Shown: positions 1 to 55,439 of the stretch, piece after piece
Position numbering within the stretch: the stretch's first letter is position 1
How the letters are laid out: each line of letters opens with the position of its first letter
NCBI GenBank assembly: GCA_947166445.1
Contig: CAMVED010000007.1
Span: forward strand, 1-55,439
Direction: 5' to 3'
From: an uncultured Mycoplasmatota bacterium
GTDB taxonomy: Bacteria; Bacillota_I; Bacilli_A; RF39; UBA660
Length of the DNA stretch: 55,439 nucleotides
Position numbers and translations under genes: made by a program
Notes under the pieces: model-generated
What the model was told of the DNA's origin: nothing
Databases searched by the model: none
Seen by the model: the letters and a program-made list of their open reading frames with translations, nothing else

Positions 1-464
1 GATGACAAAAATTTGGGAAAAAATAAAGGGAATGAAATAACGGATAAAGGAAATTATGTCTTTTAACAGATTCAAAAATAGTAATAGGGATCTTAATAGA
101 AAATAATAAAGTAAAATATATATCTAGATTATTATTAGATGAAGAATATGATGCATTATTAGCTTCTGATAATTTAATTATTACAAAAATAGATTATAAA
201 ATTATTAAAAGAAAAGAGAAAGAAGATAATACCTTAACAAGAACTGAATCTAAAATAAAGAAGCAATTACTGGCAGAAATAGATTCTTTATATAAAAACA
301 AAAGATATGACAAATTAATATATTTATATTATGAATATACAAATAGTGAAAATAAAGATATAGATTATGTTTATATGTACTTAAAAAATAGTTTAAAAAA
401 GTTTACCGAAAAACATGTTCATCTTTTTAATATTTTATCTATTAGCAATGTCAAAGCAGATTAG
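1..464 (+). CDS. 3' part of an unrecognised gene with an apparent frame break
   Basis: The window opens inside a gene. Bases 1-65 read open in frame 1 and end with GNYVF at a stop (64-66). From base 48 another frame is open to the TAG at 462-464 and starts LTDSKIVIGILIENN. One extra T in the TTTT run at 61-64 would join the two into one continuous protein of about 150 residues, so this is either a 1-base deletion or a sequence error. The joined product has a short beta-like N-terminal part (GNYV-TDSKIVIGIL) and a charged helical C-terminal half. I do not recognise the family. It ends at a terminator just upstream of the spoVID-like gene. Confidence 0.5.
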
Positions 465-484
465 TAAAATTACTGCTTTTTTTG
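453..484 (+). terminator. Rho-independent terminator of the first gene
   Basis: AAAGCAG (453-459) pairs with CTGCTTT (473-479) and is followed by a T run. The stem overlaps the stop codon of the upstream gene. Confidence 0.7.
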
Positions 485-533
485 TTCTATTTTAACCCCA
501 TTTTAATATATTTTGTAGTAAGGAGGAGATAAG

Positions 534-1235
534 ATGAAACAAACTATACCTTTTACAAAAGATATTACATTTAAAACTAAAATTGGGGAAATAACGGCCA
601 TTAGTTTAGATAACGATTTAATGCTAAAAGGGGAAGATCTAATAAGTGGTAATTTTTATATAAGTGGAAGTTATAAGATGATCGAAACTTCTACGATTGA
701 GGAAAGTTATAATTATAAGATACCTTGTGAAATAGCAATAAGTGATGATTATGATACTTTTGATGCTACCGTAGATATTGATGATTTTCATTATGAAATT
801 ATTGATGACGAGATATTACGTGTAAATATAGTAGTAGTAATAGATAATTTGAAAAAGAAAGAAATAGCTTTTCCTGAAGAGATTACTCCGGATGAAATAG
901 AATTATTAGAGAACAAAGAAGAAATTACAAAAGAAAAAAAAGATGTTGGAGAAGAAAGGTGTATTGAAGAAGATGAACATGAACAATTACATGCTTTAGA
1001 AAAAGATGATTTTGATAAAGAAAGTGAAACTACATCTTTTTTAGAAGTGCAGGAATCTATAAAAAGACAAAATGATACTTATTTAACTTATAAAGTATAT
1101 ATTTATAAAGAAGGGGATAGCATTGAAAACATTTTAGAAAAGTATAATATAACTAAAGAAGATTTGGAAAGTTATAATGATTTAAATGATATAACTGCAG
1201 GTTCTAAACTTGTAATACCTAGTTCTAATGATTAA
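534..1235 (+). CDS. spoVID: SpoVID-like morphogenetic protein with C-terminal LysM
   Basis: A 233-residue protein. Residues 1-110 form a beta-rich domain resembling the SpoVID/SPOCS N-terminal region (ISLDNDLMLKGEDLISGNFY, then SGSYKM). A strongly acidic linker follows, and a LysM-like domain lies at about 185-230 (YKVYIYKEGDSIENILEKYN, ending KLVIPSS). In Bacillus, SpoVID directs spore coat encasement from the forespore surface, and its gene sits next to ysxE. The same pair is found here, with an 8-base overlap. The start is supported by AAGGAGGA six bases upstream. The protein is much shorter than Bacillus SpoVID (about 575 residues), mostly in the linker. The family call is fairly secure. 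Whether this organism still sporulates cannot be judged from the window. Confidence 0.75.
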   Translation: MKQTIPFTKDITFKTKIGEITAISLDNDLMLKGEDLISGNFYISGSYKMIETSTIEESYNYKIPCEIAISDDYDTFDATVDIDDFHYEIIDDEILRVNIVVVIDNLKKKEIAFPEEITPDEIELLENKEEITKEKKDVGEERCIEEDEHEQLHALEKDDFDKESETTSFLEVQESIKRQNDTYLTYKVYIYKEGDSIENILEKYNITKEDLESYNDLNDITAGSKLVIPSSND

Positions 1236-2127
1236 TTATAAACTATTTAAAGACAATGGATTAAGTATAAGAAGTATAAAAAAAATAAATAGTGCATATT
1301 TGGTTAGTGATGGTAAAAAAAGATATGTAATAAAAAATAATAAAAGTGATTTAAAGAGCAGATTTGATTATTTGAGTTCTAGGAGCTTTAATAGTTTTCC
1401 AAGTTATTATAAATTAGATAGTTATGACATTTATGAGTACATAAACGATAGTAATCTTTCGATTGAAGAACGTCTTTATGAAATGATTAATTTAATTATT
1501 TTGTTACATATGAAAACAACTAGATTTAAAAATATAGATATAGATGATTATAAAATTATATATGAAGATTTATTAAAAAAAATAGAATATTTAAATAATT
1601 ACTATATAACTTTAAATGATTCAATTGATAATGAAATATATATGTCTCCTTCTCATTATTTATTAGTACGCAATATTTCAAAAATTTATGGAGCTCTTTC
1701 TTTTTGTAGAAATGAATTAGATAACTGGTATGATCTTATTAAGAATAGTAATAAACAAAGAGTAGTATTAATACATAACAATTTGGATTTATCTCATGTT
1801 TTATTTGATAAAAATTCTTATTTAATAAGTTGGGATAAGTCAAGAATTGATCTGCCTATATATGATTTAGTTAGCATTTATAATAAGTATTATGATAAGA
1901 TGGATTTTGATATTTTATTAAATCATTATCAAAAAAAATATCCACTTTCAAAAGAAGAATTAAAATTGTTTTTTATTATGATATCGATTCCTAAGAAACT
2001 GGAGTTTACTAATGATGAGTTTAACAATATTAAAATAGTGAAAAAATTAATAAAGCAAATTAGTAAGGGAGATAGTTTGATAAGACTATATTATGATAAA
2101 AGAAAAAATCAGACAAGTTTAGTCTGA
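1228..2127 (+). CDS. ysxE: YsxE/CotS-family spore-coat-associated kinase-like protein
   Basis: A 299-residue protein with an aminoglycoside-phosphotransferase-like fold. The C-terminal half carries LIHNNLDLSHVLF, which corresponds to the HGDLHPGNILF catalytic loop, and then LISWDKSRIDLPIYDL, which corresponds to the metal-binding IDWD...PxxDL segment. In this copy HGD has become HNN, so the usual catalytic aspartate is missing and the protein may be a pseudokinase, as suspected for some coat relatives. It overlaps the spoVID-like gene, as expected for translational coupling, and this order matches Bacillus spoVID-ysxE. The stop codon lies inside a bidirectional terminator. Confidence 0.75.
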   Translation: MINYKLFKDNGLSIRSIKKINSAYLVSDGKKRYVIKNNKSDLKSRFDYLSSRSFNSFPSYYKLDSYDIYEYINDSNLSIEERLYEMINLIILLHMKTTRFKNIDIDDYKIIYEDLLKKIEYLNNYYITLNDSIDNEIYMSPSHYLLVRNISKIYGALSFCRNELDNWYDLIKNSNKQRVVLIHNNLDLSHVLFDKNSYLISWDKSRIDLPIYDLVSIYNKYYDKMDFDILLNHYQKKYPLSKEELKLFFIMISIPKKLEFTNDEFNNIKIVKKLIKQISKGDSLIRLYYDKRKNQTSLV

Positions 2128-2137
2128 TTTTATTTTG
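2101..2137. terminator. Bidirectional terminator between convergent genes
   Basis: AATCAGAC (2107-2114) and GTCTGATT (2122-2129) form a perfect 8-bp stem with a 7-base loop. T-rich flanks follow on both strands. It covers the stop of the ysxE-like gene and abuts the stop of the minus-strand thioredoxin gene. Confidence 0.8.
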
Positions 2138-2555
2138 CAAATCCTGCGGATTTTAGTTTTGATATTATTTTTTCTTTGGTTTGTTCTCCTTCGATTCGAA
2201 CTAGACTTTCACTGCCTTCATCGAAGAATAATACGGTAGGTGTGCCTTTAACATTAAATGTATCAGTGTATTCTTTGTTTTCTTCTTCAGAAAGGTTAGC
2301 AATATTTAAAACATATGCTTCTAGTTTTGTTTCTTTTAAACTGCTAACAAATCTTGGAGTGAATACTTTACAATGTTCACAATCTGTTTGTTTAATGTAT
2401 AGAATAAATCTATCACCTTTTTCTTTTTTCTTTATAACTTTACTTAATGTAATGTCATGTAAGTATTTGCTTTCATTATCTGTGAAAACTATTGATATTA
2501 CTAGTAGAGTTATAATTACAATTCCTAAAATTATTAACCATTTATATTTTTTCAT
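2130..2555 (-). CDS. Membrane-anchored thioredoxin-like protein
   Basis: A 141-residue protein with an N-terminal membrane anchor (residues 6-25, WLIILGIVIITLLVISIVF) followed by a thioredoxin fold. The fold has the redox motif CEHC (YIKQTDCEHCKVFTPRF) and the cis-proline loop GTPTVLFFDEG, so it should act on thiols outside the cytoplasmic membrane. It is transcribed toward the ysxE-like gene and diverges from the T4SS locus, whose first gene starts 140 bases away. Two T4SS pilins carry paired extracellular cysteines, so these could be substrates; that link is inference only. The start has a good RBS on the minus strand (GGAGGTG). Confidence 0.85.
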   Translation of the reverse strand: MKKYKWLIILGIVIITLLVISIVFTDNESKYLHDITLSKVIKKKEKGDRFILYIKQTDCEHCKVFTPRFVSSLKETKLEAYVLNIANLSEEENKEYTDTFNVKGTPTVLFFDEGSESLVRIEGEQTKEKIISKLKSAGFAK

Positions 2556-2643
2556 AAAACACCTCCATAAAATAATAACATAGTTTTTTGATAAAATAAA
2601 TAGTATATATTGAAAAACAGTATAAAATAAAACATATAATATA

Positions 2644-2673
2644 TTGACTATTTAGTAGAAAATGTGGTATAAT
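2644..2673 (+). promoter_or_regulatory. Sigma-A promoter of the first pilin gene
   Basis: TTGACT (2644-2649), an 18-base spacer and TATAAT (2668-2673) with a TG extension. An ATG at 2662 lies inside this promoter, so it cannot be the start of the downstream gene. Confidence 0.75.
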
Positions 2674-2697
2674 TTACAAGAAATTGGTGGTGATTTA

Positions 2698-3105
2698 ATG
2701 AATTCATTTTGTGCAGAAACTGCAGGAATATGGAAGGTAGTAGGTTTCATTATTTATATAATAAGAATTGCTATTCCGATTATTATAGTACTTCTTGGAA
2801 CACTTGATTTAGGAAAGGCTGTAATAGCGGGAGAAGATAAAAAAATAAAGGAATCTCAAAAATCATTCTTATTAAGATTAGTTTATGGTATTGCAATATT
2901 CTTTGTGTTTAACATAGTATATGTAATATTTGGTTTGCTAGGATTAGATCTTAATAGTGGAGCTCCTAGAGTATGTTGGCAATGCGCTACAAAACCTAAT
3001 GGTAGTGAATGTGAAAGTTATATAAAAGATGTTGACTTTGGTACTATTGATGGTTACGATAATTCTGAAAGTGGTGTTGCTGAGCATTCAAGTGAAGAAG
3101 CATAG
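2698..3105 (+). CDS. VirB2/TrbC-like pilin subunit 1 of the T4SS
   Basis: A 135-residue two-helix membrane protein. Helix 1 is VVGFIIYIIRIAIPIIIVLL. A short charged loop follows (DLGKAVIAGEDKKIKESQ), and helix 2 is YGIAIFFVFNIVYVIFGLL. The small size, two hydrophobic helices and polar loop fit the VirB2/TrbC pilin fold. Cysteines sit near the N-terminus (SFC), in a CWQC motif just after helix 2, and again at SEC, all predicted to be outside. The start at 2698 is chosen because GGTGGTGAT precedes it and the promoter covers the upstream ATG. It is homologous to the next two genes. The C-terminal 25 residues are acidic and specific to this copy. Confidence 0.7.
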   Translation: MNSFCAETAGIWKVVGFIIYIIRIAIPIIIVLLGTLDLGKAVIAGEDKKIKESQKSFLLRLVYGIAIFFVFNIVYVIFGLLGLDLNSGAPRVCWQCATKPNGSECESYIKDVDFGTIDGYDNSESGVAEHSSEEA

Positions 3106-3123
3106 AAAAATTCAAAAAATAGT

Positions 3124-3152
3124 TTGACACTATAGTGTGTATATAGTATAAT
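3124..3152 (+). promoter_or_regulatory. Consensus sigma-A promoter of the second pilin gene
   Basis: TTGACA (3124-3129), a 17-base spacer and TATAAT (3147-3152). This perfect consensus is the best promoter in the window and suggests abundant pilin 2. Confidence 0.85.
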
Positions 3153-3194
3153 TTATTTATGATAATATAAATTAGAGGAAAGAGGTAGAAGAAA

Positions 3195-3521
3195 ATGATA
3201 CAAGTATTAGCAGATTTTTGTACTGATACAGCGCCTGTTTGGGGGCTTATTGGTAGTATAGTTACAATCATACAAATTGCTGTTCCGGTAATAATTATTT
3301 TATTAGGAACAATTGATTTAGGAAAGGCTGTAATGGCAGGTAAAGATGATGAAATAAAAAGTGCTCAAAAAATGTTTATTAAAAGACTTATTTATGGTGT
3401 TGCAGTATTCTTTGTTGTATGGGTAGTTAAAGCTGTATTTAATTTAGTGGCAAATGCTAACGTTGAATCTTCAGTTTGTTGGCAATGTGTAGCTAAACCT
3501 TCAAGTTGTCCTAAAAACTAA
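3195..3521 (+). CDS. VirB2/TrbC-like pilin subunit 2 of the T4SS
   Basis: A 108-residue protein clearly paralogous to the preceding one. It shares the helix 1/loop pattern IQIAVPVIIILLGTIDLGKA, the loop MAGKDDEIKSAQKMFIKR and the second helix YGVAVFFVVWVVKAVFNLV. The same four cysteine positions recur: ADFC before helix 1, then CWQC and SSC after helix 2. It has its own perfect promoter and a downstream terminator, so it is probably expressed as a separate, strongly transcribed unit, as expected of a major pilin. The RBS is AGAGGTAG upstream of the ATG. Confidence 0.75.
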   Translation: MIQVLADFCTDTAPVWGLIGSIVTIIQIAVPVIIILLGTIDLGKAVMAGKDDEIKSAQKMFIKRLIYGVAVFFVVWVVKAVFNLVANANVESSVCWQCVAKPSSCPKN

Positions 3522-3532
3522 TAAAAAAGATT

Positions 3533-3573
3533 AAAAAAGATGTAAAATTTATTGTTTTGCATCTTTTTTTTTG
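3533..3573 (+). terminator. Terminator after pilin 2
   Basis: A long A/T stem built on AAAAAGATG (3533-3541) and CATCTTTTT, ending in a T run. It separates pilin 2 from the downstream genes. A TATAAT at 3575-3580 directly after it probably starts the next transcript. Confidence 0.75.
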
Positions 3574-3619
3574 TTATAATATAATAGGTTAATAGTTTGT
3601 GAATATGAAGGTGATAGTC

Positions 3620-3949
3620 GTGATAGATATAATAAATAATTTAAATGTTTTAGGAATTTTTACTGATATAACTGATTGTGGATCAGTTTTAGGAGCGGAT
3701 TTAACAGAAGTTTTAAAGGATATTTATAAAGCTATTCAAATTGCTGTGCCTGTTTTAGTTATACTTTTATGTTCTGTAGATATAGCTAAAGCTGTAGTCG
3801 CTCAAGAAGATAAGGATATGCAGGCTGCTGTTTCTAAGTCTATAAAAAGAGTTATTATTGGATTAGTTATATTCTTTGTACCACTTATAATAGATGTATT
3901 ACTAGATTTAGTAGGTCTTGCAAGTGGCACTTGTGGTATAGGAGGTTAG
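3620..3949 (+). CDS. VirB2/TrbC-like pilin subunit 3 of the T4SS
   Basis: About 109 residues from the GTG at 3620, which is preceded by AAGGTGAT; alternative upstream starts at 3599 and 3605 lack an RBS. It shares the core AIQIAVPVLVILLCSVDIAKA, a charged loop (AQEDKDMQAAVSKSIKR) and a second helix (VIIGLVIFFVPLIIDVLLDL) with the other two pilins. It lacks the CWQC motif but keeps one cysteine before helix 1 (TDCGS) and one after helix 2 (GTCGIGG), so a single disulfide could join the two ends. It lies 4 bases before the VirB6-like gene and is probably cotranscribed with the secretion machinery. Confidence 0.7.
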   Translation: MIDIINNLNVLGIFTDITDCGSVLGADLTEVLKDIYKAIQIAVPVLVILLCSVDIAKAVVAQEDKDMQAAVSKSIKRVIIGLVIFFVPLIIDVLLDLVGLASGTCGIGG

Positions 3950-3953
3950 TAGT

Positions 3954-6635
3954 ATGGTGCAAATATTAGCATTTTTACCTGGGGCACTTTTTGGTATACT
4001 TGCTAGTTTATATGGTACAGTTGCAAGAATTTATGACATAATGCTTAGTTTAACTGGTTATTACCGAGATGGTGGTATTCCTGATAATTATATAATTACA
4101 ACGTCTAGTATAACAACTACTATGTATACTTTAGCTGGCGTTTTTATGCTATTTAGAGTATCTGTTTCAATGATAAATATGTTGATTGAACCTGATAGAA
4201 TAAATGATAGACAAGCTGGGGCAGGGAAACTTCTTACTAGAATTATAACTAGTTTAGCTATGCTTCTTATATTTGTTCCAACTGGGTGGATTTTTAGTAA
4301 AAATCCTGATAATCCAGGTATTTTGTTGAGAGTTGAAAAGGCCCTTTTAGCTCAAGACGGATTAATTAATAATATGATGCCTGAGATTAATGGTGAAAAA
4401 GGTAGTTTAGAAGGCTCAGATAAAAATAGTGCTTCGTTAATTGAAAGTGTTAATGCAGTGCCTGCTGATCAATTCTTTGGTGAAGATAAAAAAGCTGGTT
4501 ATGATTGCTATTATGTAAATGTTACTAATTCTGATGAGAGGGTTGCTCAAAAAATGGACGGAACTACTGATGGACCTTCTTCTAAAAGCTTAACTAGAAT
4601 ATCTGGTGTAATGCATTTAACTTTTTATCCAGATAAAACAGGAAAATCAAATTTGTGTCAACCATATGCGTTTGGTGATAGTTGTAATTTTAGTTATTCT
4701 TCTGAAACTACAAGTCCTTATACTGATTTAACTTCTAGGATTGTACAAGATAAACTTAAAGATGGATGGTCATCAACATATAATTGTCCAAATTATTTAA
4801 ATGAAAACCATGTCGGAGGTATTAAAGCTGAGGATGCTGGTTCAGATGCTTGGTATCAGTCTGGTAATCAGGGTTGGTATGGTGGATGGCATTCTTTGGA
4901 TACAATGAAAGCTGCTATTGGTGCTCGAAATAGTACCACTAATGTAGTTGGCAATGATTCAACAAAAGTATCTGCCATTAGAAATTTATTGGGTTTAAAT
5001 GGTGAATGGTTATATGGGGTTAGTGACGAAGCGATTGATTTTTCACAAAGCGCTTTATCTTCATTTTTACAGTGTACTGAAAACAATCAAGATTGTGAAG
5101 AACTGAAATACGGTGCTCTTTTATCTACTGATGGTAATGCAAATATTGCTGATGCTTTAAATGAAGAACACCCAACAATGACACTTGACTTTATGATTGG
5201 TGTTGTTGCAGGAATAGGTTTTGTTGTTTGGATTGCTTTATTGTGTGTTGATGTTATTATTCGTAGGTTCAAATTAATGCTGTTAGAAATGATGGCACCT
5301 ATACCGATAATTGCATATGCTGATCCTAAAGATGAAACGTTTAATAAATGGGGAAAAATGTATATTTCGACTTATTTAGATTTGTTTTTAAAATTAATTG
5401 CTATTGCATTTGCAATTGCACTACTTAAACAAATAAGAGGTGCATTTACTGACTCTGGGCTTTTAATGCTTTTCTATATTATTGCAATACTTTTATTTGC
5501 TAAAATGGTACCTGATATGATATCGAATATTTTTGGTATAAAGATTAGTTCTGGTACATTTAAAGATATAGGAAATATGTATAAAAAAACACTTGGAATA
5601 GGTACAGGGGTTGCTTTAGGAACTGCTGCTGGTGTTATGTCTGGTTGGGGAGCTGGAGGCGGTTTTGGTACTTCATTTTTTGGAGGTTTACGTGGAGCTG
5701 CAACTGGTGCGAAAGCTGGTAGTAGTGGAAAATTAAGTAATGTACTTAGTAATACAAAAAGTGTTGCTGCTCATGGAAAATTTATAAGAGAAAAAAATAG
5801 AGATGGTTCTACTTTCTGGGGTAGAGCACAATCTGCTACTCAAGATTTTTTTGGAATTGATTCTCAAGCTGATATTACTGCAAGAGAGATTGCAATGGGA
5901 CGAATTGAATCTGAGAAAGTTGGTCGAGAATTGGCTGAAAAAGAGAGGGCAATTGCAAATGAGGAAAGAGAATTGTTGGAACCTTTGAAAAGGGAAAAGC
6001 AAATGCTTGATCTTTACGAAAAACATATTAAATCAGGCCAAGATAGAGCTAAAACTTTAATGGGCTTTCATGTGTATGATGATGTGGTGCCTGAAGTTAA
6101 GGCATATTTTGAAGAAAAAGCTAATTATGATAATTTGAAGAGTAATGGTTTCTTGAAAACTGTTATTGATGCTAAAACTGGAAAGCAAATTAAAGTACAA
6201 ATGAGTAATACTGAAATTGCTGATTTAGAAAGAAAAGTCAGTCAAATGAATTATGCAGCTCAAGAGGGTACATTGGATTATGTTCTTAATAATTTGAATG
6301 CAAAAAATGATAAAGGTGAGTTCATAATTGATAGTGTTGTTAGAGATGCATTTAATAGTGCTAATAGTGTAGGAACTGAAATTGGTTTTGATGAGGCTGT
6401 TACATGGAAAGGTTCTGATGGATTTAAAAACAAAAATGCTGCTTCTCAATCTAGAAATACTGAGATTTCTAATCAAGCTTCTGCTATTGAACGTGAGGCT
6501 GATCTTCAACGTAGTGATCTTAATCAAGAAAAACGTCAACTTGAAGCTAAAAAACAATCTCTTGATGAACGTGAATCTCGACTTAAGCTATCTCCTGAAA
6601 AAGCTAATGATGACGCAGTTAGAGAAAAGAAATAA
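3954..6635 (+). CDS. Large VirB6/TrbL-like T4SS inner-membrane channel protein
   Basis: An 893-residue polytopic protein. Three hydrophobic segments lie in residues 1-120. A predicted exterior domain of about 280 residues follows, with six cysteines (DCYY, LCQ, DSC, YNC, QCT, DCE). The conserved VirB6/TrbL membrane core is at about 410-525 (MIGVVAGIGFVVWIALL, RRFKLMLLEMMAPIPII, DLFLKLIAIAFAIALLKQI). Next come a Gly/Ala-rich stretch (about 550-595) and a charged, coiled-coil-prone cytoplasmic tail (about 640-893). VirB6 forms part of the translocation path through the membrane. The ATG at 3954 has GGAGG upstream. Both the ectodomain and the tail are large for the family. Confidence 0.8.
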   Translation: MVQILAFLPGALFGILASLYGTVARIYDIMLSLTGYYRDGGIPDNYIITTSSITTTMYTLAGVFMLFRVSVSMINMLIEPDRINDRQAGAGKLLTRIITSLAMLLIFVPTGWIFSKNPDNPGILLRVEKALLAQDGLINNMMPEINGEKGSLEGSDKNSASLIESVNAVPADQFFGEDKKAGYDCYYVNVTNSDERVAQKMDGTTDGPSSKSLTRISGVMHLTFYPDKTGKSNLCQPYAFGDSCNFSYSSETTSPYTDLTSRIVQDKLKDGWSSTYNCPNYLNENHVGGIKAEDAGSDAWYQSGNQGWYGGWHSLDTMKAAIGARNSTTNVVGNDSTKVSAIRNLLGLNGEWLYGVSDEAIDFSQSALSSFLQCTENNQDCEELKYGALLSTDGNANIADALNEEHPTMTLDFMIGVVAGIGFVVWIALLCVDVIIRRFKLMLLEMMAPIPIIAYADPKDETFNKWGKMYISTYLDLFLKLIAIAFAIALLKQIRGAFTDSGLLMLFYIIAILLFAKMVPDMISNIFGIKISSGTFKDIGNMYKKTLGIGTGVALGTAAGVMSGWGAGGGFGTSFFGGLRGAATGAKAGSSGKLSNVLSNTKSVAAHGKFIREKNRDGSTFWGRAQSATQDFFGIDSQADITAREIAMGRIESEKVGRELAEKERAIANEERELLEPLKREKQMLDLYEKHIKSGQDRAKTLMGFHVYDDVVPEVKAYFEEKANYDNLKSNGFLKTVIDAKTGKQIKVQMSNTEIADLERKVSQMNYAAQEGTLDYVLNNLNAKNDKGEFIIDSVVRDAFNSANSVGTEIGFDEAVTWKGSDGFKNKNAASQSRNTEISNQASAIEREADLQRSDLNQEKRQLEAKKQSLDERESRLKLSPEKANDDAVREKK

Positions 6636-6652
6636 AAAGGATGTGATACTAC

Positions 6653-6976
6653 ATGGATTATAATTATTTGGTACCTGCTAATAGTAAGAAGCAGGGATTG
6701 ATATTTGGATTTTTAATGCCAATTGATTTAACTATTCTAAGTATTGGTGTAGGTGTCTCATTTCTGCTATTTATGATTTTTAGGAGTACTTCACTTGTTA
6801 TGAGTTTGCTTGAAGTTTTTCCTGCATTTGTTGTAGCATTCTTAGTTTTCCCAATACCTAATTATCATAATTCTAGGATATTCATTCGTGAGATGTATAG
6901 ATTCTATTTTGTAAATAGAAGAAAATATATGTGGAGAGGTTGGTGTTATAAATATGAACAATCAGATGACAAATAA
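6653..6976 (+). CDS. PrgI-like T4SS membrane protein (VirB3-like position)
   Basis: A 107-residue protein with two closely spaced transmembrane helices near its middle (LTILSIGVGVSFLLFMIF and a second of LLEVFPAFVVAFLVF), then a basic cytoplasmic tail with the aromatic FVNRRKYMWRGW motif. PrgI-family proteins in Gram-positive conjugation loci sit next to VirB4 and take the place of VirB3. That order is kept here. The gene overlaps the following VirB4 N-terminal gene by 23 bases. Confidence 0.75.
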   Translation: MDYNYLVPANSKKQGLIFGFLMPIDLTILSIGVGVSFLLFMIFRSTSLVMSLLEVFPAFVVAFLVFPIPNYHNSRIFIREMYRFYFVNRRKYMWRGWCYKYEQSDDK

Positions 6977-7610
6977 TAATCAAGTTAATCAAAGTATGAC
7001 TAGTGGTATTAATAGTTCTCAAGCTGGTACAAATGAGAAAGAAAATGGAAAAAAGCTTCCAAAAGCTGCTAAAAACAATCCTAAATATACTGAAAATTGG
7101 TTACCTTTGAAAGCTATTAGTAATGGTATTATGTATAACAACAAAAATGAAATGATTACAGGGGTGAAGATACAACCTAGAAATATCTTTATCCTTGATC
7201 AAGCTTCTATGGATAATGCCCTTATAGGACTTATGAATTTTTATAATACTATTGATTATGAATTTTGGCTTATTGTTGCAGATCGTCCTGTTGACATTGC
7301 TGTATATCAAGCTGAACTTCAGGTTTTATATAATAGAACGCAAGATCCTAGAATTCGTAAATTAATTGCTCAAGATATGCAAAAGGGTGATTATTTTATA
7401 AATAACGATGTTGTTGATACTGAGTATTTCATTTTATTTAAGGAAAGAAATGGAGAACTTCTTCAAAAGAAACTTCGTAATATGATTAATTCTCTTGCTA
7501 GTGCTGGTCTTGTTGCTAGTCAAACTAGTAATGATGATTTACGAATGATTATAGATAATTTCTTAAATGGGGGAAGAAAATATGAATCTGGAGGTGTGAT
7601 GCCAGTATGA
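6954..7610 (+). CDS. virB4: VirB4-like N-terminal domain encoded as a separate protein
   Basis: A 218-residue soluble protein matching the non-ATPase N-terminal portion of VirB4/TraE/CagE-type proteins (WLPLKAISNGIMYNNKNEMI, then GVKIQPRNIFILDQ). The first 40 residues are Asn/Gln/Ser-rich and probably disordered. Its stop codon overlaps the ATG of the ATPase gene as ATGA, so the two are translationally coupled. Together they give 814 residues, comparable with one complete VirB4. VirB4 powers pilus assembly and substrate transport. The split is a gene fission rather than a frameshift, since each half has its own proper ends. Confidence 0.75.
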   Translation: MNNQMTNNNQVNQSMTSGINSSQAGTNEKENGKKLPKAAKNNPKYTENWLPLKAISNGIMYNNKNEMITGVKIQPRNIFILDQASMDNALIGLMNFYNTIDYEFWLIVADRPVDIAVYQAELQVLYNRTQDPRIRKLIAQDMQKGDYFINNDVVDTEYFILFKERNGELLQKKLRNMINSLASAGLVASQTSNDDLRMIIDNFLNGGRKYESGGVMPV

Positions 7611-9397
7611 GTTTTTTCAAAAGTGAGGTAGCTCCGAAAGGACTTGATTTTTCGAATAGTAGTATGATAGTTGCTTCGGATAAATATATGACTATTTTAA
7701 CCGTTGTAGGTTATCCTAGATATGTGGGAGTAGGTTTTTTATCTAATATTACTAATATGCCTGGTGTAAAGATTGTTATAAAACATATTCCGGTACCTTT
7801 TTCTACTCTTACTAAAATGCTTAATAAAGAACTTGCTGCTATGAAGACAAGGTATCAAGAAGAGCATGATGCAACTCATCAAGAATCAATTAGACAAGAT
7901 TACGAAACTTTGGAATCATTTATTCAACAACTTGCTGCTGCTCAATCTAAAACATTTGATTTTCAAATGCATATTATTGTTTCTGGTAATTCTAAGGAGG
8001 ATGTTGATTTAAAGAAAGTTCAAATTAAGAATTATTTGGATGCAATGCAACTTCGTGCTATTCCTCTTAGGTTTGAACAAGAACAAGTATTAAAATCAAT
8101 GTTACCAGTTTTTCCTAAGCAAGAAATTGAAGAACGTATTGGTACTATAATGCCTAGTCCTACTATGGCTGGTATGTATCCATATATATTTGATAGTATT
8201 AAGGATCCAGGACCATCTGTTCTTCTTGGAACTGATTTTTCTGGTGGTGTTGTTATGTTTAATCAATTCCTTTATCAAACTAGAAAAGAACATAACAGAA
8301 CTAATGCTAATATGATTATATTAGGTACTTCTGGTAGTGGTAAGTCTACTGCTGCAAAACTATTACTTAGAACTGCTATTAGAAATAGTTACAAAATAGT
8401 GGCTATTGACCCAGAAAACGAACTTAAAGAAATGGTTGAAGCCACAGGCGGAGATGTAATCGATTTAGGTAAAGGTGGAGAATTTGGCCTTATAAATCCA
8501 CTTGAAGTACTAATTGATGCTGATGATGATGAATTAAGGCAAGGACTTGGATATACTGTTCTTACAAAAACTCTTCAATTTTTGAAAGGATTTATGAAAT
8601 ATTATGATCCATCTATTGAAGAGGATGTTCTTAATTTATTCATTGAACTTACTCAAGAAACATATCAAAGATTTGGTATTGGTTTCAATACAGATTTTTC
8701 TAACTTTACAAGTGAGAATTATCCGACTTTTGATGATGTTTATACTACTATAAAAGGTAAGCTTACATCTATGACAGATATGACTCATGAACGTGATATA
8801 ATGGAACGTTTGGAATTAAAAATTAGACCATTTGTCAATGAACTTAGATTTTTCTTTAATGGAAAAACTACTATAACTACTCATAGTAATTTTATAGTAT
8901 TTAATATAAGAGAACTTATGAATACTGATGTAAATATAAGAAATGCATTGTTATTTAACGTTCTTAAATATGCTTGGAGTTTGTGTTTAGATGCTAGTAT
9001 AAATACAGTACTTATGGTTGATGAAGCCCATGTACTTCTTTCTGGAGGTAATGTACTTGGGGCTGATTTCTTAGCACAAATTCAAAGACGTTCACGTAAG
9101 TATAACACAGGTAATATAATAATTACTCAACAACCTAGTGATTTTACAACTAGAGAAGTTATAACTCAAGGAAAAGCAATTTTTGATAATGCTTCTTACT
9201 ACTTAGTAATGGGACTTAAAAAACAAGCAGTAGAAGACTTATCATTACTTATAGATTTAAATGATAATGAAAAAGAAAGTATTAAACGTTATTCTCAAGG
9301 AGAAGCATTATTTGTATGCGGTTCTAGAAGAATGAGAATTTCAGTTATTGTAACACCAGAAGAATTAGATTCATTTGGTAGTGGTGGAGGACTATAG
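7607..9397 (+). CDS. virB4: VirB4-like T4SS ATPase
   Basis: A 596-residue ATPase. The Walker A motif LGTSGSGKST is at about residue 239, then VAIDPENELKEMV. Walker B is VLMVDEAHVLLSGG at about 467, followed by RRSRKYNTGNIIITQQPSDF, the arginine-containing motif typical of VirB4/TraC. The first 230 residues continue the VirB4 middle domain. It should act at the cytoplasmic face as a hexameric motor with the VirB6- and PrgI-like proteins. It is coupled to the preceding gene through ATGA, and the next gene follows after 22 bases with a good RBS (GGGAGG). Confidence 0.93.
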   Translation: MSFFKSEVAPKGLDFSNSSMIVASDKYMTILTVVGYPRYVGVGFLSNITNMPGVKIVIKHIPVPFSTLTKMLNKELAAMKTRYQEEHDATHQESIRQDYETLESFIQQLAAAQSKTFDFQMHIIVSGNSKEDVDLKKVQIKNYLDAMQLRAIPLRFEQEQVLKSMLPVFPKQEIEERIGTIMPSPTMAGMYPYIFDSIKDPGPSVLLGTDFSGGVVMFNQFLYQTRKEHNRTNANMIILGTSGSGKSTAAKLLLRTAIRNSYKIVAIDPENELKEMVEATGGDVIDLGKGGEFGLINPLEVLIDADDDELRQGLGYTVLTKTLQFLKGFMKYYDPSIEEDVLNLFIELTQETYQRFGIGFNTDFSNFTSENYPTFDDVYTTIKGKLTSMTDMTHERDIMERLELKIRPFVNELRFFFNGKTTITTHSNFIVFNIRELMNTDVNIRNALLFNVLKYAWSLCLDASINTVLMVDEAHVLLSGGNVLGADFLAQIQRRSRKYNTGNIIITQQPSDFTTREVITQGKAIFDNASYYLVMGLKKQAVEDLSLLIDLNDNEKESIKRYSQGEALFVCGSRRMRISVIVTPEELDSFGSGGGL

Positions 9398-9419
9398 ACT
9401 TCTGAAGGGAGGCATTTAA

Positions 9420-11720
9420 ATGAAACTTAAATTAAAAGCAACAAAAAGGGATTGGATGATATTTGGCGCATTTTCTTTACTTTTATTGGCTGTTGTATCA
9501 ATTTTAGTAAACAATATCAATTCTTTTTCTACAACTGGTAAGTTTGCAGGAATAGATCCTTTTCATGCTCTTATTCATAATTTTGGAGCTGTAATTTTGT
9601 TTTATGCTTTTGCTATGGGGTTTCTATTTGTAACTGTAAAAGATTATTTCTTTGATAGGACAACTGGAGGACCTGGAATAAGCTTTGGCCCAAAAGATGA
9701 AAAAGGTTTTTCAAGATGGTGTACTGATAAAGAAATGAAGGCTACACTATCTGAAGTTAATGTTAAAGACTCTGAATATGAACATGCTGGTTTTCCTATT
9801 CTGAGTACCGGTGATAAATTTTGGGTTGATGATGGCGAATCACATAATATAGTTATAGGTTCTACAGGTACTGGAAAAACACAATGTGTAATTCATCCTT
9901 TAGTAAAAATTCTTGCTAAAAAAGGCGAATCTATGATTGTAACCGATCCTAAAGGAGAAATATATCGTGAAAGCGCTGGCCTTTTAAAAGAAAAAGGTTA
10001 TCAAATAATTGTCCTTAATTTTCGTGATCCTCAAAAAGGTAATACATGGAATCCACTTAATTTACCATATAAACTATATAAACAAGGTAACAAAGATAAA
10101 GCTATGGAACTTTTAGATGACCTTGCTGCAAATATTCTTTATGATGATGCAGGAGGAGCTAGTAAAGATCCATTTTGGGAAAAAACTTCTGCCGATTATT
10201 TTGTAGGTCTTGCTTTAGGTTTATTCGAAGATGCTAAAGAAGAGGAAATTAACTTAAATAGTATTTCTCTTATGACTACTGCTGGGGAAGAAAGATTTGG
10301 TGGTAGAAGTACTTATATTAAAGAATATTTTAATGAAAAAGATCCTGCAGGGGCTGCTTATACAAGTGCATCTGGAACTATTACTGCTCCTGAAGAAACT
10401 AAAGGGTCAATTCTATCTACATTTAAACAAAAGATTAGACTTTTTGCTTCGCGTGAAAATCTATCTGAAATGTTATCTCAAAATGATTTTGATATAGATT
10501 CAATAGGTAAACAAAAAACAGCGGTATTTATGATTATTCAAGATGAAAAGAAAACATATCATGCACTTGCTACAATATTTATTAAGCAAGTTTATGAATC
10601 ATTAATAGATGTTGCACAACAACAAAAAAGTGGTGCACTTCCAGTAAGAACTAACTTTATACTAGATGAGTTTCAAAATATGCCGCCTTTAAAAGATATT
10701 ACTACAATGGTTGCAGCTGCTCGTTCTAGACATATTAGACTTACTATGATTATTCAAAACTTTGCAGGTCTTGAAGCTACTTATAGTAAAGAAGTTGCTC
10801 AAACTATAAGAAGTAACTGTAATAATTTATTGTATTTACTTACTACAGAGCTTGCTGCTCTTGAAGAAATTAGTAAACTATGTGGAGATAAGATGGTAAA
10901 GGTCGGAAGCGGCGATAAAGAGCGCGAAGAAGCTCGTCCTCTTATTACTGTAGCAGATCTTCAAAAGATGAAACAGTATGAAGCTATAGTTATCAGAACC
11001 AGACTTAACCCATTTAAAACTAAATTAAAACCTAACTTTGAAATCGATTGGGGTGGATCTAAAGTTGAAGCAGATCCATTTGTAGAAAGACAAAGTAGAC
11101 CTGTTAAAGTATTTGATATAAAAGAATTTGTTAAAGATAAAAGAAAAAATAAATTCATGAATATGCTTGAAAATGCTGGAGGTATGCCAGATGGTGGAAT
11201 GGGTATGGGAATTCCTGGAGGATTTCCTAGTCTTCCTGGTATGGGACCTGTTACATCGGTTAATACTAATCCATTTGGTAATGCTCATAATAACAATGCA
11301 CCAGTTAGTAATGAGCCATCTTCTGGATTAAATGTAGATGAATTAGTTAAGAGGATAGATGCTAAAATAGCAGAACTTGAAAAAGAAGAAGAGGAAGAAA
11401 GAAGAAAAATAGAAGAACAAAAGAAAAAAGAAAGTGAACAACTTAAAGAAAAACAACATGATGATGAACTTATTCCTGATAGTAAAGAACCTCAAAGTGA
11501 TGTGGTAACTTCTGATAATAATACTTCTGTGGCAGATGAAGTTTCTAATATTGCTCCTGCTATTTTGACAGGTTTTAAAGATAATAAAAAAGAAATTGAC
11601 AAAGTTGAGGATGCTGATGAAGCTGAACCAATGAAGAAGGGTGAACCTGTAGTTAACTCTGAAGTGTCGAATTATTTGGTTACCGATGATCAATTTTTTG
11701 ATGATTTCTTTGATGAATAA
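9420..11720 (+). CDS. virD4: VirD4/TraG-like type IV coupling ATPase
   Basis: A 766-residue protein with two N-terminal membrane helices (about 14-32 and 55-78). The Walker A motif GSTGTGKT is at about 147, then VTDPKGEIYRES. Walker B is FILDEFQNMPPL at about 413, and the sensor-like segment LTMIIQNFAGLEATY follows. Coupling proteins recruit substrates to the channel and use ATP to move them. Residues beyond about 590 form a Met/Gly/Pro-rich stretch and then a long acidic, coiled-coil-prone tail (about 630-766), where substrate or adaptor recognition could lie. It is the last gene of the locus and is followed by a terminator. No relaxase gene is adjacent. Confidence 0.93.
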   Translation: MKLKLKATKRDWMIFGAFSLLLLAVVSILVNNINSFSTTGKFAGIDPFHALIHNFGAVILFYAFAMGFLFVTVKDYFFDRTTGGPGISFGPKDEKGFSRWCTDKEMKATLSEVNVKDSEYEHAGFPILSTGDKFWVDDGESHNIVIGSTGTGKTQCVIHPLVKILAKKGESMIVTDPKGEIYRESAGLLKEKGYQIIVLNFRDPQKGNTWNPLNLPYKLYKQGNKDKAMELLDDLAANILYDDAGGASKDPFWEKTSADYFVGLALGLFEDAKEEEINLNSISLMTTAGEERFGGRSTYIKEYFNEKDPAGAAYTSASGTITAPEETKGSILSTFKQKIRLFASRENLSEMLSQNDFDIDSIGKQKTAVFMIIQDEKKTYHALATIFIKQVYESLIDVAQQQKSGALPVRTNFILDEFQNMPPLKDITTMVAAARSRHIRLTMIIQNFAGLEATYSKEVAQTIRSNCNNLLYLLTTELAALEEISKLCGDKMVKVGSGDKEREEARPLITVADLQKMKQYEAIVIRTRLNPFKTKLKPNFEIDWGGSKVEADPFVERQSRPVKVFDIKEFVKDKRKNKFMNMLENAGGMPDGGMGMGIPGGFPSLPGMGPVTSVNTNPFGNAHNNNAPVSNEPSSGLNVDELVKRIDAKIAELEKEEEEERRKIEEQKKKESEQLKEKQHDDELIPDSKEPQSDVVTSDNNTSVADEVSNIAPAILTGFKDNKKEIDKVEDADEAEPMKKGEPVVNSEVSNYLVTDDQFFDDFFDE

Positions 11721-11724
11721 TAAT

Positions 11725-11746
11725 ACCCTTATTTTAAGGGTTTTAT
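11725..11746 (+). terminator. Terminator ending the T4SS locus
   Basis: ACCCTT (11725-11730) and AAGGGT (11736-11741) form a stem with a small AT loop. TTTTATT follows. Confidence 0.75.
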
Positions 11747-11802
11747 TGTGTTCTAATTAATCACTAATACTATTTATACATAAAATATACTGGGAGGTAT
11801 TT

Positions 11803-12090
11803 ATGTATAAAAATATAAGAGCATGTGATTTAAAAGGATTAATTGGTAAAGTAAATATTATTGATATAAGGAAAAACTATTTATATAATTTGGGAGCTAT
11901 ACCGAGTAGTAAAAATGTTCCTAGTAGTTTTTTGCTTATGTATCCTGAAAAGTATTTAGAAAAAGATAAGGAATATTATATATATTGTAGTGGTGGTATG
12001 GAAAGTCCTAAGGTCTGTTCAGAACTTTTTAATAAAGGTTATAATGTAGTAAATGTTTTAGGTGGTTATAATGACTATGTGATAAGTTAA
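11803..12090 (+). CDS. Rhodanese-like sulfurtransferase domain protein
   Basis: A 95-residue single-domain rhodanese. IIDIRKNYLYNLGAIPSSKN is the N-terminal CH2A-like motif. The active-site loop YCSGGMES contains the expected cysteine, and LGGYNDYV ends the domain. Such small rhodaneses carry persulfide sulfur in sulfur trafficking. The RBS GGGAGG precedes the ATG. It stands alone between the T4SS terminator and truB, so no specific partner is indicated. Confidence 0.85.
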   Translation: MYKNIRACDLKGLIGKVNIIDIRKNYLYNLGAIPSSKNVPSSFLLMYPEKYLEKDKEYYIYCSGGMESPKVCSELFNKGYNVVNVLGGYNDYVIS

Positions 12091-12162
12091 AAAAGATATA
12101 TTCTTTTTTTCTTTTATATTTACGGAAAATTTGTTATAATTCATGTATGTTTAGGTGATATT

Positions 12163-13017
12163 ATGAATGAAATAATTTTGATAAACAAAGAAAAGGGTTA
12201 TACTTCTAGAGATATAGTAAATATAGTTTCTAAACAATTAAATACTAAAAAGATAGGTCATTTTGGTACTCTTGATCCTATGGCTGAAGGCTTGCTTATA
12301 ATTGGGGTGGGAGCTTATACTAAGCTTGGTAATTTTTTAGAAAATGATACTAAAGAATATATTGCGGAAGTATTAATAGGTACAAGTACTGATACATATG
12401 ATATTGAAGGAAAAGTTATAGAACAAGTAATTAATGTAGATTTAACTAAAGATGATATAGAGGATGCTTTAAATAAATTTAAAACTACATATCATCAAGA
12501 AGTACCTATTTATAGTGCTACTAAAGTAAATGGTAAAAAGTTATATGAATACGCTCGTGAAGGCAGAAAAGTAGAACTTCCTAAAAAAGAAGTAACTATT
12601 TATGATTTAGAGTTACTTGATTTTTTTGAAAGAAATAATAATAAGTATTTTAGATTTAAATGTTTAGTTAGTAAAGGTACATATATAAGAAGTTTAATAA
12701 ATGATATATCTAAAGAACTTAATATTCCACTTTGTATGAGTACTCTTGTTAGAACTAAGCAAGATAAGTTTAGTTTGGAGGATGCTAATACTTTGGATGA
12801 TATAAAAAAAGGCATTTATAAGTCTTTAAATATTAGAGATGTTTTAGATGTAGATGTAGAAGAAATTCCTTTAGAACTTGAAAAGAAGATACTTAATGGC
12901 TCAAAAATTGAAATAAGTAAAAGTAAAATGATCCTTTTTACTAAAAATGGAGAAGATATTGTTCTTTATGCTCCTTATTATAATGAAATGAAACCAGTTT
13001 TGACCTTTAAAAAATAA
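12163..13017 (+). CDS. truB: tRNA pseudouridine-55 synthase TruB
   Basis: A 284-residue TruB. The catalytic aspartate is in KIGHFGTLDPMAEGLL (about residue 39), followed by KEYIAEVLIGTSTDTYDIEG, YSATKVNGKKLYEYAREG and the RNA-contact segment KGTYIRSLINDI. It makes pseudouridine 55 in the T loop of tRNAs. A TATAAT and an AGGTGAT RBS precede the ATG. In many Bacilli truB follows rbfA and precedes ribF; here it sits apart from infB-rbfA and has no ribF beside it. Confidence 0.95.
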   Translation: MNEIILINKEKGYTSRDIVNIVSKQLNTKKIGHFGTLDPMAEGLLIIGVGAYTKLGNFLENDTKEYIAEVLIGTSTDTYDIEGKVIEQVINVDLTKDDIEDALNKFKTTYHQEVPIYSATKVNGKKLYEYAREGRKVELPKKEVTIYDLELLDFFERNNNKYFRFKCLVSKGTYIRSLINDISKELNIPLCMSTLVRTKQDKFSLEDANTLDDIKKGIYKSLNIRDVLDVDVEEIPLELEKKILNGSKIEISKSKMILFTKNGEDIVLYAPYYNEMKPVLTFKK

Positions 13018-13067
13018 ACAATAAGTGTTACAATATAATAAGAGTATAAATAGTTATGGAGGCTTAT

Positions 13068-13289
13068 ATGGAGTTTGAAAGCGCTTTAGATTTAAAAAAC
13101 AGGGTAATGCCTGCTTTAAAAATGAAAGAAGAGAGATTGAGAACAGAAGGGTATGATTTTACTTCTGAAGATATCTGGTTTTATTTGAGACAAAACAAAT
13201 GGACTAAAAGTAAGAATCTAACATTAAATGAGATAGTAAATGATATATTAAAGCTTGATGGCTCTTTTTTGAAGAACAGAGGTGATTAG
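13068..13289 (+). CDS. ComN-like post-transcriptional regulator family protein
   Basis: A 73-residue protein resembling the post-transcriptional regulator family (ComN/YrzD). It has an N-terminal helix with MPALKMKEERLRTEGYDF, then SEDIWFYLRQNKW and a short basic C-terminus. In Bacillus subtilis, comN lies in the same neighbourhood as relA and dtd and affects competence mRNA. The genomic context here (just before rel) agrees. The start at 13068 is chosen because the upstream in-frame ATG at 13056 overlaps the GGAGG Shine-Dalgarno sequence (13058-13062). The actual role in this organism is inferred from the family only. Confidence 0.7.
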   Translation: MEFESALDLKNRVMPALKMKEERLRTEGYDFTSEDIWFYLRQNKWTKSKNLTLNEIVNDILKLDGSFLKNRGD

Positions 13290-13290
13290 T

Positions 13291-15429
13291 TTGGATAATA
13301 GAACAATAGAATATAAAAATTTAAGAGTAAAATTAGAAAAATATTTGTCAGAAGATGAACTAAAAGATGTTGATAAGGCCTATAAATATGCTGAAGATAA
13401 ACATCGTGGTCAATATCGTTTAACAGGCGAGTCTTATATTAATCATCCTCTTTTTGTTGCGGATATTTTAACCTCTATAAAGGCTGATAGAGAAACTATT
13501 ATTGCAGCACTTTTACATGATGTTGTTGAGGATACTGAAACAAGTAAAAATGATATTAAAGAACAATTTGGAGATAATATTGCTAGACTTGTTGATGGGG
13601 TTACTAAAATAAATAATATTCATGTTTCTACTGATAATGAGTATTTAACTAGTTATTATAAAAAGATAATAGTTGGAATGAGTGAAGATGTAAGGGTAAT
13701 CATTGTAAAATTAGCAGATCGATTACATAATATGAGAACTTTATATGCTCTTCCTCATGAAAAACAAAAGAAGAAAGCAAAAGAAACATTAGATATACTT
13801 GCACCAATTGCTCATAGACTTGGTATGAATAAAATCAAAAGTGAACTTGAAGAATTATCTTTAAAATACTTAAAGCCTGATGCTTATAATGATGTTGTAG
13901 AGAAGCTTAATAAAAAGAAAGTTGAACGTGAAGCATATGTTAAAAAGATGATGGATGAGGTAAGTGATCTTTTAACAAAAAATGGTATTAGACATCAAAT
14001 AAAAGGACGTGCCAAAAGCATATATAGTATATATAGGAAACTTGATAAAGGTCGTAGTTTTAATGATATATATGATCTTCTTGCTATTAGAATACTTGTT
14101 GAAGAAGAGCAAGAGTGCTATTTATCACTTGGTTTAATTCATTCCAAATATAAGCCGATTCCTAAAAGATTTAAGGATTTTATCGCTATGCCAAAAACAA
14201 ATCTTTATCAATCTTTGCATACAACTGTTATTGGATTAGATGGTAATATATTTGAGATTCAAATAAGAACTTATGCGATGGATGAAATTGCTGAAAATGG
14301 TATTGCTTCTCATTGGGCTTATAAAGAAAATAAAAATGCTGCTACTGAGATGCAAAATATTACTGAACAAAAACTACAGTTTTATAAATCTATAATTGAA
14401 TTACAAGAAGAAAAATTAACTAATGAAGATTTTATAGATACTGTAAAAAATGAAGTACTTAATAACAATATCTATGTTTATACTCCAAAGGGTGATGTTA
14501 TAGAATTGCCAAAAGGAGCGACACCTATAGATTTTGCTTATAAGATTCATACTCAAATTGGTGATAAATTAACTGGAGCAATAGTTAATAATAGTATGGT
14601 ACCTCTTTCATATGAACTTAAAAATACTGATGTTATAAAAGTAATTACTAATAATAATTCAAAAGGTCCTTCACGTGAGTGGCTTAATATTGCCAAAACA
14701 ACAAGTGCTAAAAATAAGATTAAAAATTTCTTTAATAGAACTACTAAAGAAGATTATATTGCACAAGGTAAAGACTTGCTTGAAAAAGAATTAAGAAGAA
14801 AGAAAATACCAATAAATGAATTTCAAAGTGAAGAGAATTTAAAGAAAGTTTTTGAGAAATTTAAATTAGAATCTTTAGAAGATTTGTATCTTAATATTGG
14901 TAATAACAAATTTTCTGCAAAGTCGATTGTTAAGCAAGAAAGCGATGAGTATAAAGAGGTTGAAAAAGAAGTAAAACCTATAGTTAAAGTAGGGGATAGT
15001 GATATTCTTGTTGGTGATACGAAAAATATTGAAGTTCATATTGCCAATTGTTGTTTACCATTACCTGGTGATGAAATTATAGGTTATATTACTAAGTCTA
15101 GTGGTATTCGTATACATAGAAAGGACTGCTCTAATATTGAACTTTTTGAGGATAGAATAGTTGATGCTAGGTGGAATAGTGTCATAAATAATAAGTACAA
15201 TAGTGAACTTATTATTCATTCTACTTCTAAAGAAAATATTATATTTGATATTGTTCAAGCAGCAGCAGCTATGAGTATAATAGTAGAGAATGTAAATTTG
15301 ATTTATAAAAGTAATAACAATGTATATTCTGTTGATGTACTTGTAAAAGATTTAGAATCATTGCAAAAGTTTATGATTAGTTTAAACAAATTAAAATATG
15401 TAAGTGATGTAGAAAGGATTATGAAATAA
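13291..15429 (+). CDS. relA: Bifunctional (p)ppGpp synthetase/hydrolase Rel
   Basis: About 712 residues with the complete RelA/SpoT architecture. An N-terminal HD hydrolase domain (INHPLFVADIL, LLHDVVEDT, KLADRLHNMRTL) is followed by the synthetase domain (GRAKSIYSIYRKL, DLLAIRILV, YQSLHTTV), a TGS domain (VYTPKGDVIELPKGATPIDF), a zinc-finger-like CC motif (NCCLPLPGDEIIGYI) and a C-terminal ACT domain. It makes and degrades the stringent-response alarmone. The TTG at 13291 is favoured because AGAGGTGAT is correctly spaced; a GTG at 13282 is possible. It overlaps no gene at the 3' end except the first base of dtd. Confidence 0.95.
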   Translation: MDNRTIEYKNLRVKLEKYLSEDELKDVDKAYKYAEDKHRGQYRLTGESYINHPLFVADILTSIKADRETIIAALLHDVVEDTETSKNDIKEQFGDNIARLVDGVTKINNIHVSTDNEYLTSYYKKIIVGMSEDVRVIIVKLADRLHNMRTLYALPHEKQKKKAKETLDILAPIAHRLGMNKIKSELEELSLKYLKPDAYNDVVEKLNKKKVEREAYVKKMMDEVSDLLTKNGIRHQIKGRAKSIYSIYRKLDKGRSFNDIYDLLAIRILVEEEQECYLSLGLIHSKYKPIPKRFKDFIAMPKTNLYQSLHTTVIGLDGNIFEIQIRTYAMDEIAENGIASHWAYKENKNAATEMQNITEQKLQFYKSIIELQEEKLTNEDFIDTVKNEVLNNNIYVYTPKGDVIELPKGATPIDFAYKIHTQIGDKLTGAIVNNSMVPLSYELKNTDVIKVITNNNSKGPSREWLNIAKTTSAKNKIKNFFNRTTKEDYIAQGKDLLEKELRRKKIPINEFQSEENLKKVFEKFKLESLEDLYLNIGNNKFSAKSIVKQESDEYKEVEKEVKPIVKVGDSDILVGDTKNIEVHIANCCLPLPGDEIIGYITKSSGIRIHRKDCSNIELFEDRIVDARWNSVINNKYNSELIIHSTSKENIIFDIVQAAAAMSIIVENVNLIYKSNNNVYSVDVLVKDLESLQKFMISLNKLKYVSDVERIMK

Positions 15430-15878
15430 TGAGAGTATTAGTTCAAAGAACACTTGATGCCAAAGTAGAAGTTGATGGAAAAATAGTTGGGCAAATAGAT
15501 AAAGGACTTATGCTTTTAGTCGGTTTTACGCAAACTGACACTGACAAAGAAATTGATTGGATTGTTAATAGAGTATTGAATCTGAGAATATTTGATGATG
15601 AAAATGGTGTTATGAATAGATCTGTATTAGATGTTGGGGGTAATATCCTATCTGTTTCTCAATTTACTTTATATGGGGATTGTAGTAAGGGTAATAGACC
15701 TAGTTATCTGAAAGCTCTTAGAGGATCAGAAGCTACTGTTTTATATGATTTATTTAATAAAAAGTTGAAAGAACGTGGTGTTGTTGTAGAAACAGGTGTA
15801 TTTGGTGCTGATATGAAAGTGTCATTTACTAATGATGGACCTGTTACAATAATACTTGAAAAAGATAATTCTTTATGA
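15429..15878 (+). CDS. dtd: D-aminoacyl-tRNA deacylase
   Basis: A 149-residue Dtd. It has the SQFTLYGD motif and the cross-subunit Pro motif FTNDGPVTIIL, both needed for the active site that removes D-amino acids (and glycine from tRNA-Ala). MRVLVQRTLDAKVEVDGK is the standard N-terminus. The start ATG is 1 base from the end of rel (TAATG junction), matching the Bacillus rel-dtd pair. Confidence 0.96.
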   Translation: MRVLVQRTLDAKVEVDGKIVGQIDKGLMLLVGFTQTDTDKEIDWIVNRVLNLRIFDDENGVMNRSVLDVGGNILSVSQFTLYGDCSKGNRPSYLKALRGSEATVLYDLFNKKLKERGVVVETGVFGADMKVSFTNDGPVTIILEKDNSL

Positions 15879-15883
15879 CAAAG

Positions 15884-15985
15884 TATAAGTATGACGGAAA
15901 CTTCATATAATTAAAAAGGATACTTAATTTTCATATATTAGGTATTATCTTTTAATGAGAACCTAACAACTTGTTAGGCTTTTTT
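15884..15985 (+). ncRNA. Candidate small RNA with a block shared with the RNA at 31.09 kb
   Basis: A -10 box TATAAG (15884-15889) is followed six bases later by a block at 15896-15923 that reads GGAAACTTCATATAATTAAA and continues AAGGATAC. The same block, with two or three differences, lies at 31087-31114, again six bases after a -10 box. The transcript would end at the hairpin at 15962-15978. On the minus strand the same block is the T-rich tail of another hairpin (about 15924-15956). The -35 box is weak. I infer a small antisense-type RNA. Confidence 0.45.
15962..15985 (+). terminator. Terminator after dtd and the candidate small RNA
   Basis: CCTAAC and GTTAGG arms around CAACTTG-type loop bases, followed by C and six T's. 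Confidence 0.75.
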
Positions 15986-15989
15986 CTTT

Positions 15990-16043
15990 TATACCAAAAT
16001 TCCAAAGAGTAGTGATAGTAATAAAAAAAATAGTATTAATAAT
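15990..16043 (-). pseudogene. Possible remnant of a small hydrophobic toxin gene
   Basis: On the minus strand, just beyond the plus-strand terminator, an open stretch of 17 codons encodes only hydrophobic residues (LLILFFLLLSLLFGILV). It has an in-frame stop immediately upstream, no start codon and no RBS. Its position relative to the small RNA is the same as that of the tiny hydrophobic ORF at 31192-31269. It may be a decayed copy, but AT-rich DNA readily encodes such strings. Confidence 0.2.
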
Positions 16044-16079
16044 TATATTTTTATTCCATATACTAATACTGGTGATGAT

Positions 16080-16622
16080 ATGGACTTGAAGAAAATAAAA
16101 ATAATTAGTTTTTTTGGAGTATTTGCTCTTACTTTTTTATTCCATTTTTTATATGAATGGTTTCCAAATAATGTATTCGCAGTTTTTTTCCCAGTAAATG
16201 AAAGCATCTGGGAGCATATGAAGCTTCTTTATAGTGGGTTTTTCTTTTGGGGTATAATTGAGTATATTTTAATTAGAAAATATGATATAAAGATAAATAA
16301 TTATATTTTAAATACTTTTATAGTTATGATAACTACTATTATTGTATATTTGATAGTATATTTACCTCTTTATGATGTGATAGGAGAATCAATGATCATA
16401 TCGATTGGACTTTTAATAATAATTATTGTTTTAGCAGAGCTTTTCAGTTTTTATTTATTAAGAATGGAAAGACAAGATAGTCCGCTTAATAAAGCAAGTG
16501 TTGTATTAATACTTTTGGGATATGTTGTTTTTGCTTCACTTACTTTTAATCCTATTAAAAATTATATTTTTTATGATACACACCATCATAAATATGGAAT
16601 AGACATTTATAAAGAGCAATAG
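16080..16622 (+). CDS. Multi-pass membrane protein, DUF6512-like
   Basis: A 180-residue protein with about five transmembrane helices. A conserved-looking segment VNESIWEHMKLLYSGFFFWG lies between helices 1 and 2. The C-terminus is HHHKYGIDIYKEQ. NESIWEHMK-type sequences are typical of a family of uncharacterised Firmicutes membrane proteins (I believe DUF6512). No function is known to me. The GGTGATGAT RBS precedes the ATG, and a terminator follows directly. Confidence 0.6.
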   Translation: MDLKKIKIISFFGVFALTFLFHFLYEWFPNNVFAVFFPVNESIWEHMKLLYSGFFFWGIIEYILIRKYDIKINNYILNTFIVMITTIIVYLIVYLPLYDVIGESMIISIGLLIIIIVLAELFSFYLLRMERQDSPLNKASVVLILLGYVVFASLTFNPIKNYIFYDTHHHKYGIDIYKEQ

Positions 16623-16637
16623 CTCTTTATTTTTATT
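16611..16637 (+). terminator. Terminator after the membrane protein gene
   Basis: AAAGAGC (16611-16617) pairs with GCTCTTT (16622-16628), and a T-rich tail follows. The stem spans the stop codon. Confidence 0.75.
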
Positions 16638-16672
16638 TAATGTTATATTATAATTATAATAGAGGTGAAAGA

Positions 16673-17689
16673 ATGGACGAAAATAAGAACGTGAATGAAG
16701 AAGTGTTTACTACATACACAGGAATGAATTATATGGAAATGGAAAAGTTAATTGATGAAAAAATTTTACTGTTAAATAAGAAATTGAACGGTGATATAAC
16801 AGATAATGAACGTTCAAATGAGGGATTTCTATTATGGAATTGTAAAATGATTCTTAGAAACATACTCATGGCAACAGATAAGATAACTAACAAGTATAAA
16901 TCTGATATTTCAGATGAAACTTATGAAAAATACACTAAGCTAGCTGATATAATCAACAATGAACAAAAAACATGGACAAGCATGGATGCTATAAGAAATA
17001 CTTGTGAAAAAATTGCTAAATTTTCAAGCTTAAATACAAACGATAAAGAATTAAACAATTCAAATCAAGATTTTAATAATAAAGGATTAGGCTGGGATTA
17101 TATTACAGAAGTATTTGATAATTTATACCCAAATCAAGAACCAAAGCACTATGCACCAATGATTAAAGCACAATTTGGAGGACAGGATCCACTTGATGGA
17201 ATAAGCATATATGATGCAGGAGATTATTATCATTTTGTTACATATGGTTTTTCAGAAATATATGAAAGAGAAAATGATAGTGATATAAGTGGATATGGAT
17301 TTGAGCTTACATACAAACTAAAGAAAACAGATGCTATTGATGAACAAGAACTAAAAAACTTTACTGAAATACTTCAAACACTAGGAAGACATGTGTTTGG
17401 CTCAGGAGCTGTATTCAAACCATATGAATATATTTATACAGGTCAAACAGAAGGTATGGATTCAAAGCAAAAATCATTAATTACAGGCTTTGTTACAATT
17501 GAAGATCCACAAGCAAAAACAATAGATACCGTTAATGGAAAAGTTCAATTTGTCGAACTAATTGGAGCAACAAGTGATGAATTAAAAGTAATACTAAACA
17601 AAGAAAAAACAAAAGAGGAAGTAATAAATAGAATACTAGAACAATATGGCGATATTACAGATTACAACAGGAATAGTATAATGAATTAA
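16673..17689 (+). CDS. SUFU-domain protein, immunity-like
   Basis: A 338-residue soluble protein. The N-terminal 120 residues are helical and charged. The C-terminal two thirds match the suppressor-of-fused (SUFU) domain (GLGWDYITEVFDNLYPNQEP, FGGQDPLDGISIYD, YHFVTYGFSEIYE, GYGFELTYKLK). In bacteria SUFU-like proteins are known as immunity proteins in polymorphic toxin systems. No toxin gene is next to it here. The start at 16673 is set by AGAGGTGAAAG; an upstream in-frame ATG at 16640 lies before this RBS. The next gene, 18 bases on, belongs to another family often found as immunity. Confidence 0.8.
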   Translation: MDENKNVNEEVFTTYTGMNYMEMEKLIDEKILLLNKKLNGDITDNERSNEGFLLWNCKMILRNILMATDKITNKYKSDISDETYEKYTKLADIINNEQKTWTSMDAIRNTCEKIAKFSSLNTNDKELNNSNQDFNNKGLGWDYITEVFDNLYPNQEPKHYAPMIKAQFGGQDPLDGISIYDAGDYYHFVTYGFSEIYERENDSDISGYGFELTYKLKKTDAIDEQELKNFTEILQTLGRHVFGSGAVFKPYEYIYTGQTEGMDSKQKSLITGFVTIEDPQAKTIDTVNGKVQFVELIGATSDELKVILNKEKTKEEVINRILEQYGDITDYNRNSIMN

Positions 17690-17707
17690 TTAAGGGGAGA
17701 TATAATC

Positions 17708-18757
17708 ATGGATAATAAATTAATTTTTGATGAATGCCTTTTAATTAAAGAAGACTTAAATAAATATTTTGAGAATAACGATGAAATTAAAACAATAAGT
17801 ATGGGTAAGCAAGAGTTTGTTTCAGAACAATTAATTACATGTGACCCAGGTTGGATTGATCCAACGTATAATGAAATTTTTATAAACAAAATTCCTACAG
17901 GAACTTATGAAATAATAGGCAGTACTAAAAAAATAAATACTGATTATTTGTTAGCAGTTAAAATTAAAGTAAGAGAAGAAATATCTAAAAAGTATTATCT
18001 TGGTATATATTTAGAATCAGATATTGATGCAGTAAAGGACGATAAAGTAATTACATTTGGTGTAGATAATGGAGCTGCTTGTTTTCTAGATAAAACTACA
18101 TATGATAAATTATATAATCTTAGAAAAAAAGACTATGATAAATTTGATGATAGTATATATTTTGAATCCATGTATAATGAGGTTTCATTAGATGGAATAG
18201 GCGAATTTATTGAGTTCCAATCTGGATTTGGAGATGGTCATTACTCAACATATTTTGGATATAATGACAATAATGAATTATGTGATGTAGTAATAAAATT
18301 TATTGATTATGATAATCAAATACCTGTAAAAGAAAAAAAGATTGATACATCAGTTTTATCTACAACGCCTTTATTAGAAAGTTATAAAGACGAAGTGAAA
18401 GAAAGATATATCAATAATGGATACAAAATTAATGAAGATTTAAAAAATGAAATTATTTGTTTTGAAAACTCTAATTCTAAATACCGATATATGAATAAAT
18501 TAAAAATAAGCAATGGTCATATTGAACTAACTGATTATTCTTTGTATGGAGACAATCCAGATAATGCATTCGGAATTAAACTTGGCATGACTTTAGAAGA
18601 AGCTAAAGAACAATTATTTGCTCGTAATTTCAATATAGAAAATGATAACGATGATGTGATTGTGTTTATAAAATATAGTACAAAAATTCAATTAACTTGT
18701 TTAGAGAATAAGGTTATTAAAATCAATCCAATGATAAAAGGAGCAGATAAATATTAA
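17708..18757 (+). CDS. DUF4241-domain protein, immunity-like
   Basis: A 349-residue soluble protein. Residues about 20-210 resemble DUF4241 (DPGWIDPTYNEIFINKIPTG, TFGVDNGAACFLDK, IEFQSGFGDGHYSTYFGYND). The C-terminal 110 residues are a separate domain (AFGIKLGMTLEEAKEQLFAR) that I do not recognise. DUF4241 proteins have no established enzymatic role and are frequently listed among candidate immunity proteins. The RBS is AGGGGAGAT. The gene is probably cotranscribed with the SUFU gene and ends before a terminator. The extra C-terminal domain is unusual. Confidence 0.65.
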   Translation: MDNKLIFDECLLIKEDLNKYFENNDEIKTISMGKQEFVSEQLITCDPGWIDPTYNEIFINKIPTGTYEIIGSTKKINTDYLLAVKIKVREEISKKYYLGIYLESDIDAVKDDKVITFGVDNGAACFLDKTTYDKLYNLRKKDYDKFDDSIYFESMYNEVSLDGIGEFIEFQSGFGDGHYSTYFGYNDNNELCDVVIKFIDYDNQIPVKEKKIDTSVLSTTPLLESYKDEVKERYINNGYKINEDLKNEIICFENSNSKYRYMNKLKISNGHIELTDYSLYGDNPDNAFGIKLGMTLEEAKEQLFARNFNIENDNDDVIVFIKYSTKIQLTCLENKVIKINPMIKGADKY

Positions 18758-18777
18758 TTAATTATTTTATATTAAAG

Positions 18778-18805
18778 AGTCCCTAATTACATCTGGGATT
18801 TTTCT
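18778..18805 (+). terminator. Terminator after the DUF4241 gene
   Basis: AGTCCC (18778-18783) pairs with GGGATT (18795-18800, one G-U), and a T-rich tail follows. Confidence 0.55.
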
Positions 18806-18849
18806 TTATTTTTTTCTTATTTCTTGATATAATTTTATTGGTGATATAT

Positions 18850-20157
18850 ATGTTTGAAACACTTAGTGATAGATTAGAAAAAGCAATAAAAAATATAAAG
18901 GGTCATGGTAAGATTACTGAAGATAATATTGATCCAATGCTAAGAGAGGTTCGTTTAGCACTTCTTGAGGCTGATGTTAACTATCAAGTAGTTCGTGAGT
19001 TTACTTCTAAAGTTAAAGAAAAAGCTCTTGGAGAAGAAGTTAAGAAAAGTTTAACTCCTGGAGAAATGTTTGTGGGTATTATTCGTGATGAACTTGAAGA
19101 ACTTCTTGGGGGAGAAGCAGCTCCACTTAATATTTCCGGTAATCCTGCATGCTTAATGCTTGTTGGTTTACAAGGTTCTGGTAAAACAACTACTATAGGA
19201 AAACTTGCTAACTTTTTGAGAAAGAAGCACTCTAAAAAACCTTTGCTTGTTGCATGTGATGTGTATCGTCCTGCTGCAATTGATCAGTTAAAACAAATAG
19301 GAAAAGAGCTTAATATTGAGGTTTATGAAGAAGGTAAGGGTAATCCTGTAGAAATAAGTAAAAATGCAATAAAATATGCTAAAGAAAAAGGTTATGATTA
19401 TGTTTTAATAGATACTGCAGGTCGTCTTCATATAGATCAAGAATTAATGAATGAATTAAAAGAAATAAAAAATGAAATTAATCCACAAGAAACACTTCTT
19501 GTAATAGACTCAATGATGGGGCAAGATGCTATAAATGTCATAACTGGATTTAATGATAATTTAGAGCTTACTGGAGTGATTCTTACTAAACTAGATGGTG
19601 ATACTCGTGGTGGGGTGGCACTTTCTGTAAGACATTTAACTAATGTTCCAATTAAGTTTATTGGTACTTCTGAAAAACTTGATGGTCTTGATGCTTTTTA
19701 TCCAGACAGAATGGCTTCTCGTATAATCGGTATGGGCGATGTTTTATCGATAGTAGATAAAGCTAATGAGGTAATTGATGAAAAAGAGGCTGAAAAATCT
19801 TTAAAAAAGATGAGAAGCGGTAAATATGATTTAGAGGATTTTCTTTCTCAAATGAAGCAAATTAAAAAATTAGGATCACTTGAATCAATATTGAAAATGC
19901 TTCCGGGTGCTAAAAAAATGGGTCTTAATAATATTAATATTGATCCAAAAGATTTAGCTCATGTTGAGGCCATTATACTTTCTATGACTATGGAAGAAAG
20001 AAGAAATCCTTCAATTATGAAGGCTAGTAGAAAACAACGTGTTGCTAAAGGAAGTGGAAGATCAGTTGAAGAAGTAAATAGATTATTAAAACAGTTTGAA
20101 CAAAGTAAAACTATGATGAAACAGATTGCAAACGGGAATTTTAAAATGCCATTTTAA
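18850..20157 (+). CDS. ffh: Signal recognition particle protein Ffh
   Basis: About 435 residues with the N domain (ETLSDRLEKAIKNIKGHGKI), the GTPase domain with LVGLQGSGKTTTIGKLA, LIDTAGRLHID and TKLDGDTRGG, and the methionine-rich M domain that binds SRP RNA (MKQIKKLGSLESILKMLPG, KASRKQRVAKGSG). It targets nascent membrane and secreted proteins to the translocon. The start at 18850 follows TTGGTGAT; an upstream TTG at 18838 lies in front of that RBS. The ylxM gene that often precedes ffh is absent here. Confidence 0.97.
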   Translation: MFETLSDRLEKAIKNIKGHGKITEDNIDPMLREVRLALLEADVNYQVVREFTSKVKEKALGEEVKKSLTPGEMFVGIIRDELEELLGGEAAPLNISGNPACLMLVGLQGSGKTTTIGKLANFLRKKHSKKPLLVACDVYRPAAIDQLKQIGKELNIEVYEEGKGNPVEISKNAIKYAKEKGYDYVLIDTAGRLHIDQELMNELKEIKNEINPQETLLVIDSMMGQDAINVITGFNDNLELTGVILTKLDGDTRGGVALSVRHLTNVPIKFIGTSEKLDGLDAFYPDRMASRIIGMGDVLSIVDKANEVIDEKEAEKSLKKMRSGKYDLEDFLSQMKQIKKLGSLESILKMLPGAKKMGLNNINIDPKDLAHVEAIILSMTMEERRNPSIMKASRKQRVAKGSGRSVEEVNRLLKQFEQSKTMMKQIANGNFKMPF

Positions 20158-20158
20158 A

Positions 20159-20190
20159 ACCTTATTCATTCGAATAAGGTCTTTTTTTTT
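20159..20190. terminator. Bidirectional terminator between ffh and the surface-protein operon
   Basis: ACCTTATTC (20159-20167), loop ATTC and GAATAAGGT (20172-20180), followed by C and a long T run. The minus strand also has T-rich sequence beyond the stem. Confidence 0.8.
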
Positions 20191-21451
20191 ATCTTTTTTT
20201 CTTGCCTGATTTAATTGCAAAAATAATTGTTAGTATTCCAAATAGAAGGGTACTTCCTGATAAAATATAAATTAAAATATTACTATTATTTTTGTTATTT
20301 TTCTTTATATTATTATCTATATTTTCGTTGTATTCTTCTATAGTTTTATCTTCTAGATTATATGTGTACCAATTAGTTTCACCTGTATCGGTATTTACAG
20401 CATATAGATTACAGTATTTAGATGATTCAGAAACTTTGTAACATTCAAATTCATATCCTTCAATTGTTTCAAAATATTTGCTATTGTTTTTTAATCTTTC
20501 ATCTGTTTTAATTGGCACTATTGAAATATCATTATATTTTATTTCAATATATGGAATATATGTTTCGTTTTCAATGTCATATATATATAGACTTTCTTTT
20601 CCATTTGTATCTTTTAGTCCTATTAATGTTAAATTAGTTTTAGAATTATAAAGTGCTTCAATAGTATTTTCTTGTAATATTATATTTGTTGTTTTATAGT
20701 TTTCTGCTGTTAATTTATTAAGTTTTTTTATTACTGTATAATTTTTTCCATCTATTGTTACTGTAATTGGTTTTTTTTCTATTAATCTAACTTTTATTGT
20801 ATATGTTTTATCTTTACCACTTTCACTAGTAACAGTTACTTCAATTCTGTTATCACCTTGTTTAAGTTTGTGTTTCCCATTTCCAGCTATGGTTGCTTTA
20901 CTATTTTCAGCTTTTGCAATTACATTAATTTCATTTATGTCATCTTCGATTTTTAGTACATAGTTTGTAGTGTTTTTATTAAATGTAGGTTCTATTTTAT
21001 AGTTTTCTATTTTAAGTGATGATAAATTATTGTTATCGTTTTGGTTAATTGTTTCGTTTCCTGAAGAGTTTATACTTGCAGGATTAACTGTTATACTCAT
21101 ACTTTCGTTATTAGCGGCAGATACTGCATAAGATTTTACTGATATTGTGTTTGACCCTTTATTTTTAACTTTAAATGTAAAACTCTTTTTAAAACTTTTT
21201 GTGTTGTCAGTATCGGCATATTCAATAATATATGATTTACCGTTTACTAGTTCTAGTTTCTCGTGATCATAATTAAGTGTATATTCGTAATAACCGATAG
21301 GAGTAGTACTATTTACATTGACTGAAACATTAATTTTGTTACCAACGTTTGCTTTACTTGGTGATGCGCTAATATCGATGTTGGCATTTGCAGCATTTGC
21401 TGTTATTGGTAGTAATGCCATCATTGTTATTAATAATAAATATTTTTTCAT
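20189..21451 (-). CDS. Secreted membrane-anchored protein with cohesin- and cadherin-like domains
   Basis: A 420-residue protein. It has a signal peptide (YLLLITMMALLPITANA) and a cohesin-like domain at about 22-125 (DISASPSKANVGNKINVSVN, YYEYTLNYDHEKLELVNG). A cadherin-like beta-sandwich follows at about 140-225 (SSLKIENYKIEPTFNKNTTN, then YTIKVRL). Next is a region of about 150 residues with two cysteines that I do not recognise. The C-terminus has an Asn-rich stretch, one transmembrane helix (ILIYILSGSTLLFGILTII) and a KSGKKKR tail. It is the second gene of a two-gene minus-strand operon, 18 bases after the glucosaminidase gene, so it may help anchor or position that enzyme. Confidence 0.75.
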   Translation of the reverse strand: MKKYLLLITMMALLPITANAANANIDISASPSKANVGNKINVSVNVNSTTPIGYYEYTLNYDHEKLELVNGKSYIIEYADTDNTKSFKKSFTFKVKNKGSNTISVKSYAVSAANNESMSITVNPASINSSGNETINQNDNNNLSSLKIENYKIEPTFNKNTTNYVLKIEDDINEINVIAKAENSKATIAGNGKHKLKQGDNRIEVTVTSESGKDKTYTIKVRLIEKKPITVTIDGKNYTVIKKLNKLTAENYKTTNIILQENTIEALYNSKTNLTLIGLKDTNGKESLYIYDIENETYIPYIEIKYNDISIVPIKTDERLKNNSKYFETIEGYEFECYKVSESSKYCNLYAVNTDTGETNWYTYNLEDKTIEEYNENIDNNIKKNNKNNSNILIYILSGSTLLFGILTIIFAIKSGKKKR

Positions 21452-21469
21452 TTGATTTCCTCCTATTAA

Positions 21470-24277
21470 TTATTTTATTGGTGGGTGAGTAGTAAACTGA
21501 GTCGGCATAGAATTATATACTGGTATTTTAAATACATACGCTTTATTTAAAAGTTTTAGTTTACTATAGGTTTCATAAGTAGATAAACTTTCACCTGCAG
21601 GCGCCATTATATTCTCCATATATTGATGAGTATATCTTGTAGCAGTAGCATTTGGACCTGTATTAAATTTTTGATAGTATAAAGTATCTTGACCTTCATT
21701 TATATAACCATTGGCAATAAATGATGCTCCGTATTTAATGGCTTTTGCCCTAGTGTTCCATGGTGTACCGTCTTCATAACCAATTATTCCTGCGGCAGTT
21801 TTTAAACCGTTTAATATTGGAGAATCTCCTGTTGCACCTATATTATAGAAGTTATATATACTTTTTAATGATTTATCTACTTTTACGTTATACCATTCTC
21901 CAGATTTACATCCTACTTCTGGATTAATATAAGAAGAACATACATATCCAGTACCTGATTTATAGTTTATTTTGTACCATCCATCAGTACAATTTGATCC
22001 TTTTATAATTTCCTTACTAACTAATGAAACAGGGGTATCTTTTGTTAAAGATCCAAGTTTTTTTGAACTAGTATTTGTTTTTTCACGTACATTTACAGTA
22101 TTAGTTGCTAAGCCATTATATTTTAAAGTACTAACTAAAGTCAATGTATCATTTTTATTTACAGTCATTTTGTTGCCATTGCTATATTTTAATGATTTTG
22201 CATCAATATTAGCGTTTGCTCTAACATTTGCAATAGAGCCACTATTTATTTTGAAGTAATTTCCATCTTTTTTTCCAAACGCTGTACATACATATCCGGA
22301 ATTTGTTGTTCTGATTGTTGTTGTAACTTTACCAGAAACAGAGTCATAATTTTGATTAGTTCCTCCTTCTTGTTTTACTCTTGCTGCAAGATGTACAGGA
22401 CTAACTTTATATAGTTTTGCGGCATCTAAGAAATAGCCAGCGTATGTATCATTATCTAGGTATGTTCCTGATACTATACTTTTTATTGCAGATTTAGTGT
22501 GATACTTGCTATCATAACTTAAATTTTCAAAGGCAAATATATTTTGCTCATTTAAGTAATTTCTAGGATCAAGCATGTATGCAACTAAAGCATCTGAAGC
22601 TGTTCTCCATGGACATCCATCATGTCCACAAGATGAGGACTTTAGATATTCCATATATTTAGTAGACATTTCAATTAAGTTTTTGTATTCTTCGTTATCT
22701 ACGGCATCAGTAAATTTAACGCCAGTGTTTTCTGCTTTAAATATCCATTTAGGGTATTTTGAATGTAAGTATGAAAGAAATGGACAATAACTCGAAGGGA
22801 AACCCGCTTCTTTTAAAGTGTTACAGTATTCTTTATCAGTCTTTGTTACATCACTGTATTTTTCTACTAATGATTTACATATATATCCAGTTATATTGTT
22901 ATAGTATTTTACTTTATACCAGCCGACAGAGCATCCACTGTTTCCGGTTGCACTACCTATAACTTCGAATTCTGTTCCTAGAAAAACTCTATTTTGTATA
23001 GAACTATCAGTACTGGCTTTGGTTCTGACGTTACCATAGTTTTCTTTTAATCTATATGTCCACATATTAGTGGTGTAATAATATCTTTGGTTAGCAATTT
23101 TTACAGAATTTATTTTTTTTGATGATGCAATTGATGCTAAAGCTTTATTACCAATTTCAGTATTTTTTTTGCATAAATATGCGCTTTTGCCATTTATTGC
23201 AATTTTATACCAATAATCACATCCTGTTCCTTTTACTTTTGTAATGTTTTCAAAAATTATTGAATCATTTTTCTTTAATGTAGTAATAGGTGTATTATCA
23301 AATGAAGTTTTACTTCTTACATTAGTGGATGAAGTAGTGATACTTGTATTTTTTGCAGGGGATAGATATTGTGAGCATACATATCCTATTTTATTATTTA
23401 TTTTAATTTTATACCAGTTTTCACAACCAGATCCAGTTGTTTTAACAGTAGTAGCTAGAATAACTGGAGTCATGTAAGGTAAAGTAGTTATTTTAGCACT
23501 TTTTGTATTAGCTTCAGATCTAATATTTAATCCGTTCAAATTATTTACTCTATATACATATCTATTGGTAGTTACATCACTTTTGCATATGTATCTTGTA
23601 TAACCACGATAGAATATTCTCAACCAACCTTCATCACAGCCATCACCTTTATAAGAGTCTGTTTCGTATACTGTTACTGCTTGCCCATATTTTATAGTTG
23701 CTACTGTATTACTTTCTGAAGTAGGATTACTTTTAATTTTAGTGCCTTCAGTATTCATAATTACTGCTCTAGTTCTATCGTTGTAATTATCAACATATTT
23801 GCTACAAATGTATTTTTCAGAATCTGTATTATAGTTAATTTTGTACCAACCTTCGTCACAACCTTGACCTTCATATTTTTTAGTATCATCTAAAGTAAAA
23901 AGTTTGCCTTTATGAACGCTTTTATATAAATCGTAATTAGTTCCAGGTCCTGTTCTTACATTAGTACCCGCAGTATTAGTTTTTACTGTAATGTTAGATG
24001 TAGATACATCATCAGAGCATATGTATTTTACTTGACCATTTATATCTGCTTTATAAAAACCATTTATACATTCCTTTTCACTAGAAAGTGGAGAAACATT
24101 TAAAAGTGGAATTACGTCATTGTATTTAATATCTTTACTTGCAGTGTAGTTATAACCTGGTCCGGACCAAGTTGATGGGTCGTCATTAGTTACTCTAGCA
24201 TATGTTACTGCGTTTACATTAGAATAGGCCAATATACTCATAATAAATACAATAATAAATACTATATTTTTTTTCAT
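21470..24277 (-). CDS. Secreted multi-SH3b N-acetylglucosaminidase-like autolysin
   Basis: 935 residues with a signal peptide (IVFIIVFIMSILAYSNVNA). About six SH3b-like modules lie at 25-470, each ending in GCxxGWYKI...YIC and so each with a cysteine pair. A glucosaminidase domain starts at about 486 (PFLSYLHSKYPKWIFKAENT, DPRNYLNEQNIFAFE, HLAARVKQEGG; the Glu at about 638 is the likely catalytic acid). This domain is interrupted at about 647-800 by one or two further SH3b-like modules and resumes with YNFYNIGATGDSPILNGL, PWNTRAKAIKYGASFI and TRYTHQYMENIMAP. It should cut the glycan strands of peptidoglycan. The start at 24277 follows AAAGGATG. Confidence 0.85.
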   Translation of the reverse strand: MKKNIVFIIVFIMSILAYSNVNAVTYARVTNDDPSTWSGPGYNYTASKDIKYNDVIPLLNVSPLSSEKECINGFYKADINGQVKYICSDDVSTSNITVKTNTAGTNVRTGPGTNYDLYKSVHKGKLFTLDDTKKYEGQGCDEGWYKINYNTDSEKYICSKYVDNYNDRTRAVIMNTEGTKIKSNPTSESNTVATIKYGQAVTVYETDSYKGDGCDEGWLRIFYRGYTRYICKSDVTTNRYVYRVNNLNGLNIRSEANTKSAKITTLPYMTPVILATTVKTTGSGCENWYKIKINNKIGYVCSQYLSPAKNTSITTSSTNVRSKTSFDNTPITTLKKNDSIIFENITKVKGTGCDYWYKIAINGKSAYLCKKNTEIGNKALASIASSKKINSVKIANQRYYYTTNMWTYRLKENYGNVRTKASTDSSIQNRVFLGTEFEVIGSATGNSGCSVGWYKVKYYNNITGYICKSLVEKYSDVTKTDKEYCNTLKEAGFPSSYCPFLSYLHSKYPKWIFKAENTGVKFTDAVDNEEYKNLIEMSTKYMEYLKSSSCGHDGCPWRTASDALVAYMLDPRNYLNEQNIFAFENLSYDSKYHTKSAIKSIVSGTYLDNDTYAGYFLDAAKLYKVSPVHLAARVKQEGGTNQNYDSVSGKVTTTIRTTNSGYVCTAFGKKDGNYFKINSGSIANVRANANIDAKSLKYSNGNKMTVNKNDTLTLVSTLKYNGLATNTVNVREKTNTSSKKLGSLTKDTPVSLVSKEIIKGSNCTDGWYKINYKSGTGYVCSSYINPEVGCKSGEWYNVKVDKSLKSIYNFYNIGATGDSPILNGLKTAAGIIGYEDGTPWNTRAKAIKYGASFIANGYINEGQDTLYYQKFNTGPNATATRYTHQYMENIMAPAGESLSTYETYSKLKLLNKAYVFKIPVYNSMPTQFTTHPPIK

Positions 24278-24449
24278 AAAAGCACATCCTTTCATATTAT
24301 CTTTATATATTATATTATACCATCTATATATATATTTACCTAATTTTTAAACTGTTTTTTACATTTTTTACGTTTGGTTTTACACATTTATATGTAAAAA
24401 AATTCAAATTTAGTTTATCTTATGATATATTTTTATTGGAGATGATAAT
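24278..24449. promoter_or_regulatory. Divergent promoter region
   Basis: On the minus strand TGGTATAAT (24321-24329 region) is an extended -10 box for the autolysin operon. Upstream of it, TGTAAA-like words repeat three times on the minus strand (about 24357-24395), but with 12- and 9-base spacing. On the plus side a TTATGATAT-type -10 precedes the kinase gene. Confidence 0.4.
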
Positions 24450-25010
24450 ATGAAAAAGAAAAATATTATTTCTATTTCAGGAGATTTAGCCTCTGGTAAA
24501 GGATCAGTATCTGAAATATTAATGGAAAAGTTGGGATATGGAATATATCGTAATGGTGAGTATTTTAGAAAACTTGCTAAGGAATATAATATGACTCTAT
24601 CTGAGTTTGGAGATTATGTAGCAAAACATCCTGAAATAGATATTGAAATTGAAAATAGTGCTAAGGAATATGCTAAAGAAAATGATAATTTTATTATAGA
24701 TGCAAGACTTGGATGGTATGCTGTTCCTGAATCATTCAAAGTATATTTAAAAGTTGATATAAATGAAGCTGCAAAAAGAGCATACAATGATCAAAAAAGA
24801 AAAGATTTAGAAAATTTTTCTTCGGTGGAAGAACATAAAAAGGCTTTAATTGAAAGAACAGATGTAGAAAATGAAAGATATTTAAAACTTTATGGAGTAG
24901 ATAGGACAGACATGAATAACTATGATTTAGTTATTGATACTACTGAAAAAAGTCCAATGGAGGTTGCAAATATAATTATAGATGAATATGAAAAATGGTC
25001 AAAAAACTAA
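24450..25010 (+). CDS. Cytidylate-kinase-like family protein
   Basis: A 186-residue P-loop kinase. Walker A is SISGDLASGKGS. The lid/NMP-binding helix is YGIYRNGEYFRKLAKEYN. FIIDARLGWYAVP corresponds to the DGRD-like strand of CMP kinases, and VYLKVDINEAAKRA follows. It resembles the AAA/cytidylate kinase-like family, which also contains archaeal CMP kinases. Pyrimidine nucleotide phosphorylation is the expected role, but the substrate is not certain. It has a GGAGATGAT RBS and its own terminator. Confidence 0.75.
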   Translation: MKKKNIISISGDLASGKGSVSEILMEKLGYGIYRNGEYFRKLAKEYNMTLSEFGDYVAKHPEIDIEIENSAKEYAKENDNFIIDARLGWYAVPESFKVYLKVDINEAAKRAYNDQKRKDLENFSSVEEHKKALIERTDVENERYLKLYGVDRTDMNNYDLVIDTTEKSPMEVANIIIDEYEKWSKN

Positions 25011-25013
25011 AAA

Positions 25014-25040
25014 AACACTAACTTTTGTTAGTGTTTTATT
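25014..25040 (+). terminator. Terminator after the cytidylate-kinase-like gene
   Basis: AACACTAAC (25014-25022), loop TTTT-like, GTTAGTGTT, then TTATT. Confidence 0.8.
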
Positions 25041-25046
25041 CAATAT

Positions 25047-25121
25047 TGGAGGGCCTAGTCGGATTTGAACCGACGAATCAAGGTTTTGCAGACCTACGCC
25101 TTACCACTTGGCTATAGACCC
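25047..25121 (-). tRNA. tRNA-Cys (anticodon GCA)
   Basis: The minus strand folds into a standard cloverleaf. The acceptor arms are GGGTCTA and TAGGCCC, the D arm contains AGCCAAGTGGTAAGGC, the anticodon arm is GGTCTGCAAAACC with GCA in the loop, and the T arm contains GGTTCAAATCC. The discriminator is U and CCA is encoded (25047-25049). It lies alone between two plus-strand genes. Confidence 0.95.
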
Positions 25122-25249
25122 ATTGCTCTATAATTGTATCATTATATTATTTTTTAGTCAATCTATTTAATTATATATTTTTTTATTATTTATATACTAA
25201 TTTTATTATTTTTGTGATAGAATTAGTATTGTGAAAAGGAGTGAATATT

Positions 25250-26857
25250 ATGGAAAAAACTTATGTTTTTGGACATCACAATCCAGATACAGATGCTGTT
25301 GGAGGTGCTATTAGTTTATCTTATTTAAAAAATAAATTAGGTATGGATACTGAACCTAGAGTACTTGATGAAATCAATAAAGAAACTGAATATGTATTAA
25401 ATTACTTTAATGTTCCAGTGCCTAACTATTTAGATAATGTTAAATTACAAATAAAGGATATTGTTTATCATAAAGATTATTTTATGAAGAGTACTGATTC
25501 AATAAAAAAGGTATATGATTTTTTAGTAGACAAAGAAATCACTGGACTTCCTATAGTAGATGAAGATGGTAAGTATGTAGGACTACTCACTTTAAAAATG
25601 ATTTTAAATCACTTATTTGGTGAAAATATTAAAACTTTAAAAACGTCTTATACAAATTTGCTTGAAGTTTTAGAAGGCTCTGAAGTTTTAAGATTTAATG
25701 ATGAAATTGAAGGAGAAATAGTAGCAAGTGGTAAATCAGAAAATATTAATGAAAATACTATTTTAATAACTACGAATAGACCAGATGTTATAGGAAATGT
25801 AATTGATAAAGGTGTTAAAAATATTATTGTTGTTGGAAAAGAAGAATTAGATGAAGATTGCATAAAAAAAGCTAAAGAAAACAAAGTTAATGTTATAAAA
25901 ACTAATCATGATACTTTCCATGTATTAAAGTTAATCGGACTTGCTAATTATACAGATGTATTCTGTGATAAAGGTGAAGTAACAGTTGTTAATGAAAATG
26001 AATACTATAATGATTTTGTGGATTTATCTAGAAAACTAAGACATAATAATTATCCAATAGTTGACAATGATAACAAATGTCTTGGACTTCTTCGTTTAAC
26101 TGATTTGGAAAACGTAAATAAAAAACATGTAATTTTAGTGGATCATAACGAAAGTGCTCAAAGTGTAACTGGACTTTCTCAAGCTGAAATAGTAGAAGTA
26201 GTAGACCATCATAAACTTGGAGATATATCTACAACTCTTCCAATTAACTTTAGAAATATGGCTGTAGGAAGCTCAAACACTATCATTTATAAGTTATTTG
26301 GAGAAAACAATGTTAAGATTCCAAAAGATATCGCAGGTGTTATGCTTTCTGGAATTTTATCTGATACTCTTATTTTAAAGAGTCCTACTACTACTGAAAC
26401 TGATAAAAAAGTAGTTGAAGAACTTGCTAAAATTGCTGATGTTGATTATGAAAAGTATGGATTTGATATGTTTAGAGCAGGAACTTCTCTGGAAGGAAAG
26501 ACCCAAAAAGAAGTAGTAAATACTGATATCAAAACATTTAGTTATGATGAAGAAACTAAATATGCAGTAAGTCAAATCTTTACTTTAGATTTTGATTCAA
26601 TTAAAAAGGATATGGAAAGTTATATTTCGTTAATCGAAGAAATGAAAAATGAAAATGGATTTAAGTTTATTGTAGTAGCTATTACTGATATTATTAGAAA
26701 CGGATCATACTTCATCTTTACTGAAAGCGGTAAGGAAGTACTTGAAGCAGGTTATGGATTAAAAGATATAGAACAAGGTGTTTATTTGGATGATCAAGTA
26801 TCTAGAAAAAAACAAGTAGTTCCTACATTAATAAATGGTCTTAATAGAATAAAATAA
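25250..26857 (+). CDS. ppaC: Manganese-dependent inorganic pyrophosphatase with regulatory CBS/DRTGG insert
   Basis: About 535 residues of the DHH family II pyrophosphatase. The N-terminal metal motif is VFGHHNPDTDA, and the DHH motif is VDHHKLGD near residue 320. A regulatory insert lies between: CBS domains (STDSIKKVYDFLVDKEITGL, then NYPIVDNDNKCLGLLRL) around a DRTGG domain (TTNRPDVIGNVI). CBS-containing enzymes of this family are regulated by adenine nucleotides. The C-terminal substrate-binding domain ends RKKQVVPTL. The ATG at 25250 follows AAAAGGAGTG; a GTG at 25241 precedes the proper spacing. It hydrolyses PPi made by biosynthesis. Confidence 0.95.
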   Translation: MEKTYVFGHHNPDTDAVGGAISLSYLKNKLGMDTEPRVLDEINKETEYVLNYFNVPVPNYLDNVKLQIKDIVYHKDYFMKSTDSIKKVYDFLVDKEITGLPIVDEDGKYVGLLTLKMILNHLFGENIKTLKTSYTNLLEVLEGSEVLRFNDEIEGEIVASGKSENINENTILITTNRPDVIGNVIDKGVKNIIVVGKEELDEDCIKKAKENKVNVIKTNHDTFHVLKLIGLANYTDVFCDKGEVTVVNENEYYNDFVDLSRKLRHNNYPIVDNDNKCLGLLRLTDLENVNKKHVILVDHNESAQSVTGLSQAEIVEVVDHHKLGDISTTLPINFRNMAVGSSNTIIYKLFGENNVKIPKDIAGVMLSGILSDTLILKSPTTTETDKKVVEELAKIADVDYEKYGFDMFRAGTSLEGKTQKEVVNTDIKTFSYDEETKYAVSQIFTLDFDSIKKDMESYISLIEEMKNENGFKFIVVAITDIIRNGSYFIFTESGKEVLEAGYGLKDIEQGVYLDDQVSRKKQVVPTLINGLNRIK

Positions 26858-26877
26858 TTAATATTTCATAAAAAACT

Positions 26878-26946
26878 TTGCAAATCAAAGGTTTTGTGAT
26901 ATAATCTAAATACAACGAAGTGGGAAATTCCCACTTTTGTTTCGTT
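26878..26946 (+). promoter_or_regulatory. Promoter and leader hairpin of the rimP-nusA-infB operon
   Basis: TTGCAA (26878-26883), a 16-base spacer and TGA-TATAAT (26900-26905). Downstream, AACGAA and GTGGG pair with CCCAC and TTCGTT (26914-26946), forming a strong two-part hairpin just before the AAGGAGG of rimP. It may control leader transcript stability or translation; the T run is broken, so it is not a clear terminator. Confidence 0.6.
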
Positions 26947-26959
26947 TTAAGGAGGTATC

Positions 26960-27196
26960 ATGGAAGAAAAAGTAAAAAAAGCAATAGAGAAACCTTTAGA
27001 AAATCTAAATATGGTAATAGATTCTATAAGTTTTGAAAAAGGAAATTTAAACATAGTATTAGATAGTGATGAAATAATTGATTTAGATAGAATTGTTGAA
27101 GCTAGTCATTTAGTAAATGATATTCTAGATAAAGAAGATTTTATAAAAGATGGATATATGTTAGACATATCAAGTAAAGAAAAAGGAGGTAATTAA
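26960..27196 (+). CDS. rimP: Short RimP-like ribosome maturation factor (N-terminal domain only)
   Basis: A 78-residue protein in the rimP position of the nusA operon. Residues 1-75 match the RimP N-terminal domain pattern (IDLDRIVEASHLVNDILDKE, then GYMLDISSKEKGG; the family usually has YxLEVSSPG here). RimP is normally about 150 residues, with a C-terminal SH3-like domain that is absent here. The stop codon is contained in the RBS region of nusA (AAAGGAGG), with no leftover coding sequence, so the loss looks established rather than a recent frameshift. It assists 30S maturation. Confidence 0.7.
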   Translation: MEEKVKKAIEKPLENLNMVIDSISFEKGNLNIVLDSDEIIDLDRIVEASHLVNDILDKEDFIKDGYMLDISSKEKGGN

Positions 27197-27197
27197 T

Positions 27198-28268
27198 ATG
27201 AATGGGAAAGAGTTTTTAAATGCAGTTGATCTTTTAGAAAAAGAAAAGAAAATAAGTAGAGATGTAATATTCGAAGCAATGGAACTTGCACTTCTTTCTG
27301 CTTATAAAAAGAATTTTGATTCTTTAACAAACGCAAAAGTAAATATAAATAGAGAGACTGGAGATATAAAAATATATTCTTATAAAACAGTAGTTGAAAA
27401 AGTAGAAGATGAGGATACTGAAATATCTTTAAAAGATGCTCAAAAAATAGATAAAACTAAGGAACTTGGTGATACAATCGATACTGAAGTAACACCAGAT
27501 AATTTTGGTAGAGTTGCCGCAAGTACTGCTAAACAAGTTGTTATTCAAAAAGTAAGAGAGGCTGAAAGAAATAGTTTAATCGAAGAGTTTGGAGAAAAAG
27601 AAGGAGAGCTTATCTCAGGAGTTGTTGCTCTTGAAGATGAAAATAACTATTATATCGATTTAGGAAGAACAAATGGTATACTTCCTAAAAGTGAACTTAT
27701 TGGTGATGAAAAAATAGAAATGGGTTCTAATATAAAGGCTTATGTTACAAAAGTAAATTCAAACTCAAAGGGAACTATAATTCTTTTATCAAGAAGTCAT
27801 TATAATTTTGTAAAAAGATTATTTGAACTTGAAATACCAGAACTTGCAGATGGTTCTGTAATGATATATGGTGTTGCAAGAGATCCAGGTTCAAGATCAA
27901 AAGTTGCAGTTTACTCTGAATATGCAAATATTGATCCAATAGGATGCTGTATTGGTGAAAAAGGTTCAAGAATATCAAGTATAATAAAAGAATTATCTGG
28001 TGAAAAATTAGATATAATTAAATATTCTGAAGATAAAGAAGAATTTATTAAAAATGCACTAAACCCTGCCAAAAATGTATCTGTGTTTATACTTGATCCA
28101 AAGAAAAGTGAAGCACTTGCTATTGCAGATGGCGATGATTTTTCACTTGCACTTGGTAAAAAAGGACAAAATGTACGTTTAGCATCACGTCTTACTAAAT
28201 TTAAAATAGATGTAAAAAACAGTGAACAAGTAAAAGAAATGGGTATTAATATAAGAGTAGGTGAATAA
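27198..28268 (+). CDS. nusA: Transcription termination/antitermination factor NusA
   Basis: A 356-residue NusA: N-terminal RNA-polymerase-binding domain, S1 domain at about 130-200 (ISGVVALEDENNYYIDLGR), and two KH domains (VARDPGSRSKVAVYS, GCCIGEKGSRISSI, LALGKKGQNVRLASRL). It modulates pausing and termination. It follows rimP with 1 base between the genes, uses AAAGGAGG, and overlaps the upstream edge of the ylxR gene. Confidence 0.97.
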   Translation: MNGKEFLNAVDLLEKEKKISRDVIFEAMELALLSAYKKNFDSLTNAKVNINRETGDIKIYSYKTVVEKVEDEDTEISLKDAQKIDKTKELGDTIDTEVTPDNFGRVAASTAKQVVIQKVREAERNSLIEEFGEKEGELISGVVALEDENNYYIDLGRTNGILPKSELIGDEKIEMGSNIKAYVTKVNSNSKGTIILLSRSHYNFVKRLFELEIPELADGSVMIYGVARDPGSRSKVAVYSEYANIDPIGCCIGEKGSRISSIIKELSGEKLDIIKYSEDKEEFIKNALNPAKNVSVFILDPKKSEALAIADGDDFSLALGKKGQNVRLASRLTKFKIDVKNSEQVKEMGINIRVGE

Positions 28269-28269
28269 T

Positions 28270-28527
28270 ATGAAACCAAAAAAAATTCCTATGAGAACAT
28301 GTGTTGTTACTCATGAAAAATATCCTAAAAAAGAACTAATAAGAGTGGTAAGAACTCCTGAAGGAATAGTTATAGTAGATGAAACAGGTAAACAAAATGG
28401 AAGAGGAGCTTACTTAAAAAAAGATAAAGAAGTAATTGAAAAAGCTAGAACTAGTAAAGTTTTAGAAAGACATTTAGAGACAAGTATTGAGGATAAAATA
28501 TACGATGAACTTTTAGAAAAATGTTAA
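28270..28527 (+). CDS. ylxR: YlxR/RnpM-family RNA-binding protein
   Basis: About 85 residues with the family signature PMRTCVVTHEKYPKKELIR and GKQNGRGAYL. In Bacillus subtilis the homologue binds RNase P RNA and modulates tRNA processing (RnpM). It sits between nusA and infB as in other Firmicutes, but the ylxQ (L7Ae-like) gene that normally follows is absent. The start at 28270 is chosen for the GTAGGTGA RBS. Confidence 0.9.
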   Translation: MKPKKIPMRTCVVTHEKYPKKELIRVVRTPEGIVIVDETGKQNGRGAYLKKDKEVIEKARTSKVLERHLETSIEDKIYDELLEKC

Positions 28528-28555
28528 ATAAATAATATAGAAAGTGGTGATAAAT

Positions 28556-30682
28556 ATGATGAGTGTAATGGAATATGCAGTTGATGTAGACAGATCAGTA
28601 GAAGAAGTCTTAAGTTTATGCAAGAAGTTAAATATAAATGTATCTAACGAAAATGATATGTTAAGTGAAGATGATATCATTATGCTTGATAATGAACTTC
28701 CTACAGATGAAGAGGCCAATGAAACATCTGTAGAAGAAGACAATAACTATTATGATGAAGTAGTTGACGATGATGAACTTGAAAAAGATTTAAGAATAGA
28801 AACTGTTCAAGATAAGTCTACTCAAAAAATGAAAAAGAAACCAGTTTCAAATAAAAAAGATACAAAAGATTATTTAAAAGCTAAGAAAAAACTATATAAG
28901 CATAAGGAAAAACTTCAAACTAATGTTGATGAAAGCGACAATGTTGTACTATATAAAGAAGGTATGACTGTAAAAGAACTTGCTGATGCTCTTGGAGAAG
29001 CTCCTGCCACTTTGATCAAAAAATTATTTGATCTTGGGGCACTTACTAATTTAAATCAAAGCATAGATTTTTCTACTGCTGAACTTTTAGTAGTAGACTA
29101 TAACAAAGAATTAGTAAAAGAAGAAACTAGAGATATATCAAATTTCGAAGAATATGAAATAATTGATAATGATGAGGATTTAGAAGTACGTCCTCCAGTA
29201 GTAACTATAATGGGACATGTTGACCATGGTAAAACTTCTCTTCTTGATGCTATAAGACAAACAAGTGTAGTATCTGGAGAAGCAGGGGGAATCACTCAAC
29301 ATATTGGAGCATATCAAGTTAAAGCAAATGATAGATTAATTACATTTATTGATACTCCGGGACACGCTGCTTTTACTGAGATGAGAGCAAGAGGAGCTTC
29401 TGTAACAGATATTGTAATTATAATTGTTTCAGCAGAAGATGGGGTTAAACCTCAAACTTTGGAGGCTATAGATCATGCAAAAGCTGCTAAAGTTCCTATA
29501 ATTGTAGCTATTAATAAAATGGATTTACCTAATGCTAATCCTGAAAGAGTTTTAACAGAGCTTTCTGAAGCTGGTCTTACTCCTGAAGAATGGGGAGGAG
29601 ATACTTTAGTAAATAAGATTTCTGCTAAAACAAAGATGGGTATTCCTGAACTATTAGATAATATTCTTTTAATTGCGGATATGGAAAATTTAAAAGCTAA
29701 TCCAAATAGATATGCAAGTGGATCAGTTATTGAAGCAAGACTTGATAAGAACATTGGTAGTGTTGCTACAGTTCTTATTCAAAACGGTACACTTCGTCTT
29801 GGAGATCCAATAGTTGTTGGTACTAATTATGGCAAAGTAAGAACTCTTAAAAATGATAAAGGTGAAAATATCACTACAGCAGCACCTAGTACACCTGTAG
29901 AAATAACAGGATTAAATGATCTTCCTGTTGCGGGTGATCGTTTCATGGCATTTGAAACAGAAAAGGAAGCAAGAAAAGTATCTGAAGAAAGAAAACAACG
30001 CTCTGCAGAAACTAATACTAATAGATCTGGTATGACACTTGAAGATTTATTTAGTAAGGTTAAAGATGGCGCTAAAACAATTAGTGTAGTATTAAAAACT
30101 GATGTAAAAGGTAGCGAAGAAGCTATAAAACAATCACTTTCTAAAATAGATTCGCATGATGTAAAAGTAGATGTTATAAGAAGTGGTGTTGGAACTATTA
30201 CTGAAAGTGATGTAATACTTGCTAATGCATCTGATGCAATCATAATTGGGTTTAATGTAAGACCAAATAATAAAACAGTAGATCTTGCTAAAGAATATGG
30301 AGTAGATATAAGACTTCATAATGTAATCTATAAAATAATTGAAGAACTTGAAGATGCAATACTAGGCATGTTAGATCCAGAATATGAAGAAAAAGTTTTA
30401 GGAAGTGCAGAAGTAAGACAATTATTTAAATTTTCAAAAGTTGGAACTATTGCAGGATGCTTTGTTCAAGAAGGTGTTATTAAAAGCAATGACAAAGCAA
30501 GGGTAGTTCGTGATGGAATTGTAATATATGATGGGAACATTGGTTCTATTCAAAGAGGAAAAGATAAAGCAAATGAAGTTAAAAAAGGTATTGAATGTGG
30601 CATAACTATAGAAAACTTTAATGATATTAAAGAAGGAGATATTATTGAAGCATACACAATGGAAGAGGTAAAGAGAAAATGA
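28556..30682 (+). CDS. infB: Translation initiation factor IF-2
   Basis: About 708 residues. The acidic N-terminal region is short compared with Bacillus IF-2. An IF2-N domain follows (LYKEGMTVKELADALGEAPA), then the GTPase with TIMGHVDHGKTSLLDAI, DTPGHAAFTEMRARGA and AINKMDLP, and C-terminal beta-barrel and initiator-tRNA-binding domains. It recruits fMet-tRNA to the 30S subunit. The start follows GTGGTGAT; ATG at 28559 is an equal alternative. The 3' end overlaps rbfA by 4 bases. Confidence 0.97.
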   Translation: MMSVMEYAVDVDRSVEEVLSLCKKLNINVSNENDMLSEDDIIMLDNELPTDEEANETSVEEDNNYYDEVVDDDELEKDLRIETVQDKSTQKMKKKPVSNKKDTKDYLKAKKKLYKHKEKLQTNVDESDNVVLYKEGMTVKELADALGEAPATLIKKLFDLGALTNLNQSIDFSTAELLVVDYNKELVKEETRDISNFEEYEIIDNDEDLEVRPPVVTIMGHVDHGKTSLLDAIRQTSVVSGEAGGITQHIGAYQVKANDRLITFIDTPGHAAFTEMRARGASVTDIVIIIVSAEDGVKPQTLEAIDHAKAAKVPIIVAINKMDLPNANPERVLTELSEAGLTPEEWGGDTLVNKISAKTKMGIPELLDNILLIADMENLKANPNRYASGSVIEARLDKNIGSVATVLIQNGTLRLGDPIVVGTNYGKVRTLKNDKGENITTAAPSTPVEITGLNDLPVAGDRFMAFETEKEARKVSEERKQRSAETNTNRSGMTLEDLFSKVKDGAKTISVVLKTDVKGSEEAIKQSLSKIDSHDVKVDVIRSGVGTITESDVILANASDAIIIGFNVRPNNKTVDLAKEYGVDIRLHNVIYKIIEELEDAILGMLDPEYEEKVLGSAEVRQLFKFSKVGTIAGCFVQEGVIKSNDKARVVRDGIVIYDGNIGSIQRGKDKANEVKKGIECGITIENFNDIKEGDIIEAYTMEEVKRK

Positions 30683-31026
30683 GTTTAAAAACACAAAAAC
30701 TTGGAAGTTTATTCACTAAAGAAATAAGTAGAATAATACTTGAAGAAGTAAAGAATCCTAAAATAAAATTTGTAACAATAACAGATTGTGATATAACAAA
30801 TGATTTATCTTATGCCAAAGTATCTTTTTTAACTTTAAATAGAGATGATAAAGAAGAAATAGAAAAAGCATTAAATAGTGCTGCTAATTTTATAGAAATA
30901 TCTTTATCTAAATGTATTGATATTAGAAAAATGCCTCAAATAAGTTTTCATTATGATAACTCTGTAGAATATGGAGAAAATATCGAAAGAAAAATAAAGG
31001 AATTAAAAGATGAAAATAAAATGTAA
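30679..31026 (+). CDS. rbfA: Ribosome-binding factor A
   Basis: A 115-residue RbfA with the KH-like fold (LGSLFTKEISRIILEEVKNP, FVTITDCDITNDLSYAKV, RKMPQISFHYDNSVEYGENI). It helps mature the 16S rRNA 5' end under cold or growth stress. It is coupled to infB by ATGA and ends the operon at a terminator. Confidence 0.95.
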   Translation: MSLKTQKLGSLFTKEISRIILEEVKNPKIKFVTITDCDITNDLSYAKVSFLTLNRDDKEEIEKALNSAANFIEISLSKCIDIRKMPQISFHYDNSVEYGENIERKIKELKDENKM

Positions 31027-31049
31027 AGACTAGTAATAGTCTTTTTTTG
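31025..31049 (+). terminator. Terminator of the nusA-infB-rbfA operon
   Basis: AAAGACTA (31025-31032), loop GTAA, TAGTCTTT (31037-31044), then T's. The stem overlaps the rbfA stop. Confidence 0.85.
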
Positions 31050-31052
31050 TAA

Positions 31053-31192
31053 TTGAATTACTTATATGTTATAGTATACATATGAAGGGAACTTCATATA
31101 ATAAAAAAGGATACGTTTGAAGTAGTACTCAAACGCTTTCCCATATGGTTTGGCGTCTGAAATCACTAGGTTGTGAAATCAGACGCTTTTGT
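31053..31192 (+). ncRNA. Candidate antisense RNA (antitoxin) opposing a tiny toxin gene
   Basis: A promoter TTGAAT (31053-31058), 16-base spacer and TATACA (31075-31080) points to a start near 31087. The RNA would begin GGGAACTTCATATAAT, form a hairpin (CGTTTGA with TCAAACG, about 31113-31136), and end at the strong hairpin GCGTCTGA (31153-31160) with TCAGACGC (31179-31186) followed by TTTT. Its whole length is complementary to the 3' untranslated part of the minus-strand transcript from 31269. This layout is that of txpA/ratA-like type I systems. Confidence 0.55.
31103..31137 (-). terminator. Terminator of the tiny minus-strand toxin transcript
   Basis: On the minus strand CGTTTGA, a loop and TCAAACG are followed by TATCC and a run of six T's. 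The hairpin lies inside the antisense RNA region, so the two transcripts overlap at their 3' ends. Confidence 0.5.
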
Positions 31193-31269
31193 TATTTATA
31201 TAAAAGTGTAACTATTATAAAGAATAACAGTAATATAATGATAGATTGAGTTGTTTCTCTTTTTGTCAC
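31192..31269 (-). CDS. 25-residue hydrophobic peptide, type I toxin-like
   Basis: A GTG-started ORF on the minus strand encoding MTKRETTQSIIIL then LLFFIIVTLLYK: a polar N-terminus, one hydrophobic helix and a terminal lysine. AAAGGAG stands 7 bases upstream of the GTG, an excellent RBS. A promoter is visible on the minus strand (TTTACA at 31369-31374 and TACAAT at 31347-31352, spacer 16). The size, the ET-Q motif before the helix and the convergent antisense RNA resemble Firmicutes type I toxins (holin-like, TxpA/Fst-type). Such peptides damage the membrane when not repressed. The identification is by layout and character, not by a clear homologue. Confidence 0.6.
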   Translation of the reverse strand: MTKRETTQSIIILLLFFIIVTLLYK

Positions 31270-31346
31270 TGTATCACTCCTTTCTTTTAGGCAACCCCTG
31301 AAAGATAAAAGGAAAAGTGTCTGATTGTTTCAAACGTATCTACTAG

Positions 31347-31374
31347 ATTGTACAATAATAGAACAATGTGTAAA
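31347..31374 (-). promoter_or_regulatory. Promoter of the tiny toxin-like gene
   Basis: Minus strand: TTTACA at 31374-31369, 16-base spacer, TACAAT at 31352-31347. The predicted mRNA 5' end is near 31340 and would read GATACGTTTGAAAC. Confidence 0.5.
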
Positions 31375-31407
31375 TGAAATATAATAAACTGGAAAAAACT
31401 GGTAAAA

Positions 31408-31436
31408 AAAACTAATCAATTAAAGTGATTAGTTTT
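31408..31436 (-). terminator. Terminator of the HIT protein gene
   Basis: AACTAATCA and TGATTAGTT arms with a 7-base loop; a T run follows on the minus strand. Confidence 0.75.
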
Positions 31437-31437
31437 T

Positions 31438-31809
31438 CTATTCCATAATAGTTTTTAAAACTTCTTCTAAATTTTCTTTTCCATCTTTTTCTTCATCATA
31501 AAATGGTATTAAGTGTAAGTGATAATGCTTTACTTCTTGAAGTTTTCCATTGTTTTGTACTAATTGTATTGACGCTGGATTTAGTTTTTCTTTTAGTTTG
31601 TTATATATTTCTTTTCCAATTTTATTAATGTGATTTAAAGTTTCTAAATCAATTTCTTCGTAATCGAGAATATGCTTTTTAGGAACTATTAATGTGTGTC
31701 CATAAGAAACTGGACCTGCACTTAAAAATACAATTACTGTATCATCTTCATATAATTTAAAACTATTAAACTCTCCACTTATTATTTTACAAAATACACA
31801 ATCTTTCAT
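31438..31809 (-). CDS. HIT-family nucleotide hydrolase
   Basis: A 123-residue histidine triad protein with the catalytic HYHLHLIPFY motif, the N-terminal CVFCKIISGEFNSFKLYED pattern and the PKKHILDYEEID segment. HIT proteins hydrolyse AMP-linked or dinucleoside polyphosphate substrates. The gene diverges from the suf operon. Confidence 0.93.
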   Translation of the reverse strand: MKDCVFCKIISGEFNSFKLYEDDTVIVFLSAGPVSYGHTLIVPKKHILDYEEIDLETLNHINKIGKEIYNKLKEKLNPASIQLVQNNGKLQEVKHYHLHLIPFYDEEKDGKENLEEVLKTIME

Positions 31810-31929
31810 ATTTTCACCTCTTTTATAGTATACTACAATATTTTTAAAAATTAAATAATATAATAGTGTAGTATTTGTTTTTTATTGTTAAATTAATGAT
31901 TTGGTGCTAAAATATAGGTGGTGATTTTT
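31810..31929. promoter_or_regulatory. Divergent promoter region between hit and suf
   Basis: An 8-base inverted repeat, ATACTACA (31830-31837) and TGTAGTAT (31867-31874), flanks a TATAAT-like sequence. It could be an operator for the divergent genes or two similar promoter edges; no regulator can be assigned. Confidence 0.3.
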
Positions 31930-32700
31930 ATGAACATGAAAATTAAAGATTTAACTGTTAAAGTAAAAGAAAAAACAGTTTTAGATAATTTAAATTTAAA
32001 TATTGAAGAAGGGGAAATTCATGTAATAATGGGTCCAAATGGAGTGGGTAAAAGTACATTATCTAATGTAATTATGGGATCTCCTGTATATGAAGTAACT
32101 TCTGGAGATATTTTAGTAAATAATAAATCAATTCTACCTCTTACAACTGATGAAAGAGCAAGACTTGGAATATTTTTATCATTCCAAAATCCTATAGATA
32201 TTGAGGGTGTTACTAATCAAGAATTTTTAAAAATGGCTATTAATTCAAATCGTGAAACACCAATTGGATTATATGATTTTATAAAAGAACTTGAAGAGAA
32301 TTATAAGGATCTAAATTTTCCAAAGGAAATGATGCATCGTGGAATAAATCAAAATTTTTCTGGTGGAGAAAAAAAGAAAAATGAAATAATTCAAATGAAG
32401 ACATTAAAACCAAGTTTATTAATTCTTGATGAACTTGATTCGGGACTTGATGTTGATAGTTTAGATTTAGTATGTAAGAATGTATTGGAATATAAGGCTA
32501 GAGCGAATTGCTCAATTCTTTTAATTACTCATTATAATAGGATACTTGAAAAACTAAAGCCTGATTTTGTTCATGTTTTAAAAGATGGAAAAATAATAAA
32601 AACTGGAAATTCCTCTTTGGCAGATCTCATCGAAGAAAAAGGATATAAAATATTTGAAAATAGTGAAAACAAACAAGAAGAGGATATTATTCATGAATAA
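31930..32700 (+). CDS. sufC: Fe-S assembly ATPase SufC
   Basis: About 256 residues of an ABC-type ATPase. Walker A is IMGPNGVGKST, the signature is NFSGGEKKKNEII, and Walker B is LLILDELDSGLDVD. The Q loop SFQNPIDIEG is typical of SufC. It drives the SufBCD scaffold. The start at 31930 follows GGTGGTGAT. It heads a sufCDSUB operon in the Bacillus order. Confidence 0.97.
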   Translation: MNMKIKDLTVKVKEKTVLDNLNLNIEEGEIHVIMGPNGVGKSTLSNVIMGSPVYEVTSGDILVNNKSILPLTTDERARLGIFLSFQNPIDIEGVTNQEFLKMAINSNRETPIGLYDFIKELEENYKDLNFPKEMMHRGINQNFSGGEKKKNEIIQMKTLKPSLLILDELDSGLDVDSLDLVCKNVLEYKARANCSILLITHYNRILEKLKPDFVHVLKDGKIIKTGNSSLADLIEEKGYKIFENSENKQEEDIIHE

Positions 32701-33388
32701 AATATTTGTAGAAGATATAGATAGTCAAAAAGATCTTTATCTTAAAGATGACACTATACTCATAATAGATAAAAGTGATAAAAAACTAAGTCTTAAAATA
32801 GAAGATGATGTAACAGTTTTTGCTTTAATACTTTTTTCGAATATAAATATAGTTTACGATACATGTTATAATACTAAGTTAAATATTTTTACCGTAGATA
32901 GTTCTATGAGTCTTGATATAAATCTAATGAAGGATAATATATATTTTAATTATTTTTATAGCAATATTAATAATAATGATAATAACTATGAAGTTAATAT
33001 AAATCATTTGGGCAGTAACATAACAAGTAAAATAACTAACCATGGAATAAATACTGAAAATAATAAATTATCTTATACTATTAATACTATAGTTCCTAAA
33101 GATTATACTAATATAAAAACTAGTCAAGATAGTAAGATAATAGTATTAAAAGACAACAATGCCACAATTAAACCAAATCTATTAATAGATAATGATGATA
33201 TTGAAGCTAGCCATGCTGCTTATATAGGTAAGTTTAATGAAGAAAAAATTTTTTATCTTATGACAAGGGGAATTGATAAAAATAATGCCACTGATTTATT
33301 AGTTAGATCGTTTCTCATTGGTGATATGAATCTTTCTTATGAACAAAAAGAGATTATTTTAGATAATATAAAAAAGTATTGGAGGTGA
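32693..33388 (+). CDS. sufD: Short SufD-like scaffold subunit
   Basis: About 231 residues from the ATG at 32693, which overlaps the sufC stop. The C-terminal part matches SufB/SufD (DIEASHAAYIGKFNEEKIFY, LMTRGIDKNNATDLLVRSFL). SufD in Bacillus has about 437 residues, so the N-terminal domain is missing and only part of the beta-helix core remains. The position between sufC and sufS and the conserved C-terminus make SufD the best call. It would pair with SufB to hold the nascent cluster. Confidence 0.8.
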   Translation: MNKIFVEDIDSQKDLYLKDDTILIIDKSDKKLSLKIEDDVTVFALILFSNINIVYDTCYNTKLNIFTVDSSMSLDINLMKDNIYFNYFYSNINNNDNNYEVNINHLGSNITSKITNHGINTENNKLSYTINTIVPKDYTNIKTSQDSKIIVLKDNNATIKPNLLIDNDDIEASHAAYIGKFNEEKIFYLMTRGIDKNNATDLLVRSFLIGDMNLSYEQKEIILDNIKKYWR

Positions 33389-33392
33389 TAAA

Positions 33393-34589
33393 GTGAATAG
33401 AGAAGACTTTGAAATGTTAAAACAAGATATTATATATTTTGATAATAGTGCTACTACACTTAAACCAAAATCTGTAGTTGACTCAATAACTGATTATTAT
33501 ACGAAATTTACTTCAAATGCACATAGAGGTGATTATAAAACTAGTTTAAAAGTTGATACATTATATGAAGGAACTCGTGATAAGGTTAAAGATTTTTTAA
33601 ATGCTGAATCTTCTAATGAAATAGTGTTTACAAGTGGAACTACTAATTCTTTAAATATGGTTGTATTTGGTTTTGCTAAATATAATTTAAAACCAGGGGA
33701 CGAAGTAATAATAACTAAAACTGAACATGCTTCAAATGTTTTGCCTTGGCTTGAACTTGCTGATGAATTGGGTATTAGGATTAAATATGCACCTTTAGAT
33801 GAAAATCTAAAACTTCGAACTGAGGATTTACTAAAAGTCATTACTCCAAATACTAAAATAGTATCTCTTGCTCATGTAACTAATACTGTTGGAGATATAC
33901 GTGATCTTGAGGGAATAGGTAAAATGTTAAAGGAAAGAAATATTTATTTTGTAGTTGATGCTGCTCAAAGTGCAGGTCATAGAAAAATAGATGTACAAAA
34001 AATGAATATAGATTTTTTAGCATTTTCTGCTCATAAAATGTGTGGTCCGACTGGAACTGGAGTGTTATATGGTAAAGAAAAATTGTTAGAAAAAATGAGG
34101 CCTATAAATTATGGCGGAGGCATGAACAATTTTTTTGAAAGCGATGGATCGAGAGAATATAAAAGTATTCCAACTTTATTTGAAGCAGGTACTCAAAATA
34201 TTGAGGGGGTTATAGGACTTGGTGCTGCTATAGATTATTTAGAAGCAATCGGTTTTGACGAAATAGAAAAACATGAAAAAGAATTAAGAGATTATTTAAT
34301 AGATAAATTATCTACTATAGAAAATATTGATGTTTTAAATAAAAATTCTGAAGCAGGTAACGTTTTATTTAATATAAAAGGAATTTTTCCGCAAGATACT
34401 GCAATTTACCTTGATCACTATAATATTTGTGTTAGAGCAGGTAATCATTGCGCTAAACTTTTAAAGGAAGAACTTGGAATAAAGAATACTTGCAGAATTT
34501 CATTATATTTATATAATACAAAAGAGGAAATAGATAAACTAATTGAAACTTTAAAAAACTCTAAAAACATATTTGAAGTGGTGATATAG
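33393..34589 (+). CDS. sufS: Cysteine desulfurase SufS
   Basis: A 398-residue class II cysteine desulfurase. The PLP lysine is in LAFSAHKMCGPTGTGVLYG, the substrate cysteine loop is VRAGNHCAKLL, and FDNSATTLKPKSVVD and VDAAQSAGHRKIDVQ complete the pattern. It provides persulfide sulfur to SufU. The GTG start follows GGAGGTGAT. Confidence 0.97.
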   Translation: MNREDFEMLKQDIIYFDNSATTLKPKSVVDSITDYYTKFTSNAHRGDYKTSLKVDTLYEGTRDKVKDFLNAESSNEIVFTSGTTNSLNMVVFGFAKYNLKPGDEVIITKTEHASNVLPWLELADELGIRIKYAPLDENLKLRTEDLLKVITPNTKIVSLAHVTNTVGDIRDLEGIGKMLKERNIYFVVDAAQSAGHRKIDVQKMNIDFLAFSAHKMCGPTGTGVLYGKEKLLEKMRPINYGGGMNNFFESDGSREYKSIPTLFEAGTQNIEGVIGLGAAIDYLEAIGFDEIEKHEKELRDYLIDKLSTIENIDVLNKNSEAGNVLFNIKGIFPQDTAIYLDHYNICVRAGNHCAKLLKEELGIKNTCRISLYLYNTKEEIDKLIETLKNSKNIFEVVI

Positions 34590-35021
34590 ATGGAAAAAGA
34601 ATTAAGAAGAGAGATAATATTAGATAACTATCAAAATCCTTATAATAAAAAGACAATAGAAGATAGTTCTTATATAAAAATAAATACTAATAATGAATCT
34701 TGTATAGATAATTTAGATATTTATTTTAAAGTTGAAGGTGGTTTTATAAAAGATGCTGGTTTCAATGGAGAAGCCTGTGCAATTTCTACAAGTGCTACTT
34801 CTATAATGTTAAGGGGTTTGATAGGAAAATCTATTAGCGAGGTAAAAGAGCTTCTTAAAAATTATATTAATATGATAAACGAAAAAGAATATGATCAAGA
34901 TCTTTTAAAAGAGCTTAATGTTTATGATGAAATATATCTTCAACCTAATAGAAAAAACTGTGCTTTACTTCCTGCTAGAGCTGTAGAAAAAATGTTAAAG
35001 GAAATAGAAAATGCAGGTTAA
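34590..35021 (+). CDS. sufU: Zinc-dependent sulfurtransferase SufU
   Basis: A 143-residue IscU-like SufU. The conserved cysteines are in NESCID, FNGEACAISTSATS and NRKNCALLPARA, as in zinc-binding SufU. It shuttles sulfur from SufS to the SufBCD scaffold. It directly follows sufS (no gap) and overlaps sufB by 11 bases. Confidence 0.95.
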   Translation: MEKELRREIILDNYQNPYNKKTIEDSSYIKINTNNESCIDNLDIYFKVEGGFIKDAGFNGEACAISTSATSIMLRGLIGKSISEVKELLKNYINMINEKEYDQDLLKELNVYDEIYLQPNRKNCALLPARAVEKMLKEIENAG

Positions 35022-36318
35022 GGGTTTATCAGAAGAAAAAGTAAGGCAAATATCTAAGCAAAAAAATGAAGATGAAAAAACATTAGAATTTCGTTTAAAA
35101 TGTTATAAAAAATTTAAAGAATTAGACCTTCCAAATTTTGGACCTGAAATAAATATTGATTTTGATAGTATAGTTTATTATAAATCAAGTGAAGACAATC
35201 TAACAGATGATTGGGGTAAAATAAACTTAGAGACAAAAAAAGAATTAGATTCTTTAGGTGTTCCTCAGTCAGAAGAGTATTTAGATGGTATTGGAGTTCA
35301 ATATCAAAGTGAAGTAATTTATCATAATATGCTAAAAGAACTTGAAGAAAAACATGTAATATTTACTTCAATTGAAAATGCTTTTAAGAATCATCGAGAT
35401 TTGATAGATAAATATTTCAGTAAAATAGTAAAACCGGAAGAGAATAAATTTACAGCACTTAATGGAGCAGTATTCTCTGGAGGTAGTTTTATCTATATTC
35501 CCAAAAACACAAAACTAGATAGACCTCTTCAAAGTTATTTTAGAATTAATTCAAAAGATTTAGGACAATTTGAAAGAACATTGATTATAGTAGATGACAA
35601 TAGTAGTCTTCACTATGTCGAGGGGTGTACTGCTAAAAACTATTCTAGTTCTAATTTACATGCTGCTGTAGTAGAAATATATGTGGGAAAAAATAGTACT
35701 TGTAGATATTCTACTATTCAAAACTGGGCTACTAATGTATATAATTTAGTAACTAAAAGAGCTTTAGTTGAAGAAAACGGAACAATGGAATGGATTGATG
35801 GTAATGTTGGCTCATTTAAAACAATGAAGTATCCTTGTTGTGTCCTAAAGGGAGATAATTCAAAAGGCACTTGTATAACTATAAGTGTAGCAAGAAAAGG
35901 TCAACATCAAGATAGCGGAGCTAAAATGATTCATATAGGTAAAAATACTACAAGTAATATTGTTTCTAAAAGTATTGCATCAAATGGAGGCAAATCAGAC
36001 TTCAGAAGTCTTGTAGATATAAAGAAAAATGCAATTAATTCAGAATCAATAGTAAAATGTGATACTCTTATTTTAGACAAAGAATCTAGTAGTGATACAT
36101 ATCCTACTAATAGGGTAGCTAATAAAACAAGTAATATTGAACACGAGGCTACTGTTTCTAAAATAAGTGAAGAAAAACTATTCTATTTAATGAGTAGAGG
36201 CATTCCAAAAGAAAGAGCTATAGAAATGATAGTACTAGGGTTTACTGATAGATTTAAACAAGAACTTCCTATGGAGTATGCTGTAGAATTAAATCAATTA
36301 TTGAGACAAAATTTATAA
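35011..36318 (+). CDS. sufB: Fe-S scaffold protein SufB
   Basis: A 435-residue SufB of near-normal length. NGAVFSGGSFIYIPKNTKLD, YVEGCTAKNYSSSNLHAAVV, RYSTIQNWATNVYNLVTKRA and the C-terminal SRGIPKERAIEMIVLGFTD are all family motifs. It forms the assembly scaffold with SufC and SufD. The operon has no obvious terminator until 36378. Confidence 0.97.
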   Translation: MQVKGLSEEKVRQISKQKNEDEKTLEFRLKCYKKFKELDLPNFGPEINIDFDSIVYYKSSEDNLTDDWGKINLETKKELDSLGVPQSEEYLDGIGVQYQSEVIYHNMLKELEEKHVIFTSIENAFKNHRDLIDKYFSKIVKPEENKFTALNGAVFSGGSFIYIPKNTKLDRPLQSYFRINSKDLGQFERTLIIVDDNSSLHYVEGCTAKNYSSSNLHAAVVEIYVGKNSTCRYSTIQNWATNVYNLVTKRALVEENGTMEWIDGNVGSFKTMKYPCCVLKGDNSKGTCITISVARKGQHQDSGAKMIHIGKNTTSNIVSKSIASNGGKSDFRSLVDIKKNAINSESIVKCDTLILDKESSSDTYPTNRVANKTSNIEHEATVSKISEEKLFYLMSRGIPKERAIEMIVLGFTDRFKQELPMEYAVELNQLLRQNL

Positions 36319-36377
36319 AAAAATTTAAAAAGTATCAAACAAAAGTATTAACATTGTTTAATATATACAAATATAAA

Positions 36378-36399
36378 AAATCCTATAAGGATTTTTTTA
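36378..36399 (+). terminator. Terminator of the suf operon
   Basis: AAATCC (36378-36383) pairs with GGATTT around TATAA, and a T run follows. Confidence 0.75.
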
Positions 36400-36489
36400 T
36401 TTGTTTTAAAAAACTAGTTTGAATAGTTAAAATATACTGTTTGCAAAAGATTTTGATACATTTTATAGTATCAAAAAAGGAGGTGAATT

Positions 36490-36825
36490 ATGCTTAATCA
36501 AATCATTTTAGTAGGGCGTTTAGTAAGAGATCCTGAAGTAAAAAAAGCTAAAAATGGTAATACTTATTCTCATATTACTTTGGCAGTACCTCGTAGCTAT
36601 AAAAATGTAAATGGTGAATACGAAACAGATTTTATTGATTGTACACTTTGGCAACTTATGGCTACTAATACTAAAGAGTATTGTAAAAAAGGTGATATAG
36701 TTGGCGTTAAAGGAAGAGTGGAATCAAAAGTATATGAAAAAGATGATGAAAAAAGATATATAACTGAAATAATTGCAGAAAAAGTAACTTTTCTTTCATC
36801 AAATAAACAAGCAGAAGAAGGATAA
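36490..36825 (+). CDS. ssb: Single-stranded DNA-binding protein, short
   Basis: A 111-residue OB-fold SSB (NQIILVGRLVRDPEVKKAKN, SHITLAVPRSYKNVNGEYET, WQLMATNTKEYCKKGDIVGV). The glycine/proline-rich linker and the acidic DDDIPF tail that recruits partner proteins in housekeeping SSB are absent, so it resembles the short accessory or competence SSB type. The RBS is AAAGGAGGTGA. The last third of the gene is repeated 1,076 bases downstream. Confidence 0.92.
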   Translation: MLNQIILVGRLVRDPEVKKAKNGNTYSHITLAVPRSYKNVNGEYETDFIDCTLWQLMATNTKEYCKKGDIVGVKGRVESKVYEKDDEKRYITEIIAEKVTFLSSNKQAEEG

Positions 36826-36838
36826 TCTTCTGCTTTTT
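36709..36838 (+). repeat. Direct repeat copy 1 (ssb 3' end)
   Basis: The 3' end of ssb with its terminator. It matches 37785-37914 with only two or three differences over about 125 bases, at a constant offset of 1,076. Confidence 0.95.
36810..36838 (+). terminator. Terminator of ssb
   Basis: GCAGAAGA and TCTTCTGC arms spanning the stop codon, followed by TTTTT. The same hairpin is present in the duplicated copy near 37886-37914. Confidence 0.8.
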
Positions 36839-36878
36839 AAAAGGAGGTGAGTTGTCTTAAAAAATAGACCAACTGAAA

Positions 36879-37346
36879 ATGAATAAATTAGAAACAATTA
36901 ATAAAGTTTTTGAAGGACATGAGATAAGAAGTATTTGGAACGAAAAAAAACAAGATTATTACTTCAGTGTTGTTGATATAATTGCTGTTTTGACTAATAC
37001 TAAAATTCCTAGAAATTATTGGAGTGATTTAAAAAGAAAACTAATAATAGAAGGAAGTGAAGTGCACGAAAAAATCGTGCAGTTGAAATTAGTATCAAAA
37101 GATGGCAAAAGACGTTTAACTGATACATTAGATACAAAAGGAATAAAAAAAGAATCATTGAGAGATAATATGACAGATATAGAGATAATACTAACAGATT
37201 TTGGAGAAATTGCTACTAGAGATATAGCAATTAATGAAAAACCACAAGGTTTAAAAGAAAACATTGAAGTAGCAAAAAGAGGAGGTAGTATTTCTAAAAC
37301 AACTAAAGAATTATATGAAAAAGAGACTACTATTAAATTGAATTAA
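36879..37346 (+). CDS. Internally deleted Bro-N (phage antirepressor-type) protein
   Basis: A 155-residue protein. Residues 5-85 match the Bro-N domain (DYYFSVVDIIAVLTNTKIPR, YWSDLKRKLIIEG). The usual continuation RLTDTLDTKGI is followed directly by KKESLRDNMTDIEIILTDFG and AKRGGSISKTTKELYEKET. That second part normally comes more than 100 residues later in full-length relatives. The junction falls at KGI, a sequence that in relatives precedes both segments, so an in-frame deletion by short homology is likely. Bro-N proteins act as DNA-binding or antirepressor proteins in phages. The start is weakly supported; an AAAGGAGGTGAG 38 bases upstream is not correctly spaced. Confidence 0.75.
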   Translation: MNKLETINKVFEGHEIRSIWNEKKQDYYFSVVDIIAVLTNTKIPRNYWSDLKRKLIIEGSEVHEKIVQLKLVSKDGKRRLTDTLDTKGIKKESLRDNMTDIEIILTDFGEIATRDIAINEKPQGLKENIEVAKRGGSISKTTKELYEKETTIKLN

Positions 37347-37385
37347 TATCTTTAAATTGTTATAATGATACTAAAGGTGAGGGTA

Positions 37386-37721
37386 ATGAAAAATACTAAA
37401 GATATTTATAATAAGTTATTGGAAGAGTATTCAGATTGGAAGATTGAGTTAGACAATAATAATATAACTTTGGAAAAAGATATGTTTTATATATATGCAA
37501 ATGAAGATATGGTTGGCATAAATAAAAAGTATAACATTTTAGGGTTTTTAGATGGCCATAGGCATCCAACTTCATTTGAAAATATGTATAATGATATTGT
37601 CTATTATATTACTAATAAAGATATATTGCTAAAAAAGCAAATACGAAAAGATAGAGTGTGTGTGGTTTTATTAGTGATTATATTAGTGTTGTTTATTGTA
37701 CTAAGTTTTATAGTGAACTAA
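37386..37721 (+). CDS. Small protein with C-terminal membrane helix, unrecognised
   Basis: A 111-residue protein from the ATG at 37386 (AAAGGTGAGGG upstream). Residues 1-80 are soluble and charged (IYNKLLEEYSDWKIELDNNN, GFLDGHRHPTSFENMYNDI). The end is a single hydrophobic helix (VVLLVIILVLFIVLSFIV) after a basic stretch, so the protein is probably tail-anchored. I do not recognise the family. It lies with the Bro-N gene between the two copies of the ssb repeat. Confidence 0.65.
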   Translation: MKNTKDIYNKLLEEYSDWKIELDNNNITLEKDMFYIYANEDMVGINKKYNILGFLDGHRHPTSFENMYNDIVYYITNKDILLKKQIRKDRVCVVLLVIILVLFIVLSFIVN

Positions 37722-37784
37722 TTATTTATTATCAGTTTTTGATTTAGTACTAAAGGTACAGACCAAATTCCATTAATTTCAGTA

Positions 37785-37914
37785 AAAGGAAGAGTGGAAT
37801 CAAAAGTATATGAAAAAGATGATGAAAAAAAGTATATAACTGAAATAATTGCAGAAAAAGTAACTTTTCTTTCATCAAATAAACAAGCAGAAGAAGGATA
37901 ATCTTCTGTTTTTA
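37785..37914 (+). repeat. Direct repeat copy 2 (ssb 3' fragment)
   Basis: A truncated copy of the ssb 3' end and terminator lacking the gene's first two thirds. A K-R to K-K change and a final C to T are among the few differences. It marks the right end of the inserted Bro-N/orphan segment. Confidence 0.95.
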
Positions 37915-37997
37915 CTTATTTACACATATAATTTTTTATCAGTCAATTTTATTGTTTTTTAAAAGTTTGTCTAGTATAATTATATATGGAGGATTCT

Positions 37998-39083
37998 ATG
38001 GAAAAAGTTATATATAATGTATTGAAAAAGTTAGAGGACAACAACTATGAATCTTATATTGTTGGAGGTTATGTTAGAGATAAACTTTTAGGAAAAAAGG
38101 GTTTTGATATTGATATAACTACTAAGGCTAGGCCTAAAGAAGTCCTTGAACTTTTTCCGGATTTTGATGTCAAATTACATGAATATGGTAATGTTTCTTT
38201 TGAAACTGATAATTATAAGTTTGATATAACTACGTTTAGAAAAGATATAAAATATAAAGATAGAAGAAAACCTGAATGTATTGAATATATAGATTCTCTT
38301 GAAGAAGATCTTGTAAGAAGAGATTTTACAATAAACTCCATATGTATGAATATAAATGATAAAATAATTGATTTATATAATGGTAGAAAAGATTTAAAAA
38401 AGCGAATAATTCGCAGTATTGGTGATCCTTATAAAAAAACAGAAGAAGATGCACTTCGTATGCTAAGGGCGGTTAGGTTTGCTAGTGTTTTTAAATTTAA
38501 TATAGAGCCAGAATTAAAGAAAGCTATTGTAAAAAACAAAGAATTATTAAAAATCCTGTCATATGAGCGAAAAAGAGAGGAACTCAATAAAATATTTTGT
38601 TCTAAGCACAAAAAATATGGGATTCAATTATTAAAAGATTTAGGACTTATTGAATCTCTTGATTTAAAAGATATAGAATATGCTTTATCTACTAATGATT
38701 TAATAGGTATATGGGCTATGATTACAGACGTAGATTATGCATTTACTAAAAATGAAAAGGAATTAATCAAAAAGATTAAAACTTTAATGAATGAAGATAT
38801 AAATGATCCTATAGTCCAGTATAATTATGGTAGTTATTGTGTTTCAGTAGTTAGTGATTTAAAAGGATTGAACACTAAAAGAGTAATGGCAGGTTACGAC
38901 AAACTACCTATAAAAGATAGAAATGAAATAGCAATTACAGTAGACGAAATATGTAATATTTTAGAAAAAGAACCCGATAAATTTTTAAAGGACATTTTTA
39001 CTGATATAGAAGTTTTAATACTTAAGGGGATAATAAAAAATGATAACAATGTATTAAAAGAATATATAAAACAAGTTTATTAA
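37998..39083 (+). CDS. cca: CCA-adding tRNA nucleotidyltransferase
   Basis: A 361-residue class II enzyme. It has the nucleotidyltransferase motifs YIVGGYVRDKLLG and FDIDITT, EEDLVRRDFTINSICMN, DLYNGRKDLKKRIIRSIGDP, and the EDALRMLRAVRFA helix. It adds or repairs the tRNA 3' CCA. The start at 37998 is set by GGAGG; the upstream ATG at 37986 overlaps that RBS. Confidence 0.95.
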   Translation: MEKVIYNVLKKLEDNNYESYIVGGYVRDKLLGKKGFDIDITTKARPKEVLELFPDFDVKLHEYGNVSFETDNYKFDITTFRKDIKYKDRRKPECIEYIDSLEEDLVRRDFTINSICMNINDKIIDLYNGRKDLKKRIIRSIGDPYKKTEEDALRMLRAVRFASVFKFNIEPELKKAIVKNKELLKILSYERKREELNKIFCSKHKKYGIQLLKDLGLIESLDLKDIEYALSTNDLIGIWAMITDVDYAFTKNEKELIKKIKTLMNEDINDPIVQYNYGSYCVSVVSDLKGLNTKRVMAGYDKLPIKDRNEIAITVDEICNILEKEPDKFLKDIFTDIEVLILKGIIKNDNNVLKEYIKQVY

Positions 39084-39095
39084 GGAGGTTTTGGT

Positions 39096-39734
39096 ATGAA
39101 AAGTAAAAAACTTTTAGATATGATTAAAACAAGTGATTTAATTATACCTAGTGTTTTACTAATGAATTATAAGGATTTAAAAATTAATGAGAAAGAATTA
39201 ATTTTTTTATCAATGCTTATGTCATCTGATAATGATATCATTTTTGATCCGGTTTATTTTAGTCAAAGACTTAGTTTTGAGCTAAACGAAATAATGGAAA
39301 TTATATCTAATCTTAGTACAAAAAATTATCTTGAAATAAATGTAAAGAAAGAAAATAACAAGATGAAAGAATACTTAAATATAGCACCTTTTTATGAAAA
39401 ACTGCTTTTAATGATTATTGATGAAGAAGTAGAAAACACTCAAGAATCTACTATATATAGTACAATTGAAGAAGAGTTTGGAAGAACTTTATCTCCAATT
39501 GAGTATGAGACAATAAGTGGATGGCTTAATGCTAAAATAGATGAAGGATTGATAAAAGAAGCATTAAAAGAGGCTGTATTAAACGGAGTTAATAATCTTA
39601 AATATATTGATAAAATATTATATGAATGGACTAAAAAAGGTTATAAAAAAGCGCAAGATGTAAGGAAAAAGCAAAAAAAAGAGCCTGAAGAAATCGACTT
39701 ATTTGAATATAACTGGTTGGATGAAAATGATTAA
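39096..39734 (+). CDS. dnaD: DnaD-like primosomal protein
   Basis: A 212-residue protein with an N-terminal winged-helix region (KINEKELIFLSMLMS, YFSQRLSFELNEIMEIISNL) and a C-terminal DnaD/DnaB helical domain (IEEEFGRTLSPIEYETISGW, IKEALKEAVLNGVNNLKYID). DnaD helps load the replicative helicase with DnaB and DnaI. Its place next to nth is conserved in Bacilli. The RBS is AAGGAGG. Confidence 0.93.
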   Translation: MKSKKLLDMIKTSDLIIPSVLLMNYKDLKINEKELIFLSMLMSSDNDIIFDPVYFSQRLSFELNEIMEIISNLSTKNYLEINVKKENNKMKEYLNIAPFYEKLLLMIIDEEVENTQESTIYSTIEEEFGRTLSPIEYETISGWLNAKIDEGLIKEALKEAVLNGVNNLKYIDKILYEWTKKGYKKAQDVRKKQKKEPEEIDLFEYNWLDEND

Positions 39735-40332
39735 TGAAGTATTATCTTATTTAGAAGAACTTATACCTAATCCAAAATGCGAATTAAATTATAATAAGGA
39801 TTATGAACTATTAATAGCAGTCATGCTTAGTGCACAGACAACTGATAAAAGAGTGAATATTGTTACAAAAGAACTGTTTTCGAAATACGATAATCTAGAC
39901 AAACTATCCAATGCATCTTTAAAAGATATTGAATCTATAGTAAAGACGTTAGGTAATTATACAAAAAAGAGTAAAGCAGTGATAGAAATAGCAAAACAGG
40001 TAAAAGAGTGGGGTTATGTTCCGAATAACAGAGGACTTTTAGAATTATTGCCAATGGTAGGAAGAAAAACTGTTAGTGTTTTTTTAAGTGAAATCTATCA
40101 TGAACCAAATATAGCAGTAGATACTCACGTTGAAAGAGTATCGAAAAGATTGGGATTAGCTAGGAAAAATGCGAATGTTTTAGAGGTGGAACGTTCTTTG
40201 AAAAGAAAAGTTCCTAAAGATTTGTGGTGTGATACTCATCTTAGAATGGTTCACTTTGGTAGGTATTATTGTACTGCAAAAAGACCTAATTGTGAAACTT
40301 GTAAATTAAATAGTATTTGTAATTATAAATAA
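39727..40332 (+). CDS. nth: Endonuclease III (DNA glycosylase/AP lyase)
   Basis: About 201 residues. The helix-hairpin-helix motif LLPMVGRKTVSVFLSE carries the catalytic lysine, VDTHVERVSKRLG carries the catalytic aspartate, and the 4Fe-4S ligands are C-x6-C-x2-C-x5-C in CTAKRPNCETCKLNSIC. It removes oxidised pyrimidines. It overlaps the dnaD stop; the exact ATG (39721 or 39727) is uncertain. Confidence 0.95.
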   Translation: MINEVLSYLEELIPNPKCELNYNKDYELLIAVMLSAQTTDKRVNIVTKELFSKYDNLDKLSNASLKDIESIVKTLGNYTKKSKAVIEIAKQVKEWGYVPNNRGLLELLPMVGRKTVSVFLSEIYHEPNIAVDTHVERVSKRLGLARKNANVLEVERSLKRKVPKDLWCDTHLRMVHFGRYYCTAKRPNCETCKLNSICNYK

Positions 40333-40345
40333 TAAAGGAGGACAT

Positions 40346-41218
40346 ATGTTAAAAATAGGATCACATGTATCGTTTAGAAAAGATATGCAGCTTCTTGGTT
40401 CTTTAGAAGAAGCTCTCTCTTATGGGAGCACAACATTTATGTTTTATACTGGAGCACCTCAAAATACAAATAGGATTCCTTTAAATAAAGAATTAACAGA
40501 AAAAGCAAAAAACAAAATGATAGAAAGTGGTATTGATATAAACGATATAATAATTCATGCTCCATATATTATTAATTTAGCTAATTCAGATGAAAATAAA
40601 TATAATTTTTCAATAAGTTTTTTAAAACAAGAATGTAAAAGATGCGAAGAACTTGGAGTTAATAAATTAGTCCTTCATCCTGGGTCACATGTAGGTCTTG
40701 GGGAAGAAGTCGGTTTAAACAATATTATTAATGCTTTAAATGAGATACTTCCTACTACAAAGACAACGATATTACTAGAGACAATGGCAGGAAAGGGAAC
40801 AGAACTTGGTGTTAGCTTAGATCAAATTAAAACAATAATAGATGGTGTTAATTATAAAAACATTGGTATTTGCTTAGATACCTGTCACTTATCTGATGCA
40901 GGTTATGATATGAGTAAATTTGATGATTTTTTGGATAGTTTGAACAACTTAGGACTATTAGATCTAGTAGGATGTATTCATGTAAATGATAGTAAAAATC
41001 CTATGGGAGCTCATAAAGATAGACATGAAAATATAGGATTTGGTTATATAGGATTTGATAATTTAATTAAAATAATCTATAATGACAAGTTAAGAAACAT
41101 TTCTAAAATATTAGAAACTCCTTATGTAGAAGAGTTTCCTCCTTATAAATATGAGATAGAAATGATTAGAAACAAAGAGTTTGATGAGGGCTTAAAAAAT
41201 AAAATTAAAAAAAATTAA
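40346..41218 (+). CDS. nfo: Endonuclease IV (AP endonuclease)
   Basis: A 290-residue TIM-barrel enzyme. The metal ligands are in IGSHVSF, IHAPYIINLA, LVLHPGSHVGLG, ILLETMAGKGTELG, CLDTCHLSDAGYD and GAHKDRHENIGFG. It cuts DNA 5' of abasic sites. Pairing with nth makes a small base-excision repair cluster. The RBS is AAAGGAGG, and a terminator follows. Confidence 0.96.
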   Translation: MLKIGSHVSFRKDMQLLGSLEEALSYGSTTFMFYTGAPQNTNRIPLNKELTEKAKNKMIESGIDINDIIIHAPYIINLANSDENKYNFSISFLKQECKRCEELGVNKLVLHPGSHVGLGEEVGLNNIINALNEILPTTKTTILLETMAGKGTELGVSLDQIKTIIDGVNYKNIGICLDTCHLSDAGYDMSKFDDFLDSLNNLGLLDLVGCIHVNDSKNPMGAHKDRHENIGFGYIGFDNLIKIIYNDKLRNISKILETPYVEEFPPYKYEIEMIRNKEFDEGLKNKIKKN

Positions 41219-41220
41219 AA

Positions 41221-41252
41221 AAATGTCAAAAAAAGTATTGACATTTTTTTTT
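41221..41252 (+). terminator. Terminator after nfo
   Basis: AAATGTC (41221-41227) pairs with GACATTT (41240-41246) around an A-rich loop, and T's follow. The right arm also contains TTGACA, a possible -35 box. Confidence 0.75.
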
Positions 41253-41714
41253 AAGGGTAGTAACATATAATTATCTAATAGAGAGCATATCAGTAAGAAT
41301 TAGTTTTCGAATTAGTTTTTACTTAGTGGTCCTTTAGATTTATAATTTATTATTATTCTAAACTTCGGTTTTCTATAATAGTTTATTATTTATCTTATTA
41401 GATTTATAGTTTATTGTTTTTTAGAGTTTCGGCTTTAATTAATAATTTATTATTTATCTTTCAATATTATGATTTGTTGTTTTTTAGAGTTTTGACTTTA
41501 AATTATGACTTATTATAATGGCGAAGCTGTTATTCGTAATGGCTTCATTATACAAATATTTTTGGTTTTATATGTGCAAACATATTTAATTAATTGTATT
41601 TGTTTGTGACTACTATGCGTTTTCTTACATCTATTAGATTTGTGATCATAAGAGCGTTGTAAGAGATTTTGTATAAGCTTTTGATAGGGTCTTATATAGA
41701 ATGATTAAGCTCAA
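41253..41714. other. Long non-coding stretch, possible structured RNA
   Basis: No ORF with a start and RBS is visible in this stretch of about 460 bases. It contains three imperfect 64-bp repeats, a hairpin built on GAAGC (41523-41527 area) and GCTTC, a TATAAT at 41266-41271 near its left end, and a terminator at its right end (41715-41755). This fits a transcribed RNA of about 480 bases. I cannot match it to a known RNA class. Confidence 0.35.
41335..41522 (+). repeat. Three imperfect tandem repeats of 64 bp
   Basis: Units at 41335-41398, 41399-41462 and about 41463-41522. Each has TAGATTTATA-like sequence, then TTTAGAGTTTCGGCTTTAA or a variant, then TTTATTATTTATCTT. Units 1 and 2 have exactly 64-base spacing; unit 3 diverges at its end. 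Confidence 0.75.
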
Positions 41715-41755
41715 GAAAAAGTAGGTGTTCTATCAAGCATCTACTTTTTCTTTGC
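41715..41755 (+). terminator. Strong terminator at the end of the non-coding stretch
   Basis: GAAAAAGTAG (41715-41724) pairs with CTACTTTTTC (41741-41750). No protein gene lies directly upstream, which supports an RNA transcript ending here. Confidence 0.7.
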
Positions 41756-41812
41756 AATAGAAAATACTTTACATCACAGCTTAGAATAACTAATTGTATT
41801 ATAAATATTGAT

Positions 41813-41848
41813 AAAAAAAATCTTGGTAATTAACCAAGATTTTTTTTA
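41813..41848. terminator. Bidirectional terminator before the DUF975 gene end
   Basis: A-run plus TCTTGGT, a 5-base loop and ACCAAGA plus T-run: a perfect hairpin with A8 and T8 flanks that works on both strands. Confidence 0.85.
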
Positions 41849-41860
41849 GAATAATTATTC

Positions 41861-42475
41861 TTATTCTTTATAATTTTTCATTATGTCATCTAAGAATTTA
41901 TAATTAGCAGTAGTTTGGTATGGGATAATCCAAATTTCTAATATAAAGAATGTAAAGATTGCAAGTATATGCCAACCGATAAAGCTTAATTGAAGTACAA
42001 AGAAATCCATTTTATGACCTTTCATCATTGCTTCACTTTTCTTTAACACTTCAGTATATTTCAAGTCTTTATATTTGTCATCTGCTAGGATTAGAGGTAC
42101 TAATGAGTAAGCTATACCTTTAATGATTCCTGGAACAATTAGTAATAATGTCCATAAAGCTACAAATATTGCTTCAAGTAGGCCAGTTACTAATGTTCTT
42201 ACATAATCTTTTGAAAAATAGAATAAATCTTTAAAGTTGTATTCCTTATCATTTAAGAATTTTACCATATAGTACGCTAAACCAACTTCAACGAAGTAGA
42301 AGAATATTCCTAATGAAATACCTCCTTTAGCTTGAACCATTCCATCTTCAAATGAAGCGCCTTGCCATATTGTTAAGTTTGTTAAGAAACCAGCTACTAA
42401 TATTGTAATAAATAGTTCTAGTCTGTGTCCCTTAATTTTTTCTTTTACCCATGTTTTTAATTCCGTTCTATTCAT
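41861..42475 (-). CDS. DUF975-family membrane protein
   Basis: A 204-residue protein with about five transmembrane helices. Typical DUF975 features are LLIVPGIIKGIAYSLVPLIL, then ADDKYKDLKYTEVLKKSEAM and MMKGHKMDFFVLQLSFIGWH. The function of the family is not established. The minus-strand RBS is AAAGGAGTG. It diverges from the small ORF/ABC exporter unit. Confidence 0.85.
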   Translation of the reverse strand: MNRTELKTWVKEKIKGHRLELFITILVAGFLTNLTIWQGASFEDGMVQAKGGISLGIFFYFVEVGLAYYMVKFLNDKEYNFKDLFYFSKDYVRTLVTGLLEAIFVALWTLLLIVPGIIKGIAYSLVPLILADDKYKDLKYTEVLKKSEAMMKGHKMDFFVLQLSFIGWHILAIFTFFILEIWIIPYQTTANYKFLDDIMKNYKE

Positions 42476-42588
42476 TTTTTCACTCCTTTCTTGTATTATA
42501 TTATATTTTTTTGTCTTAGTCTATATATTTTTTTTTAAAAATGGCGATATTATAAGCAAAAAAATTTTGTTTTTTATGTATAATAGGT

Positions 42589-42658
42589 TTGTATAAAAAA
42601 TAAAAATATGTTATACTTTAGTTGTAGTAATTCAATTAGTCCATTCGCGTTTTACTAC
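42589..42658 (+). promoter_or_regulatory. Promoter and 5' leader of the small ORF/ABC exporter unit
   Basis: TTGTAT (42589-42594), 17-base spacer, TATACT (42612-42617). The leader then has GTAGTAA (42624-42630) complementary to TTACTAC (42652-42658), a possible stem-loop. Confidence 0.55.
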
Positions 42659-42686
42659 CACATAAACAATAATGTTTAAAGGAATA

Positions 42687-42836
42687 ATGATGAGCCTTAA
42701 GAATCTCTTCATGAATGGCAAATTATACACACTGAAAATTGTGATGTTTTTGCTATTTATGAAAGGAGGTTCTTTTTATTTGAAATCACAATATATGTGT
42801 AAAAAAAGATGGAGGTATAATTATGAAATTATTTAA
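42687..42836 (+). CDS. Small ORF with double-glycine-like motif, overlapping the ABC exporter gene
   Basis: An ORF of 49 codons (two adjacent ATGs) after AAAGGA. It begins MMSLKNLFMNGKLYT, continues with a hydrophobic stretch LKIVMFLLFMKGG, then SFYLKSQYMCKKRWRYNYEI. KGG followed by a basic/aromatic tail with one cysteine looks like a leader-core peptide exported by an ABC transporter. The stop lies 14 bases inside the exporter gene. AAAGGAGG within it is also a strong RBS that could start a shorter peptide at the TTG at 42780. The exporter lacks a peptidase domain. Coding status is not proven. Confidence 0.35.
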   Translation: MMSLKNLFMNGKLYTLKIVMFLLFMKGGSFYLKSQYMCKKRWRYNYEII

Positions 42837-44508
42837 AGAAGTAATAAAAAATAATTTAAAAATGATAGTATTTTATGTATTAATAGGTATTATTATTAAT
42901 TTTTTGGATTTATATAGTGTTACATATTATCAAAAAATATTGGATGCATTCCAATTTCAAACTCTTACACTAGTTCCACTAATAATGTATGGAGTTTTAT
43001 TATTAATATCTACAATACTAGGATATATTGAAAATTATCCAGAACAACAAGTGAAAAACAAATTATATTTAGATTTTAAATTACAATCATTAAAGAAAAT
43101 GAAATCAATAGATTATTTAGAATATCAAAAAATTGGTACAGGAAGACTTACTCAAAAAGCTGAAGATGGAGCAACAGCTTCAAGAGATATAATGATTAAT
43201 TTTTGGCTTAAACTATTTAGATATTTATTACCAACTGCTATATTTAGTTTGATTTTCATTTTTAGAGTAAAAAAAGAATATGTTTTATTCGTATTTTTGG
43301 GTTATATTATAGTAGTTATTATTTCAAATTTAATTCTTAAAAAACTGTATAAACTAAAAGAAAGTATTTTATTAAATCAGGAATTTTTAAACAAGCATTT
43401 GGTTAGAGGATTTATGGAATTAGTTGTATTTAGAACTAATAAGAAATTTGATACAGAAATAAAAGTAACAAAAGAAGGAATAAAAAATATAGTTGATAGT
43501 AAAACTAAAATTAAATTAGTACATGAGATATTTTTTACAGTTTTTGCTTTAATAGTTAATATTTTGAAAGTAATAGTTTTAGGTTATGCTGTTATGAATT
43601 CTAATTTATCTGTAGGTGCAGTTGTAACAGTAATATCATTACTTGGAAAAGCATATGAACCAATTGCAATTTTCAACGTTGAATATGTTGATTACAAATT
43701 AAATAAAGTAACAGTTAAGAAATATATTGAATTATTAGATATAAAAGATGATGTAGCATTAAATCAGGGATTGAAAATTAAAAGAATAGATGGCAATATA
43801 GAATTTAAAGATGTAACTTATTCTTATAATGAAGATAAAAACATTATCAATGATTTGTCATTTAAAATAAATAAGAATTCATCTGTTGCATTAGTTGGAG
43901 AATCTGGATCCGGTAAATCAACAATAATTAAACTAATTATGGGATTAGTAAAATATAATAAAGGTAATATATTAATTGATAATAATGAATTATCTAAATT
44001 GAATTTAAATTCTTTTTATGATCACGTTTCTTATGTTTCACAAGAGGCTCCTATATTTGATGGGACATTAAGAGAAAATTTGATATTTGATAAAAAAATA
44101 AGTGATGATGAAATAATAAAGGTATTGAGTTTAGTTTGCCTAGATAAGTTTTATGAAAAATTAGAAAGAGGATTAGATACTGAATTAGGAGAAAAAGGCG
44201 TAAGAATGTCTGGCGGTGAAAGACAAAGAGTTGCTCTTGCAAGATTATTCTTTGATGATTCTAAAATTATTATTTTAGATGAAGCGACAAGTGCAATGGA
44301 TAACATTACTGAAAAGCATGTTATGGAAAATATTGTAAAGCAATTAGACAATAAAACTTTAATTGTAATTGCTCATAGATTAGAAACGATTAAAGATGTA
44401 GATAAAATTTATGTATTGTTTGATGGCGTTATTCAAGAGCAAGGAAAGTATGATGAATTACTTCACAAAAACGGATATTTTACAAAATTATATAAATCTG
44501 CAAAATAA
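42823..44508 (+). CDS. ABC exporter (fused membrane and ATPase domains)
   Basis: A 561-residue half-transporter. Six transmembrane helices occupy residues 15-300 (IVFYVLIGIIINFLDLYSV, PLIMYGVLLLISTILGYI and others). The ATPase has Walker A LVGESGSGKSTIIKL, signature RMSGGERQRVALARL, Walker B KIIILDEATSAMD and the H loop IVIAHRLE. It has no N-terminal C39 peptidase domain. It resembles multidrug or peptide exporters that work as homodimers. The RBS GATGGAGG is good. The upstream small ORF overlaps it, so its substrate could be that peptide (inference). Confidence 0.93.
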   Translation: MKLFKEVIKNNLKMIVFYVLIGIIINFLDLYSVTYYQKILDAFQFQTLTLVPLIMYGVLLLISTILGYIENYPEQQVKNKLYLDFKLQSLKKMKSIDYLEYQKIGTGRLTQKAEDGATASRDIMINFWLKLFRYLLPTAIFSLIFIFRVKKEYVLFVFLGYIIVVIISNLILKKLYKLKESILLNQEFLNKHLVRGFMELVVFRTNKKFDTEIKVTKEGIKNIVDSKTKIKLVHEIFFTVFALIVNILKVIVLGYAVMNSNLSVGAVVTVISLLGKAYEPIAIFNVEYVDYKLNKVTVKKYIELLDIKDDVALNQGLKIKRIDGNIEFKDVTYSYNEDKNIINDLSFKINKNSSVALVGESGSGKSTIIKLIMGLVKYNKGNILIDNNELSKLNLNSFYDHVSYVSQEAPIFDGTLRENLIFDKKISDDEIIKVLSLVCLDKFYEKLERGLDTELGEKGVRMSGGERQRVALARLFFDDSKIIILDEATSAMDNITEKHVMENIVKQLDNKTLIVIAHRLETIKDVDKIYVLFDGVIQEQGKYDELLHKNGYFTKLYKSAK

Positions 44509-44509
44509 A

Positions 44510-44566
44510 AATAATCAGAATATTAAGATATTACGAATCGACAAGTAGGAGAAATCCTACTTTTTT
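44510..44566 (+). repeat. Stop-adjacent motif copy a, followed by a terminator
   Basis: AATAATCAGAATATTAAGAT (44510-44529), then ATTACGAATCG, then the hairpin AAGTAGGA-GAAA-TCCTACTT (44543-44562). The motif recurs at 55219 and, less exactly, at 46404. Confidence 0.6.
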
Positions 44567-44678
44567 GATATAATAATAGAAAGAGTAGAGTTATCATGGT
44601 AAGATCTTATATTAGATAATCACAATAACCAGAAAAAATGTGATATAATTAAATAGATTTGAAGGAAGTGATTTTAAT

Positions 44679-44724
44679 GGCAAACGAAGAAAAAGTTTTC
44701 AAAATGTCAGTATTAATTGCTTGA
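44679..44724 (+). pseudogene. Truncated gene start encoding MANEEKVFKMSVLIA
   Basis: A full expression start (TGTGATATAAT promoter, GAAGGAAGTGAT RBS, ATG at 44679) leads to only 15 codons before TGA, and no long frame continues. It looks like the 5' end of a deleted gene; a functional micropeptide cannot be excluded. Confidence 0.4.
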
Positions 44725-44829
44725 GCATGATTTATCTAACCCCTTTAACAAATCCTTATAAAATAAGGGAAAACTAAGAATTGGATCTTACATGTTTTAT
44801 ATAAAAATTTAATAAAAATGAGCAAAAAA

Positions 44830-44860
44830 CACCAAAAATCATTAAAAATGGTGCTTTTTT
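44830..44860 (+). terminator. Terminator downstream of the truncated gene
   Basis: CACCA (44830-44834) pairs with TGGTG (44849-44853), and C plus T's follow. Confidence 0.6.
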
Positions 44861-45094
44861 ATATATTTTTGATGAGGTGATGTTTCCAGCTAACCACATT
44901 ATAAAATAAGGGCTTTTCAACTTTTACTGAGTGTTCGGAAAATAGTAATATTACGAACAAAAAGAAATAGAAAAAGTATGATATAATGTTAATATAGATA
45001 CAAATGTTAAAAGACTTTGACAAACTTCCAAAGAACTTTGGTAGATTTGTTAAGTGGTGTTTTTATATAATTGTAAGTGAAAGAAGGGATGATT

Positions 45095-45499
45095 ATGGCG
45101 TTAGGTCAAAATATTTTAGAATCAAGAAAGAAAAATGGTCTTTCACAAGAACAATTAGGAGAAAAAGTAAATGTTACAAGACAAACTATTTCTAATTGGG
45201 AACTTGAGGAAACTGCTCCAAATCCAGAACAATTAAAATTATTATCAAAAGTATTAAATGTTAGTGTAGATGATTTAATTGATAATGATTTACAAAATGT
45301 TGTTTTATCAAAAATTAAAATGACAGAAAAACAAACAAGAACAATAAAGAAAATACTTAAAGGATTTTTAATAGGATTTATTACTTTTTTAGTTATTGAT
45401 ATTATTGCTTTTATAATATGTTTCTTTGGACACTATGGACCTTTTGAAGAAACGAAATCTGAATGTGGTGTTTCATATATTATAAATGAGAATGTTTAG
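45095..45499 (+). CDS. Xre-family HTH regulator with C-terminal membrane helix
   Basis: About 134 residues. An HTH_3 domain lies at 1-62 (LGQNILESRKKNGLSQEQLG, VTRQTISNWELEETAPN, VSVDDLID). A linker and one transmembrane helix follow (LIGFITFLVIDIIAFIICFF), then a short exterior tail with one cysteine (ECGV). Membrane-tethered Xre regulators of this type often control adjacent transporter or immunity genes. ATG 45095 follows GAAGGG; upstream GTG/ATG candidates overlap that RBS. The next gene starts 3 bases on and is a CPBP protease. Confidence 0.85.
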   Translation: MALGQNILESRKKNGLSQEQLGEKVNVTRQTISNWELEETAPNPEQLKLLSKVLNVSVDDLIDNDLQNVVLSKIKMTEKQTRTIKKILKGFLIGFITFLVIDIIAFIICFFGHYGPFEETKSECGVSYIINENV

Positions 45500-45502
45500 T
45501 AT

Positions 45503-46408
45503 ATGAATAAAGTATTGAGTATTATTAAAGATTTAAATCCTTTTAGTAATAAAAAAGTAGATAATAAAATAATTTATACATTAAAAATATTATTGTCTGC
45601 ATTTATAGTATATTTTGCTAGTTTAATTATTGCAGAAGGAATTATAATAGGTGGTTCATATTTATTTGGATACAATGCTACTGACAAACAAATGCCTTAT
45701 GATATTATGCTATTATGTACATTTTATGGTTATTTAATTACTATATTATTATTTGTGTTATTTACTAAAAAAATAAACAAAATTGAATTAAATAAAATAG
45801 GATTAGATAAAAATATTAAAACTTTTTTAAAAGGAATATTAATTGGAATAGTATCATTATCATTAATAATAATTTCGTTATTAATGTGTGGTGCAATTAA
45901 ATTTAATGGAATAAATAATAATATTAATTGGTTATTTTTTGTATTATATTTATTTGGATATTTAATTCAAAGTTTTATGGAAGAGTTAATATGTAGAGGA
46001 TATCTATTACATAGACTAAAAGAAAGAATACCTCTTGTATTAGCTATTACTATAAGTGTATTATTCTTTTCAATAGGACATTTTAATAAGATGTTTGATA
46101 ATGGTCTATTAATAGGTCTTATAGGAATAATAAATCTATTATTAATTAGTTTAATATTTGTTATAATCACATTAAAAAATAAAAATATTTATGTTGCAAC
46201 AGGATTTCACTTCATTTGGAACTTTGCATTATTTAATATTATAGGTTTAAATCTAAGTGGTCTTGAAATAACTAATTCTATATTTAAAATGGAAGCAGTA
46301 AATAAATTCTTGACTGGATATAGTTATGGAATTGAATCAAGTATTATAACAACTATTATGCTTATAATTGTATTATTATTTGCAAAAAGAAACATAAAAA
46401 TAAAATGA
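45503..46408 (+). CDS. CPBP-family intramembrane metalloprotease (CAAX-type)
   Basis: A 301-residue, roughly eight-helix protein with the ABI/CPBP motifs: EELICRGYL (glutamates plus arginine), SIGHFNKM (histidine) and FHFIWNFALF (histidine/asparagine). Bacterial members are linked to bacteriocin self-immunity and maturation as well as other membrane proteolysis. It is almost certainly cotranscribed with the Xre regulator. The RBS is weak, which suggests translational coupling. Confidence 0.9.
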   Translation: MNKVLSIIKDLNPFSNKKVDNKIIYTLKILLSAFIVYFASLIIAEGIIIGGSYLFGYNATDKQMPYDIMLLCTFYGYLITILLFVLFTKKINKIELNKIGLDKNIKTFLKGILIGIVSLSLIIISLLMCGAIKFNGINNNINWLFFVLYLFGYLIQSFMEELICRGYLLHRLKERIPLVLAITISVLFFSIGHFNKMFDNGLLIGLIGIINLLLISLIFVIITLKNKNIYVATGFHFIWNFALFNIIGLNLSGLEITNSIFKMEAVNKFLTGYSYGIESSIITTIMLIIVLLFAKRNIKIK

Positions 46409-46450
46409 TCGTAATATTAAGAAATTAAGAGCGGATGAGAATCCGTTTTT
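46404..46450 (+). repeat. Stop-adjacent motif copy c and terminator
   Basis: AATGATCGTAATATTAAGAA overlaps the CPBP stop (46406-46408) and is followed by CGGAT-GAGA-ATCCG plus T's (46432-46450). A new promoter (TGTGATATAAT) follows at once. Confidence 0.5.
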
Positions 46451-46479
46451 GTGTGATATAATTATATAGAGTGATGTGT

Positions 46480-47127
46480 ATGAAAAAAATTTTAAATAAT
46501 ATTAGAAAAGTAGATGATAGTTTAAATTTAAAAAATAAAATAATTAATACTGTTTTAATATTCATATTTGGAATAGCATTAGGAATGTTTTCTAAATGGT
46601 TAGATAATTTAGCTATTGATAGTAATATATGGTGGATGAATATAATTGACAAACTTGATTTAAATAATTTCTTTTCTGAAATGGCTATTTGGTTATTTAT
46701 AGCTATTGCTATTTCAGTATTTAGTAAATCACCTATAAGAGCAAGTATAAATGTTTTCTTGTTTTTTGCAGGGATGTGCATTAGTTATCATTTGTATACA
46801 ATTATATTTAGTGGATTTAATCCAAGAAACTATATGATGATTTGGTATGGTTTTACTATTGTATCTCCAATACTTGCATGCATATGCTGGTATAGTAAAA
46901 GTGAAAACAAATTATCAATTATAGTTAGCAGTCTAATAATATTTGTTATGTTTGCAAGTTGCTTTAGTTTAGGAATGTTCTACTTTGATTTTAGAGGAAT
47001 ACTATATACAATAACATTTATTGTTACTTGTGTAGTTTTATATAAGAAACCAATTAATTTAGGAATTAGTTTAATAATAGGTTTAATATTAGCATTTATA
47101 ATTAGAACACCATTTATAAGTGGTTAA
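46480..47127 (+). CDS. Multi-pass membrane protein, unrecognised
   Basis: About 215 residues with six to seven hydrophobic helices, e.g. [37 protein letters not shown] and a C-terminal pair ending [29 protein letters not shown] and the paired tryptophans before it may be family features, but I cannot assign a function. GAGTGATG before ATG 46480 is the best RBS; starts at 46471 and 46474 are possible. Confidence 0.65.
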
Positions 47128-47144
47128 ATTTAGAGGTGATTAAA

Positions 47145-47305
47145 TTGGAATTAATAAATTAAGAGATGAAGATATAAACGAATTTAAAAAACTTATGCAA
47201 GAATTATTCTAATATGGATATGAATCAATATATGATAGCGATAAAGAACAAGTATCACCAAAGAAAGATAAAGAATTATACAGTATTATTATGAATCGTA
47301 TATAA
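47145..47305 (+). pseudogene. Decayed GNAT acetyltransferase fragment
   Basis: After an intact RBS (AGAGGTGAT) and TTG start, the sequence aligns with the N-terminal 50 codons of the gene at 54719. The peptide parts DINEFKKLMQE, YGYESIY and SDKEQV are shared. A 1-base deletion near codon 5 and a CAA to TAA change break the frame, and the rest of the gene is missing. Confidence 0.9.
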
Positions 47306-47379
47306 GTATTAATAAAAATTAAGGTTATATTTATTTGAATTTAATATCAAAATGTTTGAATAAAAGTAGGTGATTTTTA

Positions 47380-48069
47380 ATGAAAAAAAGTATTTTAATT
47401 GTTGAAGATGATACGGATATAATTGAGTTGTTAAAATTGTATTTAGAAAGCGAAGGTTTCATTGTTAAAAGTTGTAGCAACGGGAAGGAATGTTTGAATG
47501 TTTTAGAATCCGAAACAATAGATATGATAATAGTGGATATCATGATGCCTGAAATGAATGGATATGAACTAATAAAGAAAATCAGAGAAAACGATAGTAT
47601 AATTCCTATTATTGTTACGTCTGCTAAAAATTTAGATAATGATAAAATCGTAGGTTTAAATTTAGGCGCAGATATCTATATAACCAAACCATTTAATCCA
47701 CTAGAGGTAGTTGCTAATGTTAAAGCATTGTTTAGAAGATGTAACGCAAGTCAATTAAATAATAAAATTATCAAATATGATAACTTAGAATTAAATCTTG
47801 ATGAATATATATTAAAAAAAGACGGCCAACCGGTTAATCTTACAACAACTGAATTAAAAATATTGATTAAGTTAATGAAAACACCAAATAGAATTTTTAC
47901 AAAAACTCAGTTATACGAATGTATAAATGGGGAAACATATGAAAATAGTGATAATGCTATGATGGTACATATATCAAATATAAGATCAAAAATAGAGGAT
48001 AATCCCTCTGAACCATCATATATTAAAACAGTTAAAGGATTAGGATATAAATTTAATTATGAAAAATAA
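47380..48069 (+). CDS. OmpR/PhoB-family response regulator
   Basis: A 229-residue two-domain regulator. The receiver has the acidic pair VEDDTD, the phospho-acceptor aspartate in MIIVDIMMPEMNGYEL (about residue 53), the conserved T/S in VTSAK and K in ITKPFNP. The C-terminal winged helix contains TTTELKILIKLMKTPNRIFT and IRSKIEDNPSEPSYIKTVKG, then GYKF. It overlaps the kinase gene by 11 bases. Its position just before the dlt operon and the repeated boxes upstream of dltA make dlt its likely target. Confidence 0.95.
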   Translation: MKKSILIVEDDTDIIELLKLYLESEGFIVKSCSNGKECLNVLESETIDMIIVDIMMPEMNGYELIKKIRENDSIIPIIVTSAKNLDNDKIVGLNLGADIYITKPFNPLEVVANVKALFRRCNASQLNNKIIKYDNLELNLDEYILKKDGQPVNLTTTELKILIKLMKTPNRIFTKTQLYECINGETYENSDNAMMVHISNIRSKIEDNPSEPSYIKTVKGLGYKFNYEK

Positions 48070-49609
48070 GAATTTAAGTTTTGTGAAATATTGTGTATTA
48101 TATTTATCGTTATATTCAATAATGTTGTTTTTGCCATTTATAATATTAAATTCTATTATTGAAAGAAAGATTAATAGTATAACTTTTGAAATTGAAAATA
48201 TTGGTGATTATAAAGAATACCTAGATCAAGATAATTTTAGAGAATTACCTATCAAACAATATAAAAAAAATGAAATAATTGTATTTGATGAAAATGATAA
48301 AATTATATTTGAAACTCATAATTACGAAAATAATTACATAAGTCCAAAAGAATTTGAATTTATTGATGATTTTTCTGCTGACACATATTTTTGGGTTCAA
48401 AAATTAAGAAACAATAAACAAATAAAATATATAATTACAAAAAATAGTTTTGGTGATGATTTAAGTGATACTATTATAAGTTATTGTATTGTTGATTCAA
48501 GTTATAAAATTATTGAAGGTGATTTGTTTAAAGAAAAAAGCAGGTTGACAGAAAGAGAGTTTAATTTATTGAAAAATGGATTAAATGGTAAAAGTAAAGT
48601 GTCTAAATATGTATATACTAATATAAACAATAAAAAAAGAACTTTATTGTTATATCAAAAGAATATTTCAACAAAAGAATATATTAAAATATCAAAAAGA
48701 ATAAAATCAGGTTGGTTTATAATAATACCAATTATAGTAGTAGAGACAATTTTTATTATTTATTTATTTTATAAAAGAATTAAGAAAATTTTATTTATAA
48801 CTAAGAAAAGAATACTAGATTGTGAGGCTAATAATGTTGATGATATTCCAGATGAATTTAAAGATTTTTATATTCATATAAAAGATTTGTTAAATTCATT
48901 AGAAAAAGAGAGAATAAAAAGAATGGAAGAGGAAAAAAGCAAACAGAGTATAATAACTAATTTAAGTCACGATATAAAAACCCCATTAACAGTTATACAA
49001 GGATATGCAAAAGCATTTGATGATGAATTGGTGCCCAAAGATAAAGAAAAACAATATATGAGAGCAATATATGATAAGGCGATTTTAGCAACTGATATTA
49101 TTAATTCTTTATTTGAATACTCAAAGATGGATCATTATGAATATAAACCAACATTTAAAAATGAAAATTTTACAGAGTTTTGTAGAGAATATCTTGCTAT
49201 TAAGTATACAGATTTAGAAGTTCAAGGTTATAAATTAAATTATAATATTGAAGAAAATGATTATAATTATAATTTTGATAAGACATTAATAACGAGATTG
49301 TTTGATAATATAATTAATAATAGTGTTAAACATAATAAAAGAGGAACTACAATTTATTTTGAATATAAAATATCTAATAATAAAATAATAGTTAATATTT
49401 CTGATAATGGTAAGGGATTATCTATAAAGGAAGTTGATAAGTTGTTTGACGCATTTGTAGTAGAAAATAGTGCAAGGACTAATGGAAAAGGAACAGGACT
49501 TGGATTATATATAGCGAAGAGAATCGTCGAATTTCACAATGGCGAAATCTCTATAATTAAAAAGCCTATATTACCACATAAATTTGAAATTGAAGTCGTA
49601 TTAAAGTAG
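48059..49609 (+). CDS. Sensor histidine kinase upstream of dlt
   Basis: A 516-residue membrane kinase. Two helices (about 10-32 and 225-240) flank an extracellular sensor domain of about 190 residues. The H box is NLSHDIKTPLTVIQGYAKAF, and the N box lies near IINNSVKHNKRGT. The G boxes are ISDNGKGLSIKEVDKLF and GKGTGLGLYIAKRIVE. It resembles kinases that sense envelope stress or antimicrobial peptides. Coupled to the regulator gene, it ends in a terminator before dltA. Confidence 0.93.
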   Translation: MKNKNLSFVKYCVLYLSLYSIMLFLPFIILNSIIERKINSITFEIENIGDYKEYLDQDNFRELPIKQYKKNEIIVFDENDKIIFETHNYENNYISPKEFEFIDDFSADTYFWVQKLRNNKQIKYIITKNSFGDDLSDTIISYCIVDSSYKIIEGDLFKEKSRLTEREFNLLKNGLNGKSKVSKYVYTNINNKKRTLLLYQKNISTKEYIKISKRIKSGWFIIIPIIVVETIFIIYLFYKRIKKILFITKKRILDCEANNVDDIPDEFKDFYIHIKDLLNSLEKERIKRMEEEKSKQSIITNLSHDIKTPLTVIQGYAKAFDDELVPKDKEKQYMRAIYDKAILATDIINSLFEYSKMDHYEYKPTFKNENFTEFCREYLAIKYTDLEVQGYKLNYNIEENDYNYNFDKTLITRLFDNIINNSVKHNKRGTTIYFEYKISNNKIIVNISDNGKGLSIKEVDKLFDAFVVENSARTNGKGTGLGLYIAKRIVEFHNGEISIIKKPILPHKFEIEVVLK

Positions 49610-49636
49610 AAATCAATTGTTTTGGTTTCTTTTTTG
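49609..49636 (+). terminator. Terminator after the histidine kinase gene
   Basis: GAAATCAA and TTGGTTTC arms (one G-U pair) with T's after. Confidence 0.6.
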
Positions 49637-49638
49637 TA

Positions 49639-49676
49639 TTAACAAAAATTAAGAATAAATTAACATTATATTAAAG
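49639..49676 (+). promoter_or_regulatory. Candidate operator: four TTAA boxes in helical phase upstream of dltA
   Basis: TTAACA (49639), TTAAGA (49649), TTAACA (49660) and TTAAAG (49671) start 10, 11 and 11 bases apart. PhoB/PhoP-type regulators bind tandem TTnACA boxes every 11 bases. The array sits between the two-component genes and the dltA start. Short AT-rich words are common here, so this is suggestive only. Confidence 0.5.
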
Positions 49677-49708
49677 ATTATATTTTATTATTAATGTGGT
49701 GATAAGTT

Positions 49709-51217
49709 GTGTTAGATGTTTTAGATTACTTTGAAAATACTTGTGATAAATATATTGATAAATATGCAGTAATTTGCGAAAAAAAGAAAATTACTTATAA
49801 AGAATTAAAAAACAAATCAATGATGATGGGATCTTATATTCAAAAATTTATTGATTTGAATGATCCTGTTATTGTGTTTATGAATAAGGATATTGATACA
49901 GTAGAATCATTTTTAGGGATTCTTTATGCAGGAGGGTGTTATTGCTTAGTTAATCCAGAATTTCCAGAGGAAAGAATTAAGATGATAAGTGAAACATTAA
50001 AATCTAATGTTATAATTACTAATAACGAAAATTATGATAGTGCAATAAATATATTTAAAGACAAGAAGATAATAAATGTTAATAATATAAATGAAAAAAT
50101 TGATTATGAAAGACTTTTGAGTATTAAATCTAAAAAAATAGATTTAGATCCAGTTTATATTAATTTTACTTCGGGTTCTACTGGTATACCCAAGGGGGTT
50201 GTAGTATCTAATAGATCTATAATTGATTTTATAAATGTTTTTACAAATGAATTTAATATTAAAGAAAATGATATAATAGCAAATCAAGCGCCATTTGATT
50301 TTGATGTATCAGTAAAAGATATATATTCATCCTTTTTTACAGGTGCGACATTATTAATAATACCAAAATATTATTTTTCTAATCCTGCAAATTTACTTGA
50401 TTATATAATAGATAATGATTCTACTACAATGATATGGGCGGTATCTGCATTGTGCTTAATATCAACATTTCACGGTTTAGACTATAAAATTCCAAATAAG
50501 GTTAATAAAATAATATTTAGTGGAGAGGTAATGCCAATTAAACATCTTAATTTATGGATGGAAAAACTTCCTAATGCTATGTTTGTTAATGTATATGGCC
50601 CTACAGAAATAACATGTAATTGTACATATCATATTATTGATAGAAATTATGATTATAATGATATTATTCCAATAGGCAAACCATTTAAAAATGAAAGAGT
50701 ATTTTTATTGGATAAAGATAATAAAGAAATTAAAATTCCAAATTTATTAGGAGAAATATGTGTAGCTGGTACTTGTTTATCACTTGGATATTTTAATAAT
50801 GAAAAACAAAACAAAGATCATTTTCATCAAAATCCACTTAATAATAATTATTTTGAAAGAATATATAGAACAGGGGATTATGGTAAATATAATTTGGATG
50901 GAGAACTTGTTTTTTCTGGTAGAAAAGATTTTCAAATAAAATATATGGGACATCGTATTGAATTAGAAGAAATAGAAAGAGAAATAATGAAAATAGATTC
51001 AGTAAAAAGATGTGTTTGTATATTTGATGAAGAAAAACAAAAATTATTTGGTTTTTATATAGGAGATATAGATAATAAAACTTTAAAAATTGAGTTATCA
51101 AAAAAATTACCAATTTATATGGTACCAACTAAGATTGTTAATTTAGAAAATTTTCCGTTAACTAAAAATGGGAAAATTGATAGAAAGCAGATAATGGAGA
51201 ATTATTATAATGGATAA
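49709..51217 (+). CDS. dltA: D-alanine-carrier protein ligase DltA
   Basis: A 502-residue AMP-forming adenylation enzyme. The P-loop is VYINFTSGSTGIPKGVVVSN, then VNVYGPTEITCNCTYHII, YRTGDYGKYNLDGELVFSGR, and the C-terminal catalytic lysine in LTKNGKIDRKQI. It loads D-alanine onto the carrier protein DltC, the first step of D-alanylation of teichoic acids. The context (carrier, MBOAT and DltD-like genes downstream) supports DltA over other adenylation enzymes. The GTG start follows GGTGAT. Confidence 0.92.
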   Translation: MLDVLDYFENTCDKYIDKYAVICEKKKITYKELKNKSMMMGSYIQKFIDLNDPVIVFMNKDIDTVESFLGILYAGGCYCLVNPEFPEERIKMISETLKSNVIITNNENYDSAINIFKDKKIINVNNINEKIDYERLLSIKSKKIDLDPVYINFTSGSTGIPKGVVVSNRSIIDFINVFTNEFNIKENDIIANQAPFDFDVSVKDIYSSFFTGATLLIIPKYYFSNPANLLDYIIDNDSTTMIWAVSALCLISTFHGLDYKIPNKVNKIIFSGEVMPIKHLNLWMEKLPNAMFVNVYGPTEITCNCTYHIIDRNYDYNDIIPIGKPFKNERVFLLDKDNKEIKIPNLLGEICVAGTCLSLGYFNNEKQNKDHFHQNPLNNNYFERIYRTGDYGKYNLDGELVFSGRKDFQIKYMGHRIELEEIEREIMKIDSVKRCVCIFDEEKQKLFGFYIGDIDNKTLKIELSKKLPIYMVPTKIVNLENFPLTKNGKIDRKQIMENYYNG

Positions 51218-51413
51218 TTGTAATAATCTAATAAAAAAAGTTAAGATATAGAATTAAATATATAAAAATGTATAATTTATTCGTTAATAGTAGAAATTAA
51301 ACAGGAATCTATCAAGATAGCTATAAAAGATGTTAATAATAATTATATATTTTTAATATAAAAAATATTAAAATAAGTAAAATAAACTAAAAAGAAATGG
51401 AGAATGAATTAAA

Positions 51414-51641
51414 ATGGATAGATTAAAAGAAATATTAGAAGAATTACAACCAGAAGTAGACTATGAAACATGTGAAAATTTAGTAGATGGAAGATATTTA
51501 GATTCACTTACAATTCTTTCATTAATATCAGAAATAGAAGATGAATTTGATGTAGAAATACCAACAGTTGAAATTATACCTGCTAACTTTAATTCTGTAA
51601 AAAATATATGGACATTAATTGAAAAAATGAGAGAGGATTAA
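51414..51641 (+). CDS. dltC: D-alanyl carrier protein DltC
   Basis: A 75-residue acyl-carrier-like protein. The phosphopantetheine serine is in GRYLDSLTILSLISEIEDEF; EFDVEIPTVEIIPANFNSV follows, as in DltC. It accepts D-alanine from DltA and passes it to DltB. A gap of about 200 bases separates it from dltA, longer than usual, and the RBS (GGAG) is distant. Confidence 0.9.
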   Translation: MDRLKEILEELQPEVDYETCENLVDGRYLDSLTILSLISEIEDEFDVEIPTVEIIPANFNSVKNIWTLIEKMRED

Positions 51642-51642
51642 A

Positions 51643-53295
51643 ATGATTCTTAGTAGTTCAAGTACAACTAAAGGTTTATTTGATGTTTTAACTGGGGGAG
51701 AACCGTTATCGTATTTTAATAGAATTTATTTATTCCTTTTTTTGCCATTAGTAGTATTAATATATAATCTAACACCAAAAAGGTTTAGACCAGTAATACT
51801 AATAATTGCTAGTTTCATTTGTTTCTTTATGATGAGTAATAAATTGATAGTCTTTTTAATACTATCAATTTTATCAATATATTTATCAGGAAGATTAATG
51901 AACAAAGTAGATGATAAAACAGAGAAAGCATTAAAAAAATGTAAAAAAACTGAAAAAAAAGTAGTAAAAGAAAAATACAAAAAAAAGAAAAAAATAATTC
52001 TAGTCTTAACAATACTAATTAATGTAGCGTTTCTTTTCTATTTTAAATATCTAAACTTTTTTGCAGGTAACGCCAACATAATATTAAAATGGTTAAATAT
52101 TAAATATAGTTTTCAAATATTGCACCATTTAGCACCAATTGGTATTTCTTTTTATACTTTAGAAGCATTATCGTACATAATAGATGTATATAATAGCAAA
52201 ATTAAAGCAGAAACAAATTTATTAAAAGTAACATTATTCTTATCATTTTTTCCACAAATAATGGAAGGCCCAATAGCAAGATATTCTGACACTGCAGAAT
52301 CTTTATACTCTGGCATAAAAGTTACATACAAAAGCTTTTGTTTTGGCTATCAAAGAATATTATATGGTTTATTTAAAAAATTAGTAATTGCTAATAGATT
52401 AAATATTTTAGTAAAAATAATATTTAATGAATATATGAATTATAGTGGTCTATCTGTAGCACTTGGTGTTATAGGATATACTATAATGCTATATATGGAG
52501 TTTTCTGGAACAATGGATATAGTCTTAGGTAGTGGAGAAATGTTTGGAGTAAAAATACCAGAAAACTTTAGACAACCATTTTTCTCTAAAAATATATCAG
52601 AATTCTGGACTAGATGGCATATTAGTCTTGGATTATGGTTTAAAGACTACATCTTCTATCCAGTATCATTATCAAAACCAATGAAAAATTTAACAGTAAA
52701 AGCAAGAAAGAAATTAGGAAATCACTTTGGACCTTTAATAAGTGGTACAGTTGCATTATTTACTGTATGGTTTTTAAATGGATTATGGCATGGAGCAGGA
52801 TGGACTTATCTTTTCTTTGGAATGTATCACTTCTTTATGATTTTAATGGGTAATATATTTGAACCATTAATAATAAAAATATGTCAAAAATTACATATCG
52901 ATAGGAAGAAAAAGTTTTACAGAGTATTCCAATCAGTAAAAATGACAATATTAGTATTTATTGGAGAATTATTCTTTAGGGCCCCAACAATGAAAAATGC
53001 ATTTGAAATGCTAAGTAGAATATTCACAAAAATCAGCTTTAAAACAGTCAAAAATGGAGAGCTTTTATCACTAGGATTAGATATACATGATTATATAGTA
53101 TTAATATTAGCAATAATATTTATATTTGTAATAGGATTATTAAAAGAAAAAGGAAAAAATATAAGAGAAGATATATCAAACAAAGATATATTTACTAGAT
53201 GGATCTTATACTATGCACTTATAGTAATAATAATAGTTTTCGGAGCATATGGAATAGGTTATGAACCAGTAGAACCTATATATGCAGATTTTTAA
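51643..53295 (+). CDS. dltB: MBOAT-family D-alanyl transferase DltB
   Basis: A 550-residue multi-pass membrane O-acyltransferase. MBOAT motifs are SEFWTRWHISLGLWFKDYIF and LNGLWHGAGWTYLFFGMYHF, whose histidine is the catalytic residue. It hands D-alanine across the membrane. A very lysine-rich loop lies at about 100-125. It starts 1 base after dltC, so translation is coupled. It is larger than Bacillus DltB (about 395) because of extra C-terminal helices. Confidence 0.9.
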   Translation: MILSSSSTTKGLFDVLTGGEPLSYFNRIYLFLFLPLVVLIYNLTPKRFRPVILIIASFICFFMMSNKLIVFLILSILSIYLSGRLMNKVDDKTEKALKKCKKTEKKVVKEKYKKKKKIILVLTILINVAFLFYFKYLNFFAGNANIILKWLNIKYSFQILHHLAPIGISFYTLEALSYIIDVYNSKIKAETNLLKVTLFLSFFPQIMEGPIARYSDTAESLYSGIKVTYKSFCFGYQRILYGLFKKLVIANRLNILVKIIFNEYMNYSGLSVALGVIGYTIMLYMEFSGTMDIVLGSGEMFGVKIPENFRQPFFSKNISEFWTRWHISLGLWFKDYIFYPVSLSKPMKNLTVKARKKLGNHFGPLISGTVALFTVWFLNGLWHGAGWTYLFFGMYHFFMILMGNIFEPLIIKICQKLHIDRKKKFYRVFQSVKMTILVFIGELFFRAPTMKNAFEMLSRIFTKISFKTVKNGELLSLGLDIHDYIVLILAIIFIFVIGLLKEKGKNIREDISNKDIFTRWILYYALIVIIIVFGAYGIGYEPVEPIYADF

Positions 53296-53304
53296 GGAGG
53301 CATC

Positions 53305-54240
53305 ATGAAAAATATATTAATAAACTTACTAAAAAGTATACTATTTCTAGTGTTGTTAATAATAATTCTAGAATTGATAACTATTATGCTTCTTCCAAAA
53401 TATAGTATTAAAAAATATGGCTTTCAAAATACGGTAAAATATGAAATTTTACAAGAAAAACCAGATACCATCGATGTTATTTATTTAGGAGATAGTCTTG
53501 TGTATAGTTCCATATCACCGATGGAAATATGGAATCAATATGGTTATACGGGATTTGATTGTGCAAAAGCTGCAGAAAGCATTGCTAATACTAGAAAACA
53601 TTTGGAAGTAGCTATAAAACATGAACATCCAAAAGTAGTGTTTTTCGAAGCAAATGTACTATATAGAGATCCAAATAAAAGACCTTGGTATTATAGACTA
53701 AAATCAGAAGTATTTAGTGTTTTTGCAATTACTAAGTATCATGATAATTGGAAACAAATTGGTATTAAAAAAAGTAAAATAATTTCAAATGTTAATAAAG
53801 GTTATGTTTATATGACTAAATTATCAAAATATAAACCAATTCGTAAAATCAACAATCCTAAAAGGTTGAGGCCAATACCAGAAGGGAATATAGAAGAATT
53901 AAAAAAAATAGTAAAAATATGTAAAGATAATAATATTAAGTTAGTCTTAATTAATAATCCTAGTAACAAGAGTTGGATTTATTCAAAACATTATGCAACA
54001 AAAAAAATAGCAAAAGAATATAACCTAGAATATATTGATTTAAATTTAGCTGATGATTTAAAAATAGATTGGACACGTGAAACTAAGGATAAGGGAGATC
54101 ACCTAAACCATTCTGGAGCAAAAAAAGTTTCTGCATATATAGGGGAATATTTATTTTCATTAGGGTTGTTAGAAGATCATAGGAATGACAACAAGTATCA
54201 AGAATGGAATCGAGCATATAAATATTATAGTGAAAATTAG
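53305..54240 (+). CDS. dltD: DltD-like SGNH-family protein
   Basis: A 311-residue protein with one N-terminal helix (ILFLVLLIIILELITIMLL) and an exterior SGNH-like domain. The nucleophile motif is VIYLGDSLVYSSISP, and the Asp/His motif is KGDHLNHSGAKKVSAY. DltD acts with DltB in transferring D-alanine to teichoic acids. This copy is shorter than Bacillus DltD (about 390) and closer in pattern to SGNH/DltD-like proteins of clostridial dlt-type loci, so the orthology is likely but not exact. The RBS is AAGGAGG. Confidence 0.8.
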   Translation: MKNILINLLKSILFLVLLIIILELITIMLLPKYSIKKYGFQNTVKYEILQEKPDTIDVIYLGDSLVYSSISPMEIWNQYGYTGFDCAKAAESIANTRKHLEVAIKHEHPKVVFFEANVLYRDPNKRPWYYRLKSEVFSVFAITKYHDNWKQIGIKKSKIISNVNKGYVYMTKLSKYKPIRKINNPKRLRPIPEGNIEELKKIVKICKDNNIKLVLINNPSNKSWIYSKHYATKKIAKEYNLEYIDLNLADDLKIDWTRETKDKGDHLNHSGAKKVSAYIGEYLFSLGLLEDHRNDNKYQEWNRAYKYYSEN

Positions 54241-54349
54241 CAAGTTATTATAATTGCAATATATGTTATATTTATTTTAACATTCGCTTTAATTATTAAT
54301 AATATTATAATGTATAAATAATATATATAAATAGCGTAAGGAGAAAAAT

Positions 54350-54559
54350 ATGAATTATAAAAACATGATACTAGAATTTATAATATTTTTGATAATAACA
54401 ATAGTTATGGGGTTGTTTGTAATATATAATCAGGATTTTGAAAATATTAAATCAAAAATATCAAAAAAAGTTTTAGAGGCTAAAGTAGTGAATGTATATG
54501 CTAATAATCATGAAGATGTTAGAATAGAAGCACAAAATACAAATTATGATATAAAGTAA
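54350..54559 (+). CDS. Small membrane protein downstream of dlt
   Basis: A 69-residue protein with one N-terminal helix (ILEFIIFLIITIVMGLFVI) and a 45-residue charged exterior part. It has a good RBS (AAGGAGA). It could be an accessory subunit of the dlt complex (other lineages have small DltX-type proteins, but those sit upstream), or unrelated. No family recognised. Confidence 0.55.
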   Translation: MNYKNMILEFIIFLIITIVMGLFVIYNQDFENIKSKISKKVLEAKVVNVYANNHEDVRIEAQNTNYDIK

Positions 54560-54573
54560 AGCTATATACTATT

Positions 54574-54711
54574 TTTAATAGTGATATAATATTCTTGGGA
54601 AACCAAAAGATAAAATAGATATAGATGATAATCTTATAGTTACATATTTTGCTCAAAAAATTAAAGAAATATCTGAAATAGAAAAGATATCAATTTTGGC
54701 TAAACAATAGG
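54574..54711 (+). pseudogene. Possible 3' fragment of a lost gene
   Basis: A frame without a start codon encodes KPKDKIDIDDNLIVTYFAQK and continues IKEISEIEKISILAKQ to a stop that abuts the RBS of the next gene. The composition is protein-like but no homologue is recognised. Confidence 0.3.
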
Positions 54712-54718
54712 AGGAAAA

Positions 54719-55219
54719 ATGAAATTAATAAAATTAGAAGAAAAGGATATAAATGAATTTAAAAAACTTATGCAAGAGTCCTTTCAATATGGATACGAAT
54801 CAATATATGGTAGCGATAAAGAACAAGTATTACCAGATAAAGATATTGATGAAAACTTAAATAATCCAAATAGTCATGCTTTTGAAATGATAGATAATAA
54901 TGAGATTGTTGGTGGAGTTATTGTAACTATTAATGAAAATAATATTAACCATTTAGATTTTTTGTTTGTTAAAGTTGGAGTTCAAAGTAAAGGCATAGGA
55001 CAAACTATTTGGAAAGAAATAGAAAAGTTATATCCAGATACTGAAGTATGGGAAACATGTACACCATATTTTGATAAAAGAAATATTCACTTTTATGTAA
55101 ATAGATTAAAATTTCATATAGTTGAATATTTTAATGAAAAACATCCAGATACAAATAGACCATTAGATTGTTATGAGGAAGATGATGGTATGTTTAGATT
55201 TGAAAAAGTAATGAAATAA
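54719..55219 (+). CDS. GNAT-family N-acetyltransferase
   Basis: A 166-residue GNAT. ELVGG-like strand NEIVGGVIVTINENN is followed by the acetyl-CoA loop VKVGVQSKGIGQTIWKEIEK, which corresponds to Q/RxxGxG/A, and the C-terminal FYVNRLKFHIVEYFNEKHPD. The substrate is unknown. The RBS is AGGAGG. A broken N-terminal copy lies at 47145. Confidence 0.88.
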   Translation: MKLIKLEEKDINEFKKLMQESFQYGYESIYGSDKEQVLPDKDIDENLNNPNSHAFEMIDNNEIVGGVIVTINENNINHLDFLFVKVGVQSKGIGQTIWKEIEKLYPDTEVWETCTPYFDKRNIHFYVNRLKFHIVEYFNEKHPDTNRPLDCYEEDDGMFRFEKVMK

Positions 55220-55280
55220 ATAATCGGAAGATTAAGATATTCCCGTACATTAAGATGAGAAAATAATCTCATCTTTTTTA
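55219..55280 (+). repeat. Stop-adjacent motif copy b and terminator
   Basis: AATAATCGGAAGATTAAGAT, then ATTCCCGTAC, starts at the GNAT stop codon. AAGATGAGA (55252-55260) and TCTCATCTT plus T's follow. Copy a is at 44510. Confidence 0.6.
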
Positions 55281-55345
55281 GTAATATTCTGAGCAAATTA
55301 TTTTTTAAAATTTATGATATAATGAATATAATAGAGGTGTGTAAT

Positions 55346-55439
55346 ATGAATAAAAAACTAAAATTATTTCTTAAAATTTTATTTGGAATTATTATTGTTT
55401 TATTATTATCTATTATTGTTATATTTGTAGTTCATAAAA
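55346..55439 (+). CDS. 5' end of a gene cut by the window edge
   Basis: The first 31 codons encode a basic N-terminus and one hydrophobic helix (ILFGIIIVLLLSIIVIFVV), as in a membrane-anchored or secreted protein. A TATGATATAAT promoter and AGAGGTG RBS precede the ATG. Confidence 0.65.
   Translation, partial: MNKKLKLFLKILFGIIIVLLLSIIVIFVVHK

Follow-up and report, generated by a model that had tools for sequence, protein, structure and literature searches.

Organization of the locus

The window, that is, the whole stretch of 55,439 nucleotides that was analysed, is one complete contig (C7) of a metagenome-assembled genome (MAG; 755 kb, 52.7 % complete) of an uncultured Mycoplasmatota bacterium. 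Positions 2698 to 11720 hold a type IV secretion system (T4SS) unit comprising three pilins, VirB6, PrgI/VirB3, the VirB4 N-terminal domain, the VirB4 ATPase, and VirD4, with all named genes intact and on the forward strand (+). A preliminary description of this DNA had grouped these pilins, VirB6, PrgI, VirB4, and VirD4 into one unit, and both the reading of the open reading frames (ORFs) and Pfam and NCBIfam profiles bear this out.

The three pilins are VirB2-like. The first gene, pil1 (2698..3105), falls into a homology cluster with PF18895 pilins and encodes two hydrophobic segments, an N- and a C-terminal cysteine, and a CWQC motif. Its ORF was listed from 2662, but 2698 (GGTGGTGATTTAATG) is the most probable translation start, given that the longer ORF would include the −10 box at 2668–2673. 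The next gene, pil2 (3195..3521), belongs to the homology cluster and matches PF18895 below the cut-off (3e-4, 21.1 bits), while pil3 (3599..3949) matches the same family (Pfam T4SS_pilin) above it (9e-7, 29.3 bits). One to four such pilins lie beside virB4 in nearly all loci compared, and 163 of 164 pilins contain at least two cysteines, which are paired.

The claim that the unit has its own promoters holds for the pilin intergenic regions, which contain promoter sites of 11/12, 12/12, and 10/12, against a chance expectation for the whole region of 0.44 sites of 11 or more; counted overall, promoter-like sites are not above chance (47 against 55). The sigma-70-like site of pil1 (2644..2673, +, 11/12) recurs in the related loci L031, L032, and L034, and the consensus sigma-70 promoter of pil2 (3124..3152, +, 12/12) recurs in L031 and L034 (12/12) and in L032 (11/12); near-consensus promoters are likewise found upstream of most pilins in relatives across the genus. 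The proposed terminator is present as well but weak, consisting of an intrinsic-terminator-like hairpin after virD4 (11725..11741, +) with seven pairs, three of them G–C.

Downstream of the pilins, a VirB6/TrbL-like polytopic channel protein (3954..6635; PF19597 5.5e-6, NF045848 3.6e-9) matches TrbL_4 and TrbL-like families of integrative and conjugative elements (ICEs) of mycoplasmas. Identity and hydropathy profiles delimit a large, fast-evolving loop (about residues 110–406) and a C-terminal region. A hidden VirB8 or hydrolase was sought in this loop, for which the structure model (pLDDT 42) was uninformative. The following PrgI/VirB3-like protein (6653..6976) is recognised by a weak match below the cut-off (PF12666, 0.0067, 17.4 bits) and by its conserved position. 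VirB4 is encoded by two overlapping ORFs, namely a separate TrsD-like N-terminal domain (6954..7610; NF045975 at residues 97–277, 4e-12), whose profile weakly matches TrsD of pSK41 (2e-4), and the ATPase proper (7607..9397; NF045975 6e-101, P-loop_TraG 7e-13, Walker A GTSGSGKS). A frameshift or assembly error as the cause is ruled out by the occurrence of the split in 81 of the 81 loci where both parts were found. PrgI and the two VirB4 pieces align in order along one 894-residue protein model from mycoplasma ICEs, NF045975, of which PrgI corresponds to the N-terminus. The last gene encodes a VirD4-like coupling ATPase of the CD1115 family (9420..11720; PF02534 2e-57, NF045973 above cut-off, Walker A GSTGTGKT) that ends in a low-complexity C-terminal tail; Walker motifs are thus kept in both ATPases. 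Together, VirB3/PrgI, VirB6, and VirD4 make up a FATA-like set in one operon, and the VirB4 ATPase is related to FATA systems according to the NF045975 and CD1110 models and a tree with plasmid and ICE VirB4s.

Genomic surroundings

Divergently from the pilins, a membrane-anchored thioredoxin-like protein with a CEHC motif is encoded at 2130..2555 (−; Pfam Thioredoxin 3e-10, NCBIfam PDI domain 5e-12, weak TrbB). It adjoins the block in L031, L032, and L034–L036, i. e., in the genus and in a sister lineage (L035/L036), and has a putative functional tie to the T4SS. On the other side, a rhodanese-domain protein (11803..12090, +) lies downstream of virD4 in 52 of the 67 loci with virD4, always on the same strand. 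It was rejected as a strict member of the machine, as it is also encoded in genomes that have no T4SS and lies on a separate contig in some T4SS-bearing ones.

Several further genes of the window deserve mention in their own right. Positions 534–2127 encode a LysM (SpoVID-like) and a phosphotransferase-fold (YsxE-like) protein, i. e., genes of spore-coat type in a small-genome lineage. Two adjoining 349-residue genes, the second with a DUF4241 domain, occupy 16640–18757. A secreted protein of 941 residues (21470–24295, −), which contains six SH3_3 domains and probably ends in a glucosaminidase, is a candidate for a wall hydrolase encoded apart from the T4SS unit. Finally, a probable dlt operon (49709–54240; AMP-binding DltA-like, MBOAT DltB-like, and DltD-like) for D-alanylation of teichoic acids is notable, given that a loss of standard teichoic acid synthesis has been discussed for this lineage.

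The spoVID/ysxE and truB/rel flanks had been put forward as an argument for residency. The flanks are poor evidence for it, since other species of the genus carry the cassette at different positions: synteny between ysxE and truB, which had been proposed as a check, is common only to the nearest relative G003, whereas in G001 the block lies beyond dtd, on the far side of truB–rel–dtd, and in G004 and G002 elsewhere in the genome. The block has thus shifted position during evolution, probably through rearrangement of the chromosome, and nothing points to a mobile element.

Distribution and inheritance

The VirB4 ATPase was searched in 147 genomes, 88 of them from the same family (the own genome included) and 59 from 18 other families of the class. 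Most of these are incomplete MAGs, so that absence from a genome weighs less than absence from a locus. Orthologues with 64–97 % identity were detected in 73 of the 88 family genomes, while the 59 genomes of the other families yielded nothing closer than about 33 % identity. Because orthologues were not found in the remaining 15 family genomes, the machine is not essential throughout the family. Named database records of orthologues are uncultured Bacilli/Mycoplasmatota, many from animal guts, and include Ca. Faecisoma, Coprosoma, and Scybalousia; this would fit family UBA660 of the order RF39. Across 80 named loci, the order pilins–virB6–prgI–VirB4 N-domain–VirB4 ATPase–(hydrolase, VirB8-like)–virD4 is conserved.

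Judged by sequence comparison, inheritance of the T4SS is mainly vertical, because trees and distances of VirB4 and Rel agree: among 31 genomes, 15 of 28 splits in the VirB4 tree are common to the Rel tree, as compared to 0.2 expected with shuffled labels, and a correlation also holds between the distance matrices (Mantel r 0.73, p 0.0001). Two VirB4 splits with strong support are, by contrast, at odds with the Rel tree. VirB4 is under strong purifying selection (dN/dS 0.04–0.11), with a constraint equal to that on Rel and Ffh, while VirB6 (0.32–0.57) and several pilins evolve fast, and dS of the T4SS genes lies within the range of neighbouring genes. These rates suggest that the fast-evolving pilins and the VirB6 loop may be surface parts facing a changing partner.

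The fuller locus of the family

Gene clustering across the 80 loci defines a fuller version of the locus, which is the one carried by most of the family. Its first part comprises CpaB-like, CpaF, TadB, TadC, Flp-like, TadE-like, and CpaE/TadZ-like genes followed by the pilins, and its second part VirB6, PrgI, the VirB4 N-domain, the VirB4 ATPase, wall hydrolases (in most family loci either M23 plus lysozyme or C39), the membrane proteins c10, c12, and c17, VirD4, and the rhodanese. The names CpaF and CpaB are backed by profile matches; TadB, TadC, Flp, TadE, and TadZ, for which Pfam and NCBIfam gave nothing useful, were named by position, size, and homology to plasmid Tad genes. The T4SS and the T4SS-type CpaF occur together in 65 family genomes, the T4SS only in 8, CpaF only in 8, and neither in 7, an association (Fisher p 0.003) that genome incompleteness inflates.

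The window holds a reduced version without the Tad/Flp module, the cell-wall hydrolases, and the VirB8-like protein. The T4SS-type CpaF is absent from all five genomes of the genus, three of which are at least 91 % complete, and neither a hydrolase nor c10 was found at the loci of the genus. The T4SS-linked Tad module and the VirB1-like hydrolase are thus lost in the lineage of the window. The preliminary description was right that the unit encodes no VirB1-like hydrolase; as a trait of the system this does not stand, since most family loci carry hydrolases. Independently of this module, a second CpaF-like ATPase of about 445 residues, 26–31 % identical to the T4SS-linked one, is encoded in most family genomes and also in the genus without T4SS-linked Tad (for example, G001:C23:14866-15783 and G004:C4:4897-5796).

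In relatives, c10 is present in tandem or fused and is confidently predicted to form one membrane helix and two NTF2-like domains (pLDDT 86). Foldseek matches were weak (best E 0.007, OrfG), and VIA-align ranked TcpC first (Z 10.4, 4.3 Å over 119 residues) closely followed by many unrelated NTF2 folds (Z 8–9). On the basis of fold, tandem-domain layout, and position, c10 is probably VirB8-like. Its profile had no match in the genus, nor in the controls that use c12/c17.

Relaxases and mobility

As previously stated, no relaxase, integrase, or resolvase is recognisable in the window (ORF reading across the window, Pfam for the unit only), and no attachment-site duplication is apparent either, with no direct repeat of at least 11 bp between the flanks. 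Five Pfam relaxase families were searched (PF03432, PF03389, PF01076, PF02486, and PF18555), the search covering all 88 family genomes for three of them and 53 for the other two. Resident VirB4s have none of the five within 20 kb, and the nearest relaxases on the same contig lie 60 and 72 kb away (G042, G012). The genome-wide relaxase search that had been advised detected none in the genus genomes G000, G001, G003, and G004, a result limited by the incompleteness of the MAGs.

Nine long, unsplit ICE-type VirB4s of the same family (in G002, G007, G012, G023, G029, G052, G056, G068, and G086) served as an internal control, and each has a relaxase within 6.5 kb; those in G002 and G007 are MobL proteins. 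The separate ICE of G002 (L165, G002:C5:1-14000, 1999-9044) encodes VirB6, PrgI, an unsplit VirB4, MobL (5827-7260), and its own VirD4. No mobile close relatives of the locus were found among viral contigs, and plasmid relatives all have less than 60 % identity (best about 30 %). Family-wide occurrence, tree congruence, purifying selection, relaxase-free surroundings, and the difference from the true ICEs that these genomes also carry all favour the earlier view of a resident machine that does not transfer itself, which is very probably correct.

Relatives and origin

In the VirB4 tree, the resident group forms a clade with full support, whose long branch lies next to G092 and the MobL ICEs, while deeper forks are poorly resolved. 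The Exiguobacterium plasmid pEYLC1.2 (NZ_CP082335.1), one of the best plasmid relatives, encodes MobP3, VirD4, a pilin, TrbL, PrgI, the VirB4 N-domain, and the VirB4 ATPase, followed by CpaB, an AAA ATPase, CpaF, TadB, and TadC (with profile support). It thereby shares the split VirB4, the order pilin–VirB6–PrgI–VirB4 N-domain–VirB4 ATPase, VirD4, and, as in most family loci, the linked CpaF/TadB/TadC, but differs in its plasmid location, the MobP3 relaxase, and a VirB4 that is only about 28 % identical. Similarly, Sulfobacillus pY0017 (NC_016040.1) has a split VirB4 and CpaF/TadB/TadC like the family but differs by plasmid location and a MOBP relaxase (PMC6803676); Sulfobacillus plasmids had previously been described to carry both T4SS and Tad-like genes (PMC6803676), and Cutibacterium plasmids, too, are known to combine a tad locus with conjugation genes (PMC5696575). 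Both modules are also present on the 97.9 kb plasmid of the cold-seep Mycoplasmatota strain zrk4 (CP074574.1/L178; genome G136, contig C2), which carries a split VirB4, VirD4, and a CpaB–CpaF–Tad block and was typed as non-mobilizable. The Tad and T4SS hybrid is hence an old plasmid design, and the novelty is its chromosomal, relaxase-less form; a relaxase-bearing plasmid of this design is likely the kind of ancestor.

Other known systems resemble the locus in part. In the Trs system of pSK41/pGO1, the order of PrgI-like, TrsD (described in PMC12102498), and TrsE matches that of PrgI and the two VirB4 pieces, and VirD4 and a hydrolase are present, but the system is conjugative with a relaxase, its VirB4 forms a separate branch, and the pSK41 annotation has no Tad module. 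The ICEs of mycoplasmas and of the RF39 family (Mbov_0397-type VirB4) provide the best NCBIfam model for VirB4 and have the virB6–prgI–virB4 order seen here, yet differ by an unsplit VirB4 (774–789 aa), a nearby MobL relaxase, and their placement in a separate clade; mycoplasma ICEs were reported as a minimal machine without VirB1 or VirB8 (PMC12857230). The closest functional parallel, the T4SS of Patescibacteria (Ca. Southlakia epibionticum and relatives), is likewise chromosomal, relaxase-less, and found in small-genome hosts (PMC12102498, PMC12857230), with arrays of VirB2-like pilins (including PF18895), VirB6, PrgI/VirB3, a TrsD-like domain apart from VirB4, and, in many loci, hydrolase genes downstream of virB4. 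One species requires both the T4SS and the pilin array to grow as an epibiont on its host (PMC12102498, PMC12857230). Patescibacterial VirD4 is mostly unlinked, whereas here it lies in the operon, and many members of the family studied here add the Tad module. The hosts differ too (a Bacilli/Mycoplasmatota lineage as opposed to Patescibacteria), and the likeness lies in gene content.

Possible functions

The best explanation, which we hold with moderate confidence, is that of a domesticated, vertically inherited conjugation T4SS of monoderm type that has lost its relaxase and is kept for contact with other cells. An ancestor like the Exiguobacterium plasmid (with relaxase, VirD4, pilin, VirB6, PrgI, split VirB4, and Tad pilus) would have lost the relaxase and become chromosomal. 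The pilins, expressed from their own strong promoters, would build a short pilus or contact tip and may be disulphide-linked, perhaps aided by the neighbouring thioredoxin. VirB6, PrgI, and the two-piece VirB4 would form and power the membrane channel, into which VirD4 would feed substrates, most likely proteins. On the grounds of the fast-evolving pilins and VirB6 loop and the parallel with Patescibacteria, contact-dependent exchange with neighbouring cells is tentatively proposed as the most likely main role. Against this explanation count that VirD4 of the CD1115 class normally moves DNA, that cells may harbour relaxase substrates, as the MobL-bearing ICE of G002 illustrates, that the own genome is only 52.7 % complete, and that 15 family genomes yielded no orthologue. 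The machine could also be incomplete, as neither VirB8-like nor VirB1-like components were detected in genomes of the genus.

Mobilisation in trans, in which the channel and VirD4 would move mobilisable elements or pieces of the chromosome for relaxases encoded elsewhere, is a serious rival, albeit an unlikely one in our estimate. It would agree with the conjugative family of VirD4, with the many family genomes in which Mob_Pre or other relaxases are encoded at a distance from every VirB4, and with the MobL relaxase of G002; the latter, however, belongs to an ICE with its own T4SS, and in four of the five genus genomes a relaxase went undetected, yet the machine is strongly conserved. Still less probable is DNA uptake in the manner of Helicobacter ComB, feeding ComEC and supplying a nucleotide-poor, parasite-like cell with DNA or nucleotides. 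While ComEC is encoded in the own genome, in three of four genus relatives, and in most family genomes, and RF39 bacteria were reported to be unable to synthesise nucleic acids de novo (PMC13155120), the coupling ATPase VirD4 is of the export type, the genus also encodes a separate PilB/ComGA-like ATPase, and comEC, unlike the T4SS, is not essential in Southlakia (PMC12857230). An ICE that lost its relaxase and integrase only recently and is now stranded or decaying might be suspected from the relaxase-bearing plasmid homologue and the shifts of position within the genus. This scenario is contradicted by the conservation data, as the genes are all intact, family-wide, tree-congruent, and of low dN/dS, and no flanking repeat is present; we regard it as highly improbable.

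Implications

According to a 2025 review, VirB2 pilins were not found among Gram-positive T4SSs, Patescibacteria apart, and the known functions of Gram-positive T4SSs are nearly all DNA transfer (PMC12857230). Among the papers searched, none described such a T4SS for the lineage. It is conceivable, though at present doubtful, that an entire order of genome-reduced gut bacteria uses a piliated T4SS like that of Patescibacteria, often fused to a Tad locus, for contact with other bacteria, the machine being either shared by ancient transfer or domesticated independently. With the lineage studied here, resident T4SSs that have pilins but no relaxase would be known from two unrelated monoderm lineages, and co-option of such machines for cell contact would be recurrent in genome-reduced bacteria. 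This would also offer a testable explanation of how uncultured bacteria that are common in the gut acquire what they are unable to produce themselves.
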